In this document: positions 1 through 44,109 of the stretch, in pieces
How positions within the stretch are numbered: position 1 is the stretch's first letter
Layout: the number at the start of each line of letters is the position of its first letter
DNA from: a bacterium
GTDB taxonomy: Bacteria; Verrucomicrobiota; Kiritimatiellia; UBA8416
DNA length: 44,109 nucleotides
Direction: 5' to 3'
NCBI GenBank assembly: GCA_020048935.1
Contig: JAIFLS010000146.1
Coordinates: forward strand, 1 to 44,109
Program-made: the position numbers and the translations under genes
Notes under the pieces: generated by a model
The model's input: only the letters and a program-made list of their open reading frames with translations
Database searches by the model: none
What the model was told of the DNA's origin: nothing

Positions 1-272
1 GCCCGGGTCAGGAGGCTTGTCGCCATTTGTTCATCCCCGCGGATGGTTCCATTCGAACTGGTGATGCCATGCAGGCAATCGGCCACCACGCGCTGGCGTA
101 CTTCATTCGGTACAACGCCGAGCTTGCGGATGGCTTCCGCAACACGCGTGAGAGTTGCCGGATTCAACTGCTGTAGAATGGTCGCGGCAGAACCCTCGTT
201 CAAACTTGCCAGCAGGATGGCCACTTTCTGCTCTTCGCTTAAATGCGTGTCAAGGGTGATTGCACCGTTCAT
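1..272 (-). CDS. fliG: Flagellar motor switch protein FliG, N-terminal part (runs off window)
   Basis: Not in the ORF track because it has no stop inside the window. Reading the minus strand from the ATG at 272 gives MNGAITLDTHLSEEQKVAIL followed by LLASLNEGSAATILQQLNP and VAEAIRKLGVVPNEVRQRVV. This matches the FliG N-terminal domain, which packs against the FliF C-terminus and links the C-ring rotor to the MS ring. About 90 residues are visible; the middle and torque-generating C-terminal domains lie to the left of the window. It begins 41 nt after the fliF stop, so it is the next gene of the flgB-flgC-fliE-fliF-fliG operon. The gene order itself supports the call. Confidence 0.85.
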   Translation of the reverse strand, partial: MNGAITLDTHLSEEQKVAILLASLNEGSAATILQQLNPATLTRVAEAIRKLGVVPNEVRQRVVADCLHGITSSNGTIRGDEQMATSLLTR

Positions 273-313
273 AACCGTCTCACTTACTGCTTAATAACGA
301 TCTTGGGTCACGG

Positions 314-1891
314 TCAGCTCTTGCCGCGCACGGTGTGGTCAATCCAGGTGGCTACAACCGAAGGGCTTTGCTCGGCGAGGCGGGAAACCACATCGAATTC
401 CGACTGGTTATCATCGATTGCCGATAGATTCCCCGCGCCCAGCGCATGTGTGGATCCGTCAGCCCCTGCCAGCATGGATACCGGGACCCCGACGTTTTCG
501 CGTTCGATGGACAGGTTCCTGAATGTGCGGCGACTGAAGCTTAACAGGATCGCCAGCATCGCGATCCCCGCAAGGGTGCGAAGGGCCGCCGTCGGCGAGA
601 AGGGGAGTTGCATCAACCAGAGCGGCAGTGCTGGTTTTGGTGCCGTATCCGGTACTGGTTGGAATGCCATTTCTATCACCTCGACCGAATCCTGACGTTG
701 ACCGCTGGTAACGGCACCTACCGCGGATCCTACCATCCGCTCAATACTTTTCAACTCCTCTGCGCTGCGCGCGGTTTCCCCTTGGGCGACGGAGACTGAA
801 ACGGAGAGCCGCTCGATACGCCCACCCTGGTCCAGTATGCTTTCCCGTCCTGACGGGACCCGGTATTCGGATTCGACATCTTCACGCTTCTTCTTGCTCG
901 TGGCCTGTTCCATAGTGACGGTTGACTTCGGATCGCCGACCGCCACGCGGGCGGCACCATCCTGAGGCGTGCCGACCGGATCGCTCGAATTTTCCGAACT
1001 GATCGTCTCCTTGAATAGAACTCGCCCTTCGGCATCATAGGTTTCGCTGTGGCGTTCAATGCGACGGAAATCGATATCGGCGCTGACACGCACCATCGCC
1101 TTGCCTGCACCGATCGCAAGGTCCAGCATGTCTTGTGCTTTGCGTGCCAGGCTGTCCTCGACGTTGCGCCGCATGTCCATCTGGCGCTGGCTTGATCCCA
1201 CAATCGGATCCTTGCTGCCGCTGTCGTCGGTGAGCATTCGTCCCATCTGGTCGGTAATCGTGATATGCCCGTCTCCCATGCCGGGGACGGCCGCGCTGAC
1301 AAGCTGGCTGATGCTGCTGATCTGCTCGCCGTTAAGACGTACCCCCCGGTTCAGCGTGAGCATGATGGACGCACTGGCCGCCTTGTCCCGCTCGGAGGCA
1401 AACAGCTTGTCTTTAGGCATCACCAGCATGACACGGGCAGACTGGACACCATTGACAGCCATGATGGTACGTTCCAGCTCGCCTTGCAGCGCCCGCTGGA
1501 AGTTGACTTGCTGCGCAAACTCCGTCAGACCGAACTTGGGTTGCTCGAAGATCTCGAAGCCGGTGGAACTGTCCTTCGGCAACCCGTTGGCGGCGAGCAT
1601 CAAACGGGCTCGGTAGACGTCTGCGGCGGGGACGTAGATGGCCTGGCCATGGGAACGGAGCTGAACGGTGATTTTCGCGTCTTCCAGTTGTTCCTGGGCT
1701 CTGGCGGCATCCTCAAGGCTCATTCCTGTGTAGAGAAGCCGGAAATCCGGCTGGCTCGACCAGTAGAGCGTACCCCCGATGGCAAGTGCCGTGACCATCA
1801 ATGCCAGGATGATACTGACTTTCTGATTGATACCGAAATGTTTCCACAAAATACCGATTTGATGTCCAAGTAAGGATATGCTGCCAGGCAT
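314..1891 (-). CDS. fliF: Flagellar MS-ring protein FliF
   Basis: 525 aa, a normal length for FliF. FliF forms the MS ring in the inner membrane, the base on which rotor and export gate assemble. Two membrane segments are visible, near residues 23-45 and about 435-455 (TLAGIAMLAILLSF). Between them lie the YscJ/FliF ring-building motifs, such as QLEDAKITVQLRSHGQAIYV and the QVNFQRALQGELERTI stretch. The C-terminal tail after the second membrane segment is the FliG-binding region. The ATG at 1891 has a good ribosome site (AAAGGG). It lies 30 nt after fliE, in the flgBC-fliEFG operon. Confidence 0.96.
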   Translation of the reverse strand: MPGSISLLGHQIGILWKHFGINQKVSIILALMVTALAIGGTLYWSSQPDFRLLYTGMSLEDAARAQEQLEDAKITVQLRSHGQAIYVPAADVYRARLMLAANGLPKDSSTGFEIFEQPKFGLTEFAQQVNFQRALQGELERTIMAVNGVQSARVMLVMPKDKLFASERDKAASASIMLTLNRGVRLNGEQISSISQLVSAAVPGMGDGHITITDQMGRMLTDDSGSKDPIVGSSQRQMDMRRNVEDSLARKAQDMLDLAIGAGKAMVRVSADIDFRRIERHSETYDAEGRVLFKETISSENSSDPVGTPQDGAARVAVGDPKSTVTMEQATSKKKREDVESEYRVPSGRESILDQGGRIERLSVSVSVAQGETARSAEELKSIERMVGSAVGAVTSGQRQDSVEVIEMAFQPVPDTAPKPALPLWLMQLPFSPTAALRTLAGIAMLAILLSFSRRTFRNLSIERENVGVPVSMLAGADGSTHALGAGNLSAIDDNQSEFDVVSRLAEQSPSVVATWIDHTVRGKS

Positions 1892-1921
1892 GGTTGAATC
1901 CCTTTCTTCGGTTAGCTACGA

Positions 1922-2242
1922 TCAGGCCTGCATACGAGCAATCTGCTGGTAAGCGTCGAGCAGTTTGTTGCGAACTTCCATCATCAGGTCAAACGCGATT
2001 CCCGCCTCTGTCATTCGCGTCGTGACGTCATGTATGTTGGTGGTTTCGCCGGTGATCAGGCCTTCGATCGAACGATCGGCATCCTGCTGCAAGCCGTTGA
2101 CCTCGCGTACGAGGTCGCCGAGCACGGATTGAAACGAGGGGGCTCCCCCCTTTTCGGGTTTCGAACTGCTGCCAGACTCTGGCCGCATCGGGTCCGTTGA
2201 TTCCAGACCGTTAATGGGACGATAAGCATCAATAGGTGTCAT
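1922..2242 (-). CDS. fliE: Flagellar hook-basal body adaptor FliE
   Basis: 106 aa. FliE is the adaptor that joins the MS ring and export gate to the proximal rod. The C-terminal half, ending in MMEVRNKLLDAYQQIARMQA, is the conserved FliE signature, and the preceding TTNIHDVTTRMTEAGIAFDL also fits. The first 40 residues are polar and poorly conserved, as usual for this family. The start overlaps the flgC stop by four bases (ATGA), which suggests translational coupling. Identity is secure from sequence and position. Confidence 0.95.
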   Translation of the reverse strand: MTPIDAYRPINGLESTDPMRPESGSSSKPEKGGAPSFQSVLGDLVREVNGLQQDADRSIEGLITGETTNIHDVTTRMTEAGIAFDLMMEVRNKLLDAYQQIARMQA

Positions 2243-2679
2243 TTGCCGATCTCCAGTGCTTTGAGTGCCATTGTTTTTGCTGATTTGATGGCGGCAACAT
2301 TTGCCTCGTAAGCACGAGTCGCGACCATCATGTCAACCATTTCTTCCATCGGATTCACATTCGGGAGGGTCACGTAGCCTTCGGGGTCCGCATCCGGGTG
2401 GCCGGGGCGGTAGGCGCGTTGCAGTGAGCTCTGGTCAACGACCGTGCGATCAATCCGGACTCCGTTGGCTGCTTCATTCTGCGGCCCGCGCCGACCGCCG
2501 AGCGTACGGTTTAATTGTTCGGCAAAGACCACATCACGCCGACGATACACATTGCCGTTGACATCCTTGGTGGTGTCGGCATTTGCCAGATTGCCTGCGA
2601 TAACACGCATCCGGTACGATTGCGCGTCCATGGCGCTTGCCGAGATACCGAGTGTCGGGAATATGCTTTGATCACTCAT
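2239..2679 (-). CDS. flgC: Flagellar proximal rod protein FlgC
   Basis: 146 aa, typical of FlgC. It is a proximal rod subunit exported by the flagellar type III system. The N-terminus LGISASAMDAQSYRMRVIAG followed by NLANADT is the flagellar rod/hook N-terminal motif. The C-terminus VDMMVATRAYEANVAAIKSA is the matching C-terminal motif. The two terminal helices pair to form the rod coiled coil. It begins 21 nt after flgB and overlaps fliE by four bases. Confidence 0.96.
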   Translation of the reverse strand: MSDQSIFPTLGISASAMDAQSYRMRVIAGNLANADTTKDVNGNVYRRRDVVFAEQLNRTLGGRRGPQNEAANGVRIDRTVVDQSSLQRAYRPGHPDADPEGYVTLPNVNPMEEMVDMMVATRAYEANVAAIKSAKTMALKALEIGK

Positions 2680-2700
2680 AAGAATCGTCTCTTAAGCCGT

Positions 2701-3030
2701 TTAGTTACCTTTTATTGCACGTTGGAGTCTTGCGTATTTGCGCGATAAAAGGTCGGCGGATGTCACATAAAGCAACTGGTTTTCAGACATCGCGGCAAAT
2801 TCACGTTCCAAGCTGACCGGGGAGGCGGAGGAGTCCTTCTTTATGGTAGGGTTGAATTGCCCGGCCTCGGGGGTGCGCTTTTGGACGGCAGACTTAAGCT
2901 CGTTGATAAAACTGACGTCACGGCGCTGGTAGCCCGGTGTGTTTACGTTCGCGATGTTGCTGGCCAGTGCCTGGCCTCGCAGTGCTGTCGCGTCTAGGAT
3001 ACGGTTCAGAAGTAATGTCACATCGTTCAT
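2701..3030 (-). CDS. flgB: Flagellar proximal rod protein FlgB
   Basis: 109 aa from the ATG at 3030 (MNDVTLLLNRILDATALRGQ). ALASNIANVNTPGYQRRDVSF is the rod-protein N-terminal signature. The ORF track extends the frame to 3222, but that extension reads through a palindrome and a sigma-54 promoter and does not look like protein. The start at 3030 has no evident Shine-Dalgarno sequence and sits about 15 nt downstream of the promoter GC element, so the transcript may be leaderless. First gene of the flgB-flgC-fliE-fliF-fliG operon. Exported proximal rod subunit. Confidence 0.93.
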   Translation of the reverse strand: MNDVTLLLNRILDATALRGQALASNIANVNTPGYQRRDVSFINELKSAVQKRTPEAGQFNPTIKKDSSASPVSLEREFAAMSENQLLYVTSADLLSRKYARLQRAIKGN

Positions 3031-3043
3031 GCTTGCCAGTATA

Positions 3044-3059
3044 AGCACCCTGCGTGCCA
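3044..3059 (-). promoter_or_regulatory. Sigma-54 (-24/-12) promoter for flgB operon
   Basis: On the minus strand the sequence is TGGCACGCAGGGTGCT. It matches the sigma-54 consensus TGGCACG-N4-TTGCW at all but one position, and the GG and GC doublets are 10 nt apart as required. The expected start point, 12 nt after the GC, is about 3033, only three bases before the flgB ATG at 3030. Confidence 0.8.
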
Positions 3060-3116
3060 TAGGCAAGCCCCCGGGGGGGCCAGATGATGCGGGGTGAAAC
3101 TTGGAGAGTGGGAGAT

Positions 3117-3200
3117 CGGTGAACGAGAACGGCGACGAGAACGGTGAACGATTTATTTTGCCGACTCGTAATCCGTTCTCGTCGCCGTTCTCGTTCACCG
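3117..3200. repeat. Perfect 28-bp inverted repeat with 28-nt loop upstream of flgB
   Basis: Arms at 3117-3144 and 3173-3200 are perfect reverse complements, and the spacer is also 28 nt. Each arm is itself made of repeated GAACG/GAGAACGG units. It lies between the stop of the regulator gene (3224) and the flgB promoter. No T-tract follows on either strand, so a simple intrinsic terminator is unlikely. It resembles a dispersed palindromic element (REP/MITE-like) or a transcript-processing or attenuating hairpin. No second copy was seen in the window. Confidence 0.85.
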
Positions 3201-3223
3201 AAAAGTGAGACAACATGACCAAG

Positions 3224-4708
3224 TTACAGGCCAGCCGGCAGGGAGCCTTCCTCGCGGTAGCGATTGAGCTTGTTTCGCAGCGTGCGGATGCTCACACCGA
3301 GCAGATCGGCCGCCTGGTTGCGCTGCCCATCGGTTTTTTCCATGGCGCGCAGGATGGCATGCCGTTCCAGCTCATCCAGGCATAGCGTCGTGTTGGCCGG
3401 GGAGGGGACCGTGCTGTCCGGGGGACATTCGCTCGCTGCCTTGCCTTCGGCTGGAGGAGAATGGGGATCGCTCTGCCTGGCCGGTTCCTGGGTGGCCGAG
3501 TCCACCGGTGTGCAGATGCTGCCGTGCACTTCGGGCGGTAGCATTGCTGGCGTCAGTTCCGGCCCCTTTTCCATGACGCAGAGACGCTCAATCAGGTGCT
3601 CGAGTTCGCGTACGTTGCCAGGCCACATGTATCGGTACAGTATGTCGAGTGTATCCTGGCGGAACCGCAAGCCATCGGTTTTTCCAGTCAGGTTTCGAAG
3701 ATGCCGTTTGAGAAAGTTGTCTGCCAGCATCGGGATGTCCTCTGGTCTTTCGCGCAAGGGCGGCACATGGATGGGGACGACATTGAGCCGGTAGTATAGA
3801 TCCTGCCGGAAGCCGCCCTCGCGTACATAGCTTTGCAAATCGCGGTTCGTGGTGGCAATGATCCGACATTCCGCGCGCAGCGTTCGGCTTCCGCCAACAC
3901 GTTCGAATTCACGCTCCTGAATTACGCGCAGCAGCTTCGCCTGCAGACCGAGTGGCATCTCGCTGATCTCGTCCAGCAGCAACGTCCCGTTGCCCGCGAG
4001 CTCGAAGCGTCCTGCCCGCCGGTTGATCGCCCCGGTGAAGGCTCCCTTCTCATGCCCGAATAGTTCACTATCGGCCAGCGATTCCGGTACGGCTGCGCAG
4101 TTCATGCGCACAAAGGGACGTTTGCGGTATTCCCCGAGTCCGTGGATGGCCTGGGCCACTAATTCCTTACCCGTGCCGCTTTCGCCTGATATCAGTACCG
4201 TCGAGGAAGAGGCGGCGACGCGTTCAATCTGCTCGATCAGCTTTTGCATGGCGACGGCTTGGCCGAGCAAGCGTTTCCCCTTTGGCATCGACCAACCGAG
4301 CTCTTCCTTGAGATAGTCGTTTTGCGCACTGAGCCGCACCCAATCCTTTGCCCGGTTCAGGACGACCTCCACCTGTTCCGGTGAGAAGGGTTTCATGAGG
4401 AAGTCGACCGCTCCCAGTTTCATCGCTTCCACGGCTTGCTCCACGGTCCCAAAGGCGGTGACCATGACCGTCAGGGTCTCGATGCCCGCCTCCTGCTTCC
4501 AGCGCAGCAGGTCCATGCCGCTGAGAACCGGCATTTTGATGTCGACGAAGGCCATGTCGAAGTCGCGTTCTTCCATCAGTTTCTGTGCCTGTGCCCCATT
4601 ACCGGCCTGCACCACTTCAATTCCGGCTCTTGTGAGTGTTTCCACGACGAATTCACGCATCAGTATATCGTCATCGACCACAAGCACGGTTTCAATGCTG
4701 GAGATCAT
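3224..4708 (-). CDS. NtrC-family sigma-54 response regulator (FlrC/FleR type)
   Basis: 494 aa. Domains in order: receiver (about 5-120, phospho-acceptor Asp in FVDIKMPVLSG), AAA+ sigma-54 activator (about 145-380, Walker A GESGTGKE, intact GAFTGA loop, Walker B LLLDE), and a C-terminal Fis-type helix-turn-helix (NQAADLLGVSIRTLRNKLNR). A Pro/Ser-rich linker of about 40 residues separates AAA+ and DNA-binding parts. The start overlaps the upstream kinase stop by four bases (ATGA), so the pair is coupled. By position, directly before flgB, it is the likely activator of the rod/ring operon; FlrC, FleR and FlbD are the functional analogues. Target assignment is inferred. Confidence 0.93.
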   Translation of the reverse strand: MISSIETVLVVDDDILMREFVVETLTRAGIEVVQAGNGAQAQKLMEERDFDMAFVDIKMPVLSGMDLLRWKQEAGIETLTVMVTAFGTVEQAVEAMKLGAVDFLMKPFSPEQVEVVLNRAKDWVRLSAQNDYLKEELGWSMPKGKRLLGQAVAMQKLIEQIERVAASSSTVLISGESGTGKELVAQAIHGLGEYRKRPFVRMNCAAVPESLADSELFGHEKGAFTGAINRRAGRFELAGNGTLLLDEISEMPLGLQAKLLRVIQEREFERVGGSRTLRAECRIIATTNRDLQSYVREGGFRQDLYYRLNVVPIHVPPLRERPEDIPMLADNFLKRHLRNLTGKTDGLRFRQDTLDILYRYMWPGNVRELEHLIERLCVMEKGPELTPAMLPPEVHGSICTPVDSATQEPARQSDPHSPPAEGKAASECPPDSTVPSPANTTLCLDELERHAILRAMEKTDGQRNQAADLLGVSIRTLRNKLNRYREEGSLPAGL

Positions 4709-5982
4709 GCTTCCACTCCTGTTTTGGGTAATTCAACGCTAAAAAGACTGCCTTTCCCGGGTTCGCTGGTGATGTTGATCTCACCACCGTGGATATCGAT
4801 GATCTTGCGGGTGAGCGATAGGCCCAGACCGGTACCGCCTTCCTTCGATGTAAAGAAGGGATCAAACACTTTGGACGCATGCAAGGCGTCCATTCCGCAC
4901 CCGTTGTCGCGCACATGCAGGGTGACCGTGTTGTGACTATCGGTGGCCGATATATGGACGGTGCCGGAGGCGGTGCAGGCCTCAATGGCGTTGATTCCCA
5001 GATTCAGCAGTGCCTGGGTTATCTGGCGGTAATCGCCACGGAATTGTATGTCTGGCTCGGGAGGTTCGATGATGATGCAAACGTGGGTTCTTGTGGCCCG
5101 GTCTACCAGTGTTTCCCGGCAGGATTCGAATACCGCCGCGACGGATGCCTGCGATATCTGCAGCCGCATCGGGCGTGCATAGGTCATTAGGTTGGTGATG
5201 ACATAATTCAGGTTCTGGGCTCCCTCGACGATCCGTTCCGCCAGTCGCAATGGGCCAGGCATGGTTTCCAGATCCCGTCGCAGTAGCCGTGCAAACCCTT
5301 CGATCGTGCCCAAAGGATTGCGAATCTCGTGAGCCACGCTGGCTGCCATCTCGCCCAGGGCGGCAAGCCTTTCCTGGCTTTGAAGGCGTTTTTCCATGCG
5401 GCGGAATTCGGTTACATCACGCAGGTTGCATATCGCACCCAGAATCTTGCCGTCGGGGGCGGTTACCGGGGCAAGGCTCAGCAGGATTCGGCGTGTTTCG
5501 CCCTGCCCATGGCTCGTGGTCCAGGGATGGTCAAGTAATGGCGTGCCGCCTTGGAGTACGCGCTCCAGGTGTGACTCGGACTCCGGCGCCTGCACGATAT
5601 GCGGGAAACAGGCATCCTCGATTTCCGGACGGTTTACTTGCAGCATTCGGCATGCGGCCGAATTACACCGTTCAATGCGTCCGCCCTGGCCGACGACCAA
5701 CAACCCATCGGTAAGGCTTTCAACCACACTTTCCAGCCGGCTGGAGACCTGCCGAAGCGCTTGGTTCGTGATCGTCAACTCGCTGTTACGCTCCTGCAGG
5801 GTCTTGTTGGAGCTGGCAAGGTCAGCTTCAAGCGACCGGTAAGCCTTCTCCAACTGGCGGCTTTGGCGCTCGAATATTTCAAATGCCGACTGCACGGCCG
5901 CCAAGGTACTGTCGTTTTGATTGGCGACCGGAACCGCCGCAGAAGGGGCTAGCATAGGGATGGGAAGGTGAGGGGCCTGCAT
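4705..5982 (-). CDS. Soluble PAS-domain histidine kinase (FlrB/FleS type)
   Basis: 425 aa with no membrane segment. The N-terminal 80 residues are coiled coil (QSRQLEKAYRSLEADLASSN). A PAS domain follows (about 85-190, ESLTDGLLVVGQGGRIERCN), then HisKA with the H-box AASVAHEIRNPLGTIEGF (about 205-270), then HATPase (DNGCGMD, FFTSKEGGTGLGLSL). A cytoplasmic PAS kinase fused translationally to a sigma-54 regulator is the FlrBC/FleSR/AtoSC layout, so it probably senses a flagellar assembly state in the cytoplasm. The ATG has a good AGGAG site. It begins two bases after the small upstream gene. The true signal is unknown. Confidence 0.92.
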   Translation of the reverse strand: MQAPHLPIPMLAPSAAVPVANQNDSTLAAVQSAFEIFERQSRQLEKAYRSLEADLASSNKTLQERNSELTITNQALRQVSSRLESVVESLTDGLLVVGQGGRIERCNSAACRMLQVNRPEIEDACFPHIVQAPESESHLERVLQGGTPLLDHPWTTSHGQGETRRILLSLAPVTAPDGKILGAICNLRDVTEFRRMEKRLQSQERLAALGEMAASVAHEIRNPLGTIEGFARLLRRDLETMPGPLRLAERIVEGAQNLNYVITNLMTYARPMRLQISQASVAAVFESCRETLVDRATRTHVCIIIEPPEPDIQFRGDYRQITQALLNLGINAIEACTASGTVHISATDSHNTVTLHVRDNGCGMDALHASKVFDPFFTSKEGGTGLGLSLTRKIIDIHGGEINITSEPGKGSLFSVELPKTGVEA

Positions 5983-5984
5983 GA

Positions 5985-6296
5985 TTAATGCTCCTGGGGT
6001 ACCGGGGTGTCATCGCCGCCGGCACTGATCCGATATTCACGTTCCTGCAACATCAGTTCTTCCATCGTCACTCCCAGTTCCTGTAGGGCGCAAAGGGTTG
6101 CCGCATTCAGCGGGATCCCGCCGGTGCTTTCGGCCACCTGCCGTAAATGACCAGTTAGCGCATCGGCGTATTGCTCGGCCTGGCGCAATAACGTCGTACG
6201 ATTGCTGTTATCGGCAAGCACGCGGAGCTGCATGTAGATGTCGCGAATGGCTGCTGCCTGTGTCTTTGCATTTCTGATTTCAGTCATTAGTTCCAT
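5985..6296 (-). CDS. Small helical protein of unknown function in flagellar regulatory operon
   Basis: About 103 aa from the ATG at 6296 (MELMTEIRNAKTQAAAIRDI), which has a GGAA site upstream. The track start at 6308 is a TTG directly after the preceding stop with no ribosome site. The protein is predicted almost wholly alpha-helical (RTTLLRQAEQYADALTGHLR) and hydrophilic, with no signal peptide. Such small helical proteins in flagellar operons are often chaperones or regulator partners, but I do not recognise a family. It is tightly packed between the helical-repeat gene and the PAS kinase, so co-expression is certain enough to suggest a role with one of them. Confidence 0.7.
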   Translation of the reverse strand: MELMTEIRNAKTQAAAIRDIYMQLRVLADNSNRTTLLRQAEQYADALTGHLRQVAESTGGIPLNAATLCALQELGVTMEELMLQEREYRISAGGDDTPVPQEH

Positions 6297-6308
6297 GCTG
6301 GGTTCCAA

Positions 6309-8540
6309 TCATAAGGCGGCTGCCCTTGCCCGCAACGAAAGCCGATCTGTCTTTTGGATCCAGTCGCGAAGGGCATCGGCAGAAAGGAGTGTGTCGCCAG
6401 CCGGTGCCTGCTTCTCGGATATGGCTTGCCGATCCATCCACGCCATGACGGTTGCCGCCGGTTCCTTCGCGATCAGTCGCGTAAGCGTCTGTATCCGATA
6501 TTGTTCCAGTGGCAATTGCGCTCGCCAATACGAATCATTTTCCATTTGCGAAAGCAGTTGGTCGATACGCTCGTAGGCCTCGCTCTGTAGCAACTGGTCC
6601 ATTGCGGCATCAGCCGTGGCCAGCATCAGTGCTTTCGGCGGTTTGGCGGGCGCTGGGCGAGGGTGTTCTGTCGGTTGTGTCGTCAGTGCCGTTAAATCGG
6701 GAACCAGAATTTCAAATAGAGTTGACAGCAAGGCGTCGCCAGAAGGCCCGCAGGTTTGCCGCCAGCGCCTGATAGCTTCCTTGTGCTGGCCTTGCCGCAT
6801 GGCAATCGCAGCCCATAACGGTGTCGATTCAGGCCAGATGCCGGCCCACTCGGAATGGGTGTTCAGCGTCCGTAGTATCTGATCGGCATCGCGGTCGCGC
6901 TCTATGCTTAACAGCACGCGCGCTTGTCCCAGCATGGCTTGAGCCATGGTCGGGCTCTTGTCGCCCGTTTCTTGTGTATGTAAGCTTCCCAGCAGGATTG
7001 CATGTCTGTAGTACGTTTCGGCGGCGGCAGGCAGCGAGAGTTCCTCAAGCCGTTGGGCGGTGATCAGAAGGCCCTCGGGACAGCGTTCATCCTGCGGGAA
7101 TCGCATCGTGGCGTCGATCGCGCTTCCCACCAGGCCGGCGGTGGCCTTCGGATCCTTGGCCAGCGCTTTTAAAAGGCTGTGGCGGGCATGGGTGTCCAAT
7201 TGTTTGTCCGTGTTTAGCGATATCAGTTTGTAGAGATACCGGACCTGTGCATCGTGATTACCGCGTCTGGCGGCCAGATCAGCTTGCACTTCAAATTCCC
7301 TGGCTGGATTCGTCGCCGTGCTGGCTTGCGCCTGCGCCGCTGCCAGATAGCGTTCTGTTCGATCCAGTTCATCACGTCCTATTGCCGTTCTTGCGGCACG
7401 AACCAGGATGTTGTAGGTCTCTGCTTGTCCAGGCTTCAGCATGTCTAACTGTTGATCAAGCGTTGAAAGGAGTTGGCCTACCCGCGCTGTATCGGTTGTG
7501 GCTGAGATTTCATGGTCCAGATCGATCAGTGCTGTTTCCTGTAGATGCGAGTCGGCGAGCATCATCAATCGGGCGGCGGCGGCATCTTCGATGGATCGCT
7601 CCTGCCGCAGCAAGGCAAGCAGACGCTGCGCGGCCTGCCGTCGGCCGGGGGCAGAGGTGTTGTAGGCCGCTCGCTGAAGTGCGGGAATGGCCTGATTCAT
7701 GTTCTTGCTCCTGAAGGCGATTTGGGCTATGATGACCAGTGATTCCTGTTTGATCTGCGAGTTGTTGCTTTGCGCCAATGCGTTGGCGTTCTCGGTCAGT
7801 TGCTGCCGGATCTTCTCCAGTTTCTCACTGGGCGTTGCCCCTTCGAAATGCGAGCTAAGCGCATTGAACCATTTTGTGTTTGTGTATATCCGCCAAAGCA
7901 CTCTGGTCTCGCAGTGCAATGCCTTGATTTGCTGTTCCCCGATCGCGGAAAATGCCTTGAGCGCATCAAGGCTTGCATAGGCCGGGGCGGCGTACCCCAA
8001 GTCAAAGAAGACCTGGAATTCGAGCAGGTTCAAGTCGAAGGGCATTTTGCCCTGGTCGCGAACCCTCGCGAGAATGCGATTCGCATGCTGTAGGGCTTGA
8101 TGGTCGCGCAGTTTGCTGGCCAGTTGTAGGAAAACCGTTGCCGTGTCGACCGCGCTGCAACCATCGATATCCTGTTTTGCAAGCACCGTCGCGTAATTGG
8201 CTGCCATGCGATGACGCTGCCAGGCGGGGCGCCAGTTGTCTTCTTTTAGCAGGAATTTCGTCATGGCCATAATGGCGGTGTTCTTCTGTTTGGGCGTTTC
8301 TGCAATCTCAATGGCATCACTGAAGAAGATGAATGCCATGAGCGGATCCTTCGCCTTGTCGCGTTCCTCTGCCCACCGCAGCATCAGAATGTCGGCGGGA
8401 GGCAGCTCTTGGCTGATAAAATGATGGACCATCAATCCGGTCATCGTGGCGGTGAACGCCAGTCCGATGCCCATCAGGGCCATTGTAAGAAACAGTGCTG
8501 AGCCTTGCCTTGCGCGAGAATGCCTATTGTGTGCGGTCAT
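6309..8540 (-). CDS. Membrane-anchored TPR/helical-repeat protein, unknown function
   Basis: 743 aa. One N-terminal membrane segment at about residues 14-38 (ALFLTMALMGIGLAFTATMT) preceded by a basic stretch, so the bulk should be periplasmic. The rest is alpha-helical and reads like degenerate tetratricopeptide repeats (AAETYYRHAILLGS, AEQ-type helices, GQHKEAIRRWRQ). A proline-rich break near residue 625 (PTEHPRPAPAKPPK) separates a C-terminal helical part. It overlaps the upstream REC/STAS gene by 17 nt and abuts the small gene below. I know no flagellar protein of this layout. A scaffold or sensor in the cell envelope is possible; this is inference. Confidence 0.75.
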   Translation of the reverse strand: MTAHNRHSRARQGSALFLTMALMGIGLAFTATMTGLMVHHFISQELPPADILMLRWAEERDKAKDPLMAFIFFSDAIEIAETPKQKNTAIMAMTKFLLKEDNWRPAWQRHRMAANYATVLAKQDIDGCSAVDTATVFLQLASKLRDHQALQHANRILARVRDQGKMPFDLNLLEFQVFFDLGYAAPAYASLDALKAFSAIGEQQIKALHCETRVLWRIYTNTKWFNALSSHFEGATPSEKLEKIRQQLTENANALAQSNNSQIKQESLVIIAQIAFRSKNMNQAIPALQRAAYNTSAPGRRQAAQRLLALLRQERSIEDAAAARLMMLADSHLQETALIDLDHEISATTDTARVGQLLSTLDQQLDMLKPGQAETYNILVRAARTAIGRDELDRTERYLAAAQAQASTATNPAREFEVQADLAARRGNHDAQVRYLYKLISLNTDKQLDTHARHSLLKALAKDPKATAGLVGSAIDATMRFPQDERCPEGLLITAQRLEELSLPAAAETYYRHAILLGSLHTQETGDKSPTMAQAMLGQARVLLSIERDRDADQILRTLNTHSEWAGIWPESTPLWAAIAMRQGQHKEAIRRWRQTCGPSGDALLSTLFEILVPDLTALTTQPTEHPRPAPAKPPKALMLATADAAMDQLLQSEAYERIDQLLSQMENDSYWRAQLPLEQYRIQTLTRLIAKEPAATVMAWMDRQAISEKQAPAGDTLLSADALRDWIQKTDRLSLRARAAAL

Positions 8541-9336
8541 GCAAATCCATTCCTTCCCGTCGGCTGGATACCTGAATGACGCTTAAAAGCTGCGATCGCT
8601 CGGCATTACCTGTCAGGCGCTGACTTTGAATGCGTAGCGTGTCCGGGCTGTCGATAATATCGACAAATGTGCCTGCGCCTGCTTCGAAATGTCTCCTGAT
8701 CGCCGGCGTCTGCGCCAGGATGCATAGTCGGCCGCCTTGCGCCGAGAGCCATCCTGCCCATGCGCACAGGCTGCGCATGGCGGTCATGTCGGCCTGCGTT
8801 GCGGGGGTCGTTTCAAGCGCAATCCATTTCTCATCGCGGGCGGCACGCAGCAAGCGGGCGGCGTTGCGGGCCGTCAGCGTCCCGCGAAGACGGACGCGAC
8901 GGAAGCGGCCGATTCGCCGCGCGTTGCCGCTGCCAGTTGCCGGCGTATGGGCGGCTGCCTTGAAAAGCATCTTCAGGGTACTTTGCAATTGCTCGGCCTG
9001 TACCGGTTTCTGAATAACGCTGCTGATTGCCAGCGCTTGCCGACATTCCTCGGAGACGCATTCGGTCTCTGCCGTCATACATACGACAGGGGTTTGATAG
9101 CCATTGCTGCGCATCTTCGCGATTACGTCGGTACCATAGCCATCGGGAAGACGATAATCCATCAGTACCATTTGCGGCCCGAGACGTTCCCAGCTCGCTT
9201 CGGCCTCGCTGGCGCTTTCTGCAACATTAATGCTGCATGCCCCAGGAAGCCGTTCCAGGGTTCTGCGCAAGGTGGCGGCCAGCAGCGGGTCGTCCTCCAC
9301 CAGCAGGATGACGATACCGAACGCATCAGAAGTCAT
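8524..9336 (-). CDS. Response regulator receiver domain fused to STAS-like domain
   Basis: 270 aa. Residues 8-125 form a receiver domain: acidic pocket LLVEDD, phospho-acceptor Asp in VLMDYRLPDGYG, Thr in CMTAETE, Lys in IQKPVQ. The C-terminal half (about 145-240) has the beta/alpha pattern of a STAS (anti-sigma-factor antagonist) domain, including WLSAQGGRLCILAQTPAIRR followed by a glycine turn. STAS is my reading of the fold, not a certain match. There is no DNA-binding domain, so output is likely by protein-protein binding. AAGGAG ribosome site before the ATG. It overlaps the LysM gene by 11 nt and the helical-repeat gene by 17 nt. Confidence 0.72.
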   Translation of the reverse strand: MTSDAFGIVILLVEDDPLLAATLRRTLERLPGACSINVAESASEAEASWERLGPQMVLMDYRLPDGYGTDVIAKMRSNGYQTPVVCMTAETECVSEECRQALAISSVIQKPVQAEQLQSTLKMLFKAAAHTPATGSGNARRIGRFRRVRLRGTLTARNAARLLRAARDEKWIALETTPATQADMTAMRSLCAWAGWLSAQGGRLCILAQTPAIRRHFEAGAGTFVDIIDSPDTLRIQSQRLTGNAERSQLLSVIQVSSRREGMDLHDRTQ

Positions 9337-9865
9337 AACTGGCTCCTTCTGTGTAGCGTGGTATGATCAGCACGGTTCCGGCGGCCAGTACGGCAGAGGG
9401 GCTTATGCCGTTGACTTGCTGTATCCATTTGGCCAGGTCCTTGTTGCCGTAGACCATCGGGTTGGCGGCAATGCTCTCGAGGGTGTCGCCAGTCTGGACC
9501 TCGTAATATTCGAATGCTCCACTGCGCAAAAGACTCAATAAATGGTCTTTTTTGTTGATTTCCCTCCGACTTTCCTCCAGTTGCTTGCCGAGGCTCTCGA
9601 TCTGCGCATTCTGTTCATCAAGTCGGGTGTTCAAGAGAGTAACTTCATCCTGGGTTTGGCTTAACTGTGCGGTTGTGGCCTGTAGCTGCACGTTCAGGTG
9701 CGTGACCTCGTCAAGCAGGGCTTGCGCTTGAAGGGCACGCCGCTCCAGTGCGTTAAGACTGCTGGTGTCTGACGCATTGGCCGAGGCCCAGAGTACGACG
9801 GCGAGACTCAGGATTGCAACGCTGGGTACGATCCATTGACGGCTACGTTTTCCGGTTCCATTCAT
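9326..9865 (-). CDS. Membrane-anchored coiled-coil LysM protein
   Basis: 179 aa from the ATG at 9865, which has an AAGGA site; the TTG at 9898 in the track has none. Layout: N-terminal membrane segment (WIVPSVAILSLAVVLWASA), long coiled coil (about 35-110), C-terminal LysM domain (YYEVQTGDTLESIAANP to GTVLIIPRY). LysM binds peptidoglycan, so the protein should span from inner membrane to cell wall. It sits between the NtrC-type regulator and the REC/STAS gene. A role in anchoring or sensing at the flagellar base or cell pole is possible (FimV-like logic), but there is no direct evidence. Confidence 0.82.
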   Translation of the reverse strand: MNGTGKRSRQWIVPSVAILSLAVVLWASANASDTSSLNALERRALQAQALLDEVTHLNVQLQATTAQLSQTQDEVTLLNTRLDEQNAQIESLGKQLEESRREINKKDHLLSLLRSGAFEYYEVQTGDTLESIAANPMVYGNKDLAKWIQQVNGISPSAVLAAGTVLIIPRYTEGASYDF

Positions 9866-9977
9866 ATCGATATTCCTTGCGATGTCGAGCGGAGTCAATC
9901 ATGGTCTCGATATGCTAGCAGGGGCTGTGCCGCAGATCGTGAGCGCTTGCGGTGTTTACACGGCAAAACTCGATCAA

Positions 9978-11354
9978 TCAGACGGTTATGCTGTGTTCCT
10001 TGATTTTTCTCAGCAAGGAACTGCGATGGATATTTAGAATTTCGGCCGCTTGGCCGCGATGTCCGTTCACGTCGTGCAGGACCCGCGTAATCAACAGCCG
10101 CTCGCATTCGGCAAGGCTCATGGACGGAATCACAGAGGTCTGTCCGGTGGGGGCCGGTGGATTGGACGGTATTGCTTGCTTGGTGTTTGGAATGGCAAGA
10201 TCCTTGACATCAATCTCGTTGCCTGTACATAGAATGACGCCGCGTTCGATCGAATGGCGCAGCTCGCGAACGTTCCCCGGCCAGTCATAAGCGCAAAGGG
10301 CATCCATGGCCGCCGCTGTAAATCCGCTAAGGTGGCCGCCGGTTGCTTTCTTGTGCTGATTGAGGCACTGGTTAGCAAGCATCGGAATGCTTTCCGGGTG
10401 CTCGCGAAGTGGTGGCAGAGTCAGGGGAAAAACCGACAAACGGTAATAGAGATCCTCACGGAACGTGCCATCCTTTACCATGTCCTGTAGATTGCGGCAG
10501 GTAGCAGCGACGATGCGCACATCCACCTGAATGACACGGCTCCCGCCTAAACGGCGGAATTGCTTGTCCTCGATCACTTTTAGCAGTTTCGCTTGCAGGG
10601 CGGGGGCCATGTCGCCGATCTCATCGAGGAATACCGTGCCGCCATCGGCGATCTCAAGTAAGCCGGGTTTGCTGGCTTTGGCATCGGTGAAGGCTCCTTT
10701 CTCATAACCGAAAACCTCGCTTTCCATCAATGGCCCCGGAATCGCCGAGCAATTGATGTCGACGAACGGCTTCTCGGCACGTGCGCTGAGACGGTGCACG
10801 GCGGATGCCATCATCCCTTTTCCCGTTCCGCTTTCCCCTAAGAGCAGCACCGTAGTGTCGGGGAAGGTGGCAATGCGCTGTACTTTTGTAAAGAGATTAC
10901 GCAGGGCGCCGCCGCCAATCATCTCGTCGAGCTGCCAGACGTCGCCACCGGAACCGGTCGATAGCCGCGCGAGTCCCTCTACGCGCTCTTCAAGGTTGAC
11001 CGCTTTTTCCACATTCCGGATGATTTTCTCGAGTTGCTCGTTTTCGTAAGGCTTCGGTAAGTAGTCGTAGGCCCCGTTGCGAATGGCTTGAATGGCTGAT
11101 CTGACATCGCTGTGGCCGGTTACAAAAACAACGTAAGCTCGTTTTGATAAGCCGTTGATCTCTTCAAGGAAATGGAAACTGTCGCCGTCGGGTAGTCGCC
11201 GGTCAAGAAAGATCAGCTTGAATTGATTCTCCTTCAGCCGACTGCGCGCGTCGCTTAACGAATCGCAGGCTTTGACGTCGTGGCCTTTGCGCTTTAAAAG
11301 GTCAAACATGACCTTGCGCTGGATTTCGTCATCTTCAACTATTAGAATATCCAT
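9978..11354 (-). CDS. NtrC-family sigma-54 response regulator with GAFTDA loop
   Basis: 458 aa from the ATG at 11354 (MDILIVEDDEIQRKVMFDLL); the longer ORF in the track runs backward through the kinase gene. Domains: receiver (acceptor Asp in LIFLDRRLPDGDSF), AAA+ (Walker A GESGTGKG, LFLDEIGDM-type Walker B as VFLDEIGDM), C-terminal Fis-type helix-turn-helix (GQAAEILNIHRSSLLRKIK). The sigma-54 contact loop reads GAFTDA rather than GAFTGA, a variant found in a subset of these activators. TAATG overlap with the kinase stop couples the two. Together with the kinase it has a sigma-70-type promoter, so it may stand at the top of the flagellar hierarchy. Confidence 0.92.
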   Translation of the reverse strand: MDILIVEDDEIQRKVMFDLLKRKGHDVKACDSLSDARSRLKENQFKLIFLDRRLPDGDSFHFLEEINGLSKRAYVVFVTGHSDVRSAIQAIRNGAYDYLPKPYENEQLEKIIRNVEKAVNLEERVEGLARLSTGSGGDVWQLDEMIGGGALRNLFTKVQRIATFPDTTVLLLGESGTGKGMMASAVHRLSARAEKPFVDINCSAIPGPLMESEVFGYEKGAFTDAKASKPGLLEIADGGTVFLDEIGDMAPALQAKLLKVIEDKQFRRLGGSRVIQVDVRIVAATCRNLQDMVKDGTFREDLYYRLSVFPLTLPPLREHPESIPMLANQCLNQHKKATGGHLSGFTAAAMDALCAYDWPGNVRELRHSIERGVILCTGNEIDVKDLAIPNTKQAIPSNPPAPTGQTSVIPSMSLAECERLLITRVLHDVNGHRGQAAEILNIHRSSLLRKIKEHSITV

Positions 11355-12061
11355 TATGGCGGTGCACTTTCTGCGGCATCGGACGGCGGCATGGGCATGG
11401 TCGGGCAAGATAACGTCACGGTCCATTCGTTCGTTCGGCATGGCGCTAGTTCCGCCGCGCAATCGCCGCCGGTGAGGCGGGCCAGCCGTTGCGCCAACGT
11501 AAGTCCCAAGCCGAGGTGGCGCGGTCGCGTTGTGTAAAACGGGAGGAACGCCTGCTCTCGCAGGGAGGCATCGATGCCAGGCCCAGAGTCGGACACGGTC
11601 CACGTTATGCAGCCCTCGTTCGCCTGCAGGAGCAGGCCGACAATACCTCGCGGAGCAGCCTCGCAGGCGTTGGTCAGGAGTTCTTGCAAGGCGATGCGCA
11701 TAATCGACGGCGCTGCTCCTGCCGCGTCCCCCTGTTGTCGGATCTCTGCATTCGGGAAACGGCGGGCTACGGCCGCCATGGCGTCAGCTGTTATGTCGGA
11801 TACGATCTCTGGCTGAATCGCGGGGGCGCGTTCCCAGAACAGGCTGAATCGATTAGCCATATCGCTTAGCGAATCACACTCCCGGAGCATTAAGGGAAAG
11901 TACTCGCGTAGATCTGGAGCAAGGGTACTTCCTGCATCGGATTCGATGAGGTTCACGGCTCCGCTGATGCCTGAGGCGATGTTCCGGAGACGGTGTCTCA
12001 GCACATGCGACATGCGCTCCAAGTCGTCGGTGCTTAAATGGGGTGGAGTAACTGAAATCAT
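11354..12061 (-). CDS. Small soluble histidine kinase
   Basis: 235 aa from the ATG at 12061. The TTG at 12097 used by the ORF track is the -35 box of the promoter, so it cannot be the start of a transcript from that promoter. The H-box is atypical, MSHVLRHRLRNIASGISG, with His23 the probable phosphorylated residue. The HATPase part has an N-box (LQELLTNACEA), DSGPGID and HLGLGLTLAQ. There is no membrane segment and no sensor domain. It partners the overlapping NtrC-type regulator (TAATG). What it senses is unknown; a partner protein is likely needed. Confidence 0.88.
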   Translation of the reverse strand: MISVTPPHLSTDDLERMSHVLRHRLRNIASGISGAVNLIESDAGSTLAPDLREYFPLMLRECDSLSDMANRFSLFWERAPAIQPEIVSDITADAMAAVARRFPNAEIRQQGDAAGAAPSIMRIALQELLTNACEAAPRGIVGLLLQANEGCITWTVSDSGPGIDASLREQAFLPFYTTRPRHLGLGLTLAQRLARLTGGDCAAELAPCRTNEWTVTLSCPTMPMPPSDAAESAPP

Positions 12062-12068
12062 TACTTTT

Positions 12069-12097
12069 CTTATACATCTCGCGTCGGTCGGTGTCAA
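12069..12097 (-). promoter_or_regulatory. Sigma-70-type promoter for kinase/regulator pair
   Basis: Minus strand TTGACA (12097-12092), 17-nt spacer, TATAAG (12074-12069): 11 of 12 consensus bases at ideal spacing. The ATG at 12061 begins eight bases after the -10 box, so the expected start point falls at or one base before the start codon, with no room for a ribosome site. Confidence 0.75.
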
Positions 12098-12128
12098 GAA
12101 GGTCGTTTCACGAAGTCGTTTGGCGTGA

Positions 12129-14042
12129 TCACAGTGTGGCGTGCCATAGACACAAGTTCACGATCGGCCATAGTTTCATAGGGTGGACCGGCATGCTGCC
12201 GTTCAGCCAGGCATCAATCGCGGTCGGATTGAATAGCGCGTGCCGCAGCGGCGATGTAGCAATTGCCTCCTTGATCATGGGCTTCATCCACGTGTCCATC
12301 CATTCAAAAACAGGCACCGGGAAGCTCATCTTCGGGCGCTGCAGGATCGACGTCGGGACCGAATCGGTATAGGCGCGGCGCAGCAGCCGTTTGGATTCGA
12401 TCAGATCCTGTTGTACAATCTCCATCACGTTCAGCCCCTGCGCGGCAAGCGCGCCAGCCGGTTGCCGCCAGTCCAGGCGGTAGGTGTCCGGCAGCGAGAA
12501 TGCAAAATCAACCAGCCGGTGATCGGTAAACGGGACGCGCACCTCGACGGATGCGGCCATGGAGCTGGAGTCCACCCGCAGGAGCAAGCCTTCGAGGTTG
12601 ACGCGCAGGTGGGCAAGCATGATGCGGTCCAGGGTGGATGCATTCGGGTGGCGGCTGTAGAGTTGCTGATAGAAGGCTCGGATGGCATGGTCGTTGTGCA
12701 GGTTGGCCGTGATATCCGGATGCATCCAGAGTTGCTTCTCCGGCGTGGACATCCAGGTGTTCAGCAGCAGGTGCTGGGTGGCCAGATCCGGCAGGTGCGC
12801 CTGTCCATAGCCGCGCAGTAGCGCCTGATCGGTCGCATTCATACCTGACTCAGGCTTTGTTGAGCGCGAAGCCCGGTCGAAGTCATGGGCCGCGAAATAG
12901 GCAATCGTGTAACCGCCGAAGATCTCGTCGGCACCTTCGCCGCTCAAGGCCACCGTGTATTCCTCGCGCAGTGCTTTGGAAAGCATGTAGATCGGCACTT
13001 CGTTAGGGGTGGTGAGAGGGAGACCGTTCTGGCGTATCAAGAAATCCCACAATGCGGGGTAATCGGCCGAGTCAAGCGTGATTTGGCGGCACTTCATGCG
13101 GTAGGCGTCAGCCGCCTCTTTCACAAACGGGAATTCGTTGAACCCGGGTTGCGCGTAACCCACGTTATAGGCGTGAAAGTGGTTGTCCGTGAGGGTGCTG
13201 GCCTGTTCTGCAATAATGGTTGAATCCAGGCCGCCGCTGAGAAAACCGCCCAGCGGAACGTCGCTGATCAGGCGCAGCCGTACCGCCTCCTTGATCAAGT
13301 CGCGCGTTTCCTCGGCCGCCGTTTCCAGTGAGAGCAGTGATTTGTCCTGCGGTGCAGGGCAGGATGGTGCCCAATAGCAGCCGCCATGCTGCCCGCCGCT
13401 CGCGTCGATGCGCATCCAGTGGCCGGGTTCCAGCAAGTGCACGCCGCTGAGCAGGGTATCCTGCCCGAGATTAACCCGTATGGTGGATAGGTAGTGGGAG
13501 GCGGCCGAAGCGTCAAGTGCGGGTTTGTCCGGCAGCAGGGCCAGCAAGGCGCGCATCGACGAGGCAAAACAGAGCGTCTTGCGTTGCTGTGCCCAGAATA
13601 GCGGCTTTACGCCCAGTCGGTCGCGGGCCAGGAAGAGCGTGCGTTGGCGGGGGTCGTAAATGGCGAAGGCAAACATGCCGAGCAGGCGATCCAGGCATGC
13701 CGTGTCCCATTCCAGAAAGGCGTGCAGCAGGACTTCTGTGTCGGAATGGGTTTGGAATGCGTGGCCCCTTGCTTGCAGTTCTTCCCGCAGTTCCGGGTAA
13801 TTGTAAATCTCGCCGTTAAAAACGATCACCGCGCCGGTTTGCGGATCCACCAGCGGTTGGTGGCCGCCGCCGATATCGATAATGGCCAGTCGTCGGTGCG
13901 CAAGCCCCATTCGGTCTGTGTGGAATCGCCCCTGATCGTCCGGGCCGCGCAAGGCCATGCAATCGGCCGCATCCCGCAGCCGCGGCAGCCACTGCTCGCA
14001 AGGGAGAGGGGTGGGGGAGGTGTAGCCGGCAATGCCGCACAT
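12129..14042 (-). CDS. asnB: Asparagine synthetase B-type glutamine amidotransferase
   Basis: 637 aa, close to the usual length. The N-terminal Ntn-type glutaminase starts MCGIAGY with catalytic Cys2 and has RGPDDQG and VFNGEIYNY motifs. The C-terminal synthetase domain has the PP-loop SGGLDST (about residue 270) and SGEGADEIFGGY. The family transfers ammonia from glutamine to an ATP-activated carboxylate; members in surface-sugar clusters amidate sugars rather than aspartate. AAGGGAG ribosome site; 15 nt after fliD, so it is in the same transcript. Location between fliD and the flagellar regulators hints at flagellin or sugar modification, but plain asparagine synthesis cannot be excluded. 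Confidence 0.9.
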   Translation of the reverse strand: MCGIAGYTSPTPLPCEQWLPRLRDAADCMALRGPDDQGRFHTDRMGLAHRRLAIIDIGGGHQPLVDPQTGAVIVFNGEIYNYPELREELQARGHAFQTHSDTEVLLHAFLEWDTACLDRLLGMFAFAIYDPRQRTLFLARDRLGVKPLFWAQQRKTLCFASSMRALLALLPDKPALDASAASHYLSTIRVNLGQDTLLSGVHLLEPGHWMRIDASGGQHGGCYWAPSCPAPQDKSLLSLETAAEETRDLIKEAVRLRLISDVPLGGFLSGGLDSTIIAEQASTLTDNHFHAYNVGYAQPGFNEFPFVKEAADAYRMKCRQITLDSADYPALWDFLIRQNGLPLTTPNEVPIYMLSKALREEYTVALSGEGADEIFGGYTIAYFAAHDFDRASRSTKPESGMNATDQALLRGYGQAHLPDLATQHLLLNTWMSTPEKQLWMHPDITANLHNDHAIRAFYQQLYSRHPNASTLDRIMLAHLRVNLEGLLLRVDSSSMAASVEVRVPFTDHRLVDFAFSLPDTYRLDWRQPAGALAAQGLNVMEIVQQDLIESKRLLRRAYTDSVPTSILQRPKMSFPVPVFEWMDTWMKPMIKEAIATSPLRHALFNPTAIDAWLNGSMPVHPMKLWPIVNLCLWHATL

Positions 14043-14057
14043 GGCAACGACTCCCTT

Positions 14058-15530
14058 CTAGTTGTTAGAACCGCCAATTTGCCCGATCAGGTAATCAAAC
14101 CCCGACTTCATTTTGCCGATGGCTTCATCCATGGCTCCGAACTGGCGCCAGAGCATAGTCTCTTTCATTTCCAATTCCCGTGTCAGACGTTCAATTTGAT
14201 CGTCCTGTCGCGAGATCTCATCATTGATATTCTCGATGCCGATGTCAATCCAGCCGTCGAGATCCGAACTGAAGCTACGGGTGGACTCATACATCGTGAG
14301 GGCGATGCCGCCTTCTCGTGTACCAACCGTGGTCTCGGAGGTGACGCCACGGAACAGGTTCTCAACCTCGTCCGGATACTGCTCAAGCATCGCGTCGAGG
14401 CGCTCCTCGTCGATAATTGCCAGCCTGTTCAATTCCCCCTCGGTCCAGATGCCGATGTGTTGAAGCGAATCCATGATTCCATCCGCCCCGTTGTATTGGT
14501 AGCTGGCGTTTTCAGCCGTATGCGTTGTGTTCATCATCTGACCTGCAAGCGAACGCAGCTTGTAGGTGATTTCACGCATCATGCTGTTGTCCTGTAGCAG
14601 GCCCGGAACGGGATTGGATGGATCACTGCGATCCCAGGTCCCGTAGAACTCATTGACCTCTGCCGCCGTGTTGTAAGCATCTATAAAGGTGTTGATCGCT
14701 TCCTTGATGGCAGCATTGTCACGGCCGACCGTGATTTCGCTGTATCCGGTACTGTACAAATTCAGTGTCACGCCTTCGACAACATCGGCCAGGCCGGTGT
14801 TGGATGAACGCGTGACGGCGGCACCATTGACCGTGAATTCCGCATCCTGAGCGGATAGGAGTTCGTTGGAGGGACTTCCAGAAGCATCCAGAATGCCGAG
14901 GCTCTCTAGCGGGGTGCCGGTCGTGTCGGAGAGGGAAATGGAGTCGGAGCCGGTGTTGACGCGCTGAAGCACGAGTCGATTGTCAAGGATGGTGGCGGTG
15001 ACCTGGTCGTTTCCCGGCATTGAACTGGTCGCGGCGTTGATCTTGTCGCGCAGTGAGGCTAGGGTCTCGGTGTTGCTGATGGAAAAGGTTTGCCCACCGA
15101 TGGCGAACTGGTCGCCGAGACTGATGCCGGCAATATTGGTCAACAGCGTTGAGGTCGTCACGGGTACACCCCCCGTATCGGTCATGCCGGTAGCGGATGC
15201 AATCGTTTGTGCACGAGCCAGATGCGTGACTTCTACTGTATAGGTGGCACTGGCGGTATTGGCGGCGGTGGTGGCGGTAGCCACGGAGGCATTGGTGCTG
15301 GTGGACGCCATTTTTCGCCAGGTATCCATCCAGCGCAGTGAATCAGAGGCCTCGGTCAGGCTTGCAAGGTTTTTCTTGACGTCGATCCAGGCCGTGATTT
15401 TGTCGTTCCGCAGGGTCTTGGCTTCCCGGACGGACTCCAGACGGCGCCCTTCGACTTCCATGATCTTGGCGATCGTGCCGCCTACATCAAAGCCGGACCC
15501 CAGTCCACTGATTCGGAATTCTGTGCTCAT
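14058..15530 (-). CDS. fliD: Flagellar filament cap protein FliD
   Basis: 490 aa. FliD caps the growing filament and folds flagellin subunits. The start, MSTEFRISGLGSGFDVGGTI, is the FliD N-terminal signature, and the helix after it (VREAKTLRNDKITAWIDVKK) fits. The C-terminal domain ends in a long coiled coil (DDQIERLTRELEMKETMLWR then GAMDEAIGKMKS), also characteristic. The middle is Ser/Thr rich and variable. No Shine-Dalgarno sequence is evident before the ATG and a sigma-54-like promoter ends about 14 nt upstream. It heads the long minus-strand transcript containing asnB and the regulators. Confidence 0.95.
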   Translation of the reverse strand: MSTEFRISGLGSGFDVGGTIAKIMEVEGRRLESVREAKTLRNDKITAWIDVKKNLASLTEASDSLRWMDTWRKMASTSTNASVATATTAANTASATYTVEVTHLARAQTIASATGMTDTGGVPVTTSTLLTNIAGISLGDQFAIGGQTFSISNTETLASLRDKINAATSSMPGNDQVTATILDNRLVLQRVNTGSDSISLSDTTGTPLESLGILDASGSPSNELLSAQDAEFTVNGAAVTRSSNTGLADVVEGVTLNLYSTGYSEITVGRDNAAIKEAINTFIDAYNTAAEVNEFYGTWDRSDPSNPVPGLLQDNSMMREITYKLRSLAGQMMNTTHTAENASYQYNGADGIMDSLQHIGIWTEGELNRLAIIDEERLDAMLEQYPDEVENLFRGVTSETTVGTREGGIALTMYESTRSFSSDLDGWIDIGIENINDEISRQDDQIERLTRELEMKETMLWRQFGAMDEAIGKMKSGFDYLIGQIGGSNN

Positions 15531-15544
15531 AGCGGGTCAAGGTT

Positions 15545-15560
15545 AGCAGGTTGAATGCCA
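15545..15560 (-). promoter_or_regulatory. Sigma-54-like promoter for fliD
   Basis: Minus strand TGGCATTCAACCTGCT. The GG and GC doublets are 10 nt apart and TGGCA and TGC are conserved; the remaining positions are weaker. Predicted start about 15534, four bases before the fliD ATG. Placed just after the flagellin terminator, as expected for a new transcription unit. Confidence 0.6.
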
Positions 15561-15572
15561 TGCGCATGTTGT

Positions 15573-15605
15573 AAAAAAAACAGGACGCCTTTAAAGAGCG
15601 TCCTG
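15573..15605 (-). terminator. Intrinsic terminator of flagellin A
   Basis: Reading the minus strand, an 8-bp perfect stem CAGGACGC/GCGTCCTG (15605-15598 with 15588-15581) with a 9-nt loop is followed by a run of eight T. It lies 75-107 nt after the flagellin A stop and before the fliD promoter. Confidence 0.88.
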
Positions 15606-15630
15606 CTTTCCGTATATTATATACCGCTCC

Positions 15631-15662
15631 GGATCCGCCACCACGCGAGCGGTGGCGGATCC
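15631..15662. repeat. 12-bp perfect hairpin in the flagellin A 3' region
   Basis: GGATCCGCCACC and GGTGGCGGATCC pair perfectly around an 8-nt loop. It is in the 3' untranslated part of flagellin A, upstream of the intrinsic terminator. There is no T-run next to it, so an mRNA-stabilising 3' structure is more likely than a terminator. Confidence 0.8.
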
Positions 15663-15679
15663 TTCACGAAATATAAACA

Positions 15680-16615
15680 CTACCCGATCAGTTGCATAAC
15701 GCTCTGCGGCAAGGCATTTGCCTGTGCCAGCATCGCCGTGCCGACCTGCGTCAGGATCTGATGCTTCATGAACTGAGTGGATTCCAGCGCCATATCCACG
15801 TCGCGGATCGCGCTTTCGGCACCCATCATGTTCTCCTGATACGTACGCACACCTTCCAGGGAGTGGCCCAGACGGCTGCCTTCGGCACCCATCACCGCGC
15901 GCTTGTTGCTGACATGGTCGATGGCCAACACCAGCACGGCGGTCGCCTTCATGGCTGCATCCTGCGTCTCGATGCTGATGCCGCCGGTGTTCAACCCTGT
16001 CGCATTGGTTCCCCCGTTGAGCACGGACCCCCAGGTGACATTAGCCGAGGGACCGATAGTGAACTGTCCGCACGAGAAAGCGATCGGTACTGTCCCGATC
16101 GGGTCTGTACTTCCACGGTGCAGGGAAATCGATGCCCCGCAGAATAACTGTCCCGGGTCGGCACCGACCTGGGTGATCAAACCGGAATTACCCTGGAACA
16201 GGTTAGTCGTGTTGAACTTGCCACGGGCCAGGCTGCCAGTTGTGATGCGAATGATCTCCGCCTGCATATTCTCAAATTCAACCTGCAGGTTGGCGCGGTC
16301 GACCGAGGTTTTCGTGCCGTCATTGGCCGCCACGGCCAATTCGTTCATCCGGTGCAGCATGTCGTGGATCTTCTGCATCCACGAATCGGCCGTGCGCATG
16401 AACGCAATGCTGTTCTGGATGTTCTGAGCCGCCATACCCGAATTACGAACCTGCGAACGCATACGCTCGCTCATGGCCAATCCGGCCGGATCATCGGCTG
16501 CTGTCTTGATGCGCAAGCCGCTGGAGAGCTTGCTCATCGAGTTTCGCATATTATTTACGCTGGATGAATAGTTGACCCACACGCCGAACGCTGGAACGTT
16601 ATTAAATACCTGCAT
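15680..16615 (-). CDS. fliC: Flagellin A
   Basis: 311 aa from the ATG at 16615, which has an excellent AAGGAGG ribosome site; the in-frame extension in the track is untranslated leader. Conserved flagellin ends are present: SKLSSGLRIKTAADDPAGLA at the start and IRDVDMALESTQFMKHQILT at the end. The central part is short (no large D2/D3 domains) and contains two cysteines (LFCGAS and FSCGQF), unusual for a filament protein. The same length and same cysteines occur in flagellin B. It faces away from fliW/csrA and has its own terminator. Confidence 0.96.
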   Translation of the reverse strand: MQVFNNVPAFGVWVNYSSSVNNMRNSMSKLSSGLRIKTAADDPAGLAMSERMRSQVRNSGMAAQNIQNSIAFMRTADSWMQKIHDMLHRMNELAVAANDGTKTSVDRANLQVEFENMQAEIIRITTGSLARGKFNTTNLFQGNSGLITQVGADPGQLFCGASISLHRGSTDPIGTVPIAFSCGQFTIGPSANVTWGSVLNGGTNATGLNTGGISIETQDAAMKATAVLVLAIDHVSNKRAVMGAEGSRLGHSLEGVRTYQENMMGAESAIRDVDMALESTQFMKHQILTQVGTAMLAQANALPQSVMQLIG

Positions 16616-16830
16616 GACCTTCCTCCTTGATGTTGTTCTTGTCTTTTTTTGTTCGTCTAACAGAGAATGCATCCATGCTTTCTCCTTTACTGGTTTGCAA
16701 CCCATCCCGTTTTGCTGGTGACTCCTGCTGCAGGATTGCATGCAGCGTCATTGTCCCCTCGCACACTATTCTTTCGCTGCCACCTCCCTCCTTCTTCTCT
16801 TTGGTCCTCGTTTCAAAGCTCTTCGTCGAT
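16616..16830 (-). promoter_or_regulatory. Long leader (5' UTR) of flagellin A
   Basis: About 215 nt between the candidate FliA promoter and the flagellin A ATG hold no convincing gene. On the minus strand it carries a GCTGCA/TGCAGC hairpin (around 16726-16745), a weak GCA-TGGA-TGC hairpin with GGA in the loop near 16670, and the AAGGAGG ribosome site. A post-transcriptional control region, perhaps for CsrA, is plausible; the sites are weaker than those before flagellin B. Confidence 0.45.
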
Positions 16831-16837
16831 GTCCTCT

Positions 16838-16864
16838 CTTTCGGCGGGGTTGGTAGCATGCTTA
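16838..16864 (-). promoter_or_regulatory. Candidate FliA (sigma-28) promoter for flagellin A
   Basis: On the minus strand TAAG, 15-nt spacer, GCCGAAAG. The sigma-28 consensus is TAAA-N15-GCCGATAA, so spacing is exact and 9 of 12 bases agree. No sigma-54 site with correct spacing was found in the same region. fliA itself is not in the window. Confidence 0.5.
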
Positions 16865-16990
16865 AGAAAACGAAACAAAAAACACTTGATCGTTCGTTCA
16901 TGGAGCAAATATTGCCGTTGGTGGTGAGGGAGGAGGGTATATCAGGAAACTATTGCCTTTAAAGAGGCGCGAGTACCGCGGTTTGAGCCG

Positions 16991-17006
16991 TGGCACCGGC
17001 ATTGCT
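16991..17006 (+). promoter_or_regulatory. Sigma-54 (-24/-12) promoter for fliW-csrA
   Basis: TGGCACCGGCATTGCT, with GG/GC doublets 10 nt apart and the full TGGCAC and TTGCT boxes. Expected start about 17017, giving a leader of roughly 78 nt to the fliW ATG at 17095. It may also drive csrA and flagellin B, since no other promoter is obvious before them. Confidence 0.85.
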
Positions 17007-17094
17007 ATATGGATGCTGTCGCGTTTCGCTGGCCGGAGGCGGGGCGCGGCAGGCATCAGCTAAGGCAGTATCTGGCGAAAAAGGGGACATAGAC

Positions 17095-17634
17095 ATGAAT
17101 AAAAATAATGACGATGCGTTTGTGGTCAAGCCTTACTCGCGGCTCGTTTCGTTGACGATACGTCCCGAGCATGTTTTTCATTTCCCGCAAGGGCTGCCGG
17201 CCTTTGACGGTTTCAAGAACTATGTTTTCACGATCAAACCAGATACCAGCCCGTTTGTCTTCATGCAGTCCATTGAGCCGGCAGGGCTTTCGTTTGTCTG
17301 TGTGGATCCGTTCCTGATCCATCCTGAGTATGCACCACGGATCGGCCCCGCAGATCAGGAGATCCTGCGTCTTGAGCGTCCGGAGGCCCTGATGCTGATG
17401 TGCATCGTGACGGTGCGGTCTGATGCACGCGACACCACCGCAAACCTACAGGGACCGCTGGTGATCAATATTGAGAATTCGATCGGCAAGCAGATCCTGT
17501 GTGATGGCCAGTCGTATCCCGTCCGCTACCGTATATGGGATGCCATCGGGACAATCGCGGATGAGATGGTGGCTGAATCCCGACCAGAACGATTTGACGG
17601 GATGCAGGGAACGATGAAACATGCATTTGCGTAA
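17095..17634 (+). CDS. fliW: Flagellar assembly factor FliW
   Basis: 179 aa from the ATG at 17095, with AGGGG upstream. The track starts at a GTG (16990) that overlaps the sigma-54 promoter and is not used. FliW binds flagellin and, when free, binds CsrA and blocks its translational repression. Family features: FPQGLPAFDGFKNYVF near the start, then LSFVCVDPFLIHPEY, and ANLQGPLVINIENSIGKQIL near the end. It is followed 72 nt later by csrA and then flagellin B, which is the full FliW/CsrA/flagellin circuit in one place. Confidence 0.95.
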   Translation: MNKNNDDAFVVKPYSRLVSLTIRPEHVFHFPQGLPAFDGFKNYVFTIKPDTSPFVFMQSIEPAGLSFVCVDPFLIHPEYAPRIGPADQEILRLERPEALMLMCIVTVRSDARDTTANLQGPLVINIENSIGKQILCDGQSYPVRYRIWDAIGTIADEMVAESRPERFDGMQGTMKHAFA

Positions 17635-17706
17635 GCGGGTGCTTATGTGTTGCCGGTGGGGAGTCCATCATGAGTGATTTTGATCAAAAGGCCAGGGAGG
17701 GCCGTT

Positions 17707-17985
17707 ATGTTGGTACTGACAAGGACGTTGGAAGAGAGTGTGATGATTGGCGACAATGTGGAGGTCCGTGTTTTGGGCATCCATGGGGATCAGGTGCGGC
17801 TAGGGTTTGTGGCTCCGCGCAGCATTCCTGTATACCGCAAAGAGGTTTTTGAAGCGATACAAGATGAAAACAGGCAAGCTGCCGGTCCGGATCAGTCCGG
17901 GATGGATGCCTTTACGGATTTACTCCGGGGACGTTCGGGGCCTGGCGGTGGAAATGGAGCAAAGAAAGGAAGGTGTCGACAGTAG
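17707..17985 (+). CDS. csrA: Carbon storage/translational regulator CsrA
   Basis: 92 aa from the ATG at 17707 (MLVLTRTLEESVMIGDNVEV), with AGGGAGG upstream. CsrA is an RNA-binding dimer that blocks ribosome sites carrying GGA hairpins. The core is complete (VRLGFVAPRSIPVYRKEVFE, including the RNA-binding PRSIPVYR). A tail of about 30 residues (DAFTDLLRGRSGPGGGNGAK) goes beyond the usual 60-75 aa; an extended C-terminus is typical of the FliW-responsive type of CsrA. The longer ORF in the track (from 17674) is not needed. Confidence 0.95.
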   Translation: MLVLTRTLEESVMIGDNVEVRVLGIHGDQVRLGFVAPRSIPVYRKEVFEAIQDENRQAAGPDQSGMDAFTDLLRGRSGPGGGNGAKKGRCRQ

Positions 17986-18023
17986 AGCAGGCGAAAATGC
18001 GTTGTGAAACCGGGATTACGCAG

Positions 18024-18040
18024 CAGGGTGGATTGCCCTG
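18024..18040 (+). promoter_or_regulatory. Candidate CsrA-binding hairpin 1 in flagellin B leader
   Basis: CAGGGTGGATTGCCCTG: a 5-bp stem with a 7-nt loop that presents GGA. This is the form CsrA recognises. It lies 81 nt before the flagellin B ATG. Confidence 0.6.
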
Positions 18041-18077
18041 GAAATACCGGATGTTCGGTGATGATTGTCAAATAAAT

Positions 18078-18091
18078 GGGCAAGGATGCCC
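18078..18091 (+). promoter_or_regulatory. Candidate CsrA-binding hairpin 2 in flagellin B leader
   Basis: GGGCAAGGATGCCC: a 4-bp GC stem with AAGGAT in a hexaloop, a close match to the known CsrA hairpin. A third GGA lies in the ribosome site AAGGAGGA (18108-18115), so hairpin plus ribosome site form the two-site arrangement seen in other flagellin leaders. Confidence 0.7.
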
Positions 18092-18120
18092 GGAAAACAA
18101 GAAAATCAAGGAGGATAGAG

Positions 18121-19056
18121 ATGCAGGTTTATAATAACGTTCCCGCTTTTGGTGTGTGGGTCAATTACTCCGCCAGCGTGCAGAATATGCGCGATTCGAT
18201 GGGAAAGCTTTCCAGCGGTCTGCGTATCAAGACGGCGGCAGATGATCCGGCTGGTCTGGCAATCAGTGAGCGTATGCGTTCACAGATTCGCAACTCGGGC
18301 ATGGCGGCTCAGAACATCCAGAACAGCATTGCGTTCATGCGCACGGCCGATTCGTGGATGCAGAAGATCCATGACATGCTGCACCGGATGAACGAACTGG
18401 CTGTCTCGTCGAATGACGGGACGAAAACCCAGGTCGACCGCGCCAATCTGCAGGTTGAATTCGAGAACATGCAGGCGGAGATCATCCGCATCACGACTGG
18501 CAGCCTGGCCCGCGGCAAGTTCAACACGGCTAACCTGTTCCAGGATAATGCCGGTTTGATCACCCAGGTCGGTGCCGATCCGGGACAGTTGTTCTGCGGG
18601 GCATCGCTTTCCCTGCACCGCGCGAGCAACGCCGAAATCGGGAGCGCACCGATCGCCTTCTCGTGCGGGCAGTTCACAATCGGTCCTTCGGTTACGGTAA
18701 CCTGGGGGTCTGTGCTCAACGGGGGAACGAATGCGACAGGGACCTTCAACGGCGGCATCAGCATCGAGACGCAGGATGCAGCCATGAAGTCGATCGCAGT
18801 GCTGAAGCTGGCAATCGACCATGTCAGCAACAAGCGCGCAGTACTCGGGGCAGAGGCCAGCCGTCTGAATCACTCCCTGGAAGGTGTCCGCACCTATCAG
18901 GAGAACATGATGGGTGCCGAGAGCCAGATCCGCGACGTGGATATGGCGCTGGAGTCCACCAAGTTCATGAAGTACCAGATCCTGACGCAGGTGGGTACCG
19001 CGATGCTGGCGCAGGCCAATGCCTTGCCTCAGAGCGTGATGCAGTTGATCGGATAA
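18121..19056 (+). CDS. fliC: Flagellin B
   Basis: 311 aa from the ATG at 18121, directly after AAGGAGGA. Same length and layout as flagellin A, with conserved ends (GKLSSGLRIKTAADDPAGLA; IRDVDMALESTKFMKYQILT). The middle differs at scattered positions but keeps both cysteines (LFCGAS, FSCGQF). A stretch of about 96 nt (18301-18396) is identical to flagellin A except for one base, far above the surrounding identity. It follows csrA by 135 nt and ends in its own terminator. Major filament subunit, probably glycosylated given the nearby pse genes. Confidence 0.96.
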   Translation: MQVYNNVPAFGVWVNYSASVQNMRDSMGKLSSGLRIKTAADDPAGLAISERMRSQIRNSGMAAQNIQNSIAFMRTADSWMQKIHDMLHRMNELAVSSNDGTKTQVDRANLQVEFENMQAEIIRITTGSLARGKFNTANLFQDNAGLITQVGADPGQLFCGASLSLHRASNAEIGSAPIAFSCGQFTIGPSVTVTWGSVLNGGTNATGTFNGGISIETQDAAMKSIAVLKLAIDHVSNKRAVLGAEASRLNHSLEGVRTYQENMMGAESQIRDVDMALESTKFMKYQILTQVGTAMLAQANALPQSVMQLIG

Positions 19057-19063
19057 GGACGGA

Positions 19064-19110
19064 AATGGCGGGCCGGTTCCGCACGGGGCGGAACCGGTCT
19101 GCCGTTTTTT
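19064..19110 (+). terminator. Intrinsic terminator of flagellin B
   Basis: CCGGTTCCGC (19073-19082) pairs with GCGGAACCGG (19088-19097) around a 5-nt loop, with possible further pairing of flanking GGC/GCC, followed by six T (19105-19110). Confidence 0.88.
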
Positions 19111-19126
19111 CAGAAAGGATAGGCGA

Positions 19127-19597
19127 ATGACAACGGAAAAACGGGTGGACACCATAGAGGTTAACTCCTTTGAGGAGTACACGCTGTACTCGCTTGATCA
19201 ATCGTCCGGTGCCATTCTTGGCATGATGGATCGCAGCAAGCAGATCGCCTCGCAATGGCCCGATCTGGCGTCGATGTCCTGTCTGCCAGGGTTATGCAAG
19301 GATGTGGCGGCGTTGTCGAGCTACCAGCACTCCCTGAATGTGGCGGTCGGTGACTTTGATGGGGACGCAGGCGGCTCCTGGCTGCGAGCCCGGGACGCGT
19401 TGCAGGCAGTAATGAACGCCTTACAGGATTCGATAAACATCAATGATCCGGATGTTATCAAGCAGATTTTCGGCTTTGCCTTGCCGGGGGCGTTGAATGA
19501 TTTCATGATCGCGATCCCCGGCCTGAAACAACATGTCGCGGGGATGATCAGCGAGGTTCAGCCCGACGTTGTCGCGGGCAATAGCGAAGGGGTCTGA
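19127..19597 (+). CDS. Hypothetical protein before Maf-like glycosyltransferase
   Basis: 156 aa, ATG preceded by an AAAGGA-type site. I do not recognise the family. It is acidic, mainly helical, with no signal peptide or membrane span; EEYTLYSLDQSSGAILGMMD and FGFALPGALNDFMIAIPGLK are distinctive stretches. The stop overlaps the start of the Maf-like gene by one base (TGATG), so the two are translated together. This suggests a helper of the glycosyltransferase or a flagellin-binding factor, which is inference. It is the first gene after the flagellin B terminator; no clear promoter was found. Confidence 0.75.
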   Translation: MTTEKRVDTIEVNSFEEYTLYSLDQSSGAILGMMDRSKQIASQWPDLASMSCLPGLCKDVAALSSYQHSLNVAVGDFDGDAGGSWLRARDALQAVMNALQDSININDPDVIKQIFGFALPGALNDFMIAIPGLKQHVAGMISEVQPDVVAGNSEGV

Positions 19598-21417
19598 TGG
19601 AATCCGAGTGGTTACTGGCGTTGAAAGCGGCGGATGGCGAGGCGGCGGACGTGTTTCTGGATGAACCTCCGGTGCCTGCTGGAGATGATCCGCTTATGGC
19701 TGTCGATGACCCTCTGGGCATCGTCCGCGAGTGGCTTGGTCAATGCGTTCCGACGCCGAATGTCGTAATCGTGCCGGGCGTTTCTCAAATTGTCCTGATT
19801 GAGCCGTTGTTGCAGCTTAAAACCTCGATGAATATTCTAGTTCTCGAGCAGAATGTGAATAAGCTGCGTTGCGCCCTTGATGCCGCCGATAGCCCGGCTC
19901 TGGCCGCAGCGATTCGAGCCGGACGGCTACGGATTGATCCCGGCGAGTCATCTCTATCCACGGCCGAGCGATTTCTTTGTGCTGCCGATTTCTCCCGTTG
20001 TCCCCGAATTCGCCTCCTGGATATACTGCCGGTCAGTTCAGAGGACATGGACATGGCCACGGAGATGACCAAGGATGTCCGCGAATTGATCCGGTTTCAG
20101 GCTTGTGACCTCTCAACCCGGTTGCGTTTCGGTGCCGAATGGCAAGAGCAGACCCTGCTCAATCTGCCCCGGATTCTCCAGCATGCGCCGCTGTCTGCCT
20201 TGTTCAAGCAATTCAAGGGCACGTCGGCTCTGGTTGTGGCGGCGGGGCCATCACTGAACGATGCCATTCCTTTTATCAAGAGATTCAGGAATCGATTCCT
20301 GCTGATCTGCGTGGGACGGGTGAGCACCTTTCTTCAAAATCAGGGGATTGTGCCGGATTTGATTGTTACAGGCGATGGGCAGCATTACGTCAGGGACCAT
20401 TTCAAGAACAAACCGGCGGGGGTGCCGGTTGCCGCCAGTTGCTTTACGGATCCGGCCGTGATTAATAAACTTGATCGTGTCTTTTTCATGGAGTTGGTTT
20501 CAATGCGCCTGCCCGAATGGCTGCGGCCAAAGGTCGGTGAGCAGGGCGAGATCTACCCGGGCGGGAATGTGTCGACGGCAGCTATGTCGGTCGCGGCGGC
20601 ACTGGGTTGCAGCCCGGTTGTGACGGTGGGTTTTGACTTGAGCTATTCTCCTGATGGAAGGACGCATGCGGCAAGCAAGAGCGGGGGCGGTCTGCCTAAG
20701 GGAGAAACGTACTTCGATGTTCCCGGAAACTTCCAGGATACGGTCAAGACGAATCGGCAGATGTTTCACTATATCGGTTTCGCAAAGGAGTTTGTTGCTG
20801 AGCGCCCGGAGGTACGCTTTGTCAATCTCAATACGGCCGGGGCGCGAATCGAAGGTATGGAGATTGCGAGGCACGGGGAACTGGAAAGGTATGCAGGCCC
20901 CGAAATCGATGCCGCACGACGAATCGCGGCCTTATATGAGTCATGCGCCGGGGAGCCTGAACGCTCTGCAACTTGTATCAAAGGCTTGCGGGACGATATT
21001 CCGGTCCTGCAATCGCTGCGGATGGAGTGCATGCAGGCCGCCATGGTTTGTAATCAGATGATCATGCTGATGCGGCGGCCGGGGACGGTAAAAGATCCGG
21101 AAACGGTGTTGCGCGAACATCTTGACCGCGTGGCCCCGGTGGATACCCGGCTCAAGACCGATCCGATTATGGACTTGCTGGAGGCGCGGCTGGAGGGCGT
21201 CTCGAACGCGTTGACCGAGCGCATGGTCTCGCATGAGGAACGGGCCATGTCGCCCGCGGTTCGAAGCCATCGTCGCTGGCGTGATTATTACACCGCGGTT
21301 GCCGATGCCTGCCAGATGTCACAGGGGCTCTTGGAGAACATAGTCTCAAAACTTGAATCGTCGTCCTGTGCGGCGTCTTGCGATAATCCGGGAAAACGAA
21401 TGGAGGTAGCCGTATGA
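19597..21417 (+). CDS. Motility accessory factor (Maf/DUF115) flagellin glycosyltransferase
   Basis: 606 aa. Central DUF115/MptE-like domain: LVVAAGPSLNDAIPFIKRF (GPSL motif), GIVPDLIVTGDGQHYVRDHF, and GGNVSTAAMSVAAALGCSPV then VGFDLSYSPDGRTHA. This is the Maf family, which transfers nonulosonic acids such as pseudaminic acid to flagellin before export in the cytoplasm. N- and C-terminal helical parts are less conserved. It is coupled to the genes on both sides (one-base overlap before, ATGA overlap with fliS). The CMP-sugar would come from the pse genes at 33-36 kb. Substrate is inferred from context. Confidence 0.88.
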   Translation: MESEWLLALKAADGEAADVFLDEPPVPAGDDPLMAVDDPLGIVREWLGQCVPTPNVVIVPGVSQIVLIEPLLQLKTSMNILVLEQNVNKLRCALDAADSPALAAAIRAGRLRIDPGESSLSTAERFLCAADFSRCPRIRLLDILPVSSEDMDMATEMTKDVRELIRFQACDLSTRLRFGAEWQEQTLLNLPRILQHAPLSALFKQFKGTSALVVAAGPSLNDAIPFIKRFRNRFLLICVGRVSTFLQNQGIVPDLIVTGDGQHYVRDHFKNKPAGVPVAASCFTDPAVINKLDRVFFMELVSMRLPEWLRPKVGEQGEIYPGGNVSTAAMSVAAALGCSPVVTVGFDLSYSPDGRTHAASKSGGGLPKGETYFDVPGNFQDTVKTNRQMFHYIGFAKEFVAERPEVRFVNLNTAGARIEGMEIARHGELERYAGPEIDAARRIAALYESCAGEPERSATCIKGLRDDIPVLQSLRMECMQAAMVCNQMIMLMRRPGTVKDPETVLREHLDRVAPVDTRLKTDPIMDLLEARLEGVSNALTERMVSHEERAMSPAVRSHRRWRDYYTAVADACQMSQGLLENIVSKLESSSCAASCDNPGKRMEVAV

Positions 21418-21851
21418 AGGGGTTGCAATATGAATCGCAGAAAGTGCTCTCAGCCTCGCCGATGGAGTTGATCCTGATGCTCTATGATGGCGGGCTGCGA
21501 AGTCTTGAATGGGCATTGGATGCGTTTGGCGAGCCTGACGAACTGAAGCGGATGCAAGCGATTAATACCCATTTGCTCAAGGCGCAGAGTTATATTACCG
21601 AATTGGCCTGCTCGCTGGATATCGAGCAGGGTGGGGAAATGGCCCGATCAATCGAACAGATTTATGAATTCATGATTAATCACCTCATCAATGCCAATAC
21701 ATCCGGCAGCCGTAAGCCGGTTGAGGAGGTTCGCTCGATGCTTGCTGATCTGCGTGACGGTTGGAGGCAGGCAATGGATGCGTTGCCCCGAGACCAGACG
21801 CCGGAACCTGTGGCGGTTGAACGAACGAGCAGTTTCAACTTTTCCGGCTAG
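21414..21851 (+). CDS. fliS: Flagellin export chaperone FliS
   Basis: 145 aa. FliS holds unfolded flagellin in the cytoplasm and brings it to the export gate. The N-terminus YESQKVLSASPMELILMLYD followed by GGLRSLEWALDAF is the FliS signature, as is the middle INTHLLKAQSYITELACSLD. The C-terminus has an extra 15 polar residues. The start overlaps the Maf-like gene by four bases (ATGA). Placement after the glycosyltransferase is consistent with modification and chaperoning of flagellin in sequence. Confidence 0.95.
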   Translation: MKGLQYESQKVLSASPMELILMLYDGGLRSLEWALDAFGEPDELKRMQAINTHLLKAQSYITELACSLDIEQGGEMARSIEQIYEFMINHLINANTSGSRKPVEEVRSMLADLRDGWRQAMDALPRDQTPEPVAVERTSSFNFSG

Positions 21852-21860
21852 GATGCTGCC

Positions 21861-22160
21861 ATGCAACGAATGCTTGAACTTGATTATGCGATTCGGGAGG
21901 CACTTGGTGCTCGCGATAGCGAGGCTGTATTGCGGCTTGCCGGCGAGCATTATCAGGCGATTCAAGCCCTGCTTGATAAGCAAAACGGCGTGGTGCGCGA
22001 GCGTCTTGTCCGCCAGGCGGCCGACCTGCTGGCGGAAACGCTCAAGATTGCACGGCAGGTGCGCGAGCATTTGCGGGAAGAATTGAACATGACGGTTCGC
22101 CAGCGGCAGTTGGCAGGAAACCGGCACGATTCCGTTCCAGCCCGGTCCTATCGGGCGTGA
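21861..22160 (+). CDS. FliT-like flagellar chaperone (tentative)
   Basis: 99 aa, all helical (LDYAIREALGARDSEAVLRL; LVRQAADLLAETLKIARQVR), 9 nt after fliS with a GGA site upstream. Size, helical makeup and position after fliS are those of FliT, the chaperone of FliD. Sequence alone does not prove it, since FliT proteins are very divergent. The last 25 residues are polar and may be disordered. Co-transcribed with fliS. Confidence 0.6.
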   Translation: MQRMLELDYAIREALGARDSEAVLRLAGEHYQAIQALLDKQNGVVRERLVRQAADLLAETLKIARQVREHLREELNMTVRQRQLAGNRHDSVPARSYRA

Positions 22161-22180
22161 ACATTGGAGTCAGCCGCCTG

Positions 22181-22196
22181 TGGCACGGAGGCTGCT
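22181..22196 (+). promoter_or_regulatory. Sigma-54 (-24/-12) promoter
   Basis: TGGCACGGAGGCTGCT: full TGGCACG box, TGC box and correct 10-nt doublet spacing. Expected start about 22207, three bases before the ATG at 22210. Confidence 0.78.
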
Positions 22197-22209
22197 TCAT
22201 TTCCGCGTC

Positions 22210-22530
22210 ATGACAGCGTTAGAAAAAAACACAAATCAGTTATATCGACAGAAGTATTTTGTTGAAGAAAGTAACGTGATTCGCTACCGACCACCGTCGG
22301 CGGCCCCTGGCTGTACCAAGGTCTCAACGGTGATTTCGAGGCAATCTGCTCGTGTGTCCGAGATCCGGGTTCCGTTAAACGGCCCCCCGCCCAGTTCCGA
22401 TGCCCAGATCGCGGTGCAGCTTCTCCATAGTGGCGCGGCGCTAAGCGGTATCCGTATCAAATGCCCGTGTGGACGGCATGCGGAATTAGATTTGGATACC
22501 CCTGCCGGCGTTAAAAAGGGGGGGGGATGA
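22210..22530 (+). CDS. Hypothetical protein with C-terminal CxCG motif
   Basis: 106 aa from the ATG at 22210 (MTALEKNTNQLYRQKYFVEE). The track begins at a GTG inside the promoter. Near the end IRIKCPCGRHAELDLD has the look of half a zinc site or a small beta hairpin seen in regulatory adaptor proteins, but I cannot assign a family. There is no signal peptide. No ribosome site precedes the ATG and the promoter would place the transcript start about three bases upstream. The stop overlaps the lipoprotein start (ATGA) inside a G9 run. Confidence 0.68.
   Translation: MTALEKNTNQLYRQKYFVEESNVIRYRPPSAAPGCTKVSTVISRQSARVSEIRVPLNGPPPSSDAQIAVQLLHSGAALSGIRIKCPCGRHAELDLDTPAGVKKGGG
22518..22526 (+). repeat. 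G9 homopolymer at gene junction
   Basis: Nine consecutive G just before the lipoprotein ATG (22527), inside the last codons of the upstream gene. It doubles as the ribosome site region, so changes in tract length would alter both the upstream C-terminus and the spacing to the lipoprotein start. Confidence 0.85.
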
Positions 22531-23297
22531 GCTCCTTGTGTGTTGGCGGTTTACTCCGAGGCGGGCTGATCGTCGGCTTGGCCCTTTCCCTGTGCGGGTG
22601 TGCCACGCGGCAGGGGCGCGATTACGGGAATATCCTCTTTCCTGGGGCAAACTATTTCCAGGTTCAGGTGGTCACGCCGGATGCTTCTCTGGCCTCGCCG
22701 GTACCGATCGCGGATCTGCTGCTGCTGCCACCCGTTGGCGATGTTCCCGAGAACCTGACGGATGGGTTGCAGCTTACGTTGTGGCAGGAACTGCAGCAGA
22801 TCCTGCCGGGTGCGGTTCGGGCCCCGAGGCCGCGCGGGCGCTATGTGCCGTATATGCAAACTTCAAATATACTGATGGACGACGGGCGTCCGGCCATCGA
22901 GGAACTGGTGCGCATCGGGAAGCTGGCGCAGGCATCGCATGTGCTGCTGCCAAGGATTATCGACTACCGGGCCTATCATCCGCAGCGGATTGTGATGGAA
23001 TGGCTGATCGTGGATGTAAATCGCGGCAGGACTCTTTTGCTGCTTGTCGGGGGGCTCGATGTCTCTGAACAGCGCGTTCTGATCAGTGCGGATTCGTACT
23101 TGCGCGAACGCAAGGCAAAGCCCTATAATACGGCCAATCTGGAATTACTGTTGCGTTCACCGCGCGAATTCAACGGTTTTGCCGTGGCGCAAGCGGTGGA
23201 TGCCCTGAGGGGACGTCTCACGCCTGATAAGAGTGATCCATTTAAGCGCGTCATGGAAAGTGCCGAAGTAAGAGAATATCTGAGTGATTTGCAATGA
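22527..23297 (+). CDS. Outer-membrane-type lipoprotein (FlgO/CsgG-like, tentative)
   Basis: 256 aa. The N-terminus is a lipoprotein signal peptide, GLIVGLALSLCGCAT, with a cysteine after LCG as likely lipidation site. The mature part has the pattern ADLLLLPPVGDVPENLTDGL, then helices and DYRAYHPQRIVMEWLIVDVN followed by GRTLLLL. This alternation is like the CsgG/LpoB/FlgO fold in which periplasmic lipoproteins support outer-membrane structures. FlgO and FlgP in vibrios stabilise the flagellum at the outer membrane, so a comparable role is possible. The fold reading is tentative. It overlaps its neighbours by four bases on each side. Confidence 0.75.
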   Translation: MSSLCVGGLLRGGLIVGLALSLCGCATRQGRDYGNILFPGANYFQVQVVTPDASLASPVPIADLLLLPPVGDVPENLTDGLQLTLWQELQQILPGAVRAPRPRGRYVPYMQTSNILMDDGRPAIEELVRIGKLAQASHVLLPRIIDYRAYHPQRIVMEWLIVDVNRGRTLLLLVGGLDVSEQRVLISADSYLRERKAKPYNTANLELLLRSPREFNGFAVAQAVDALRGRLTPDKSDPFKRVMESAEVREYLSDLQ

Positions 23298-23608
23298 ATA
23301 TAATAACGAATAACATGGCTGAGAACGTAAAACCTGATCTTGCCCTCCGCAAATCAGGGCGCGTTGCCAAGAGGTCCTTGTGCCAAAGCGAGGTTGTGAA
23401 ACGAGGGGTGAAGCATGATCAGGACGGTACCTCGGTGATGGGGCGCCTTGTATCTCAGGAAATGCTTCGTGCCAAGCGTGAATACAGCGAGGCCCCTGTA
23501 TCAGCGGATCGTTTGCAGCAGGCTGGCTCAGATCAATTTGATCCGCCTTCGGATGCCGCCCTTGATGTGATTTTTTCCCGTATGGCCGGATTTAGCGCCG
23601 TCGGGTGA
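23294..23608 (+). CDS. Hypothetical polar protein
   Basis: 104 aa, start overlapping the lipoprotein stop (ATGA). Strongly charged, rich in Lys/Arg (KSGRVAKRSLCQSEVVKRGV), no signal peptide, no membrane segment. The C-terminal LDVIFSRMAGFSAVG is more hydrophobic. I do not recognise it. Followed directly by an intrinsic terminator, so it closes the short sigma-54 operon of three genes starting at 22210. Confidence 0.6.
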   Translation: MNIITNNMAENVKPDLALRKSGRVAKRSLCQSEVVKRGVKHDQDGTSVMGRLVSQEMLRAKREYSEAPVSADRLQQAGSDQFDPPSDAALDVIFSRMAGFSAVG

Positions 23609-23632
23609 TCGTGTCCGATATCTATGCTCCCT

Positions 23633-23667
23633 AACGCATCGGCAATTCTTGCCGGTGCGTTTTTTTT
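23633..23667 (+). terminator. Intrinsic terminator before flgF operon
   Basis: ACGCATCGGCAA (23634-23645) pairs with TTGCCGGTGCGT (23649-23660), one G-T pair, 3-nt loop, followed by a run of eight T. It separates the lipoprotein operon from the flgF promoter. Confidence 0.9.
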
Positions 23668-23682
23668 GTGTCCCGCTTCTCA

Positions 23683-23698
23683 TGGCATCCAGGCTGCT
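23683..23698 (+). promoter_or_regulatory. Sigma-54-like promoter for flgF operon
   Basis: TGGCATCCAGGCTGCT with correct doublet spacing. Expected start about 23709, giving a 27-nt leader that contains the GGAGG site of flgF. Confidence 0.7.
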
Positions 23699-23735
23699 AC
23701 CGTTTTGTGGCAGAGCTTTGAGACGGAGGCAGAAA

Positions 23736-24461
23736 ATGGACGATATGGCGTGTGGACTTCGCAACGTGTATGGCCGCTCGACGCGGCGGCTGCAGATGAT
23801 CGCAGAAAACCTTGCAAATACAAGTACGCCGGGGTACCGGGCGGGCGAAGTAACGGCGCAACCGGTGCGCTCTTTTGAGCGTGTCCTGGATGGTCATGTA
23901 TCGACCAATCGGGAACGCGATGCGACGGATCTGACGCAGGGGGCCATCCGCGCGACAGACCGTCCGCTTGATTTCGCCCTTGTGGGCGACGGCTTCTTTG
24001 TTGTCCGTGATGGCCGAAACGAGTACCTGACGCGCAATGGGGCATTTGAGGCCGCCACCGATGGATCGTTGCTGACCGCTGCCGGTCATGCCGTGATTGA
24101 TGCGAATGGCGCCCCCCTATCGATCCCGGCTGGTGTCGCGCTTGAATCCGTGCATGTCGGCGAGGATGGCGTGTTACGGCAGAAAGACGGCAAGGAAATC
24201 GGACGGTTCATGCTCGAACGTGTTGCCGACGAGCAGGATCTGTCGCGCGTGGGCACGACGCTTTTCCAGGCACCACTCTCCCGGCGTCAGCCGGCGGAGT
24301 CGGTTCGCGTACTCGGGCGTACACTTGAGTCGAGCAACACGGTTGTGTTCCAGGAACTGAGCAGCATGATGCTGCTTACCCGCACGGTGGAGGCGCTGCA
24401 GCGCGCCCAAGGCAATGAAATACAGGCGCAACGGAAAATGATGGATGCGCTTTCGGGTTAA
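23736..24461 (+). CDS. flgF: Flagellar rod protein FlgF
   Basis: 241 aa from the ATG at 23736 with GGAGG upstream; the track start at 23649 lies in the terminator. Contains the rod/hook N-terminal motif (GRSTRRLQMIAENLANTSTP), the FlgF/G-type core (PLDFALVGDGFFVVRDG, YLTRNGAFEAATDGSLL) and the C-terminal helix (MMLLTRTVEALQRAQGNEIQ). FlgF precedes flgG, which is the normal order, and is shorter than FlgG here. Proximal/distal rod subunit exported through the flagellar gate. First gene of the rod/ring operon. Confidence 0.9.
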   Translation: MDDMACGLRNVYGRSTRRLQMIAENLANTSTPGYRAGEVTAQPVRSFERVLDGHVSTNRERDATDLTQGAIRATDRPLDFALVGDGFFVVRDGRNEYLTRNGAFEAATDGSLLTAAGHAVIDANGAPLSIPAGVALESVHVGEDGVLRQKDGKEIGRFMLERVADEQDLSRVGTTLFQAPLSRRQPAESVRVLGRTLESSNTVVFQELSSMMLLTRTVEALQRAQGNEIQAQRKMMDALSG

Positions 24462-24491
24462 AACGAGGGTGATAAGCTAGAGGAGGTAGTT

Positions 24492-25271
24492 ATGCAACGT
24501 GCACTATGGTCTGCCGTTACCGGCATGCGGGCACAGGAAATGTCGTTGGATGTGGTCGCGAATAATCTGGCCAATGTTAACACGACCGGCTTCAAGAATA
24601 GCCGGATTCGCTTTCAGGACATGCTGTACGCGTCCATCGTGATTCCAGGTGCCTCCGGAGCCGATGGCGAGATTGGTGGTGTGCAGGTCGGGCACGGTAC
24701 GCGTGTGGCCGGCGCGGCGCGTTCCTTTACGCAGGGTGCCCTGATCGAGACCGGTAATGCGCTCGATTTTGCAATTGAGGGGGACGGCTTCTTTGAAGTA
24801 ACCCTGCCCGATGGTCAGAGTGCCTATACCCGCGACGGTGCCTTTATCCTCAACGGCGCGGGTGAGGTTGTGACCTCGGATGGTTTCCGTGTGGCCGGGT
24901 TTGACACCGTGGATGCCGGGACGACCGATATGACGATTGCGCGTGATGGGTCGTTCACCGCGATCGTCAATGGGACTCAGGTCACGAAAGGACGTGTGAC
25001 GATTTCGCGCTTCCTGAATCCGGAAGGCCTGCATTCCATGGGCCGAAACCTCTATCTGCAAACAGAAGCGAGCGGGGCGGCGGAGAGCGGACAGGTGCCT
25101 GGTAATAACGGTGTCGGCGGTCTGGCGCAGCGCTACCTGGAAAAGTCGAATGTCAATACGGCGACCGAACTGGTGAATATGATAACGACTCAGCGCGCCT
25201 ACGAGGCAACGTCGAAGGCGATCCGGGCCAGTGACGACATGCTGAGTACGGCGAATAACCTGGCTCGGTAG
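24492..25271 (+). CDS. flgG: Flagellar distal rod protein FlgG
   Basis: 259 aa, the usual length for FlgG (about 260). AGGAGG ribosome site. MQRALWSAVTGMRAQEMSLD starts the conserved N-terminus, with VVANNLANVNTTGFKNSRIR next. The D1 core is LDFAIEGDGFFEVTLPDGQ and the C-terminus YLEKSNVNTATELVNMITTQ RAYEAT is the typical FlgG ending. Distal rod subunit. In the order flgF-flgG-flgA-flgH-flgI. Confidence 0.97.
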   Translation: MQRALWSAVTGMRAQEMSLDVVANNLANVNTTGFKNSRIRFQDMLYASIVIPGASGADGEIGGVQVGHGTRVAGAARSFTQGALIETGNALDFAIEGDGFFEVTLPDGQSAYTRDGAFILNGAGEVVTSDGFRVAGFDTVDAGTTDMTIARDGSFTAIVNGTQVTKGRVTISRFLNPEGLHSMGRNLYLQTEASGAAESGQVPGNNGVGGLAQRYLEKSNVNTATELVNMITTQRAYEATSKAIRASDDMLSTANNLAR

Positions 25272-25295
25272 ATATGAAGCGGGAAAGGATCAGCA

Positions 25296-26261
25296 ATGAA
25301 AGAAATGACTAGACCGATAGGCAGGGCGCTATTGCTGGGGGCATTGTGCACGACTGCTTGCCGGCCGTCGCAGGCGCAGGTGGTGTACATGGTGTCAGCC
25401 GCGACGATTGATGGCTCCATTATCCGCTTGCGGGATGTGGTGGTTCAGGCGGATGCGTTACCGGAGGGGTGGGGGGGGCGGGTTGTAGGCAATGCGCCCC
25501 AGCCCGGCGGTGGTAGGACGCTTGGGTTGGGCTCGATTGCCGCCGCGCTGCATAGCTATGATGATATGCATGATGTGGAGTTGCGTGGCCAGCCGGAGAT
25601 TCGCCTTACGGTTCGTGCGAAATCCGTCGACGCGGATATGCTTGACCGTGTGATTGCCGAATACCTGGATCAGCGTCCGGAATTGGGGGGGCGCCGGTTG
25701 CGCGTTGCGCGTGAACAATTGCCCGTCGTGCAGGGTGGGGAAACGATCACGAATGCCGTTGTCATGGGCATTCGCGAGGACAGCCAGCGCGTCGCGTTGA
25801 TACGACTCGAAGGACCAGACTACCGGATGCCGGCAGAAGGGGTTGTGGAGTTCCCCTTGAATGAGCTGCAAGCCTACTGGATGGTTGTACGCCCGCTGCT
25901 GCGTGGCGCCACGCTGGCGGACGGCGATATCGCGGAAAAGTGGATTCCGGCCGAGGAGGGGGCTCGCTACTATCCGGTGTCGGATCGGATTACCGGGATG
26001 GAGATACGACGGAATCTGCAAACCGGACAGCTTCTTCAGATGGGGGCGCTGGCGGATCCCGTTTTTGTGAAACGCGGTGAGATCGTGAGTGTGCTTTTTG
26101 ACCAAGGCGGGTTGTCGGTAACGTTGCGGGCCCGCGCGTTATCGGATGGACGTCGTGCGGAACGGATTGCATGTGTGAATGAACGTTCAGGACGACGGAT
26201 GTATGTGCGTCTGGTCGATGTGCGTGAGGCGGTATACGAATCTGAAGGAACAGGGGGGTGA
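25296..26261 (+). CDS. flgA: P-ring chaperone FlgA
   Basis: 321 aa, longer than many FlgA. Signal peptide at the start (RALLLGALCTTACRPSQAQV; cleavage after SQA or a lipobox at TTAC are both possible). The C-terminal half has the SAF-type domain: LRGATLADGDIAEKWIPA then MEIRRNLQTGQLLQMGALAD and KRGEIVSVLFDQGGLSVTLR, which is diagnostic. FlgA helps FlgI assemble in the periplasm. Two G-runs occur in the reading frame (G8 at 25471-25478 and G7 near 25685). AAAGGA ribosome site; placed between flgG and flgH. Confidence 0.9.
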   Translation: MKEMTRPIGRALLLGALCTTACRPSQAQVVYMVSAATIDGSIIRLRDVVVQADALPEGWGGRVVGNAPQPGGGRTLGLGSIAAALHSYDDMHDVELRGQPEIRLTVRAKSVDADMLDRVIAEYLDQRPELGGRRLRVAREQLPVVQGGETITNAVVMGIREDSQRVALIRLEGPDYRMPAEGVVEFPLNELQAYWMVVRPLLRGATLADGDIAEKWIPAEEGARYYPVSDRITGMEIRRNLQTGQLLQMGALADPVFVKRGEIVSVLFDQGGLSVTLRARALSDGRRAERIACVNERSGRRMYVRLVDVREAVYESEGTGG

Positions 26262-26263
26262 AA

Positions 26264-26932
26264 ATGTCTGGTGTAATAAAACGAGAGGGGTGCGTGACTG
26301 TTTGGTTGGTCGTGCTCTTCCTGGGGGGGGGCGGGGCTGTGACGCTCAAGGCGAACGAGGCGGTTCCGGAATGGAGCCTGGCCACGCGGATGTATGGCGA
26401 CGAGAAGGCGCGCCGCGTCGGCGATTTCGTGACGGTGGTGATCGAGGAGAAATCCAGCGCGAACAAGGCGGCGCAAAGCAGTTCGGCGAAAACGACAACC
26501 GGGGGAGGAAGTGCTTCGGTCGGAACCCCGTACTATACGAAAGAGACCAAGGAAGGCGAAGAGACCGTCCGTGGCCCTTGGACTCGGGCGACGCTCCCGT
26601 CATTTGAGTGGCAAATGGCGAGCGATTTCTCGGGAGGTGGCAAGACCAGTAGCGAGGAGGATCTCTCCTCGACGCTGACGGCCCGTGTATTGGATGTGCT
26701 GCCCAATGGCAACCTGCTGCTGGAGGGGCGCCGTGTCGTGCAGTTGCAGGAGGAAAAGGTGGAGGTGGTTCTGACCGGGATGGTGCGACAGCGCGATATC
26801 GCCTCCGATAACTCGGTTTCTTCCTCCCGTCTGGCGGATGCGTCGATTCGCTATGAAACCGCCGGCCCGCTGAGCCGCGACCAGAAGCGCGGTTTGCTCA
26901 CACGCATGGTCAATTGGCTGAATCCGTTTTAG
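26264..26932 (+). CDS. flgH: L-ring protein FlgH
   Basis: 222 aa from the ATG at 26264; a GTG at 26258 overlapping the flgA stop is an alternative. FlgH builds the outer-membrane ring around the rod. Family motifs: LATRMYGDEKARRVGDFVTV, then VIEEKSSANKAA, and near the end LPNGNLLLEGRRVVQLQEEK and VSSSRLADASIRYETAGPLS. Most FlgH are lipoproteins; here no lipobox is seen after the hydrophobic stretch (VWLVVLFLGGGGAVTLKANE), and the only cysteine lies before it. A G9 tract falls inside the signal sequence. Confidence 0.94.
   Translation: MSGVIKREGCVTVWLVVLFLGGGGAVTLKANEAVPEWSLATRMYGDEKARRVGDFVTVVIEEKSSANKAAQSSSAKTTTGGGSASVGTPYYTKETKEGEETVRGPWTRATLPSFEWQMASDFSGGGKTSSEEDLSSTLTARVLDVLPNGNLLLEGRRVVQLQEEKVEVVLTGMVRQRDIASDNSVSSSRLADASIRYETAGPLSRDQKRGLLTRMVNWLNPF
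26323..26331 (+). repeat. G9 homopolymer in flgH signal sequence
   Basis: Nine consecutive G encode the Gly run of the FlgH signal peptide. A one-base slip would frameshift flgH at about residue 21. Other long G runs in this operon are at 25471-25478 (G8, flgA), near 25685 (G7, flgA), and near 27491 and 27524 (G7, flgI). Confidence 0.85.
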
Positions 26933-26949
26933 CAGCCTGCCTCAATCAC

Positions 26950-26965
26950 TGGCATGAGGGCTGCT
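26950..26965 (+). promoter_or_regulatory. Possible internal sigma-54 promoter or hairpin before flgI
   Basis: TGGCATGAGGGCTGCT has the right doublet spacing for sigma-54, with a start about 26976. The same stretch can also pair with AGCAGCC at 26932-26938 to form a bulged hairpin after flgH, without a T-run. The two readings are not exclusive. Confidence 0.45.
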
Positions 26966-26990
26966 TAAACCGGGCAAGAGGGAGATGATC

Positions 26991-28169
26991 ATGACAAGAG
27001 GACAGCATTCAGCAGTGAGCGTGGCAGCGGCCGGGGGGAGTGCGAATATGGATGTGTTGCGTGTGGCCTTCATGTCACTGCTGCTGGCGGTCTCGCTGGT
27101 TCCGTTGAATGCACAGGGGACGTCGCTTTCGCGCATCAAGGATATTGCCCGCATTGTCGGTCTCGATGATCTTGAACTGGTGGGTTACGGTCTGGTGATT
27201 GGGCTAGGCGCGAGTGGCGATCGGGATCTGACGATGACGCAGCAGACGATGGCGAATCTGCTCAATCAGTTTCAGATCACGGTCCCTCCTTCGGAAATCA
27301 ACGGCCAGAATGTGGCAGCAGTCATTGTTACCGCCCGTGTAAAACCCTTTTATCACGAGGGTGATCGTGTTGATGTCCAGGTGTTGTCGATCGGCGATGC
27401 CGCCTCACTTGTTGGCGGTACGCTTCTGATGACCCCGCTTCTGGCACCGGATGGGAAAGTCTCCGCTCTGGCTCAAGGCTCGTTGACGGTGGGGGGGTTT
27501 AGCATTGGTGCCGATGTGCCGGGGGGGCAGCAACTCAGCCGCAATACGCCTACATCCGGGCGTGTCCCTGGTGGGGCGGCGTTACGCTCATCCGACCGCC
27601 GTGCGTGGGCTCGCGATGGGGTGCTGACGCTGTCATTGCGGCATCCTGATTTCAGTACCGCCACGCGTGTCGCGTCGGCAATTAATGCCGTACACCCTGG
27701 CGTTGCCGGTGCCCGTGATGCAGCCACCGTTGATGTCCGTGTGCCAGAGAATTCCCTGGAGATGGGGCGTGTCGCCGTGTTTGTCGCCAGTATTGAGAAT
27801 GCGCGAGTGCAAACCGATATGCAGGCGAAGCTGCTGCTGAATGAACGCACCGGTACGATTGTCATCGGCGGTGATATCTATATTCACCCGGCCGTGGTGG
27901 CGCACGGCAATCTGACCGTTTCAATCAAGTCGCGCCTTTCGGTCTCGCAGCCGGAACCCTTCTCGCAGGGGCAGACGGCCGCGATTGAAGATGTGCAGAT
28001 CGGCGTGAAGCAGGATGATGCCCGCGTCATGATGCTGCCGGAAGTGACCACGGTACAAAGGTTGGCAGACACCTTGACTCAGATGGGTGGGACGCCGCAG
28101 GACTTGATCTCGATTCTCCAGGCTTTGCATCGACTGGGAGCGCTACAGGTGGAAATCGAGACGATGTGA
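26991..28169 (+). CDS. flgI: P-ring protein FlgI
   Basis: About 392 aa; start uncertain between 26985, 26991 (best spacing to GAGGGAG) and 27048 (MDVLRVAFMSLLLAVSLVPL, which would leave a normal signal peptide). FlgI forms the periplasmic P ring. Diagnostic stretches: LSRIKDIARIVGLDDLELVG, YGLVIGLGASGDRDLTMTQQ, GTLLMTPLLAPDGKVSALAQ, and NERTGTIVIGGDIYIHPAVV. The end (LADTLTQMGGTPQDLISILQ) is typical. It lies between flgH and flgJ. Confidence 0.96.
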   Translation: MTRGQHSAVSVAAAGGSANMDVLRVAFMSLLLAVSLVPLNAQGTSLSRIKDIARIVGLDDLELVGYGLVIGLGASGDRDLTMTQQTMANLLNQFQITVPPSEINGQNVAAVIVTARVKPFYHEGDRVDVQVLSIGDAASLVGGTLLMTPLLAPDGKVSALAQGSLTVGGFSIGADVPGGQQLSRNTPTSGRVPGGAALRSSDRRAWARDGVLTLSLRHPDFSTATRVASAINAVHPGVAGARDAATVDVRVPENSLEMGRVAVFVASIENARVQTDMQAKLLLNERTGTIVIGGDIYIHPAVVAHGNLTVSIKSRLSVSQPEPFSQGQTAAIEDVQIGVKQDDARVMMLPEVTTVQRLADTLTQMGGTPQDLISILQALHRLGALQVEIETM

Positions 28170-28181
28170 GGGAGGGCGCAG

Positions 28182-28484
28182 ATGGATATTCAAATCAATG
28201 CCGTGAGCGAAGACGTACCGCAAACTCGCTCGGAAAACAAGGCTCCTGCGGATTTGCGGGCGGCCTGCCAGCAGTTCGAAGGTCTGTTGGTGGGTATGAT
28301 TTTAAAAGAAAGTTTGCGCGTATCATTCAGTGAGCCGGATGAAGATTCCGCAACCGGGTTGGACGGATTCCGCGATTTCTGCATCGAACAGGTGTCGGCG
28401 TCATTGGCCGAGACCTCATCGCTGGGCATTGCCGACCAGTTGCTGGCGCAGGTTGATGTTCGAGAGAAGAGGGAGAAAATATGA
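28182..28484 (+). CDS. flgJ: Rod-binding protein, FlgJ N-terminal domain only
   Basis: 100 aa. ADLRAACQQFEGLLVGMILK followed by ESLRVSF is the rod-binding (Rod_binding/FlgJ-N) motif, and LAETSSLGIADQLLAQV ends the domain. The C-terminal muramidase domain of enteric FlgJ is absent, so peptidoglycan clearance must be done by another enzyme. Such single-domain FlgJ is common outside gammaproteobacteria. GGGAGG ribosome site, 12 nt after flgI; overlaps the next gene by four bases. Confidence 0.9.
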   Translation: MDIQINAVSEDVPQTRSENKAPADLRAACQQFEGLLVGMILKESLRVSFSEPDEDSATGLDGFRDFCIEQVSASLAETSSLGIADQLLAQVDVREKREKI

Positions 28485-28870
28485 GTATGTTGGAAGCCCG
28501 TGAACGGGCCTTGGCCGTTCTTGAACGGCTCTTCGAGGTTTCCAGCGATTTGCGGGATGCCATGCTTGCCCGGGATACGGAGCGGATCCAGCAGGTGGTG
28601 GCTCGGCAAGACGAGCTTCGTTTGCTTGCCCTGCCGTCGCCCGCCCTTTCGGAAGATCAGTTGAAGGCGGATCCGGAGGTGGCCTCCTTGGCGAATCGCC
28701 TGCATCGGCTTCAGGAGTCCAATCGCCTATTGGCGGCCGCATTCCTGGGTATCTATCGCAATACCTTTAATGCGCTTGCGGGAAAAACGCCCGATACCGG
28801 TCTTTATGGACGTAGCGGGAATCTGCTGTCGATCCCCCGGTCCTCGATGTTGGTGCGGCAGGCAGGATGA
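28481..28870 (+). CDS. flgN: FlgN-like flagellar chaperone
   Basis: 129 aa, helical and charged, ATG overlapping the flgJ stop (ATGA). FlgN binds the hook-filament junction proteins FlgK and FlgL. The pattern LEARERALAVLERLFEVSSD then MLARDTERIQQVVARQDELR and a C-terminal helix ending in NTFNALAGKTPDTGLYGRSG matches FlgN-type chaperones, whose last part often reads YxxxG. Placement directly before flgK is the standard order. Identity is good by position and moderate by sequence. Confidence 0.78.
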   Translation: MSMLEARERALAVLERLFEVSSDLRDAMLARDTERIQQVVARQDELRLLALPSPALSEDQLKADPEVASLANRLHRLQESNRLLAAAFLGIYRNTFNALAGKTPDTGLYGRSGNLLSIPRSSMLVRQAG

Positions 28871-28876
28871 TTAATT

Positions 28877-30331
28877 ATGCAACCTATCCATGATAGCTGG
28901 ACAATTGCCCGCAGCGCGATCCTGACGCATCAGCATCGACTGGCCGTGACGGCTAACAATATCGCGAATATCGATACCCCCGGCTATTCCCGCCGGACGG
29001 TAAGGCTCGGGACCGCACCGGAAACCCCGAGTGCGCTGACGCAGACGCGAACCTGGTCCAACGGGGCTGGCGTTCAGGTGTTGGATATCGTGCGTACGTC
29101 GAATCAAATGAAAAGCAATATGCTGCGCCAGCAGTTGTCCGATACCTCAGGGCACCATACCCGCGCCGATGCCCTGGGCAGCCTGGAGTCGCTGATGCGG
29201 GAGGATGACGACAGCGCACTCGGGGTCCGTCTGGATGCCTTCTGGAATGCGTGGTCTGATCTGTCGAATCAGGCCGATAATGTCGGTTTCCGGAGTGTGG
29301 TGATCCAGCGTGGCAACGAGTTGGCCAGTCATTTGCGTTCGCTTAGTAGTCGTATCGACGGTTTTGACGGCCAGATCATCGGAGGCTCGCCCGGCAATTA
29401 TACCGGGCAATTGGCAAGTGATGTAGATTCCTTCAACCGGATGACGACAGAGCTACAGGATTTGAACCGGCAGATCAGTTTCGCTTCATCGAGCTTCGAC
29501 CCCAACGCGCTGATGGACCGTCGCGACGTGTTGTTGCGTGAAATCAGTGAGTTTGCGGATGTCTCTGTTGGTTCTGACTTTTCCGTGACGCTCGATGGTC
29601 AGGCGGTTGTTTCCGGCGACGGAACGGTCCGCGCCGATCTCGAAATCACGGACGCAGGTCCGCCGCCGCTCTTTGCGCTTGATGGGACGGCGGTCACGCT
29701 TTCCTCCGGTCACATCGGTGCCTGGGTTGATGTATTGGGGATCTCGACGGTGATGAGCGATCGGCTTGACCTGCTTGCTGTTGATCTGGCCGATGCAGTC
29801 AACCGTATCCATAATAGTGATCTCAATCCTGCTGGCGACAGTTACGATCTTACAGGGCAGCGGTGCGATTGGAATTTCTTTACGGCCACATCGGCTGCCG
29901 ATATCGCTGTCAACACGATCATTTATGACCCGGCAAACCCGATGCAAATGAACCCCAGTTTAATAGCCGCGGCCGGAAGTATATATGATGATGGACTAGG
30001 GACAACAGGGCCGAATACGGCTGACGGCGCACGTGCACTCCAGATTGCCGATCTTGCCGATGCCACCCGTAGCGCACTCAATGCGCAGGGTTTTGGTGCC
30101 TTTCATGTCACGGGGCTGACGCTGCTCGGTAGCATTATTTCCACCGAACGAACGCTGGGGGATAATGGCGATGCCATTATCGGGGCCATTGAGGATGACC
30201 TTCAATCCGAGATTGGCGTCAATCTTGATGAAGAACTGATGGACATGATGGCGGCGCAGCGGGCATTCCAGGCTGGGACCAGGCTCTTGCAAACGGTGGA
30301 TGAAATGATGCAGACCATTTTGAAAATATAG
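28877..30331 (+). CDS. flgK: Hook-filament junction protein FlgK (HAP1)
   Basis: 484 aa. The N-terminus (HQHRLAVTANNIANIDTPGY SRRTV) is the junction-protein motif, and the C-terminus (ELMDMMAAQRAFQAGTRLLQ then TVDEMMQTIL) is the FlgK ending. The central part has LRSLSSRIDGFDGQ and the FNRMTTELQDLNRQISFASS repeat region characteristic of FlgK. It joins hook to filament. flgL would be expected next but is not present; a 51-aa gene follows instead. Confidence 0.93.
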   Translation: MQPIHDSWTIARSAILTHQHRLAVTANNIANIDTPGYSRRTVRLGTAPETPSALTQTRTWSNGAGVQVLDIVRTSNQMKSNMLRQQLSDTSGHHTRADALGSLESLMREDDDSALGVRLDAFWNAWSDLSNQADNVGFRSVVIQRGNELASHLRSLSSRIDGFDGQIIGGSPGNYTGQLASDVDSFNRMTTELQDLNRQISFASSSFDPNALMDRRDVLLREISEFADVSVGSDFSVTLDGQAVVSGDGTVRADLEITDAGPPPLFALDGTAVTLSSGHIGAWVDVLGISTVMSDRLDLLAVDLADAVNRIHNSDLNPAGDSYDLTGQRCDWNFFTATSAADIAVNTIIYDPANPMQMNPSLIAAAGSIYDDGLGTTGPNTADGARALQIADLADATRSALNAQGFGAFHVTGLTLLGSIISTERTLGDNGDAIIGAIEDDLQSEIGVNLDEELMDMMAAQRAFQAGTRLLQTVDEMMQTILKI

Positions 30332-30361
30332 CAGAACGCAAACTCGAATCAGGAGGAAAAG

Positions 30362-30517
30362 ATGAAGGCAATCATTAAGCAAGAAGAGAATTTGAAATCC
30401 AAGGTAACGGTCAAGAAAAGCACGGTGGCTACCGACTGCTTGCAACAGGCGGCCGATTGGCTGGGGCTCTACAGTCGTATTCTGGAAAACCTGCAGATGG
30501 CGAGGGTCGCCCGGTGA
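30362..30517 (+). CDS. 51-aa small protein after flgK (not in ORF track)
   Basis: ATG at 30362 preceded by AGGAGGAAAAG, one of the best ribosome sites in the window. The product (MKAIIKQEENLKSKVTVKKS to LYSRILENLQMARVAR) has a basic N-terminal half and an amphipathic C-terminal helix. It starts 30 nt after flgK and overlaps the following HAD-like gene by GTGA (30514-30517), so it is likely co-translated. I know no family. Possible roles include a small regulator or a chaperone; neither is shown. A small gene with strong translation signals here is real in my view. Confidence 0.7.
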   Translation: MKAIIKQEENLKSKVTVKKSTVATDCLQQAADWLGLYSRILENLQMARVAR

Positions 30518-31230
30518 GAGCACCCGGCGAGAACGCAGATACATCATCATGCAGTACATCCCGCCCGACGGTTATTTGCTGGCTGGATGATGTGCTTTAT
30601 CCCGCGCGCATGTATCATGCGGGCGCCTGTCGTGCCGGGGCGGGATTGCTGCGCCGCCTGATCGGCGTCGATATGCATGAGGCCCTTTCGGCTTGCTATA
30701 TTCCGGGACGGGAAGAGGATACTGTACGCAAGGTTCTTTCAGGCGTCGGCACAAAAACCGATGAACGGCTCGTCCGCAAGGTTGCCGAGGCCATGGCTGT
30801 ACATACACCGCAGGTTGCACCCTATGAGGATGCGCTTGAGACCTTTGGAATTCTGCAGGCGCTAGGAATCTCACTCTGGTTGATTGGCGAAGGCCCGCCA
30901 CGCGCACAGCGCATGGTTGCTGATCGACTGGGGATTGGCCGCGTGTTTCAGGGGGTGGCTTATTCGGATCCTTTCCAGAGTAAGTACGAATGGCAGGATT
31001 CTCTTATGTTACTGGAACTCGCCGCTGGAGTGGAGGCCGAACAGTCCGTGCTGGTGTGTGCAGATCCGGTCCGCGTGGCCGCCATCGCGAAACAGGGCAG
31101 GCGTGTCTATTACCTTGATCGACAGGCGGATTCAAACGTTCACCGCCCGCAGGTGCCTAACGTGATCCCGATGCTGAACCTATACGACCTGCCGGAAGCG
31201 CTGGGGTTAGTGGCTTGGGATCTGCATTGA
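30514..31230 (+). CDS. HAD-fold protein lacking catalytic residues
   Basis: 238 aa from the GTG at 30514, which overlaps the stop of the small gene (GTGA); the track start at 30457 would overlap that gene almost fully. The shape is that of HAD phosphatases such as the two others here. Motif I reads VICWLDDVLYP, where the nucleophilic Asp (FDLDDTLY in the family) is Trp. Motif II reads LWLIGEGPP instead of VVVVTDG, and motif IV reads VLVCADPVRVAAIA instead of IGDxxxxD. It is probably a non-catalytic relative with a binding role. Last gene before the rpoN promoter. Confidence 0.75.
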   Translation: MRAPGENADTSSCSTSRPTVICWLDDVLYPARMYHAGACRAGAGLLRRLIGVDMHEALSACYIPGREEDTVRKVLSGVGTKTDERLVRKVAEAMAVHTPQVAPYEDALETFGILQALGISLWLIGEGPPRAQRMVADRLGIGRVFQGVAYSDPFQSKYEWQDSLMLLELAAGVEAEQSVLVCADPVRVAAIAKQGRRVYYLDRQADSNVHRPQVPNVIPMLNLYDLPEALGLVAWDLH

Positions 31231-31241
31231 CGCACTCCGTT

Positions 31242-31258
31242 TGTCGCAATATGCGACA
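31242..31258 (+). repeat. Short hairpin after the pseudo-HAD gene
   Basis: TGTCGC/GCGACA perfect 6-bp stem with a 5-nt loop, 11 nt after the stop. A T-run (about 31284-31289) follows only after some 25 nt, so termination is possible but weakly supported. The rest of 31,259-31,353 is AT-rich and shows no gene. Confidence 0.45.
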
Positions 31259-31353
31259 GGAATCATACGGTCCGATGCGGATGCCTTTTTTCAGCAAAAC
31301 GTAATGTATTGTTAATCAAATATTTGCGATATTTAATCAGCAACGTTAAAGGT

Positions 31354-31369
31354 TGGCACGCATATTGCA
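31354..31369 (+). promoter_or_regulatory. Sigma-54 (-24/-12) promoter of rpoN itself
   Basis: TGGCACGCATATTGCA matches TGGCACG-N4-TTGCW at every defined position, with 10 nt between doublets. Expected start about 31380, about 41 nt before the rpoN ATG. AT-rich DNA upstream (31,300-31,350) would suit activator binding or IHF-type bending. Confidence 0.88.
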
Positions 31370-31420
31370 TTGGTAATCGTCAGCGAAGTGTTGTTAATTA
31401 CTCTTTGATTGGCGGGAACC

Positions 31421-32959
31421 ATGAATATAAATTTCAACTTGTCCGGTAATGTCTCCCAGCAGCAGCAGCTTAATCTGGCACCACAACTGCTGCAATGGCT
31501 GCGCCTTCTTCAGGTGCCGGCGCAGCATCTGGAACAGATGGTTCGAAGTGAGATTGAAACCAATCCCGCGCTGGAAGTTGATGAGAGTGCCCCCGCCGCA
31601 CCGGATGACGCCGACCTTTGCGCCGAGCCGTCCGCGGATGTGCGTGACGCGGATTCCGAGCGTGAAGGCAGGGAATTGGAGGAGCGTTTTGAGATCCTTG
31701 CTGAAATCGATTCGCAATGGGCGGATGAAAACCGCAATATGGCGGGCGAGGACATCGGTCGCACGCAGGATCGGATCGACTATCAGTTGCAGTCACTGGC
31801 GTCTGCCTCTTCCCTCCAGGAACATCTTCTTCGTCAGTTGGCGGTGATGAATCGGCCGGATGTCCTAAAGGTCAATGCGGGATTAATTGTTGGAATGCTG
31901 GATGAGCGCGGCTATCTGGACGTCTCGCTGGATGAATTGGCTGAAGAGCTCGCGATTGCGGTTGAGATGGTGGAGGATTCCCTCGCGGTGGTTCAGGAAT
32001 GTGATCCGATTGGCGTTGGTGCCCGTGACTTGCGTGAATGTCTCCTCTTGCAGCTATCGCCGACGGACGACGCCCATGTGGTAGCCCGGAGGATCGTATC
32101 TCGCTATATCGAGGCGCTGGCGCGTGGGCAGCTTGATGGCATCGCCCGTCAGTTGGGGGTGTCTTTGGCCGAGGTTGAGTCAGCAGTAAAGCTGATCCGC
32201 ACGCTTAACCCGACTCCCGGCAAGACGTTTGAAGAGCAGAAGATGGTTACGCAGACGGTGACTCCCGATATTGCCATCCGGCGCAACGCGGAGGGGGGCT
32301 TTGATATTGAATTGGTTGAACAGTCGCTGCCGCGACTGCGCATCAGCCCTTATTGCCGACGCATGATCGAGCAGGGCGGCTTGTCAAAAACGGATTTGGC
32401 CTATATTCGTTCCCGTATCCGTGCCGCCTCTTTCCTGATAGAGGGACTTGAAAAACGCGGGTCGACATTGCGGCGCATTGCAGAGGAGATTATCCGCGGC
32501 CAGCACCGCTTCCTGCGGGGGGAGGAAAGCGAGATCCGGCCCCTGACCATGGCCAAGGTGGCGAGCTTTATCGGGGTGCATGACACCACCGTCAGCCGTG
32601 CCCTGGCTGACAAGTATGTCGCCACGCCGGTTGGCGTGTTGCCCATGAAAGCGTTTTTCTGCACCGGATATCGGTGCGATGATGGCAGTGCCATGACCCC
32701 GGAAATGGTGCGGCGACGCATCGGGCAGATGATTCTCGATGAAGAACCCGGAAAACCGATCAAGGACGAATGTATTGCTGCGCAGTTGCGTGAAAGTGGT
32801 GTTGCGGTAGCCCGTCGTACGGTTGCCAAATATAGAGGGGAATTGGGGTTGCCCTCTTCAAAGGAACGTGCGCAGGCACGCCGCCAGGGCCTACGGGTTA
32901 TCCATGGCTCCGGCAAGCCTCCTGCAGGCATGGAACCGGTGGCGGTGGCTTTTGGATAA
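31421..32959 (+). CDS. rpoN: RNA polymerase sigma-54 factor RpoN
   Basis: 512 aa from the ATG at 31421; the track uses a TTG at 31409 with no ribosome site, while GGCGGGAA precedes the ATG. Region I is Gln/Leu rich (NVSQQQQLNLAPQLLQWLRL). The acidic region II follows (DDADLCAEPSADVRDADSER). The core-binding part leads to a helix-turn-helix (VASFIGVHDTTVSRALADKY) and the RpoN box (ARRTVAKYRGELGLPSSKER), both intact. It recognises the -24/-12 promoters found before flgB, flgF, fliW and others, and its own. First gene of the operon with pseF, pseG and pseI. Confidence 0.97.
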   Translation: MNINFNLSGNVSQQQQLNLAPQLLQWLRLLQVPAQHLEQMVRSEIETNPALEVDESAPAAPDDADLCAEPSADVRDADSEREGRELEERFEILAEIDSQWADENRNMAGEDIGRTQDRIDYQLQSLASASSLQEHLLRQLAVMNRPDVLKVNAGLIVGMLDERGYLDVSLDELAEELAIAVEMVEDSLAVVQECDPIGVGARDLRECLLLQLSPTDDAHVVARRIVSRYIEALARGQLDGIARQLGVSLAEVESAVKLIRTLNPTPGKTFEEQKMVTQTVTPDIAIRRNAEGGFDIELVEQSLPRLRISPYCRRMIEQGGLSKTDLAYIRSRIRAASFLIEGLEKRGSTLRRIAEEIIRGQHRFLRGEESEIRPLTMAKVASFIGVHDTTVSRALADKYVATPVGVLPMKAFFCTGYRCDDGSAMTPEMVRRRIGQMILDEEPGKPIKDECIAAQLRESGVAVARRTVAKYRGELGLPSSKERAQARRQGLRVIHGSGKPPAGMEPVAVAFG

Positions 32960-32981
32960 GCATTTGGAGAACGCTGGCGTG

Positions 32982-33698
32982 ATGAACGTAGCCATTATAC
33001 CGGCACGCGGTGGCAGCGAACGGATTCCTCTCAAGAACATCCGGGATTTCTGCGGGAAACCGATGCTGGCCTGGTCGATAGAATCGGCGCTGCAAAGCCG
33101 TTGTTTCGCACGCGTTATCGTTTCAACCGATAACGAGGAAATTGCCGATGTGGCCAGGCATTATGGTGCTGAAGTCCCGTTTCTGCGGCCGCGTTTGCTG
33201 TCCGATGCACACACGGGATTAGAGGCCGTTCTCTGGCACGGGGTTGAATGGCTGGATGCGGCAGGAATGGATCTGAACTATGTCTGCTGTGTTTTTGCAA
33301 CCGCGCCATTCGTGACATCCGCGGCGCTACGGGACGGCTTGGCTGCACTTGAGCGGGCACCGCTCCGCCAGTTCTCACTTTCCGTGACCAGCTATCCGTT
33401 CCCGGTTCAGCGCGCCGTCCGGATGACCGCCGATGGTGGCGTCCAACCTTTATATCCTGAATTCATGAAAACCCGGTCGCAGGATTTGGAAGGTGCGTTT
33501 CACGAGGCCGGTCAATTTTTCTGGGCACGACCCGAGGCGTTACGCCAGCGGCTCCCGGTCTATGCGCCGGGCGCGTCGGTTCCGGTTGTGATTCCGCGTT
33601 GGCGGGTCCAGGATATTGACACAATGGAAGACTGGGCGCAGGCGGAACTCCTATTCCGCGCATTAAGGACGGTGTCGGATAATGCGAATTGCATTTAG
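32982..33698 (+). CDS. pseF: Pseudaminic acid cytidylyltransferase PseF
   Basis: 238 aa from the ATG at 32982 (MNVAIIPARGGSERIPLKNI); the track start at 32823 overlaps the rpoN end. It activates pseudaminic acid with CTP to give CMP-Pse in the cytoplasm. The nucleotide-binding ARGGSERIPLKNI, the VIVSTDNEEIADVARHYGAE stretch and the DIDTMEDWAQAELL end are those of the CMP-nonulosonate synthetases. PseF is preferred over NeuA or LegF because PseG and PseI follow. It overlaps pseG by 17 nt. Confidence 0.9.
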   Translation: MNVAIIPARGGSERIPLKNIRDFCGKPMLAWSIESALQSRCFARVIVSTDNEEIADVARHYGAEVPFLRPRLLSDAHTGLEAVLWHGVEWLDAAGMDLNYVCCVFATAPFVTSAALRDGLAALERAPLRQFSLSVTSYPFPVQRAVRMTADGGVQPLYPEFMKTRSQDLEGAFHEAGQFFWARPEALRQRLPVYAPGASVPVVIPRWRVQDIDTMEDWAQAELLFRALRTVSDNANCI

Positions 33699-34758
33699 AA
33701 CCGATGCTTCTGTCAAGATCGGGGTCGGGCATGTAGTCCGGTGCCTGAATCTGGCTCGGGCATTGCGAGCGCAAGGGGAGCAGGTTTCATTCCTGTGCCG
33801 GGAGACCGAGGGGCATGCCGGACCGCTGATTGCCGAAAACGGCTTTCCGGTACATCTGCTTGCGGTCACGGACCGCGACGGGATACATCATCCGCATGGG
33901 CAGGGTGCCTGGGGGCGGCGCGAGGCGTTGATGGATGTCGATGCGTGCTGCTTGCATTTGAAAGATCAACTGGACTGGTTGGTCGTTGACCATTATGGAT
34001 TAGACGCCTGCTGGGAAACGGCAATACGAGCCAAGGCGGCGCGGGTCATGGTCATTGATGATCTTGCCGACCGCCCGCATGATTGCGAGCTGTTGCTTGA
34101 TCAGAATCTCCTGCCGTCACTTGAAACACGCTACCTCCAGCGGGTGCCCGCGCACTGTCGTTGCCTTTTGGGTCCCGGTTATGCATTGCTCGATGACGAC
34201 TTCGGCAGGTTGGCCTGCCAGGCAGGCGTACGTCACCATGTGCAGCGCCTGCTTGTCTTCTTCGGTGGAGGAGATGAAGGCAACCTGACCGCCCGTGCAT
34301 GGCGTGAATTGGATGAACTCGGGCTTGAAGGCGATGTTGTCGTCGGTAGAGCAAATCCTCATCTGCCCGAGGTGGAGTCGCTTTGCAAGAAAAATGCGTC
34401 TCGCTGGACGCTGCATGTTCAGACAAGACACATGGCTGAATTGATGCTGGACGCCGATCTGCTGATTGGTGCAGGCGGAACCACGCACTGGGAGCGCTGC
34501 CTGCTTGGCTTGCCCGCCATAACGGTTACGGTGGCCGCCAATCAGGTGCAGGTAACCGAGATGCTTGCCGCCGCGGAAACCTGTTTTTATGCTGGACCTT
34601 CAGAATTGCTCAAGGACGGCGATATTCGTCAAGTGGTTCTGCGGTTGATCGCAGATCCGTGCCAACTGGAAAAAATGAGTCGTGCGGCGTGCACAATCGT
34701 TCCTGATGGCAATGGAAAAATCAAAGTGGCAGCCGCCATGGGGGTGGTATCCGGTTGA
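33682..34758 (+). CDS. pseG: UDP-2,4-diacetamido-trideoxy-altropyranose hydrolase PseG
   Basis: 358 aa. PseG removes UDP from the bacillosamine-like precursor, giving the free sugar used by PseI. The N-terminus has RTDASVKIGVGHVVRCLNLA, with GHVxRC typical of this GT-B fold hydrolase, and the C-terminal half has ADLLIGAGGTTHWERCLLGL PAITV. WLVVDHYGLDACWETAIRA and VMVIDDLADRPHDCELLLDQ NL are further PseG stretches. The start overlaps pseF; the next gene begins 42 nt later. Cytoplasmic. Confidence 0.92.
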   Translation: MRIAFRTDASVKIGVGHVVRCLNLARALRAQGEQVSFLCRETEGHAGPLIAENGFPVHLLAVTDRDGIHHPHGQGAWGRREALMDVDACCLHLKDQLDWLVVDHYGLDACWETAIRAKAARVMVIDDLADRPHDCELLLDQNLLPSLETRYLQRVPAHCRCLLGPGYALLDDDFGRLACQAGVRHHVQRLLVFFGGGDEGNLTARAWRELDELGLEGDVVVGRANPHLPEVESLCKKNASRWTLHVQTRHMAELMLDADLLIGAGGTTHWERCLLGLPAITVTVAANQVQVTEMLAAAETCFYAGPSELLKDGDIRQVVLRLIADPCQLEKMSRAACTIVPDGNGKIKVAAAMGVVSG

Positions 34759-34799
34759 GGCGCGAGCCCCGCTGCTGGGGTCAAAATGAATGGGAAAAT

Positions 34800-35855
34800 A
34801 TGAACGATATCCGCATTGGTCAGCACGGTGTCGGGGCCAGTCATGCCCCTTTTATTATTGCCGAGATGTCAGGCAATCATGGCCAGAGGCTCGATCTGGC
34901 CCTGCGGTTGGTGGATGCCGCCGCCGAAGCGGGTGCCCACGCGCTGAAATTACAGACGTATACCGCCGACACGATGACACTGGATCTGAAGGATGGCGAT
35001 TTCTTTATTAACGATCCAAATAGCCTTTGGAATGGGAACTCGCTTTACGAGCTCTACCAGAAGGCGTCAACCCCCTGGGAATGGCACAAGCCGATATTTG
35101 ACAGGGCGCGTCAGCGAGGCCTGGTTCCTTTCAGTACGCCGTTTGATTCCACCGCGGTGAATTTGCTCGAATCGCTGGATGTGCCCTGCTACAAGATTGC
35201 ATCGTTCGAGAATGGTGACCTGCCTTTGATCCGGCGTGTGGCGGCGACCGGTAAACCGCTGATCATGTCCACGGGCACCGCGACCCTCGAAGAGTTGACC
35301 GAGGCCGTCGAGGCGGCGAGGGGGGCCGGCTGTAAAGATCTGATTCTGCTTAAGTGCACGAGCCGGTATCCATCGGTGGCCTCCGATCTCAATCTGGCGA
35401 CGCTTTCATTTCTGGCCAAGCAGTTTGATTGTCTCGTCGGTGTATCCGATCATACCTTGGGAACGCTCGTCCCTGTGGCCGCCGTGGCTCTCGGTGCCTG
35501 CGTGGTGGAGAAGCATTTCACGATGGACCGTGAAGAGGGCACGATTGACGCCGCGTTTTCGTTGGAACCCGACGAGCTGAAGCGGTTGGTTCATGAAACC
35601 GAATTGGCGTGGCAGGCGGTGGGACGAGTGTGCTGTGAACCCCTTGAAGGCGAACAGGCATCGCGTCGTCACCGCCGCAGTTTATATGTGGTCAAGGACA
35701 TTCCCGCCGGTGAGCGGTTAACGCCGCAGAATATCCGGGCGATCCGTCCAAATGCCGGGCTGCCGCCGAAATATTACGACCAGGTCATGGGTTCGGTTGC
35801 CACCCGTGATTTGCCCCGCGGCACCCCATTGTCCAAGGATATGGTTTCCAAATGA
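34800..35855 (+). CDS. pseI: Pseudaminic acid synthase PseI
   Basis: 351 aa from the ATG at 34800 (MNDIRIGQHGVGASHAPFII); the TTG at 34755 in the track is less likely. PseI condenses phosphoenolpyruvate with the 6-deoxy sugar from PseG. The TIM-barrel part has AEMSGNHGQRLDLALRLVDA and the metal/substrate motifs KLQTYTADTMT and VVEKHFTMDREEGTIDAAFS. The C-terminal SAF (antifreeze-like) domain is RSLYVVKDIPAGERLTPQNI to GTPLSKDMV. AAFSLEP fits PseI better than NeuB. Overlaps the next gene by four bases. Confidence 0.92.
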   Translation: MNDIRIGQHGVGASHAPFIIAEMSGNHGQRLDLALRLVDAAAEAGAHALKLQTYTADTMTLDLKDGDFFINDPNSLWNGNSLYELYQKASTPWEWHKPIFDRARQRGLVPFSTPFDSTAVNLLESLDVPCYKIASFENGDLPLIRRVAATGKPLIMSTGTATLEELTEAVEAARGAGCKDLILLKCTSRYPSVASDLNLATLSFLAKQFDCLVGVSDHTLGTLVPVAAVALGACVVEKHFTMDREEGTIDAAFSLEPDELKRLVHETELAWQAVGRVCCEPLEGEQASRRHRRSLYVVKDIPAGERLTPQNIRAIRPNAGLPPKYYDQVMGSVATRDLPRGTPLSKDMVSK

Positions 35856-36856
35856 ATGTAGAACCTCAAAATCCGGATGGCGCGGGTCTCGCGTTGAAAG
35901 GCAGGATTGCTGCGGGCCACTGGTTGCTGACCAGTGCCGGTGCCAAAGTCGATCTAACCCGTCGGATGCGCTGTGCTTTGAATGCAACAGGCTGTCGTCT
36001 ATATGTGGCCGATAGCTCATTATTATCTGCTGCATTCGCCTTTGCGGATGGACATTTTCTGTTGCCTGCTTTGGAAGACGAGTGTTTCATCCCTGAATTG
36101 ATCGCTGCCTGTATCCAGAGGCAAATCAATGTGCTTTTGCCAAGTCGAGATGCGGAGTTGCTCTTTTTTGCGCGGCACCGGGCGGTGTTCGAGGCCTCTG
36201 GCATCCGTCCGCTGGTATCGGCGCTGGACAGCATAGAACTCTGCCGTGACAAAATCCGCTTTCACGCGCATTGCCTGCAAAACGGAGTGCCGGTGCTGCC
36301 ACGCATTGAATGTCCCTGCGCGGCCGGTTTCCCCTGCTTTGTGCGTCCGCGCGTGGGTGCGGCCAGCGCCGGTGCGGGGCGTATCCAAAGTTTGGCGCAC
36401 ATGCACGCCTTGTATGGGGAACCGCCGTGGGAGGATTTGCTTGTGCAGTCATGTTGCCGTGATGACGAATTCAGCATAGATGCCCTTTTTGGCCCCGATG
36501 GAGAGGTTGTCCAGTGGATTGCCCGGCAACGCATTCGAGTCAAGGCAGGCGAGTCGGTGGTCAGTCGAACGGTTCGGCTGCCTGCGTTTGAGCCCGTGAT
36601 CAACACGCTCGCGTCCTCCATGCGGCTTTTCGGTCCGATTACCCTGCAGGCCTTTTTCTCGCCCGAAAATGGTGTCCATCTAATCGAGATCAATCCGCGT
36701 TTCGGTGGTGCTTGCGCGCTTGGAAACGAGGCTGGATTGGAAGCGCCTGAGCGTCTTGTTGCATTCGTCCAGGGGGATATGGAAAACTTTTATCGCCTGC
36801 GCTCCTTACGCTATGATTTAACCCTGTTGCGGTACAGTCAGGATCTCTTCATCTAA
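35852..36856 (+). CDS. ATP-grasp family protein of the pse operon
   Basis: 334 aa, start overlapping the pseI stop (ATGA). Carbamoyl-phosphate-synthase-like ATP-grasp fold: ASGIRPLVSALDSIELCRDK precedes the domain, PCFVRPRVGAASAGAG is the flexible lysine-type loop, though the lysine is Arg here, and VHLIEINPRFGGACALGNEA is the metal-binding C-terminal motif. Such enzymes ligate a carboxylate to an amine or thiol with ATP. In flagellin-sugar clusters they are thought to add or alter groups on the nonulosonic acid; the actual substrate is unknown. Confidence 0.85.
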   Translation: MNVEPQNPDGAGLALKGRIAAGHWLLTSAGAKVDLTRRMRCALNATGCRLYVADSSLLSAAFAFADGHFLLPALEDECFIPELIAACIQRQINVLLPSRDAELLFFARHRAVFEASGIRPLVSALDSIELCRDKIRFHAHCLQNGVPVLPRIECPCAAGFPCFVRPRVGAASAGAGRIQSLAHMHALYGEPPWEDLLVQSCCRDDEFSIDALFGPDGEVVQWIARQRIRVKAGESVVSRTVRLPAFEPVINTLASSMRLFGPITLQAFFSPENGVHLIEINPRFGGACALGNEAGLEAPERLVAFVQGDMENFYRLRSLRYDLTLLRYSQDLFI

Positions 36857-36859
36857 GTT

Positions 36860-37519
36860 ATGCGCCTTGATGCCTATCGATTATTCCTGGTGGATATGGA
36901 TGATACGCTTTTCGAAGAGCGTGCATTTGTATTGAGCGGCCTGCGTGCGGTGGCGGATTTTGTTGAGCAATGGGGGCTTTGCCCGGCAACCGCCTGCCGA
37001 TTTCTGCTGGAGCGGTTCGAACGGTGTGGCAGGGACCGGATCTTCAATCATCTGCTTGCCCACTTTAATACGGAGGAGAGCCAGAGTCGCATCGCGCAAC
37101 TGGTTTCGGTCTATCGCTGCCATCGCCCTGATATCCGGCTCTATCCAGGGGCTGAACAGGTGCTGGAGCTCCTTCGTGCCCGGGGGCGGGTGGTTGTGGT
37201 GACCGACGGGCTGGCTGAGGTGCAGGAACGGAAGTTCAAGGCGTTAGGACTTGAGTCGATGGTGGACCAAGTCGTGTATTGTCATGCCGCCGGATTCCCG
37301 AAACCGGACGCCCGCGCACTCGCTGGGATTGTTTGCAAAGGAACCGCTGAGGCCGTCCTGATTGGGGATCGTCCCGATCACGATCTGGCGATGGCCGCCA
37401 ACCTCGGCATCGATTCCGTCAGGGTGCGCACCGGCCGTTTTGCCCGGATTGATAATACGCCTTGGGTGCCGATTGCCGATCTGGCTTCGATGATGAAGCT
37501 AAACGAAATCCTGCTCTGA
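36860..37519 (+). CDS. HAD-superfamily phosphatase (pse operon copy)
   Basis: 219 aa. Full HAD motif set: LFLVDMDDTLFEERAF (motif I with nucleophile and acid Asp), VVVVTDGLAEVQERKF (motif II), Lys in FPKPDARAL (motif III), VLIGDRPDHDLAMAANLGID (motif IV). It starts three bases after the ATP-grasp stop, last gene of the rpoN-pse operon. Its 3' end overlaps the opposing hybrid kinase by 21 nt. Close paralogue of the gene at 40,682. A sugar-phosphate phosphatase is likely. Confidence 0.9.
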   Translation: MRLDAYRLFLVDMDDTLFEERAFVLSGLRAVADFVEQWGLCPATACRFLLERFERCGRDRIFNHLLAHFNTEESQSRIAQLVSVYRCHRPDIRLYPGAEQVLELLRARGRVVVVTDGLAEVQERKFKALGLESMVDQVVYCHAAGFPKPDARALAGIVCKGTAEAVLIGDRPDHDLAMAANLGIDSVRVRTGRFARIDNTPWVPIADLASMMKLNEILL

Positions 37520-39505
37520 ATCGGCTTGCTCGGCCTGGCTTTGATTCCTGCGCATGACGCCGTTGATCTTGGCAATCAGATCCTTAGTGACGAAAGGTTT
37601 CTGGATAAAGTCAACGCCTTCGTCGAGTACCCCGTGCTGGCTGATCACATCTGCGGTATAGCCGGACATGAACAGGCAGCGTGTCTCGGGGTGGAGCGTC
37701 TGTATATAGCCAAATAGGGTTCGCCCATTCATGTCGGGCATGATGACATCGGTCACGAGCAGATCAATGTTCTCTTTGCAGTCGCGGGCAAGCTCAATGG
37801 CCTTATTGGGGTTATTGGCGGGCATTACCTGGTAGCCGATTCGGTTTAACATGCCTCCGATCATTTCAAGCAGGGCTCTGTTGTCCTCGACGAGCAGTAT
37901 GCGCTCGTGGCAACTGTTATGTTGAACATCCGTGAGGTTCTGCTGCGCCGGGCTGGGAGGCTGTTTCCTGAAGAGGGGTAGATAAATCTCGAATTCAGTT
38001 CCTGTGCCAAGTTTGCTTTTTACCGCGATAAAACCATGGTTCTGCCTCACGATACCGTATACGGTTGCAAGTCCAAGCCCAGTCCCTTTGTCAATGGGTT
38101 TGGTCGTAAAGAACGGTTCGAAAATATTAGACATGGTCTCTGCATCCATGCCGCAGCCATCATCATTCACCGCCAGGAGGGCATACTCGCCAGGGATGAA
38201 ATCGACATGCTCCAGGCACTGTTCGGCATCCAGGGTTTTTACTGCCGTCTTGATCGTTATGGATCCCGTATCGGCTATCGCGTCTCTAGCGTTAACGCAG
38301 AGATTCGCGAGAATCTGGTCGATTTGAGAAGGATCCATGCGTACGCTGCCCACATTATTACCAGGCGCCCAAGTCAAGTTAATCCCTTCGCCAACCAGGC
38401 GGCTGAGCATTTTCAGAATACTCTCGACGGCCTGATTCAGGTCAAGCACCACGGGAATGGCGTTTTGTTTGCGGGCAAATGCCAGCAACTGGCGGGTCAA
38501 GTCCGCGGAACGCTGGGCGGCCGTGCGGATCTCGTTCAGGCTTTCGATAATCGGATCCTGTCCAGTCGTCTGGCTGATCAACAGTTCGGTATGGCCGAAG
38601 ATGACACCAAGCATATTGTTGAAATCGTGTGCAACACCACCCGCCAGGCGTCCCACAGCCTCCATTCTCTGCGCCTGGGTCAACTGGGTCTGCAGTCTTT
38701 CGCGTTCAAATTCTGCCTGTTGGCGAGACGTCATATCAATATCAATGCGGAAAAGTTCCGGTTCCCGGTTGGCGTTGCGAACAACGGCATGGCTCGATAA
38801 AACGGTGACGATGCTGCCGTCTTTCCGGACCATATTCAGTTCGCATGTGGGGATCGCCCCTCCGGTATCAATCATTTTCCGGATGGACTCCGCAACTTCC
38901 TCCCGCATGGCTTCGGGGGTGATCAAGTCGAGCACGTTGCGGCCAATCGCCTCGTCCGCAGCGTAGCCATAAAGCTTCGCCGCGGCCCTGTTCCAGTACT
39001 GGATAATGCCGTCGGCGTTGTAACCCTGGACGGCTACGGCCGGTACATCCTGGAACAGGCTTCGAAAGCGCTTTTCACTTTCCTTGAGCGCATTTTCGGC
39101 GGAGCGCAACAACCGTTCGGATTCAATGGCGCGCAGGGTCCGTTCGATGACGCCAGGCAATATATGGGTCAGGTTGTTATCCTTGACCAGATAATCGGCG
39201 GCACCGAATTTCATCATTTCAACAGCCAGACGCTCGTCCCCTTGGCCCGTCATCACGACAAACGGAACGCGAATCCCATGTAGCGACAGCGTACTGATCA
39301 CATCTTGGCCGGTCATGTCAGGCAACTGCTGGTCCAGCAGCAGCACATCCACCCGCCCCCCGATGATGCGGTTGATTGCATCGCGTCCGCAGACCACGCC
39401 TTCGGCTTGTAATCCCGTGCTAATCAGCATCTTGATAATAAGGCTGTTTAGCAGCTCGTCATCCTCAACGACCAGAACAGATTTGCGCGTTGTTGTGTCA
39501 GTCAC
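37499..39505 (-). CDS. Hybrid receiver-PAS-histidine kinase-receiver protein
   Basis: About 668 aa from the GTG at 39505, which has GGGAG upstream; an ATG at 39559 without a ribosome site is an alternative. Domains: N-terminal receiver (VLVVEDDELLN; Asp in LLLDQQLPDMTG), PAS (YNADGIIQYWNRAAAKLYGY), HisKA with H-box GGVAHDFNNMLGVIFGHTEL, HATPase (DDGCGMDAE, DKGTGLGLATVYG), C-terminal receiver (ILLVEDNRAL; Asp in LLVTDVIMPDMNG). No membrane segments. The DFNNxLxVI H-box type is typical of environmental hybrid kinases. It is opposed to the pse operon; its link to flagella is unproven. Confidence 0.92.
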   Translation of the reverse strand: MTDTTTRKSVLVVEDDELLNSLIIKMLISTGLQAEGVVCGRDAINRIIGGRVDVLLLDQQLPDMTGQDVISTLSLHGIRVPFVVMTGQGDERLAVEMMKFGAADYLVKDNNLTHILPGVIERTLRAIESERLLRSAENALKESEKRFRSLFQDVPAVAVQGYNADGIIQYWNRAAAKLYGYAADEAIGRNVLDLITPEAMREEVAESIRKMIDTGGAIPTCELNMVRKDGSIVTVLSSHAVVRNANREPELFRIDIDMTSRQQAEFERERLQTQLTQAQRMEAVGRLAGGVAHDFNNMLGVIFGHTELLISQTTGQDPIIESLNEIRTAAQRSADLTRQLLAFARKQNAIPVVLDLNQAVESILKMLSRLVGEGINLTWAPGNNVGSVRMDPSQIDQILANLCVNARDAIADTGSITIKTAVKTLDAEQCLEHVDFIPGEYALLAVNDDGCGMDAETMSNIFEPFFTTKPIDKGTGLGLATVYGIVRQNHGFIAVKSKLGTGTEFEIYLPLFRKQPPSPAQQNLTDVQHNSCHERILLVEDNRALLEMIGGMLNRIGYQVMPANNPNKAIELARDCKENIDLLVTDVIMPDMNGRTLFGYIQTLHPETRCLFMSGYTADVISQHGVLDEGVDFIQKPFVTKDLIAKINGVMRRNQSQAEQADSEQDFV

Positions 39506-39628
39506 CGTTTGAACTCCCGTTTTCGCTACGCTGTGTGTCGGTGAAAATATTGATCGCATTAGGAAATCGCTTTCAGTCTATGGCGACATATCGGTAAAAG
39601 CAAATTCAAACTCGATATTCTGTAGAGC

Positions 39629-40447
39629 TCAACCCACCGCGAAAAATAGCATCCTTTCGGATGAAACGGCGTTAGCGTCGTCACGTGCATAGCCGGTTTG
39701 TGCATCTGTCTCATCCGCTCGCACGCTCTCGCGCTGCGAATCCGACTTTTCCGCCATTGCTTCCATTTCGATTCGGGTTGCGCGGGCGGCAACCGCCATG
39801 TCCTGGGTAGAGGGATCCGCCGGTGCCAGGGCGGCAGCCCGCATCTTTCGCGCTTCCGATATTTTGCCGTCATGATCATTAGAGATGGCCGAAATCTCGA
39901 TATCGGCGGAACCGCCAACCGCGTACTGGCGACCATCCGGCCCTGTCTGGTAATCGTATCTCACGTTGCGTCCGCCGGAAGCGGCATGCGCCTGCTCATG
40001 GGCTCTTACCTCCTGATCGCGTTGGCGGAGATCCTCGACCTGGCGCGATTCCGCGTCGCTTAGCTCGTGCTGCGCGTTTGCCGTTGTTTCTTCGGGTTGA
40101 TCGTCCTCACACGCGTCGGTTTCCTGATGTGCATCGTCCTGCCTGACCGGACGCCGTTCATGTATCTCGCTAGATTCGGATTGTTCCGCTTGCCGTGCCT
40201 GACACATGGAACAATGGCCGCAATAGCAGGAGTCAAGTTCACCTGCGTCTGGCGCGTGCTGCACAGCCGTTGGTAATTCCGATGTAACACGAGTCGAGCG
40301 GGAGCGGGTGAACGAATCCATCACCACAGATTTGACGGCCTGATTCGAAGGTGTTTGGTCGTGCTGGGGGCGGTCAGGATGGTTTTCCGCCACGTACGCG
40401 CCGGGAGGGGCGAGCGACGCGCCTTGCATGAAATGTACGATTTCCAT
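39629..40447 (-). CDS. Putative metalloprotease with HEQAH motif (CJM1_0395/SprA-like family)
   Basis: 272 aa. The core QEVRAHEQAHAASGGRNVRY followed by DYQTGPDGRQYAVGGSADIE is the conserved region of the putative metalloprotease family often seen beside flagellar genes. HEQAH resembles a HExxH zinc site. The C-terminal MAVAARATRIEMEAMAEKSD helix is also part of the family. The N-terminal 130 residues are polar and low complexity, with a cysteine cluster CYCGHCSMCQAR. No signal peptide. Enzyme activity is not established for the family. Confidence 0.75.
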   Translation of the reverse strand: MEIVHFMQGASLAPPGAYVAENHPDRPQHDQTPSNQAVKSVVMDSFTRSRSTRVTSELPTAVQHAPDAGELDSCYCGHCSMCQARQAEQSESSEIHERRPVRQDDAHQETDACEDDQPEETTANAQHELSDAESRQVEDLRQRDQEVRAHEQAHAASGGRNVRYDYQTGPDGRQYAVGGSADIEISAISNDHDGKISEARKMRAAALAPADPSTQDMAVAARATRIEMEAMAEKSDSQRESVRADETDAQTGYARDDANAVSSERMLFFAVG

Positions 40448-40626
40448 TGCACAATCCTGTTGTTCAACGCGGTTGTTGTCTTCCGTTGCCGTTATCTAAT
40501 GAATCTTTAGTGTACTCGGCACAAACAGCAGCAAGCTTAAATGAAATTTATTGGTGCGTGTTGATGCGAAGCCCGGATAACCATCCAGAGTCAGCAATCG
40601 TTGTATTTCAGTGTTTGATTGCTCTG

Positions 40627-40642
40627 GGGCATGGGTCCTGCT
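40627..40642 (+). promoter_or_regulatory. Possible sigma-54 promoter for HAD gene
   Basis: GGGCATGGGTCCTGCT: correct 10-nt doublet spacing and CTGCT as in the fliD and flgF sites, but the first base of the -24 box is G. Expected start about 40653, 29 nt before the ATG. The remainder of 40,448-40,681 shows nothing clear. Confidence 0.4.
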
Positions 40643-40681
40643 AGCACCCAATCTATTTGATACACTCGGAGTTAAACGATC

Positions 40682-41374
40682 ATGTCCGCCTTCCGATTGC
40701 AGAATTACAGCCTTTTCCTGATTGATATGGACGACACGCTTTATGAAGAGCGCGATTTTGTGCTGAGTGGACTCCGGGCGGTAGCGGAGCATCTGGGGTG
40801 CCGCGGTGCTGATCCTGAAAAAGCGTGGCGCGACTTACGGCAGCGCTTTGAATCAAAGGGCAGGGAACGCATATTTGATCTTTTTCTATTCGAATATTTC
40901 GGGGAGAGCGTCAGTTATGCTGATGTGGCGGAGTGCGTGGCTGTTTACCGCCAGCATACCCCCTGTATCGCGCTTTACCCGCGTGTGCGCGAAGTTATTG
41001 CCGGACTGCGAGAAAGGGGACGTGTCGTGGTGGTCACCGATGGCCTTCCTGCCGTTCAGCGCAGCAAGTTCCTGGCACTCGGACTTGATTCACTGGTCGA
41101 TCAACTGATCTGTTGCTGGGAACACGCGCCCAAGCCGGCCCCGAAGTCGCTTGACGGCGTGGTTGCCCCACGACAGAAGAATGCCCTATACATCGGTGAT
41201 GATCCGAAGCGCGATTTGCCGCTGGCCGCCGCGTTGGGCATCGATTGCATCCGCGTCCGCACGGGGCGCTTTGCGGAGATTCCGAGTGATCCGCCGAATC
41301 CAGTGGCTGAATTGTGGCGTTTTTCGGATTTGTCTACCGCGCTTGTACCCGCAGACCGGACGAATCGGGGGTAG
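40682..41374 (+). CDS. HAD-superfamily phosphatase (second copy)
   Basis: 230 aa, CGGAG-like site upstream. Motif I LFLIDMDDTLYEERDFVLSG, motif II VVVVTDGLPAVQRSKFLALG, motif III Lys in PKPAPKSL, motif IV ALYIGDDPKRDLPLAAALGI are all present, so it should be active. It is clearly paralogous to the gene at 36,860 (same length, same ERxFVLSGLRAVA after motif I) and more distantly to the degenerate one at 30,514. Physiological substrate unknown; sugar-phosphate is likely from context. Confidence 0.9.
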   Translation: MSAFRLQNYSLFLIDMDDTLYEERDFVLSGLRAVAEHLGCRGADPEKAWRDLRQRFESKGRERIFDLFLFEYFGESVSYADVAECVAVYRQHTPCIALYPRVREVIAGLRERGRVVVVTDGLPAVQRSKFLALGLDSLVDQLICCWEHAPKPAPKSLDGVVAPRQKNALYIGDDPKRDLPLAAALGIDCIRVRTGRFAEIPSDPPNPVAELWRFSDLSTALVPADRTNRG

Positions 41375-41748
41375 GCGTTGGGCGGATGCAGCTTAAACTA
41401 CAGCATTATGATCCGCAGGAAAGTCTGTATACGCGTCTGGCACTGCATGTTGCCGGAGTGCGGAGGGTTTTTCCTGAGGGCGGGACTCTTCGAGCATGTC
41501 CCAAGACCTGCCGCCGTTCCTGCGGAGCGCAACCTTGCGCGTGCCATTGGCGGTAGCAGTCTGCATACTTATCCTCGTGAATCAACTCATTCCATACGCG
41601 GTGGACAATTGGAGTGGCTCGGCTGCGGCACCGCATCTGCTAACAGATAAAGCACAGCTTTTTGGCAGATACCCGAATACCGACAAATGTCATTGGGCCA
41701 GCAACCAATATAGCCCAGCCTGCACCGGTCATGAAAGATGCGTAACCA
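41375..41748. other. Poorly coding junction with possible gene remnant
   Basis: 374 nt between the HAD gene and the flavoprotein gene. On the plus strand an ORF at 41496-41756 begins MSQDLPPFLRSATLRVPLAV and has one hydrophobic stretch (AVAVCILILVNQLIPYAV), then turns into sequence that does not look like protein. It may be the broken start of a membrane protein. Another short ORF (from 41384, MQLKLQHYDPQESLYTRLAL) also looks protein-like for about 35 residues. No terminator or promoter is obvious. A deletion scar at the edge of the flagellar region is a possible reading. Confidence 0.35.
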
Positions 41749-43203
41749 ATGAATAAACAAGGACTTGCAAAACATACGCAGGCGCACGATGGTCGCATTC
41801 CCTGGTTGATTATCGGGGCGGGCCCCACCGGCTTAGGTGCCGCGCGGCAATTGGAGCGATGCGGCTGTCACGACTGGCTCCTGCTCGACGCGGGCACTCA
41901 ACCCGGCGGCCTTGCCGCGTCTTTCTCGGACGCCAAAGACTTTGTCTGGGATATCGGCGGACACGTATTGTTTTCCCATTATGACTATTTCGATCAGGCC
42001 ATGGACGAGGCGCTAACGAAAGACAACTGGCTGAGTCACCGTCGCGAGTCCTGGATATGGATGCGTGACCGTTTCATCCCCTATCCCCTTCAGAACAACA
42101 TTCACAGGCTTCCTCCCGACGATCTGAATCATTGCCTCCAGGGACTGGTCGATATTACCCGTTCTCCCCGGCCCGCCCCGAAGAATTTCAAGGAGTGGCT
42201 CGAAGCCACATTCGGGCCGGGGCTGATGGATGTCTTCCTGCAGCCCTACAATTTCAAGGTCTGGGCACACCAGCCTGAAGCGCTCAACGCGAAGTGGGTT
42301 GGCGAACGGGTTGCGGTCACAGATCTCGGGAAAACCCTCAAACGACTTGTTTACCAAACAGACGATTCCACTTGGGGACCGAATAACACCTTCCAGTTCC
42401 CTAGGCATGGGGGTACAGGATCAATCTGGAAAGCCTGCGCCAATCGACTGCCTCCCGATCAGATCCTTTTGAATACCCGCGTCGCGAAGCTAGACATCGG
42501 GCGTCATATCGTCACCACGACCGACGGGCGTGAGTTTGGCTATGACCGGTTGATCAGCACCATGCCGCTCGACGACTGCTTGCGCATAAGTGATCAAGCC
42601 CGGTTTGCTTCCCTGGCCGAGCACGGCCTGTTGTTCTCCTCCTCGCACATCATCGGGCTCGGACTGCAAGGCAAGCCGCGTCCGGATGTTGCCGGGAAAT
42701 GCTGGATGTACTTCCCCGAGGACAACTGCCCGTTCTATCGCGCCACCGTATTCAGCAATTACTCTCCGAATAACGTCCCTGACATCAACCGATATTGGTC
42801 GCTGATGCTGGAAGTGTCCGAATCCCAAAATCGCCCAGTGGACTCCGCATGTGTGCTTGAGGACGTGATACAAGGCGCCCTCAACACAAAGCTGATCGAG
42901 CGTCGGGAGGATCTGGTCACCACCTGGCATTACCGTGCCGGGCACGGTTACCCCACTCCCGGGCTTCAGCGGGACGAGGCACTGGCGGAGATCATTCCCT
43001 TCCTCGAGCAGCAGGATGTCTACTCCCGCGGGCGGTTCGGACTCTGGAAATACGAGGTAAGCAATCAGGATCACTCCTTTATGCAAGGGGTGGAACTCGT
43101 TGAGCGACTCGTCAACGGACGCAAGGAGATCACCGCATTCGATGCCGATCACGCCAACGCCGTCAAACACCCCTGGCCATTCGCGCGATGGGGGAATTCG
43201 TGA
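41749..43203 (+). CDS. FAD-dependent oxidoreductase, UDP-galactopyranose-mutase-like
   Basis: 484 aa. N-terminal dinucleotide fold with IIGAGPTGLGAARQLE and a second flavin motif (WDIGGHVLFSHYDYFD). The stretch RFIPYPLQNNIHRLPPDD resembles the substrate-binding part of UDP-galactopyranose mutases and related amine-oxidase-fold enzymes of surface polysaccharide clusters. YGR-type C-terminal motif RFGLWKYEVSNQDHSFMQGV binds flavin. The stop overlaps the glycosyltransferase GTG. Reaction is not certain; a sugar ring or protoporphyrinogen-type oxidation is possible. Codons look richer in C at third positions than in the flagellar genes. Confidence 0.82.
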   Translation: MNKQGLAKHTQAHDGRIPWLIIGAGPTGLGAARQLERCGCHDWLLLDAGTQPGGLAASFSDAKDFVWDIGGHVLFSHYDYFDQAMDEALTKDNWLSHRRESWIWMRDRFIPYPLQNNIHRLPPDDLNHCLQGLVDITRSPRPAPKNFKEWLEATFGPGLMDVFLQPYNFKVWAHQPEALNAKWVGERVAVTDLGKTLKRLVYQTDDSTWGPNNTFQFPRHGGTGSIWKACANRLPPDQILLNTRVAKLDIGRHIVTTTDGREFGYDRLISTMPLDDCLRISDQARFASLAEHGLLFSSSHIIGLGLQGKPRPDVAGKCWMYFPEDNCPFYRATVFSNYSPNNVPDINRYWSLMLEVSESQNRPVDSACVLEDVIQGALNTKLIERREDLVTTWHYRAGHGYPTPGLQRDEALAEIIPFLEQQDVYSRGRFGLWKYEVSNQDHSFMQGVELVERLVNGRKEITAFDADHANAVKHPWPFARWGNS

Positions 43204-44108
43204 ATCGGCCTTTAGTCAGCATTGTGTCCCTGTGCTGGAACCGCAAGGACGAGATTCTCGCAAGTCTGGCGCAGATACACAAGATCGACTATCCCCACCT
43301 CGACGTGATCGTGGTGGACAATGCCTCTGATGACGGAACCGCCGAAGCGATCGAGGAAAAATACCCCGGTGTGCGTTTGATCTGCATGTTCAAGAACATC
43401 GGGATTGAGGCGTACAACATCGGGTTCAAGAATGCACACGGCGACTACATTGTCATCCTCGATGACGATTCGTTCCCGCACCCGCAGGCTATTTCAAACA
43501 TGGTTGCCAAATTCGAGGCGGATCCGCAGCTCGGAATTGTCGCCTTCGATGTACGCAACGTCTGTACCTGGGATCTCGCCCAAGCGGAACAGCAGCCGAT
43601 CCCTCCGCCTACTGGCGCATCAACAGCCGCCGAGGCCGAAGGGTATCTACTGGCTTTCAACGGGGCCGGGGCCGGCATCCGGCGCGACCTGTTCGAACGG
43701 GTGGGGTTCTACCCCGAGGAATTCTTCCTCTACTGGAACGAACAGGACACCGCCTTCCGAGTTCTGCAGGCGGGATACCGCATCCGCTTCTTCACCGACG
43801 TCATTGCCTATCACAAATACGCCCCCACCAACCGGACCTCCTGGCGTGCGCCCTTCTATTACACCCGGAATGCCTTCTGGCTTATCTGGAAGAACTACCC
43901 ATTCAACATGGCAATCCACTTGACTGTTCGCATGTTGTACAAGTGTTTTTATGCCAGCCTCGAACAGCATACCCTCATTTACCTGCGGGCCATGCTACGC
44001 GCCTTCCTCGATGCCGGTGCCATCAAAAACAAACGCGCCCCAGTCGACCACAAGATCGCGCGCACCCTGCGCATTCCCTTTGATGTAGCCTTCACCTTCT
44101 ACCGTTAA
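43200..44108 (+). CDS. Family 2 glycosyltransferase
   Basis: 302 aa from the GTG at 43200, which overlaps the stop of the flavoprotein (GTGA) and has GGGGGA upstream; an ATG at 43188 is an alternative. GT-A fold: VSIVSLCWNRKDEILASLAQ, VIVVDNASDDGTAEAIEEKY, the metal-binding DxD as VILDDDSFPH, and the acceptor-site FYPEEFFLYWNEQDTAFRVL (ED-type motif). It is like rhamnosyl- and other transferases that build O-chains or glycans. No membrane span is obvious in the first 250 residues. It ends one base before the window edge. Confidence 0.9.
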   Translation: MNRPLVSIVSLCWNRKDEILASLAQIHKIDYPHLDVIVVDNASDDGTAEAIEEKYPGVRLICMFKNIGIEAYNIGFKNAHGDYIVILDDDSFPHPQAISNMVAKFEADPQLGIVAFDVRNVCTWDLAQAEQQPIPPPTGASTAAEAEGYLLAFNGAGAGIRRDLFERVGFYPEEFFLYWNEQDTAFRVLQAGYRIRFFTDVIAYHKYAPTNRTSWRAPFYYTRNAFWLIWKNYPFNMAIHLTVRMLYKCFYASLEQHTLIYLRAMLRAFLDAGAIKNKRAPVDHKIARTLRIPFDVAFTFYR

Positions 44109-44109
44109 C

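Follow-up and report, generated by a model that had tools for sequence, protein, structure and literature searches.

A conserved LysM-receiver-TPR gene module linked to flagella in Kiritimatiellia, with a possible role in a peptidoglycan-tied motor scaffold

In the flagellar region of a Kiritimatiellia contig, genes for a LysM protein, a receiver protein, a TPR protein and a small helical protein lie together, raising the question of whether the four form a single unit, whether that unit belongs to the flagellum and what it might contribute there. The window, a stretch of 44,109 nucleotides, is one whole contig of a genome that is 69% complete. All four open reading frames are on the minus strand (Table 1), which reads in the order HK2-NtrC2, -24/-12 site, LysM, REC-STAS, TPR, small, HK1, NtrC1, flgB, flgC, fliE, fliF. 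An initial annotation of this DNA had described the genes as packed with overlaps of 11 and 17 nt, and this is exact in the ORF coordinates, LysM overlapping REC by 11 nt and REC overlapping TPR by 17 nt. Its placement of the module between two sigma-54 kinase/regulator pairs is likewise correct, with HK2/NtrC2 upstream, HK1/NtrC1 downstream, and REC, sigma-54 AAA+ and HTH_8 domains in both regulators. The small gene abuts TPR and is 2 nt from HK1, which overlaps NtrC1 by 4 nt. Chance reading frames can be discounted because orthologues are conserved at 15–54% identity.

Table 1. Positions of the module and its neighbours in the window, and of FlgY/MotE-like E-ring candidates in Kiritimatiellia fli clusters
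Feature	Position	Strand	Remarks
NtrC1: REC-AAA+(sigma-54)-HTH_8 regulator	3224..4708	-	directly before flgB
HK1: PAS-HisKA-HATPase kinase	4705..5982	-	no evident membrane segment
Small helical protein, after TPR	5985..6296	-	ATG start; 6308 if TTG
TPR protein, 743 aa	6309..8540	-	predicted inner-membrane-anchored (N-in) periplasmic superhelix
Receiver protein	8524..9336	-	REC + STAS-like domain + conserved ERxxLL tail
LysM protein	9326..9865	-	ATG start; probable signal peptide, coiled coil, C-terminal LysM; conserved FEYYEV...VYGD...IPRF
Sigma-54-type -24/-12 site CGGCACAGCCCCTGCT	9917..9932	-	52 nt 5' of LysM ATG; score 13.8 of 20
NtrC2: REC-AAA+(sigma-54)-HTH_8 regulator	9978..11354	-	upstream of LysM
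HK2: minimal kinase	11354..12097	-	no recognised sensor domain
FlgY/MotE-like E-ring candidate	L010:14400-14999
FlgY/MotE-like E-ring candidate	L089:7529-8137
FlgY/MotE-like E-ring candidate	L094:2551-3228
FlgY/MotE-like E-ring candidate	L095:5026-5640
FlgY/MotE-like E-ring candidate	L050:2711-3349
FlgY/MotE-like E-ring candidate	L051:12125-12766

Other genes of the window were recorded in passing. An asparagine-synthetase-like gene (12129-14042, minus strand) is situated inside the flagellar region, between a fliD-like gene (14058-15530) and HK2. Two very similar flagellin genes are divergent (15680-16741, minus; 18076-19056, plus), with a fliW-like gene between them (16990-17634). An MptE-like/Maf-type protein (19597-21417, plus) and a block resembling nonulosonic acid (NeuA/PseG/PseI-type) synthesis genes (32823-36856, plus) probably serve flagellin glycosylation.

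Profiles for TPR, LysM and REC-STAS were searched against 193 Kiritimatiellia genomes, with fliF as the flagellar marker; fliF is present in 15 of these and missing from 178. Each of the three families occurs in the same 14 of the 15 fliF-positive genomes and in none of the 178 others. In those 14 genomes the TPR profile scores at least 190 bits (at most 35 elsewhere), LysM at least 190 bits (next best 52) and REC-STAS at least 171 bits (the next, at 92, being a match to REC only). Fisher's exact P for the co-occurrence of TPR and fliF is 2e-20, a value that ignores relatedness and is inflated, since the fliF-positive genomes represent 9 genera. The lone exception, G068, is a MAG of approximately 780 contigs with a LysM-profile fragment at a contig end and nothing more of the module. 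G151 was left out of the LysM and REC-STAS profiles, yet scores 204 and 172 bits respectively. The suggestion that the four genes constitute one conserved, flagellum-linked module is upheld by this distribution; homologues scattered independently of flagella were looked for in the Kiritimatiellia profile searches and did not appear, and the link to flagella is near certain. The three families are, moreover, practical flagellar markers, near-perfect within Kiritimatiellia. A contig scan with a single TPR protein gave no matches, and the weak TPR matches (25-46 bits) seen in many genomes are generic TPR proteins, except for two true members, G254 and G283.

The LysM alignment was used to name relatives, namely Pontiellaceae, Kiritimatiellae MAGs and a MAG labelled Lentisphaerae GWF2_57_35. 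Of the 14 Kiritimatiellia module genomes, 13 retain the order LysM-REC-STAS-TPR, and HK1 adjoins TPR or the small gene in most gene orders. In G151, LysM-REC-STAS and TPR are found on separate contigs, where fliW-, csrA- and flagellin-like genes directly precede TPR and a fliW-like gene directly precedes LysM. A flagellin gene, as read from the sequence, directly precedes LysM in Pontiellaceae (L042-L045, L047), where the triplet is kept although HK1 is missing and the NtrC1 counterpart (e.g. L043:6303-6923) consists of REC and HTH only, having lost AAA+. Pontiella agarivorans encodes a complete set of flagellar genes, yet flagella were not observed on it and it is reported to be non-motile (PMC10880615); hence any function of the module is putative even in culture.

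A phylum sample of 289 genomes contains 21 genomes with FliF outside the class, most of which are without the module. However, the order LysM-REC-TPR recurs in three more distant lineages, G254, G283 and G275, and LysM-domain matches in the other flagellated relatives outside the class are generic. Among the genomes searched, the module is confined to Kiritimatiellia that are flagellated and to a few relatives. G283 has a Pfam-confirmed fliS downstream of the module, and FliF was not found in this MAG, which is 89% complete. G275 was detected with profiles from which it had been excluded (TPR 85 bits, LysM 67 bits); its LysM-REC-TPR-small genes form an isolated operon on a 3.66-Mb contig, approximately 126 kb from fliF, near ExbB/TolQ-like genes and with no adjacent kinase or NtrC. 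This location, and the frequency of LysM and TPR proteins in wall maintenance, would suit a general envelope or cell-wall maintenance operon that hitch-hikes with flagellar genes, but such an operon is extremely improbable, being already contradicted within the class by the absence of the module from all 178 FliF-negative genomes.

The middle protein of G254, G283 and G275 is a receiver alone, 150-172 aa long and without STAS. Its ERxxLL/ERxxLF tail is kept, whereas in Kiritimatiellia the tail follows STAS. Since three distant lineages carry the receiver without STAS, the common core is LysM, receiver and TPR, and STAS is a Kiritimatiellia variant; its position between receiver and tail would reflect either a gain in Kiritimatiellia or a loss elsewhere. 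A STAS-like domain present at this place in one class and absent in others offers a natural experiment on how a receiver gains an output. A candidate origin for the tail, the leftover first helix of the Fis/HTH_8 domain of an NtrC regulator, was rejected, its scores equalling those of random segments (mean -4.8 versus -5.2).

In the window protein, Response_reg is matched at E=6e-19, and the receiver pocket (acid pocket, phospho-Asp and Lys) is intact, with D15, D60 and K110 invariant in alignments A5 and A9. The STAS_2 match (E=3e-4) is below the curated cutoff. About half of the members give STAS or STAS_2 matches, likewise below the cutoff, and STAS_2 is recognised at E<=0.1 in 6 of 13 orthologues. 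An AlphaFold model (pLDDT 83.7) shows two alpha/beta domains followed by a helical tail, and the STAS call depends on Pfam and this predicted fold because REC domains dominate the Foldseek output. Structure prediction rejected neither the STAS fold nor the repeat fold of the TPR protein (pLDDT 83.8). The initial view of REC/STAS as a cytoplasmic switch survives insofar as the protein is predicted to be inside the cell, but STAS is not essential to it, given the three lineages that lack it. The predicted STAS-like fold and the STAS matches could also indicate partner-switching, in which REC-STAS would be an anti-sigma-factor antagonist and phosphorylation of REC would free a sigma factor. This is highly improbable: the Asp-Ser/Thr phospho-acceptor of SpoIIAA-type STAS domains is not conserved (the alignment columns vary), the STAS part is degenerate in Pontiellaceae besides being absent from the three other lineages, and an adjacent gene for an anti-sigma kinase or PP2C is absent.

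The TPR protein is modelled as an all-helical solenoid of approximately 37 helices and has TPR Pfam matches in its orthologues. A single N-terminal hydrophobic stretch, with positive charge on its N-side in most orthologues, leaves a short cytoplasmic tail; the predicted arrangement of the protein is a periplasmic superhelix anchored in the membrane. This agrees with its initial description as a 743-aa membrane-anchored helical-repeat protein, and both it and the LysM protein are predicted to be outside, as first proposed. Among the top 50 PDB chains found by Foldseek, 9hmf_K is the only bacterial one (rank 15, E 6.5e-6, TM 0.26), the others being eukaryotic TPR proteins or scaffolds. From its length and description we take 9hmf_K to be Campylobacter PflA; the match may reflect merely a long TPR superhelix, and is compatible with kinship rather than proof of it. 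When PDB sequences were searched with the TPR profile, designed and generic TPR chains matched and PflA was not among them.

The LysM domain is recognised by Pfam at E=6e-7 in the window protein. The membrane anchor first attributed to the LysM protein is doubtful and, judging from sequence, suits the TPR protein instead, for the hydrophobic N-terminus of the LysM protein is more like a cleavable signal peptide, closed in several orthologues by A-x-A (judged by eye). The small helical protein recurs at its position although its sequence conservation is poor; it has no Pfam match, and against the PDB it finds only designed helical bundles and weak chance matches. Its identification as a FlgN/FliT chaperone found no support, there being no FlgN/FliT Pfam match at E<=10. 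A separate FlgN-like protein is encoded in the window at 28481-28870.

Regulation was approached through the pattern NGGCA[TC]N6TGCN within 150 nt upstream of LysM. A -24/-12 site precedes LysM in 11 of 15 loci, compared with 2% of random windows from the same loci; some of these loci had supplied the pattern, which makes the binomial P optimistic, although L090 and L091, both unseen, are positive. In L007 the same site stands at the same distance upstream of LysM, and 5 of the 11 sites are so near the start of LysM that they would leave the transcript hardly any leader. The site is absent in four of five Pontiellaceae cases. Only sites conserved upstream of LysM were used because a window-wide scan for sigma-54 sites barely exceeds its shuffles (37 sites against 15-31). 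The gene for sigma-54 itself, rpoN, lies in the flagellar region (31354-32959, plus strand), preceded at 55 nt by a near-perfect -24/-12 site, TGGCACGCATATTGCA, which suggests that rpoN is autoregulated.

As reviewed recently (PMC13023049), a periplasmic TPR protein is paired with an E-ring protein in several phyla, as in FlgY-PflA, MotE-MotC/MotK and FlbB-FlcB; MotK has an AMIN domain that binds peptidoglycan, and MgtE_N detects homologues of the E-ring proteins. A gene encoding a TM segment, a coiled coil and MgtE_N is present in all six Kiritimatiellia fli clusters examined (Table 1), adjoining fliJ in L010 and L089; all six FlgY/MotE-like members match MgtE_N at E<=0.1, the best at 1.2e-5. 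As a separate observation, G001 has two consecutive MotB-like genes after a motA-like gene (L089:1714-3239).

The reading we favour, with about even confidence, is that the module amounts to a motor scaffold tied to peptidoglycan and provided with a receiver switch in the cytoplasm, and that its genes comprise a sigma-54-controlled flagellar accessory operon. The TPR protein, its N-terminus in the inner membrane, would be a periplasmic spoke of the scaffold, parallel to PflA, MotC/MotK and FlcB of other phyla, and would dock on an E-ring that surrounds the MS-ring and consists of the FlgY-like protein. The spoke would be tied to peptidoglycan by the exported LysM coiled-coil protein, a counterpart in trans of the AMIN domain that MotK carries in cis, and the small helical protein could be an adaptor or chaperone. 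If an NtrC-type regulator activates the -24/-12 site before LysM, scaffold and basal body would be made simultaneously. More tentatively, the receiver might be phosphorylated by HK1 or HK2 and switch through its conserved tail, together with the STAS-like domain in Kiritimatiellia, either informing the HK1/NtrC1 step of flagellar expression of the state of the scaffold or basal body, or exerting a direct effect on the motor. The receiver is the least explained part of the module, its role being conjectural, and it counts against this reading that a pure scaffold needs no receiver. A wall-anchored TPR scaffold directly controlled by a dedicated receiver, such that phosphorylation of REC(-STAS) sets assembly or torque and links envelope state to motor output, is rather improbable.

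Two further explanations dispense with the scaffold. In the first, LysM and TPR would monitor the wall or the basal body as it grows, and sigma-54 flagellar genes would be gated by a signal from the receiver to HK1/NtrC1 (or HK2/NtrC2), with no structural role in the motor. The position of the module between two kinase/activator pairs, the overlapping LysM, REC and TPR frames and the invariant receiver pocket all accord with such a checkpoint, and input in trans is plausible because HK1 lacks an obvious transmembrane sensor and HK2 a recognised sensor domain. It is unlikely nonetheless, though worth entertaining: the short cytoplasmic tail of TPR gives the signal no obvious path across the membrane, the G275 operon has no kinase or NtrC beside it, and Pontiellaceae retain the triplet in spite of their missing HK1 and reduced NtrC1. 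The initial annotation had proposed cell-wall sensing or flagellar placement; sensing retains some plausibility, but pairing a motor scaffold with an E-ring protein gives the better fit.

Placement or number control, the second explanation, would make the module a FimV/HubP-like landmark, with LysM outside, a TPR-like part and recruitment to the pole. FimV/HubP combines LysM and TPR elements, and both are present here, but on separate proteins, with TPR predicted outside rather than in the cytoplasm, and the Pfam search of window proteins found no FimV/HubP domain. FlhF-like proteins (at least 124 bits) occur in the three relatives and, within the class, in nine genomes with the module. Six genomes have the module without FlhF, namely five Pontiellaceae, with SRP-GTPase-like matches of only ~77 bits, and G151, with less; three of the six are so incomplete that single absences carry little weight. 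Cultured Pontiella is, furthermore, spherical (PMC10880615). Placement as the main role is accordingly not supported, and we consider it improbable.

Should the scaffold reading be correct, the E-ring/TPR-spoke plan would also hold on the Kiritimatiellia side of the PVC group, where the literature searched yielded no motor study, and would there include a new link to peptidoglycan through a separate LysM protein and a signalling protein added to the motor scaffold. The earlier assertion that no known flagellar system has this set stands, none having been found in the published literature searched. The module shares a predicted STAS-like fold with the antagonists SpoIIAA, RsbV and RsbR, but here STAS is fused after a receiver, its phospho-acceptor Ser/Thr is not conserved, and it is missing in lineages that keep the rest of the module. 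With FimV/HubP it shares LysM and TPR-type helical parts linked to polar motility; FimV/HubP, however, is one protein with a periplasmic LysM, a TM segment and a cytoplasmic FimV C-terminal TPR region, whereas here there are two proteins and the TPR is predicted to be periplasmic. FlgS/FlgR, FlrB/FlrC and FleS/FleR resemble HK1/NtrC1, which stands beside flgB, in the NtrC domain plan, and rpoN is in the window, but here an envelope module lies between two kinase/NtrC pairs, no sensor is recognised in HK2 and the Pontiellaceae NtrC1 is without AAA+.

The pairs PflA/FlgY (Campylobacter), MotC/MotE (Sinorhizobium), MotK/MotE (Cereibacter) and FlcB/FlbB (Borrelia) have in common with the present system a long periplasmic protein, mostly TPR, in a flagellated genome, and a FlgY-like TM/coiled-coil/MgtE_N protein, encoded here in the fli cluster. 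A receiver protein is in the operon here and none is described for those pairs. PflA has an N-terminal beta-sandwich where the module TPR protein has a membrane anchor, and their sequence likeness is that of generic TPR. A partner for peptidoglycan attachment is a further likeness, MotK possessing AMIN, but the putative one here, LysM, is carried on a separate protein.

Follow-up and report, generated by a model that had tools for sequence, protein, structure and literature searches.

Dedicated flagellar copies of sigma-54 are already known from Rhodobacter and Xanthomonas, and rpoN copies driven by sigma-54 are known from rhizobia. In Rhodobacter sphaeroides, the paralogue RpoN2 is encoded in the flagellar (Fla1) cluster and has its own enhancer-binding protein (EBP), and another sigma-54 serves other functions (PMC7277832). 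In Xanthomonas, the second sigma-54 is encoded together with flagellar regulators as the end gene of the fleQ-vemR-rpoN2 operon, and it is needed for the expression of flgG (PMC6637908). In Mesorhizobium loti and Rhizobium etli, the prxS-rpoN2 operon places a specialised paralogue behind a sigma-54 promoter, with NifA as the cognate activator and with priming by RpoN1 or basal RpoN2 (PMC3538637). Furthermore, sigma-54 promoters have been reported to be enriched upstream of sigma-54 genes, including those of Verrucomicrobiia and Planctomycetia, and autoregulation was inferred; in the accessible text of that survey, flagellar paralogues are not separated and neither Kiritimatiellia nor pseudaminic acid is mentioned (PMC12316311).

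The locus described here lies in a window of 44,109 nucleotides, which is the whole stretch of DNA that was analysed. What is new is the combination of an apparently dedicated flagellar sigma-54 with a sigma-54-type rpoN promoter, conserved in eight families of the class. With the flagellum-dedicated kind of paralogue the locus shares a second copy beside a housekeeping rpoN, a flagellar gene context and co-occurrence with the flagellar protein FlgI; the likeness to RpoN2 of R. sphaeroides and Xanthomonas is one of functional kind, and our tree contained no proteobacterial sequences. R. sphaeroides RpoN2 is alphaproteobacterial, and the available text describing it mentions no RpoN-dependent promoter before rpoN2 itself (PMC7277832). 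Unlike Xanthomonas rpoN2, the gene is preceded by a conserved -24/-12 site of its own, and most genomes carry the EBP gene elsewhere. The rhizobial operon differs in serving nitrogen fixation, in having rpoN2 as its second gene and in its activator, NifA.

As judged from its relatives, the rpoN of the window is a second, flagellar sigma-54 (RpoN2) and not the housekeeping RpoN. In profile searches, the AID, core-binding and DNA-binding domains (PF00309, PF04963 and PF04552) and TIGR02395 were all over their cut-offs, and the RpoN box ARRTVAKYR stands at residue 464. In the protein tree, RpoN2 forms a single clade (support 100/100) with the window's copy inside it. The ORF list gives an earlier start, TTG 31409, which is unlikely because the RpoN2 relatives align from ATG 31421. 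Among 346 genomes of the class, RpoN2 occurs in 16 and FlgI in 16, with both in 15; FlgI was thus present in 15 of the 16 genomes with RpoN2 vs 1 of the 330 without it (G006 being the exception), an association for which Fisher values ignore the shared ancestry of the genomes. The neighbours of RpoN2 genes include flgK, flagellins, fliD and EBP2. Outside the class, 388 genomes sampled from the phylum yielded no RpoN2 match at E <= 1e-150. We consider it quite probable that scattered members of the class (probably Kiritimatiellia) reserve RpoN2, a sigma-54 paralogue, for the flagellum, and RpoN2 may serve as a marker for the flagellated members of this little-studied class.

The sequence-only reading had raised the matter of a second rpoN elsewhere in the genome, and the congener (93% complete) does carry both copies. 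The class-wide survey found the housekeeping RpoN1 in 14 of the 16 RpoN2 carriers, the congener included, and the two carriers without it are assemblies that are 59% and 69% complete. No second rpoN was found in the window's own assembly (69% complete). In the congener, RpoN1 adjoins an mfd-like gene; because this neighbour is likewise missing from the window's assembly, the housekeeping rpoN was probably lost from it through incompleteness, and its true absence from the genome is not claimed. The idea that this rpoN is the only copy, or the housekeeping one, was rejected because of the tree and the two copies of the congener. The case is a warning that what is called "rpoN" may be a specialised paralogue when the genome is incomplete.

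When the whole window was scanned on both strands for TGGCACG-N4-TTGCW, the only 12/12 match on either strand (approximately 0.01 expected per window by base counting) began 67 nt and ended 51 nt upstream of ATG 31421 (Table 1), and the perfect sigma-54 promoter that had been claimed before rpoN is upheld as a sequence feature. A GG-N10-GC promoter lies 49-83 nt before the start of all 16 RpoN2 genes, vs 0.25 expected at the same scores in shuffled sequence, and a promoter of the same type was found upstream of only 10 of 40 RpoN1 genes; the RpoN2 promoters of Pontiella-like genomes score just 8-9 of 12. The stretch 30300-33100 showed no sigma-70-like site. Conservation of the promoter in all 16 orthologues makes sigma-54 control of rpoN2 well supported. 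Because RpoN2 is nearly confined to flagellated genomes and the promoter is always present, sigma-54 itself probably turns on this motility sigma factor and perhaps amplifies it.

Table 1. Features of the window discussed in the text.
Feature	Position	Strand	Basis or remark
EBP1, second flagellar enhancer-binding protein, GAFTGA; alternative activator candidate	3224..4708	-	same position in congener
EBP2, response-regulator enhancer-binding protein, GAFTDA motif; proposed activator	9978..11354	-	orthologues in 14/16 RpoN2 genomes
HK2, histidine kinase beside EBP2; proposed partner	11354..12097	-	
Sigma-54-like site before fliW, 11/12	16991..17006	+	operon probably co-regulated
MptE-like (Maf-type) protein beside flagellin genes	19597..21417	+	PF01973
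Sigma-54-like site before flgF-flgK operon, 11/12	22181..22196	+	conserved in congener as TGGCACGCAGTCTGCT
Sigma-54-like site before flgI, 10/12	26950..26965	+	conserved in congener as TGGCACGCAGGCTGCT
Perfect inverted repeat TGTCGCAATATGCGACA, proposed activator-binding site (UAS)	31242..31258	.	95 nt upstream of promoter
Putative sigma-54 -24/-12 promoter of rpoN2, TGGCACGCATATTGCA	31354..31369	+	12/12 consensus match
rpoN2, flagellum-type sigma-54, 512 aa	31421..32959	+	profile matches; RpoN2 clade 100/100
pseF, pseudaminic acid cytidylyltransferase	32982..33698	+	TIGR03584 over cut-off
pseG, UDP-sugar hydrolase	33682..34758	+	TIGR03590 over cut-off
pseI, pseudaminic acid synthase	34800..35855	+	TIGR03586 over cut-off
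ATP-grasp protein, PRK12767-like; putative role in sugar tailoring	35852..36856	+	profile matches
HAD-family hydrolase, end gene of run	36860..37519	+	profile matches

The repeat TGTCG-N7-CGACA also occurs upstream of rpoN2 in G021, G026 and G325 (TGTCGGGCCCTGCGACA), and an exact palindrome is confined to some of the RpoN2 genomes. In the 16 regions upstream of rpoN2, to which our claim of enrichment is limited, TGTCG/CGACA half-sites number 37 vs 11.2 +/- 3.2 in shuffles (approximately threefold), and a de novo ranking placed GTCGGA as the top 6-mer (11 of the 16 regions vs 2.3 in shuffles). These half-sites look like activator sites. As a genome-wide mark of a regulon, the exact palindrome was rejected, being not clearly enriched (6 sites in 2.39 Mb vs 2 in a reversed control), and it was also looked for at the other flg sites, where none was seen. 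The candidate activator EBP2 has orthologues with 48-70% identity, scoring 446-780 bits in 13 other RpoN2 genomes vs 346 for the next best EBP. In the ORF list, EBP2 extends to 11603 (GTG start), and its relatives align from about 11354. A point against assigning activation to EBP2 is that it carries GAFTDA, not GAFTGA; this variant has been listed as activation-competent (PMC4641369), and for another protein a loss of interaction was left open (PMC10714721).

The explanation that we favour, and regard as likely, is a two-step relay in which RpoN1 and a flagellar activator start rpoN2 and RpoN2 may from then on maintain its own expression. The gene rpoN2 would itself belong to the flagellar genes that depend on sigma-54. 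A response-regulator EBP of the flagellum, most likely EBP2 with the kinase HK2, would bind the upstream TGTCG/CGACA sites and open the sigma-54 polymerase sitting at the -24/-12 site. The first round of transcription would probably come from the housekeeping RpoN1, after which RpoN2 would serve the operons of flg and fliW and, probably, its own promoter as well. Within this genus, transcription would run on into pseF-pseG-pseI-ATP-grasp-HAD, with the sugar enzymes co-expressed with RpoN2. The rhizobial prxS-rpoN2 operon offers a precedent from nitrogen fixation (PMC3538637), and a candidate regulon and a candidate activator site are now defined for RpoN2. Of the positive feedback proposed in the sequence-only reading, the sigma-54 control has stood; simple feedback on "the" rpoN is unsupported because this rpoN is a paralogue of the flagellar kind and RpoN1, where present, could drive the promoter alone.

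A credible, although less likely, arrangement is one in which only RpoN1 and the activator read the rpoN2 promoter and RpoN2 reads different flagellar promoters, with rpoN2 as a cascade step that does not sustain itself. The presence of RpoN1 in most carriers is consistent with this arrangement. Moreover, sigma-54 paralogues can have separate promoter sets, as in Rhodobacter sphaeroides according to work cited in PMC7277832 and PMC3162934, and the flg operon sites of this genus, with CTGCT at -12 and a G-rich spacer, differ from the rpoN2 site. However, the alignment shows that the RpoN box is identical and the HTH region similar in RpoN1 and RpoN2, so either sigma-54 can probably recognise a consensus site, and the rpoN2 promoter of Mesorhizobium loti seems open to both sigma factors (PMC3538637). 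A bolder proposal, which we hold only tentatively and think rather unlikely, is that the flagellum of this class is a module travelling with its own sigma-54 and EBP, that both RpoN1 and RpoN2 read the promoter, and that motility is a bistable switch, which RpoN1 sets off and RpoN2 locks. Species with full flagellar gene sets have been described as non-motile (PMC10880615); if this proposal were true, they would be in the off state, which offers a testable reason for the non-motility of such isolates.

In another reading, the -24/-12 match arose by chance and most rpoN2 transcription comes from read-through of the flgF-flgK-HAD operon. This reading fits the shared strand, the 190-nt gap behind the HAD-like gene and the operon's own sigma-54-like site, but we consider it highly improbable given the nearly fixed distance of the rpoN2 site in 16/16 genomes despite other upstream genes in most and a weak terminator-like site at 31270-31282, and even if true it would leave rpoN2 transcription sigma-54 dependent. 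Transcripts that run on from the flg operon upstream could also add to rpoN2 expression, which is a point against the two-step relay.

The sequence-only reading had envisaged a single, positively autoregulated rpoN with flagellin glycosylation within the same switch. The perfect promoter, the one rpoN of the window's assembly and the tight run of pse genes are in its favour, and this run from rpoN to the HAD gene agrees with the coordinates and, for PseF, PseG and PseI, with the NCBIfam cut-offs. The genes rpoN and pseF are separated by 22 nt with no terminator-like site between them, pseF and pseG overlap by 17 nt, pseI and the ATP-grasp gene overlap by 4 nt, and 3 nt separate the latter from the HAD gene, which is convergent with a hybrid kinase gene (39559-37499). 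The pseI ORF is open from TTG 34755; on inspection, ATG 34800 is the likelier start, which leaves 41 nt behind pseG, and a 4-nt overlap arises only with the TTG. However, we regard the single-rpoN reading as very unlikely, because two rpoN genes occur in the congener and 13 other genomes, the window's copy falls inside the RpoN2 clade, and PseI is over the cut-off in just 3 of the 24 genomes that were tested. In the congener, flgF-to-flgK, HAD, rpoN, pseF and pseG stand in the same order, with pseI elsewhere. Linkage of rpoN to pse genes was found at 2 of 16 RpoN2 loci, both in this genus, and the other 14 have no pse operon behind rpoN2. A general tie of pse genes to RpoN2 is thereby ruled out, and glycosylation built into the switch has the gene order of the window in its favour and is confined to this genus. 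Of the pseudaminic pathway, PseF, PseG and PseI are encoded in the window and PseC at G000:C90, and the MptE-like protein is a candidate glycosyltransferase for the pseudaminic sugar.

The product of the window's rpoN gene scores above the cut-off of the curated RpoN model and has the full set of three sigma-54 domains; we consider it to be RpoN2, a flagellum-type paralogue of the housekeeping sigma-54, RpoN1. A congener (Verrucomicrobia bacterium UBA6015, contig DIZZ01000077.1, 93% complete) has two rpoN genes, 68% and 40% identical to the window's copy, and the more similar one has the corresponding position among the flagellar genes. When 346 genomes of the class, which is probably Kiritimatiellia, were searched with a profile, 16 scored 550-882 bits and the next score was 505 bits; these 16 define RpoN2 here. 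A branch with 100/100 support divides RpoN2 from RpoN1 in a tree of 41 sequences, from which RpoN2 of genome G108 was left out. RpoN1 was also detected in 14 of the 16 genomes, and the remaining two are 59% and 69% complete, the latter being the window's assembly (2.39 Mb). The congener's RpoN1 adjoins a gene that looks mfd-like on visual inspection of its sequence and that likewise has no match in the window's assembly; therefore, the missing RpoN1 is best explained by incompleteness. At E <= 1e-150, a sample of 388 genomes from the phylum yielded no RpoN2 beyond the class.

RpoN2 and the flagellum occur largely in the same genomes. Of the 346 genomes, 16 have FlgI, and RpoN2 is present in 15 of these (Fisher's test, 4e-24, a value that ignores ancestry). 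The two exceptions, each 89% complete, are G006, with FlgI and without RpoN2, and G164, without FlgI and with an RpoN2 gene adjoining a flagellin gene. The carriers are spread over eight families, several of which include FlgI-less genomes, and the neighbours of RpoN2 genes include flgK, flagellins, fliD or the gene of the enhancer-binding protein EBP2. In the single-contig genome G126, FlgI is broken into two overlapping frames, which reflects either an error in sequencing or a defective flagellar gene.

According to the sequence-only reading, a perfect sigma-54 promoter precedes rpoN and implies positive feedback. The promoter is confirmed: TGGCACGCATATTGCA is the sole 12/12 match to the -24/-12 consensus (TGGCACG-N4-TTGCW) on either strand of the window, and no sigma-70-like site was found within 30300-33100. 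Moreover, a GG-N10-GC site, typically TTGGC[AT]CAC...TGCT, lies 49-83 nt before the start of all 16 RpoN2 genes; at the observed scores, 0.25 sites would be expected from shuffled versions of these sequences. This conservation supports sigma-54 control of the gene, but the gene is a second copy usually accompanied by RpoN1, and the feedback interpretation is only partly supported. The identical scan found such a site upstream of 10 of 40 RpoN1 genes; some of these are strong, and sigma-54 may therefore control RpoN1 itself in a small number of lineages. Examples with a near-start site are L021 of G036 (11/12), L124 of G131 and L125 of G135, the last two having their sites at almost identical positions. 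An extra GG-N10-GC site, ending CTGCTAA or similar, occurs 139-223 nt before rpoN2 in G021, G026, G046 and G324, and the window has TGGCTTGGGATCTGCA; tandem promoters are possible.

Coordinates of features in the window and of two genes in other genomes
Feature	Coordinates	Strand	Remark
EBP2	9978-11354	minus	with histidine kinase HK2
AsnB (asparagine-synthase) gene	12129-14042		within flagellar cluster
fliW ORF as listed	16990-17634		begins at GTG within own promoter; likely start ATG 17095
HAD-like gene	30457-31230		between flgK and rpoN; same place in congener, 51% identity
TGGCTTGGGATCTGCA	31211-31226		sigma-54-like, 9/12, at end of HAD-like gene
TGGCACGCATATTGCA	31354-31369		sigma-54 -24/-12 site
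rpoN2	31421-32959	plus	starts at ATG
Hybrid histidine kinase gene	37499-39559		CckA-related; convergent, overlaps end of pse run
Split FlgI, G126	C1:1937744-1938774		two overlapping frames
AsnB gene, G116	L126:2166-4049		beside fliD; 47% identity to window's

Two flagellar enhancer-binding proteins, EBP1 and EBP2, are encoded in the window. Another 13 RpoN2 genomes have an orthologue of EBP2 (48-70% identity; at least 446 bits vs 346 for the best other such protein), and the two that lack one are 59% and 79% complete; in G026, EBP2 lies near rpoN2. Every EBP2 protein carries GAFTDA where GAFTGA would be usual, and PMC4641369 lists this variant among the activation-competent ones; EBP1, with GAFTGA, remains an alternative candidate activator. 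A putative activator site, the perfect inverted repeat TGTCGCAATATGCGACA, lies 95 nt upstream of the rpoN2 promoter. The TGTCG-N7-CGACA repeat also precedes rpoN2 in G021 and G026, with a copy in G325, and as an exact palindrome it gave no clear genome-wide signal. Its half-sites number 37, vs 11.2 +/- 3.2 in shuffles, in the 16 RpoN2 upstream regions, and the top-ranked 6-mer, GTCGGA, occurs in 11 of the 16 (2.3 in shuffles); the regions include five related Pontiella-like sequences, so that these figures overstate independence.

The most likely mechanism is a relay. A phosphorylated flagellar enhancer-binding protein would bind the upstream sites and activate sigma-54 polymerase at the rpoN2 promoter, the first transcripts would come from RpoN1, present in nearly all carriers, and RpoN2 would then transcribe the operons of the flagellum and, perhaps, also the gene that encodes it. 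Sigma-54-like sites precede fliW (11/12), the flgF-flgK operon (11/12) and flgI (10/12), and the latter two are kept in the congener. The proposed arrangement would resemble prxS-rpoN2 of Mesorhizobium loti, in which experiments showed that the operon is switched on by NifA together with either RpoN1 or basal RpoN2 (PMC3538637). Flagellum-dedicated sigma-54 copies are described in Xanthomonas (PMC6637908) and in Rhodobacter sphaeroides (PMC7277832); for several classes, including Verrucomicrobiia, sigma-54 promoters have been predicted before rpoN and read as autoregulation (PMC12316311). Both the lineage and the combination seem to be new: a sigma-54 dedicated to the flagellum, its gene under conserved sigma-54 control, and an enhancer-binding protein conserved as its partner. 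Cultivated strains of the group have not been seen swimming, though at least one has flagellar genes (PMC10880615).

The pseudaminic acid (pse) genes do follow rpoN in a tight run, as had been read from the sequence. PseF, PseG and PseI exceed curated cut-offs, and an ATP-grasp protein and then a HAD hydrolase are encoded downstream. The spacing is 22 nt (rpoN-pseF), a 17-nt overlap (pseF/pseG), 41 nt (pseG-pseI, assuming that pseI starts at ATG 34800), a 4-nt overlap (pseI/ATP-grasp) and 3 nt (ATP-grasp-HAD), and no terminator-like site was found between rpoN and pseF. The suggested link between rpoN and glycosylation holds for gene order in the window, but the congener has pseF and pseG after rpoN and pseI on a separate contig, and no pse operon follows rpoN2 at the other RpoN2 loci. 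PseI exceeds its cut-off in 3 of 24 genomes tested. Therefore, co-expression of the sigma factor and the flagellin-sugar enzymes is plausible for the window's species and is not a rule. PseC is encoded elsewhere in this genome. Because a gene for a Maf-type protein adjoins the flagellin genes, flagellin is a reasonable candidate target of the sugar. The AsnB gene, conserved in G116, may have a role in flagellin sugar amidation.
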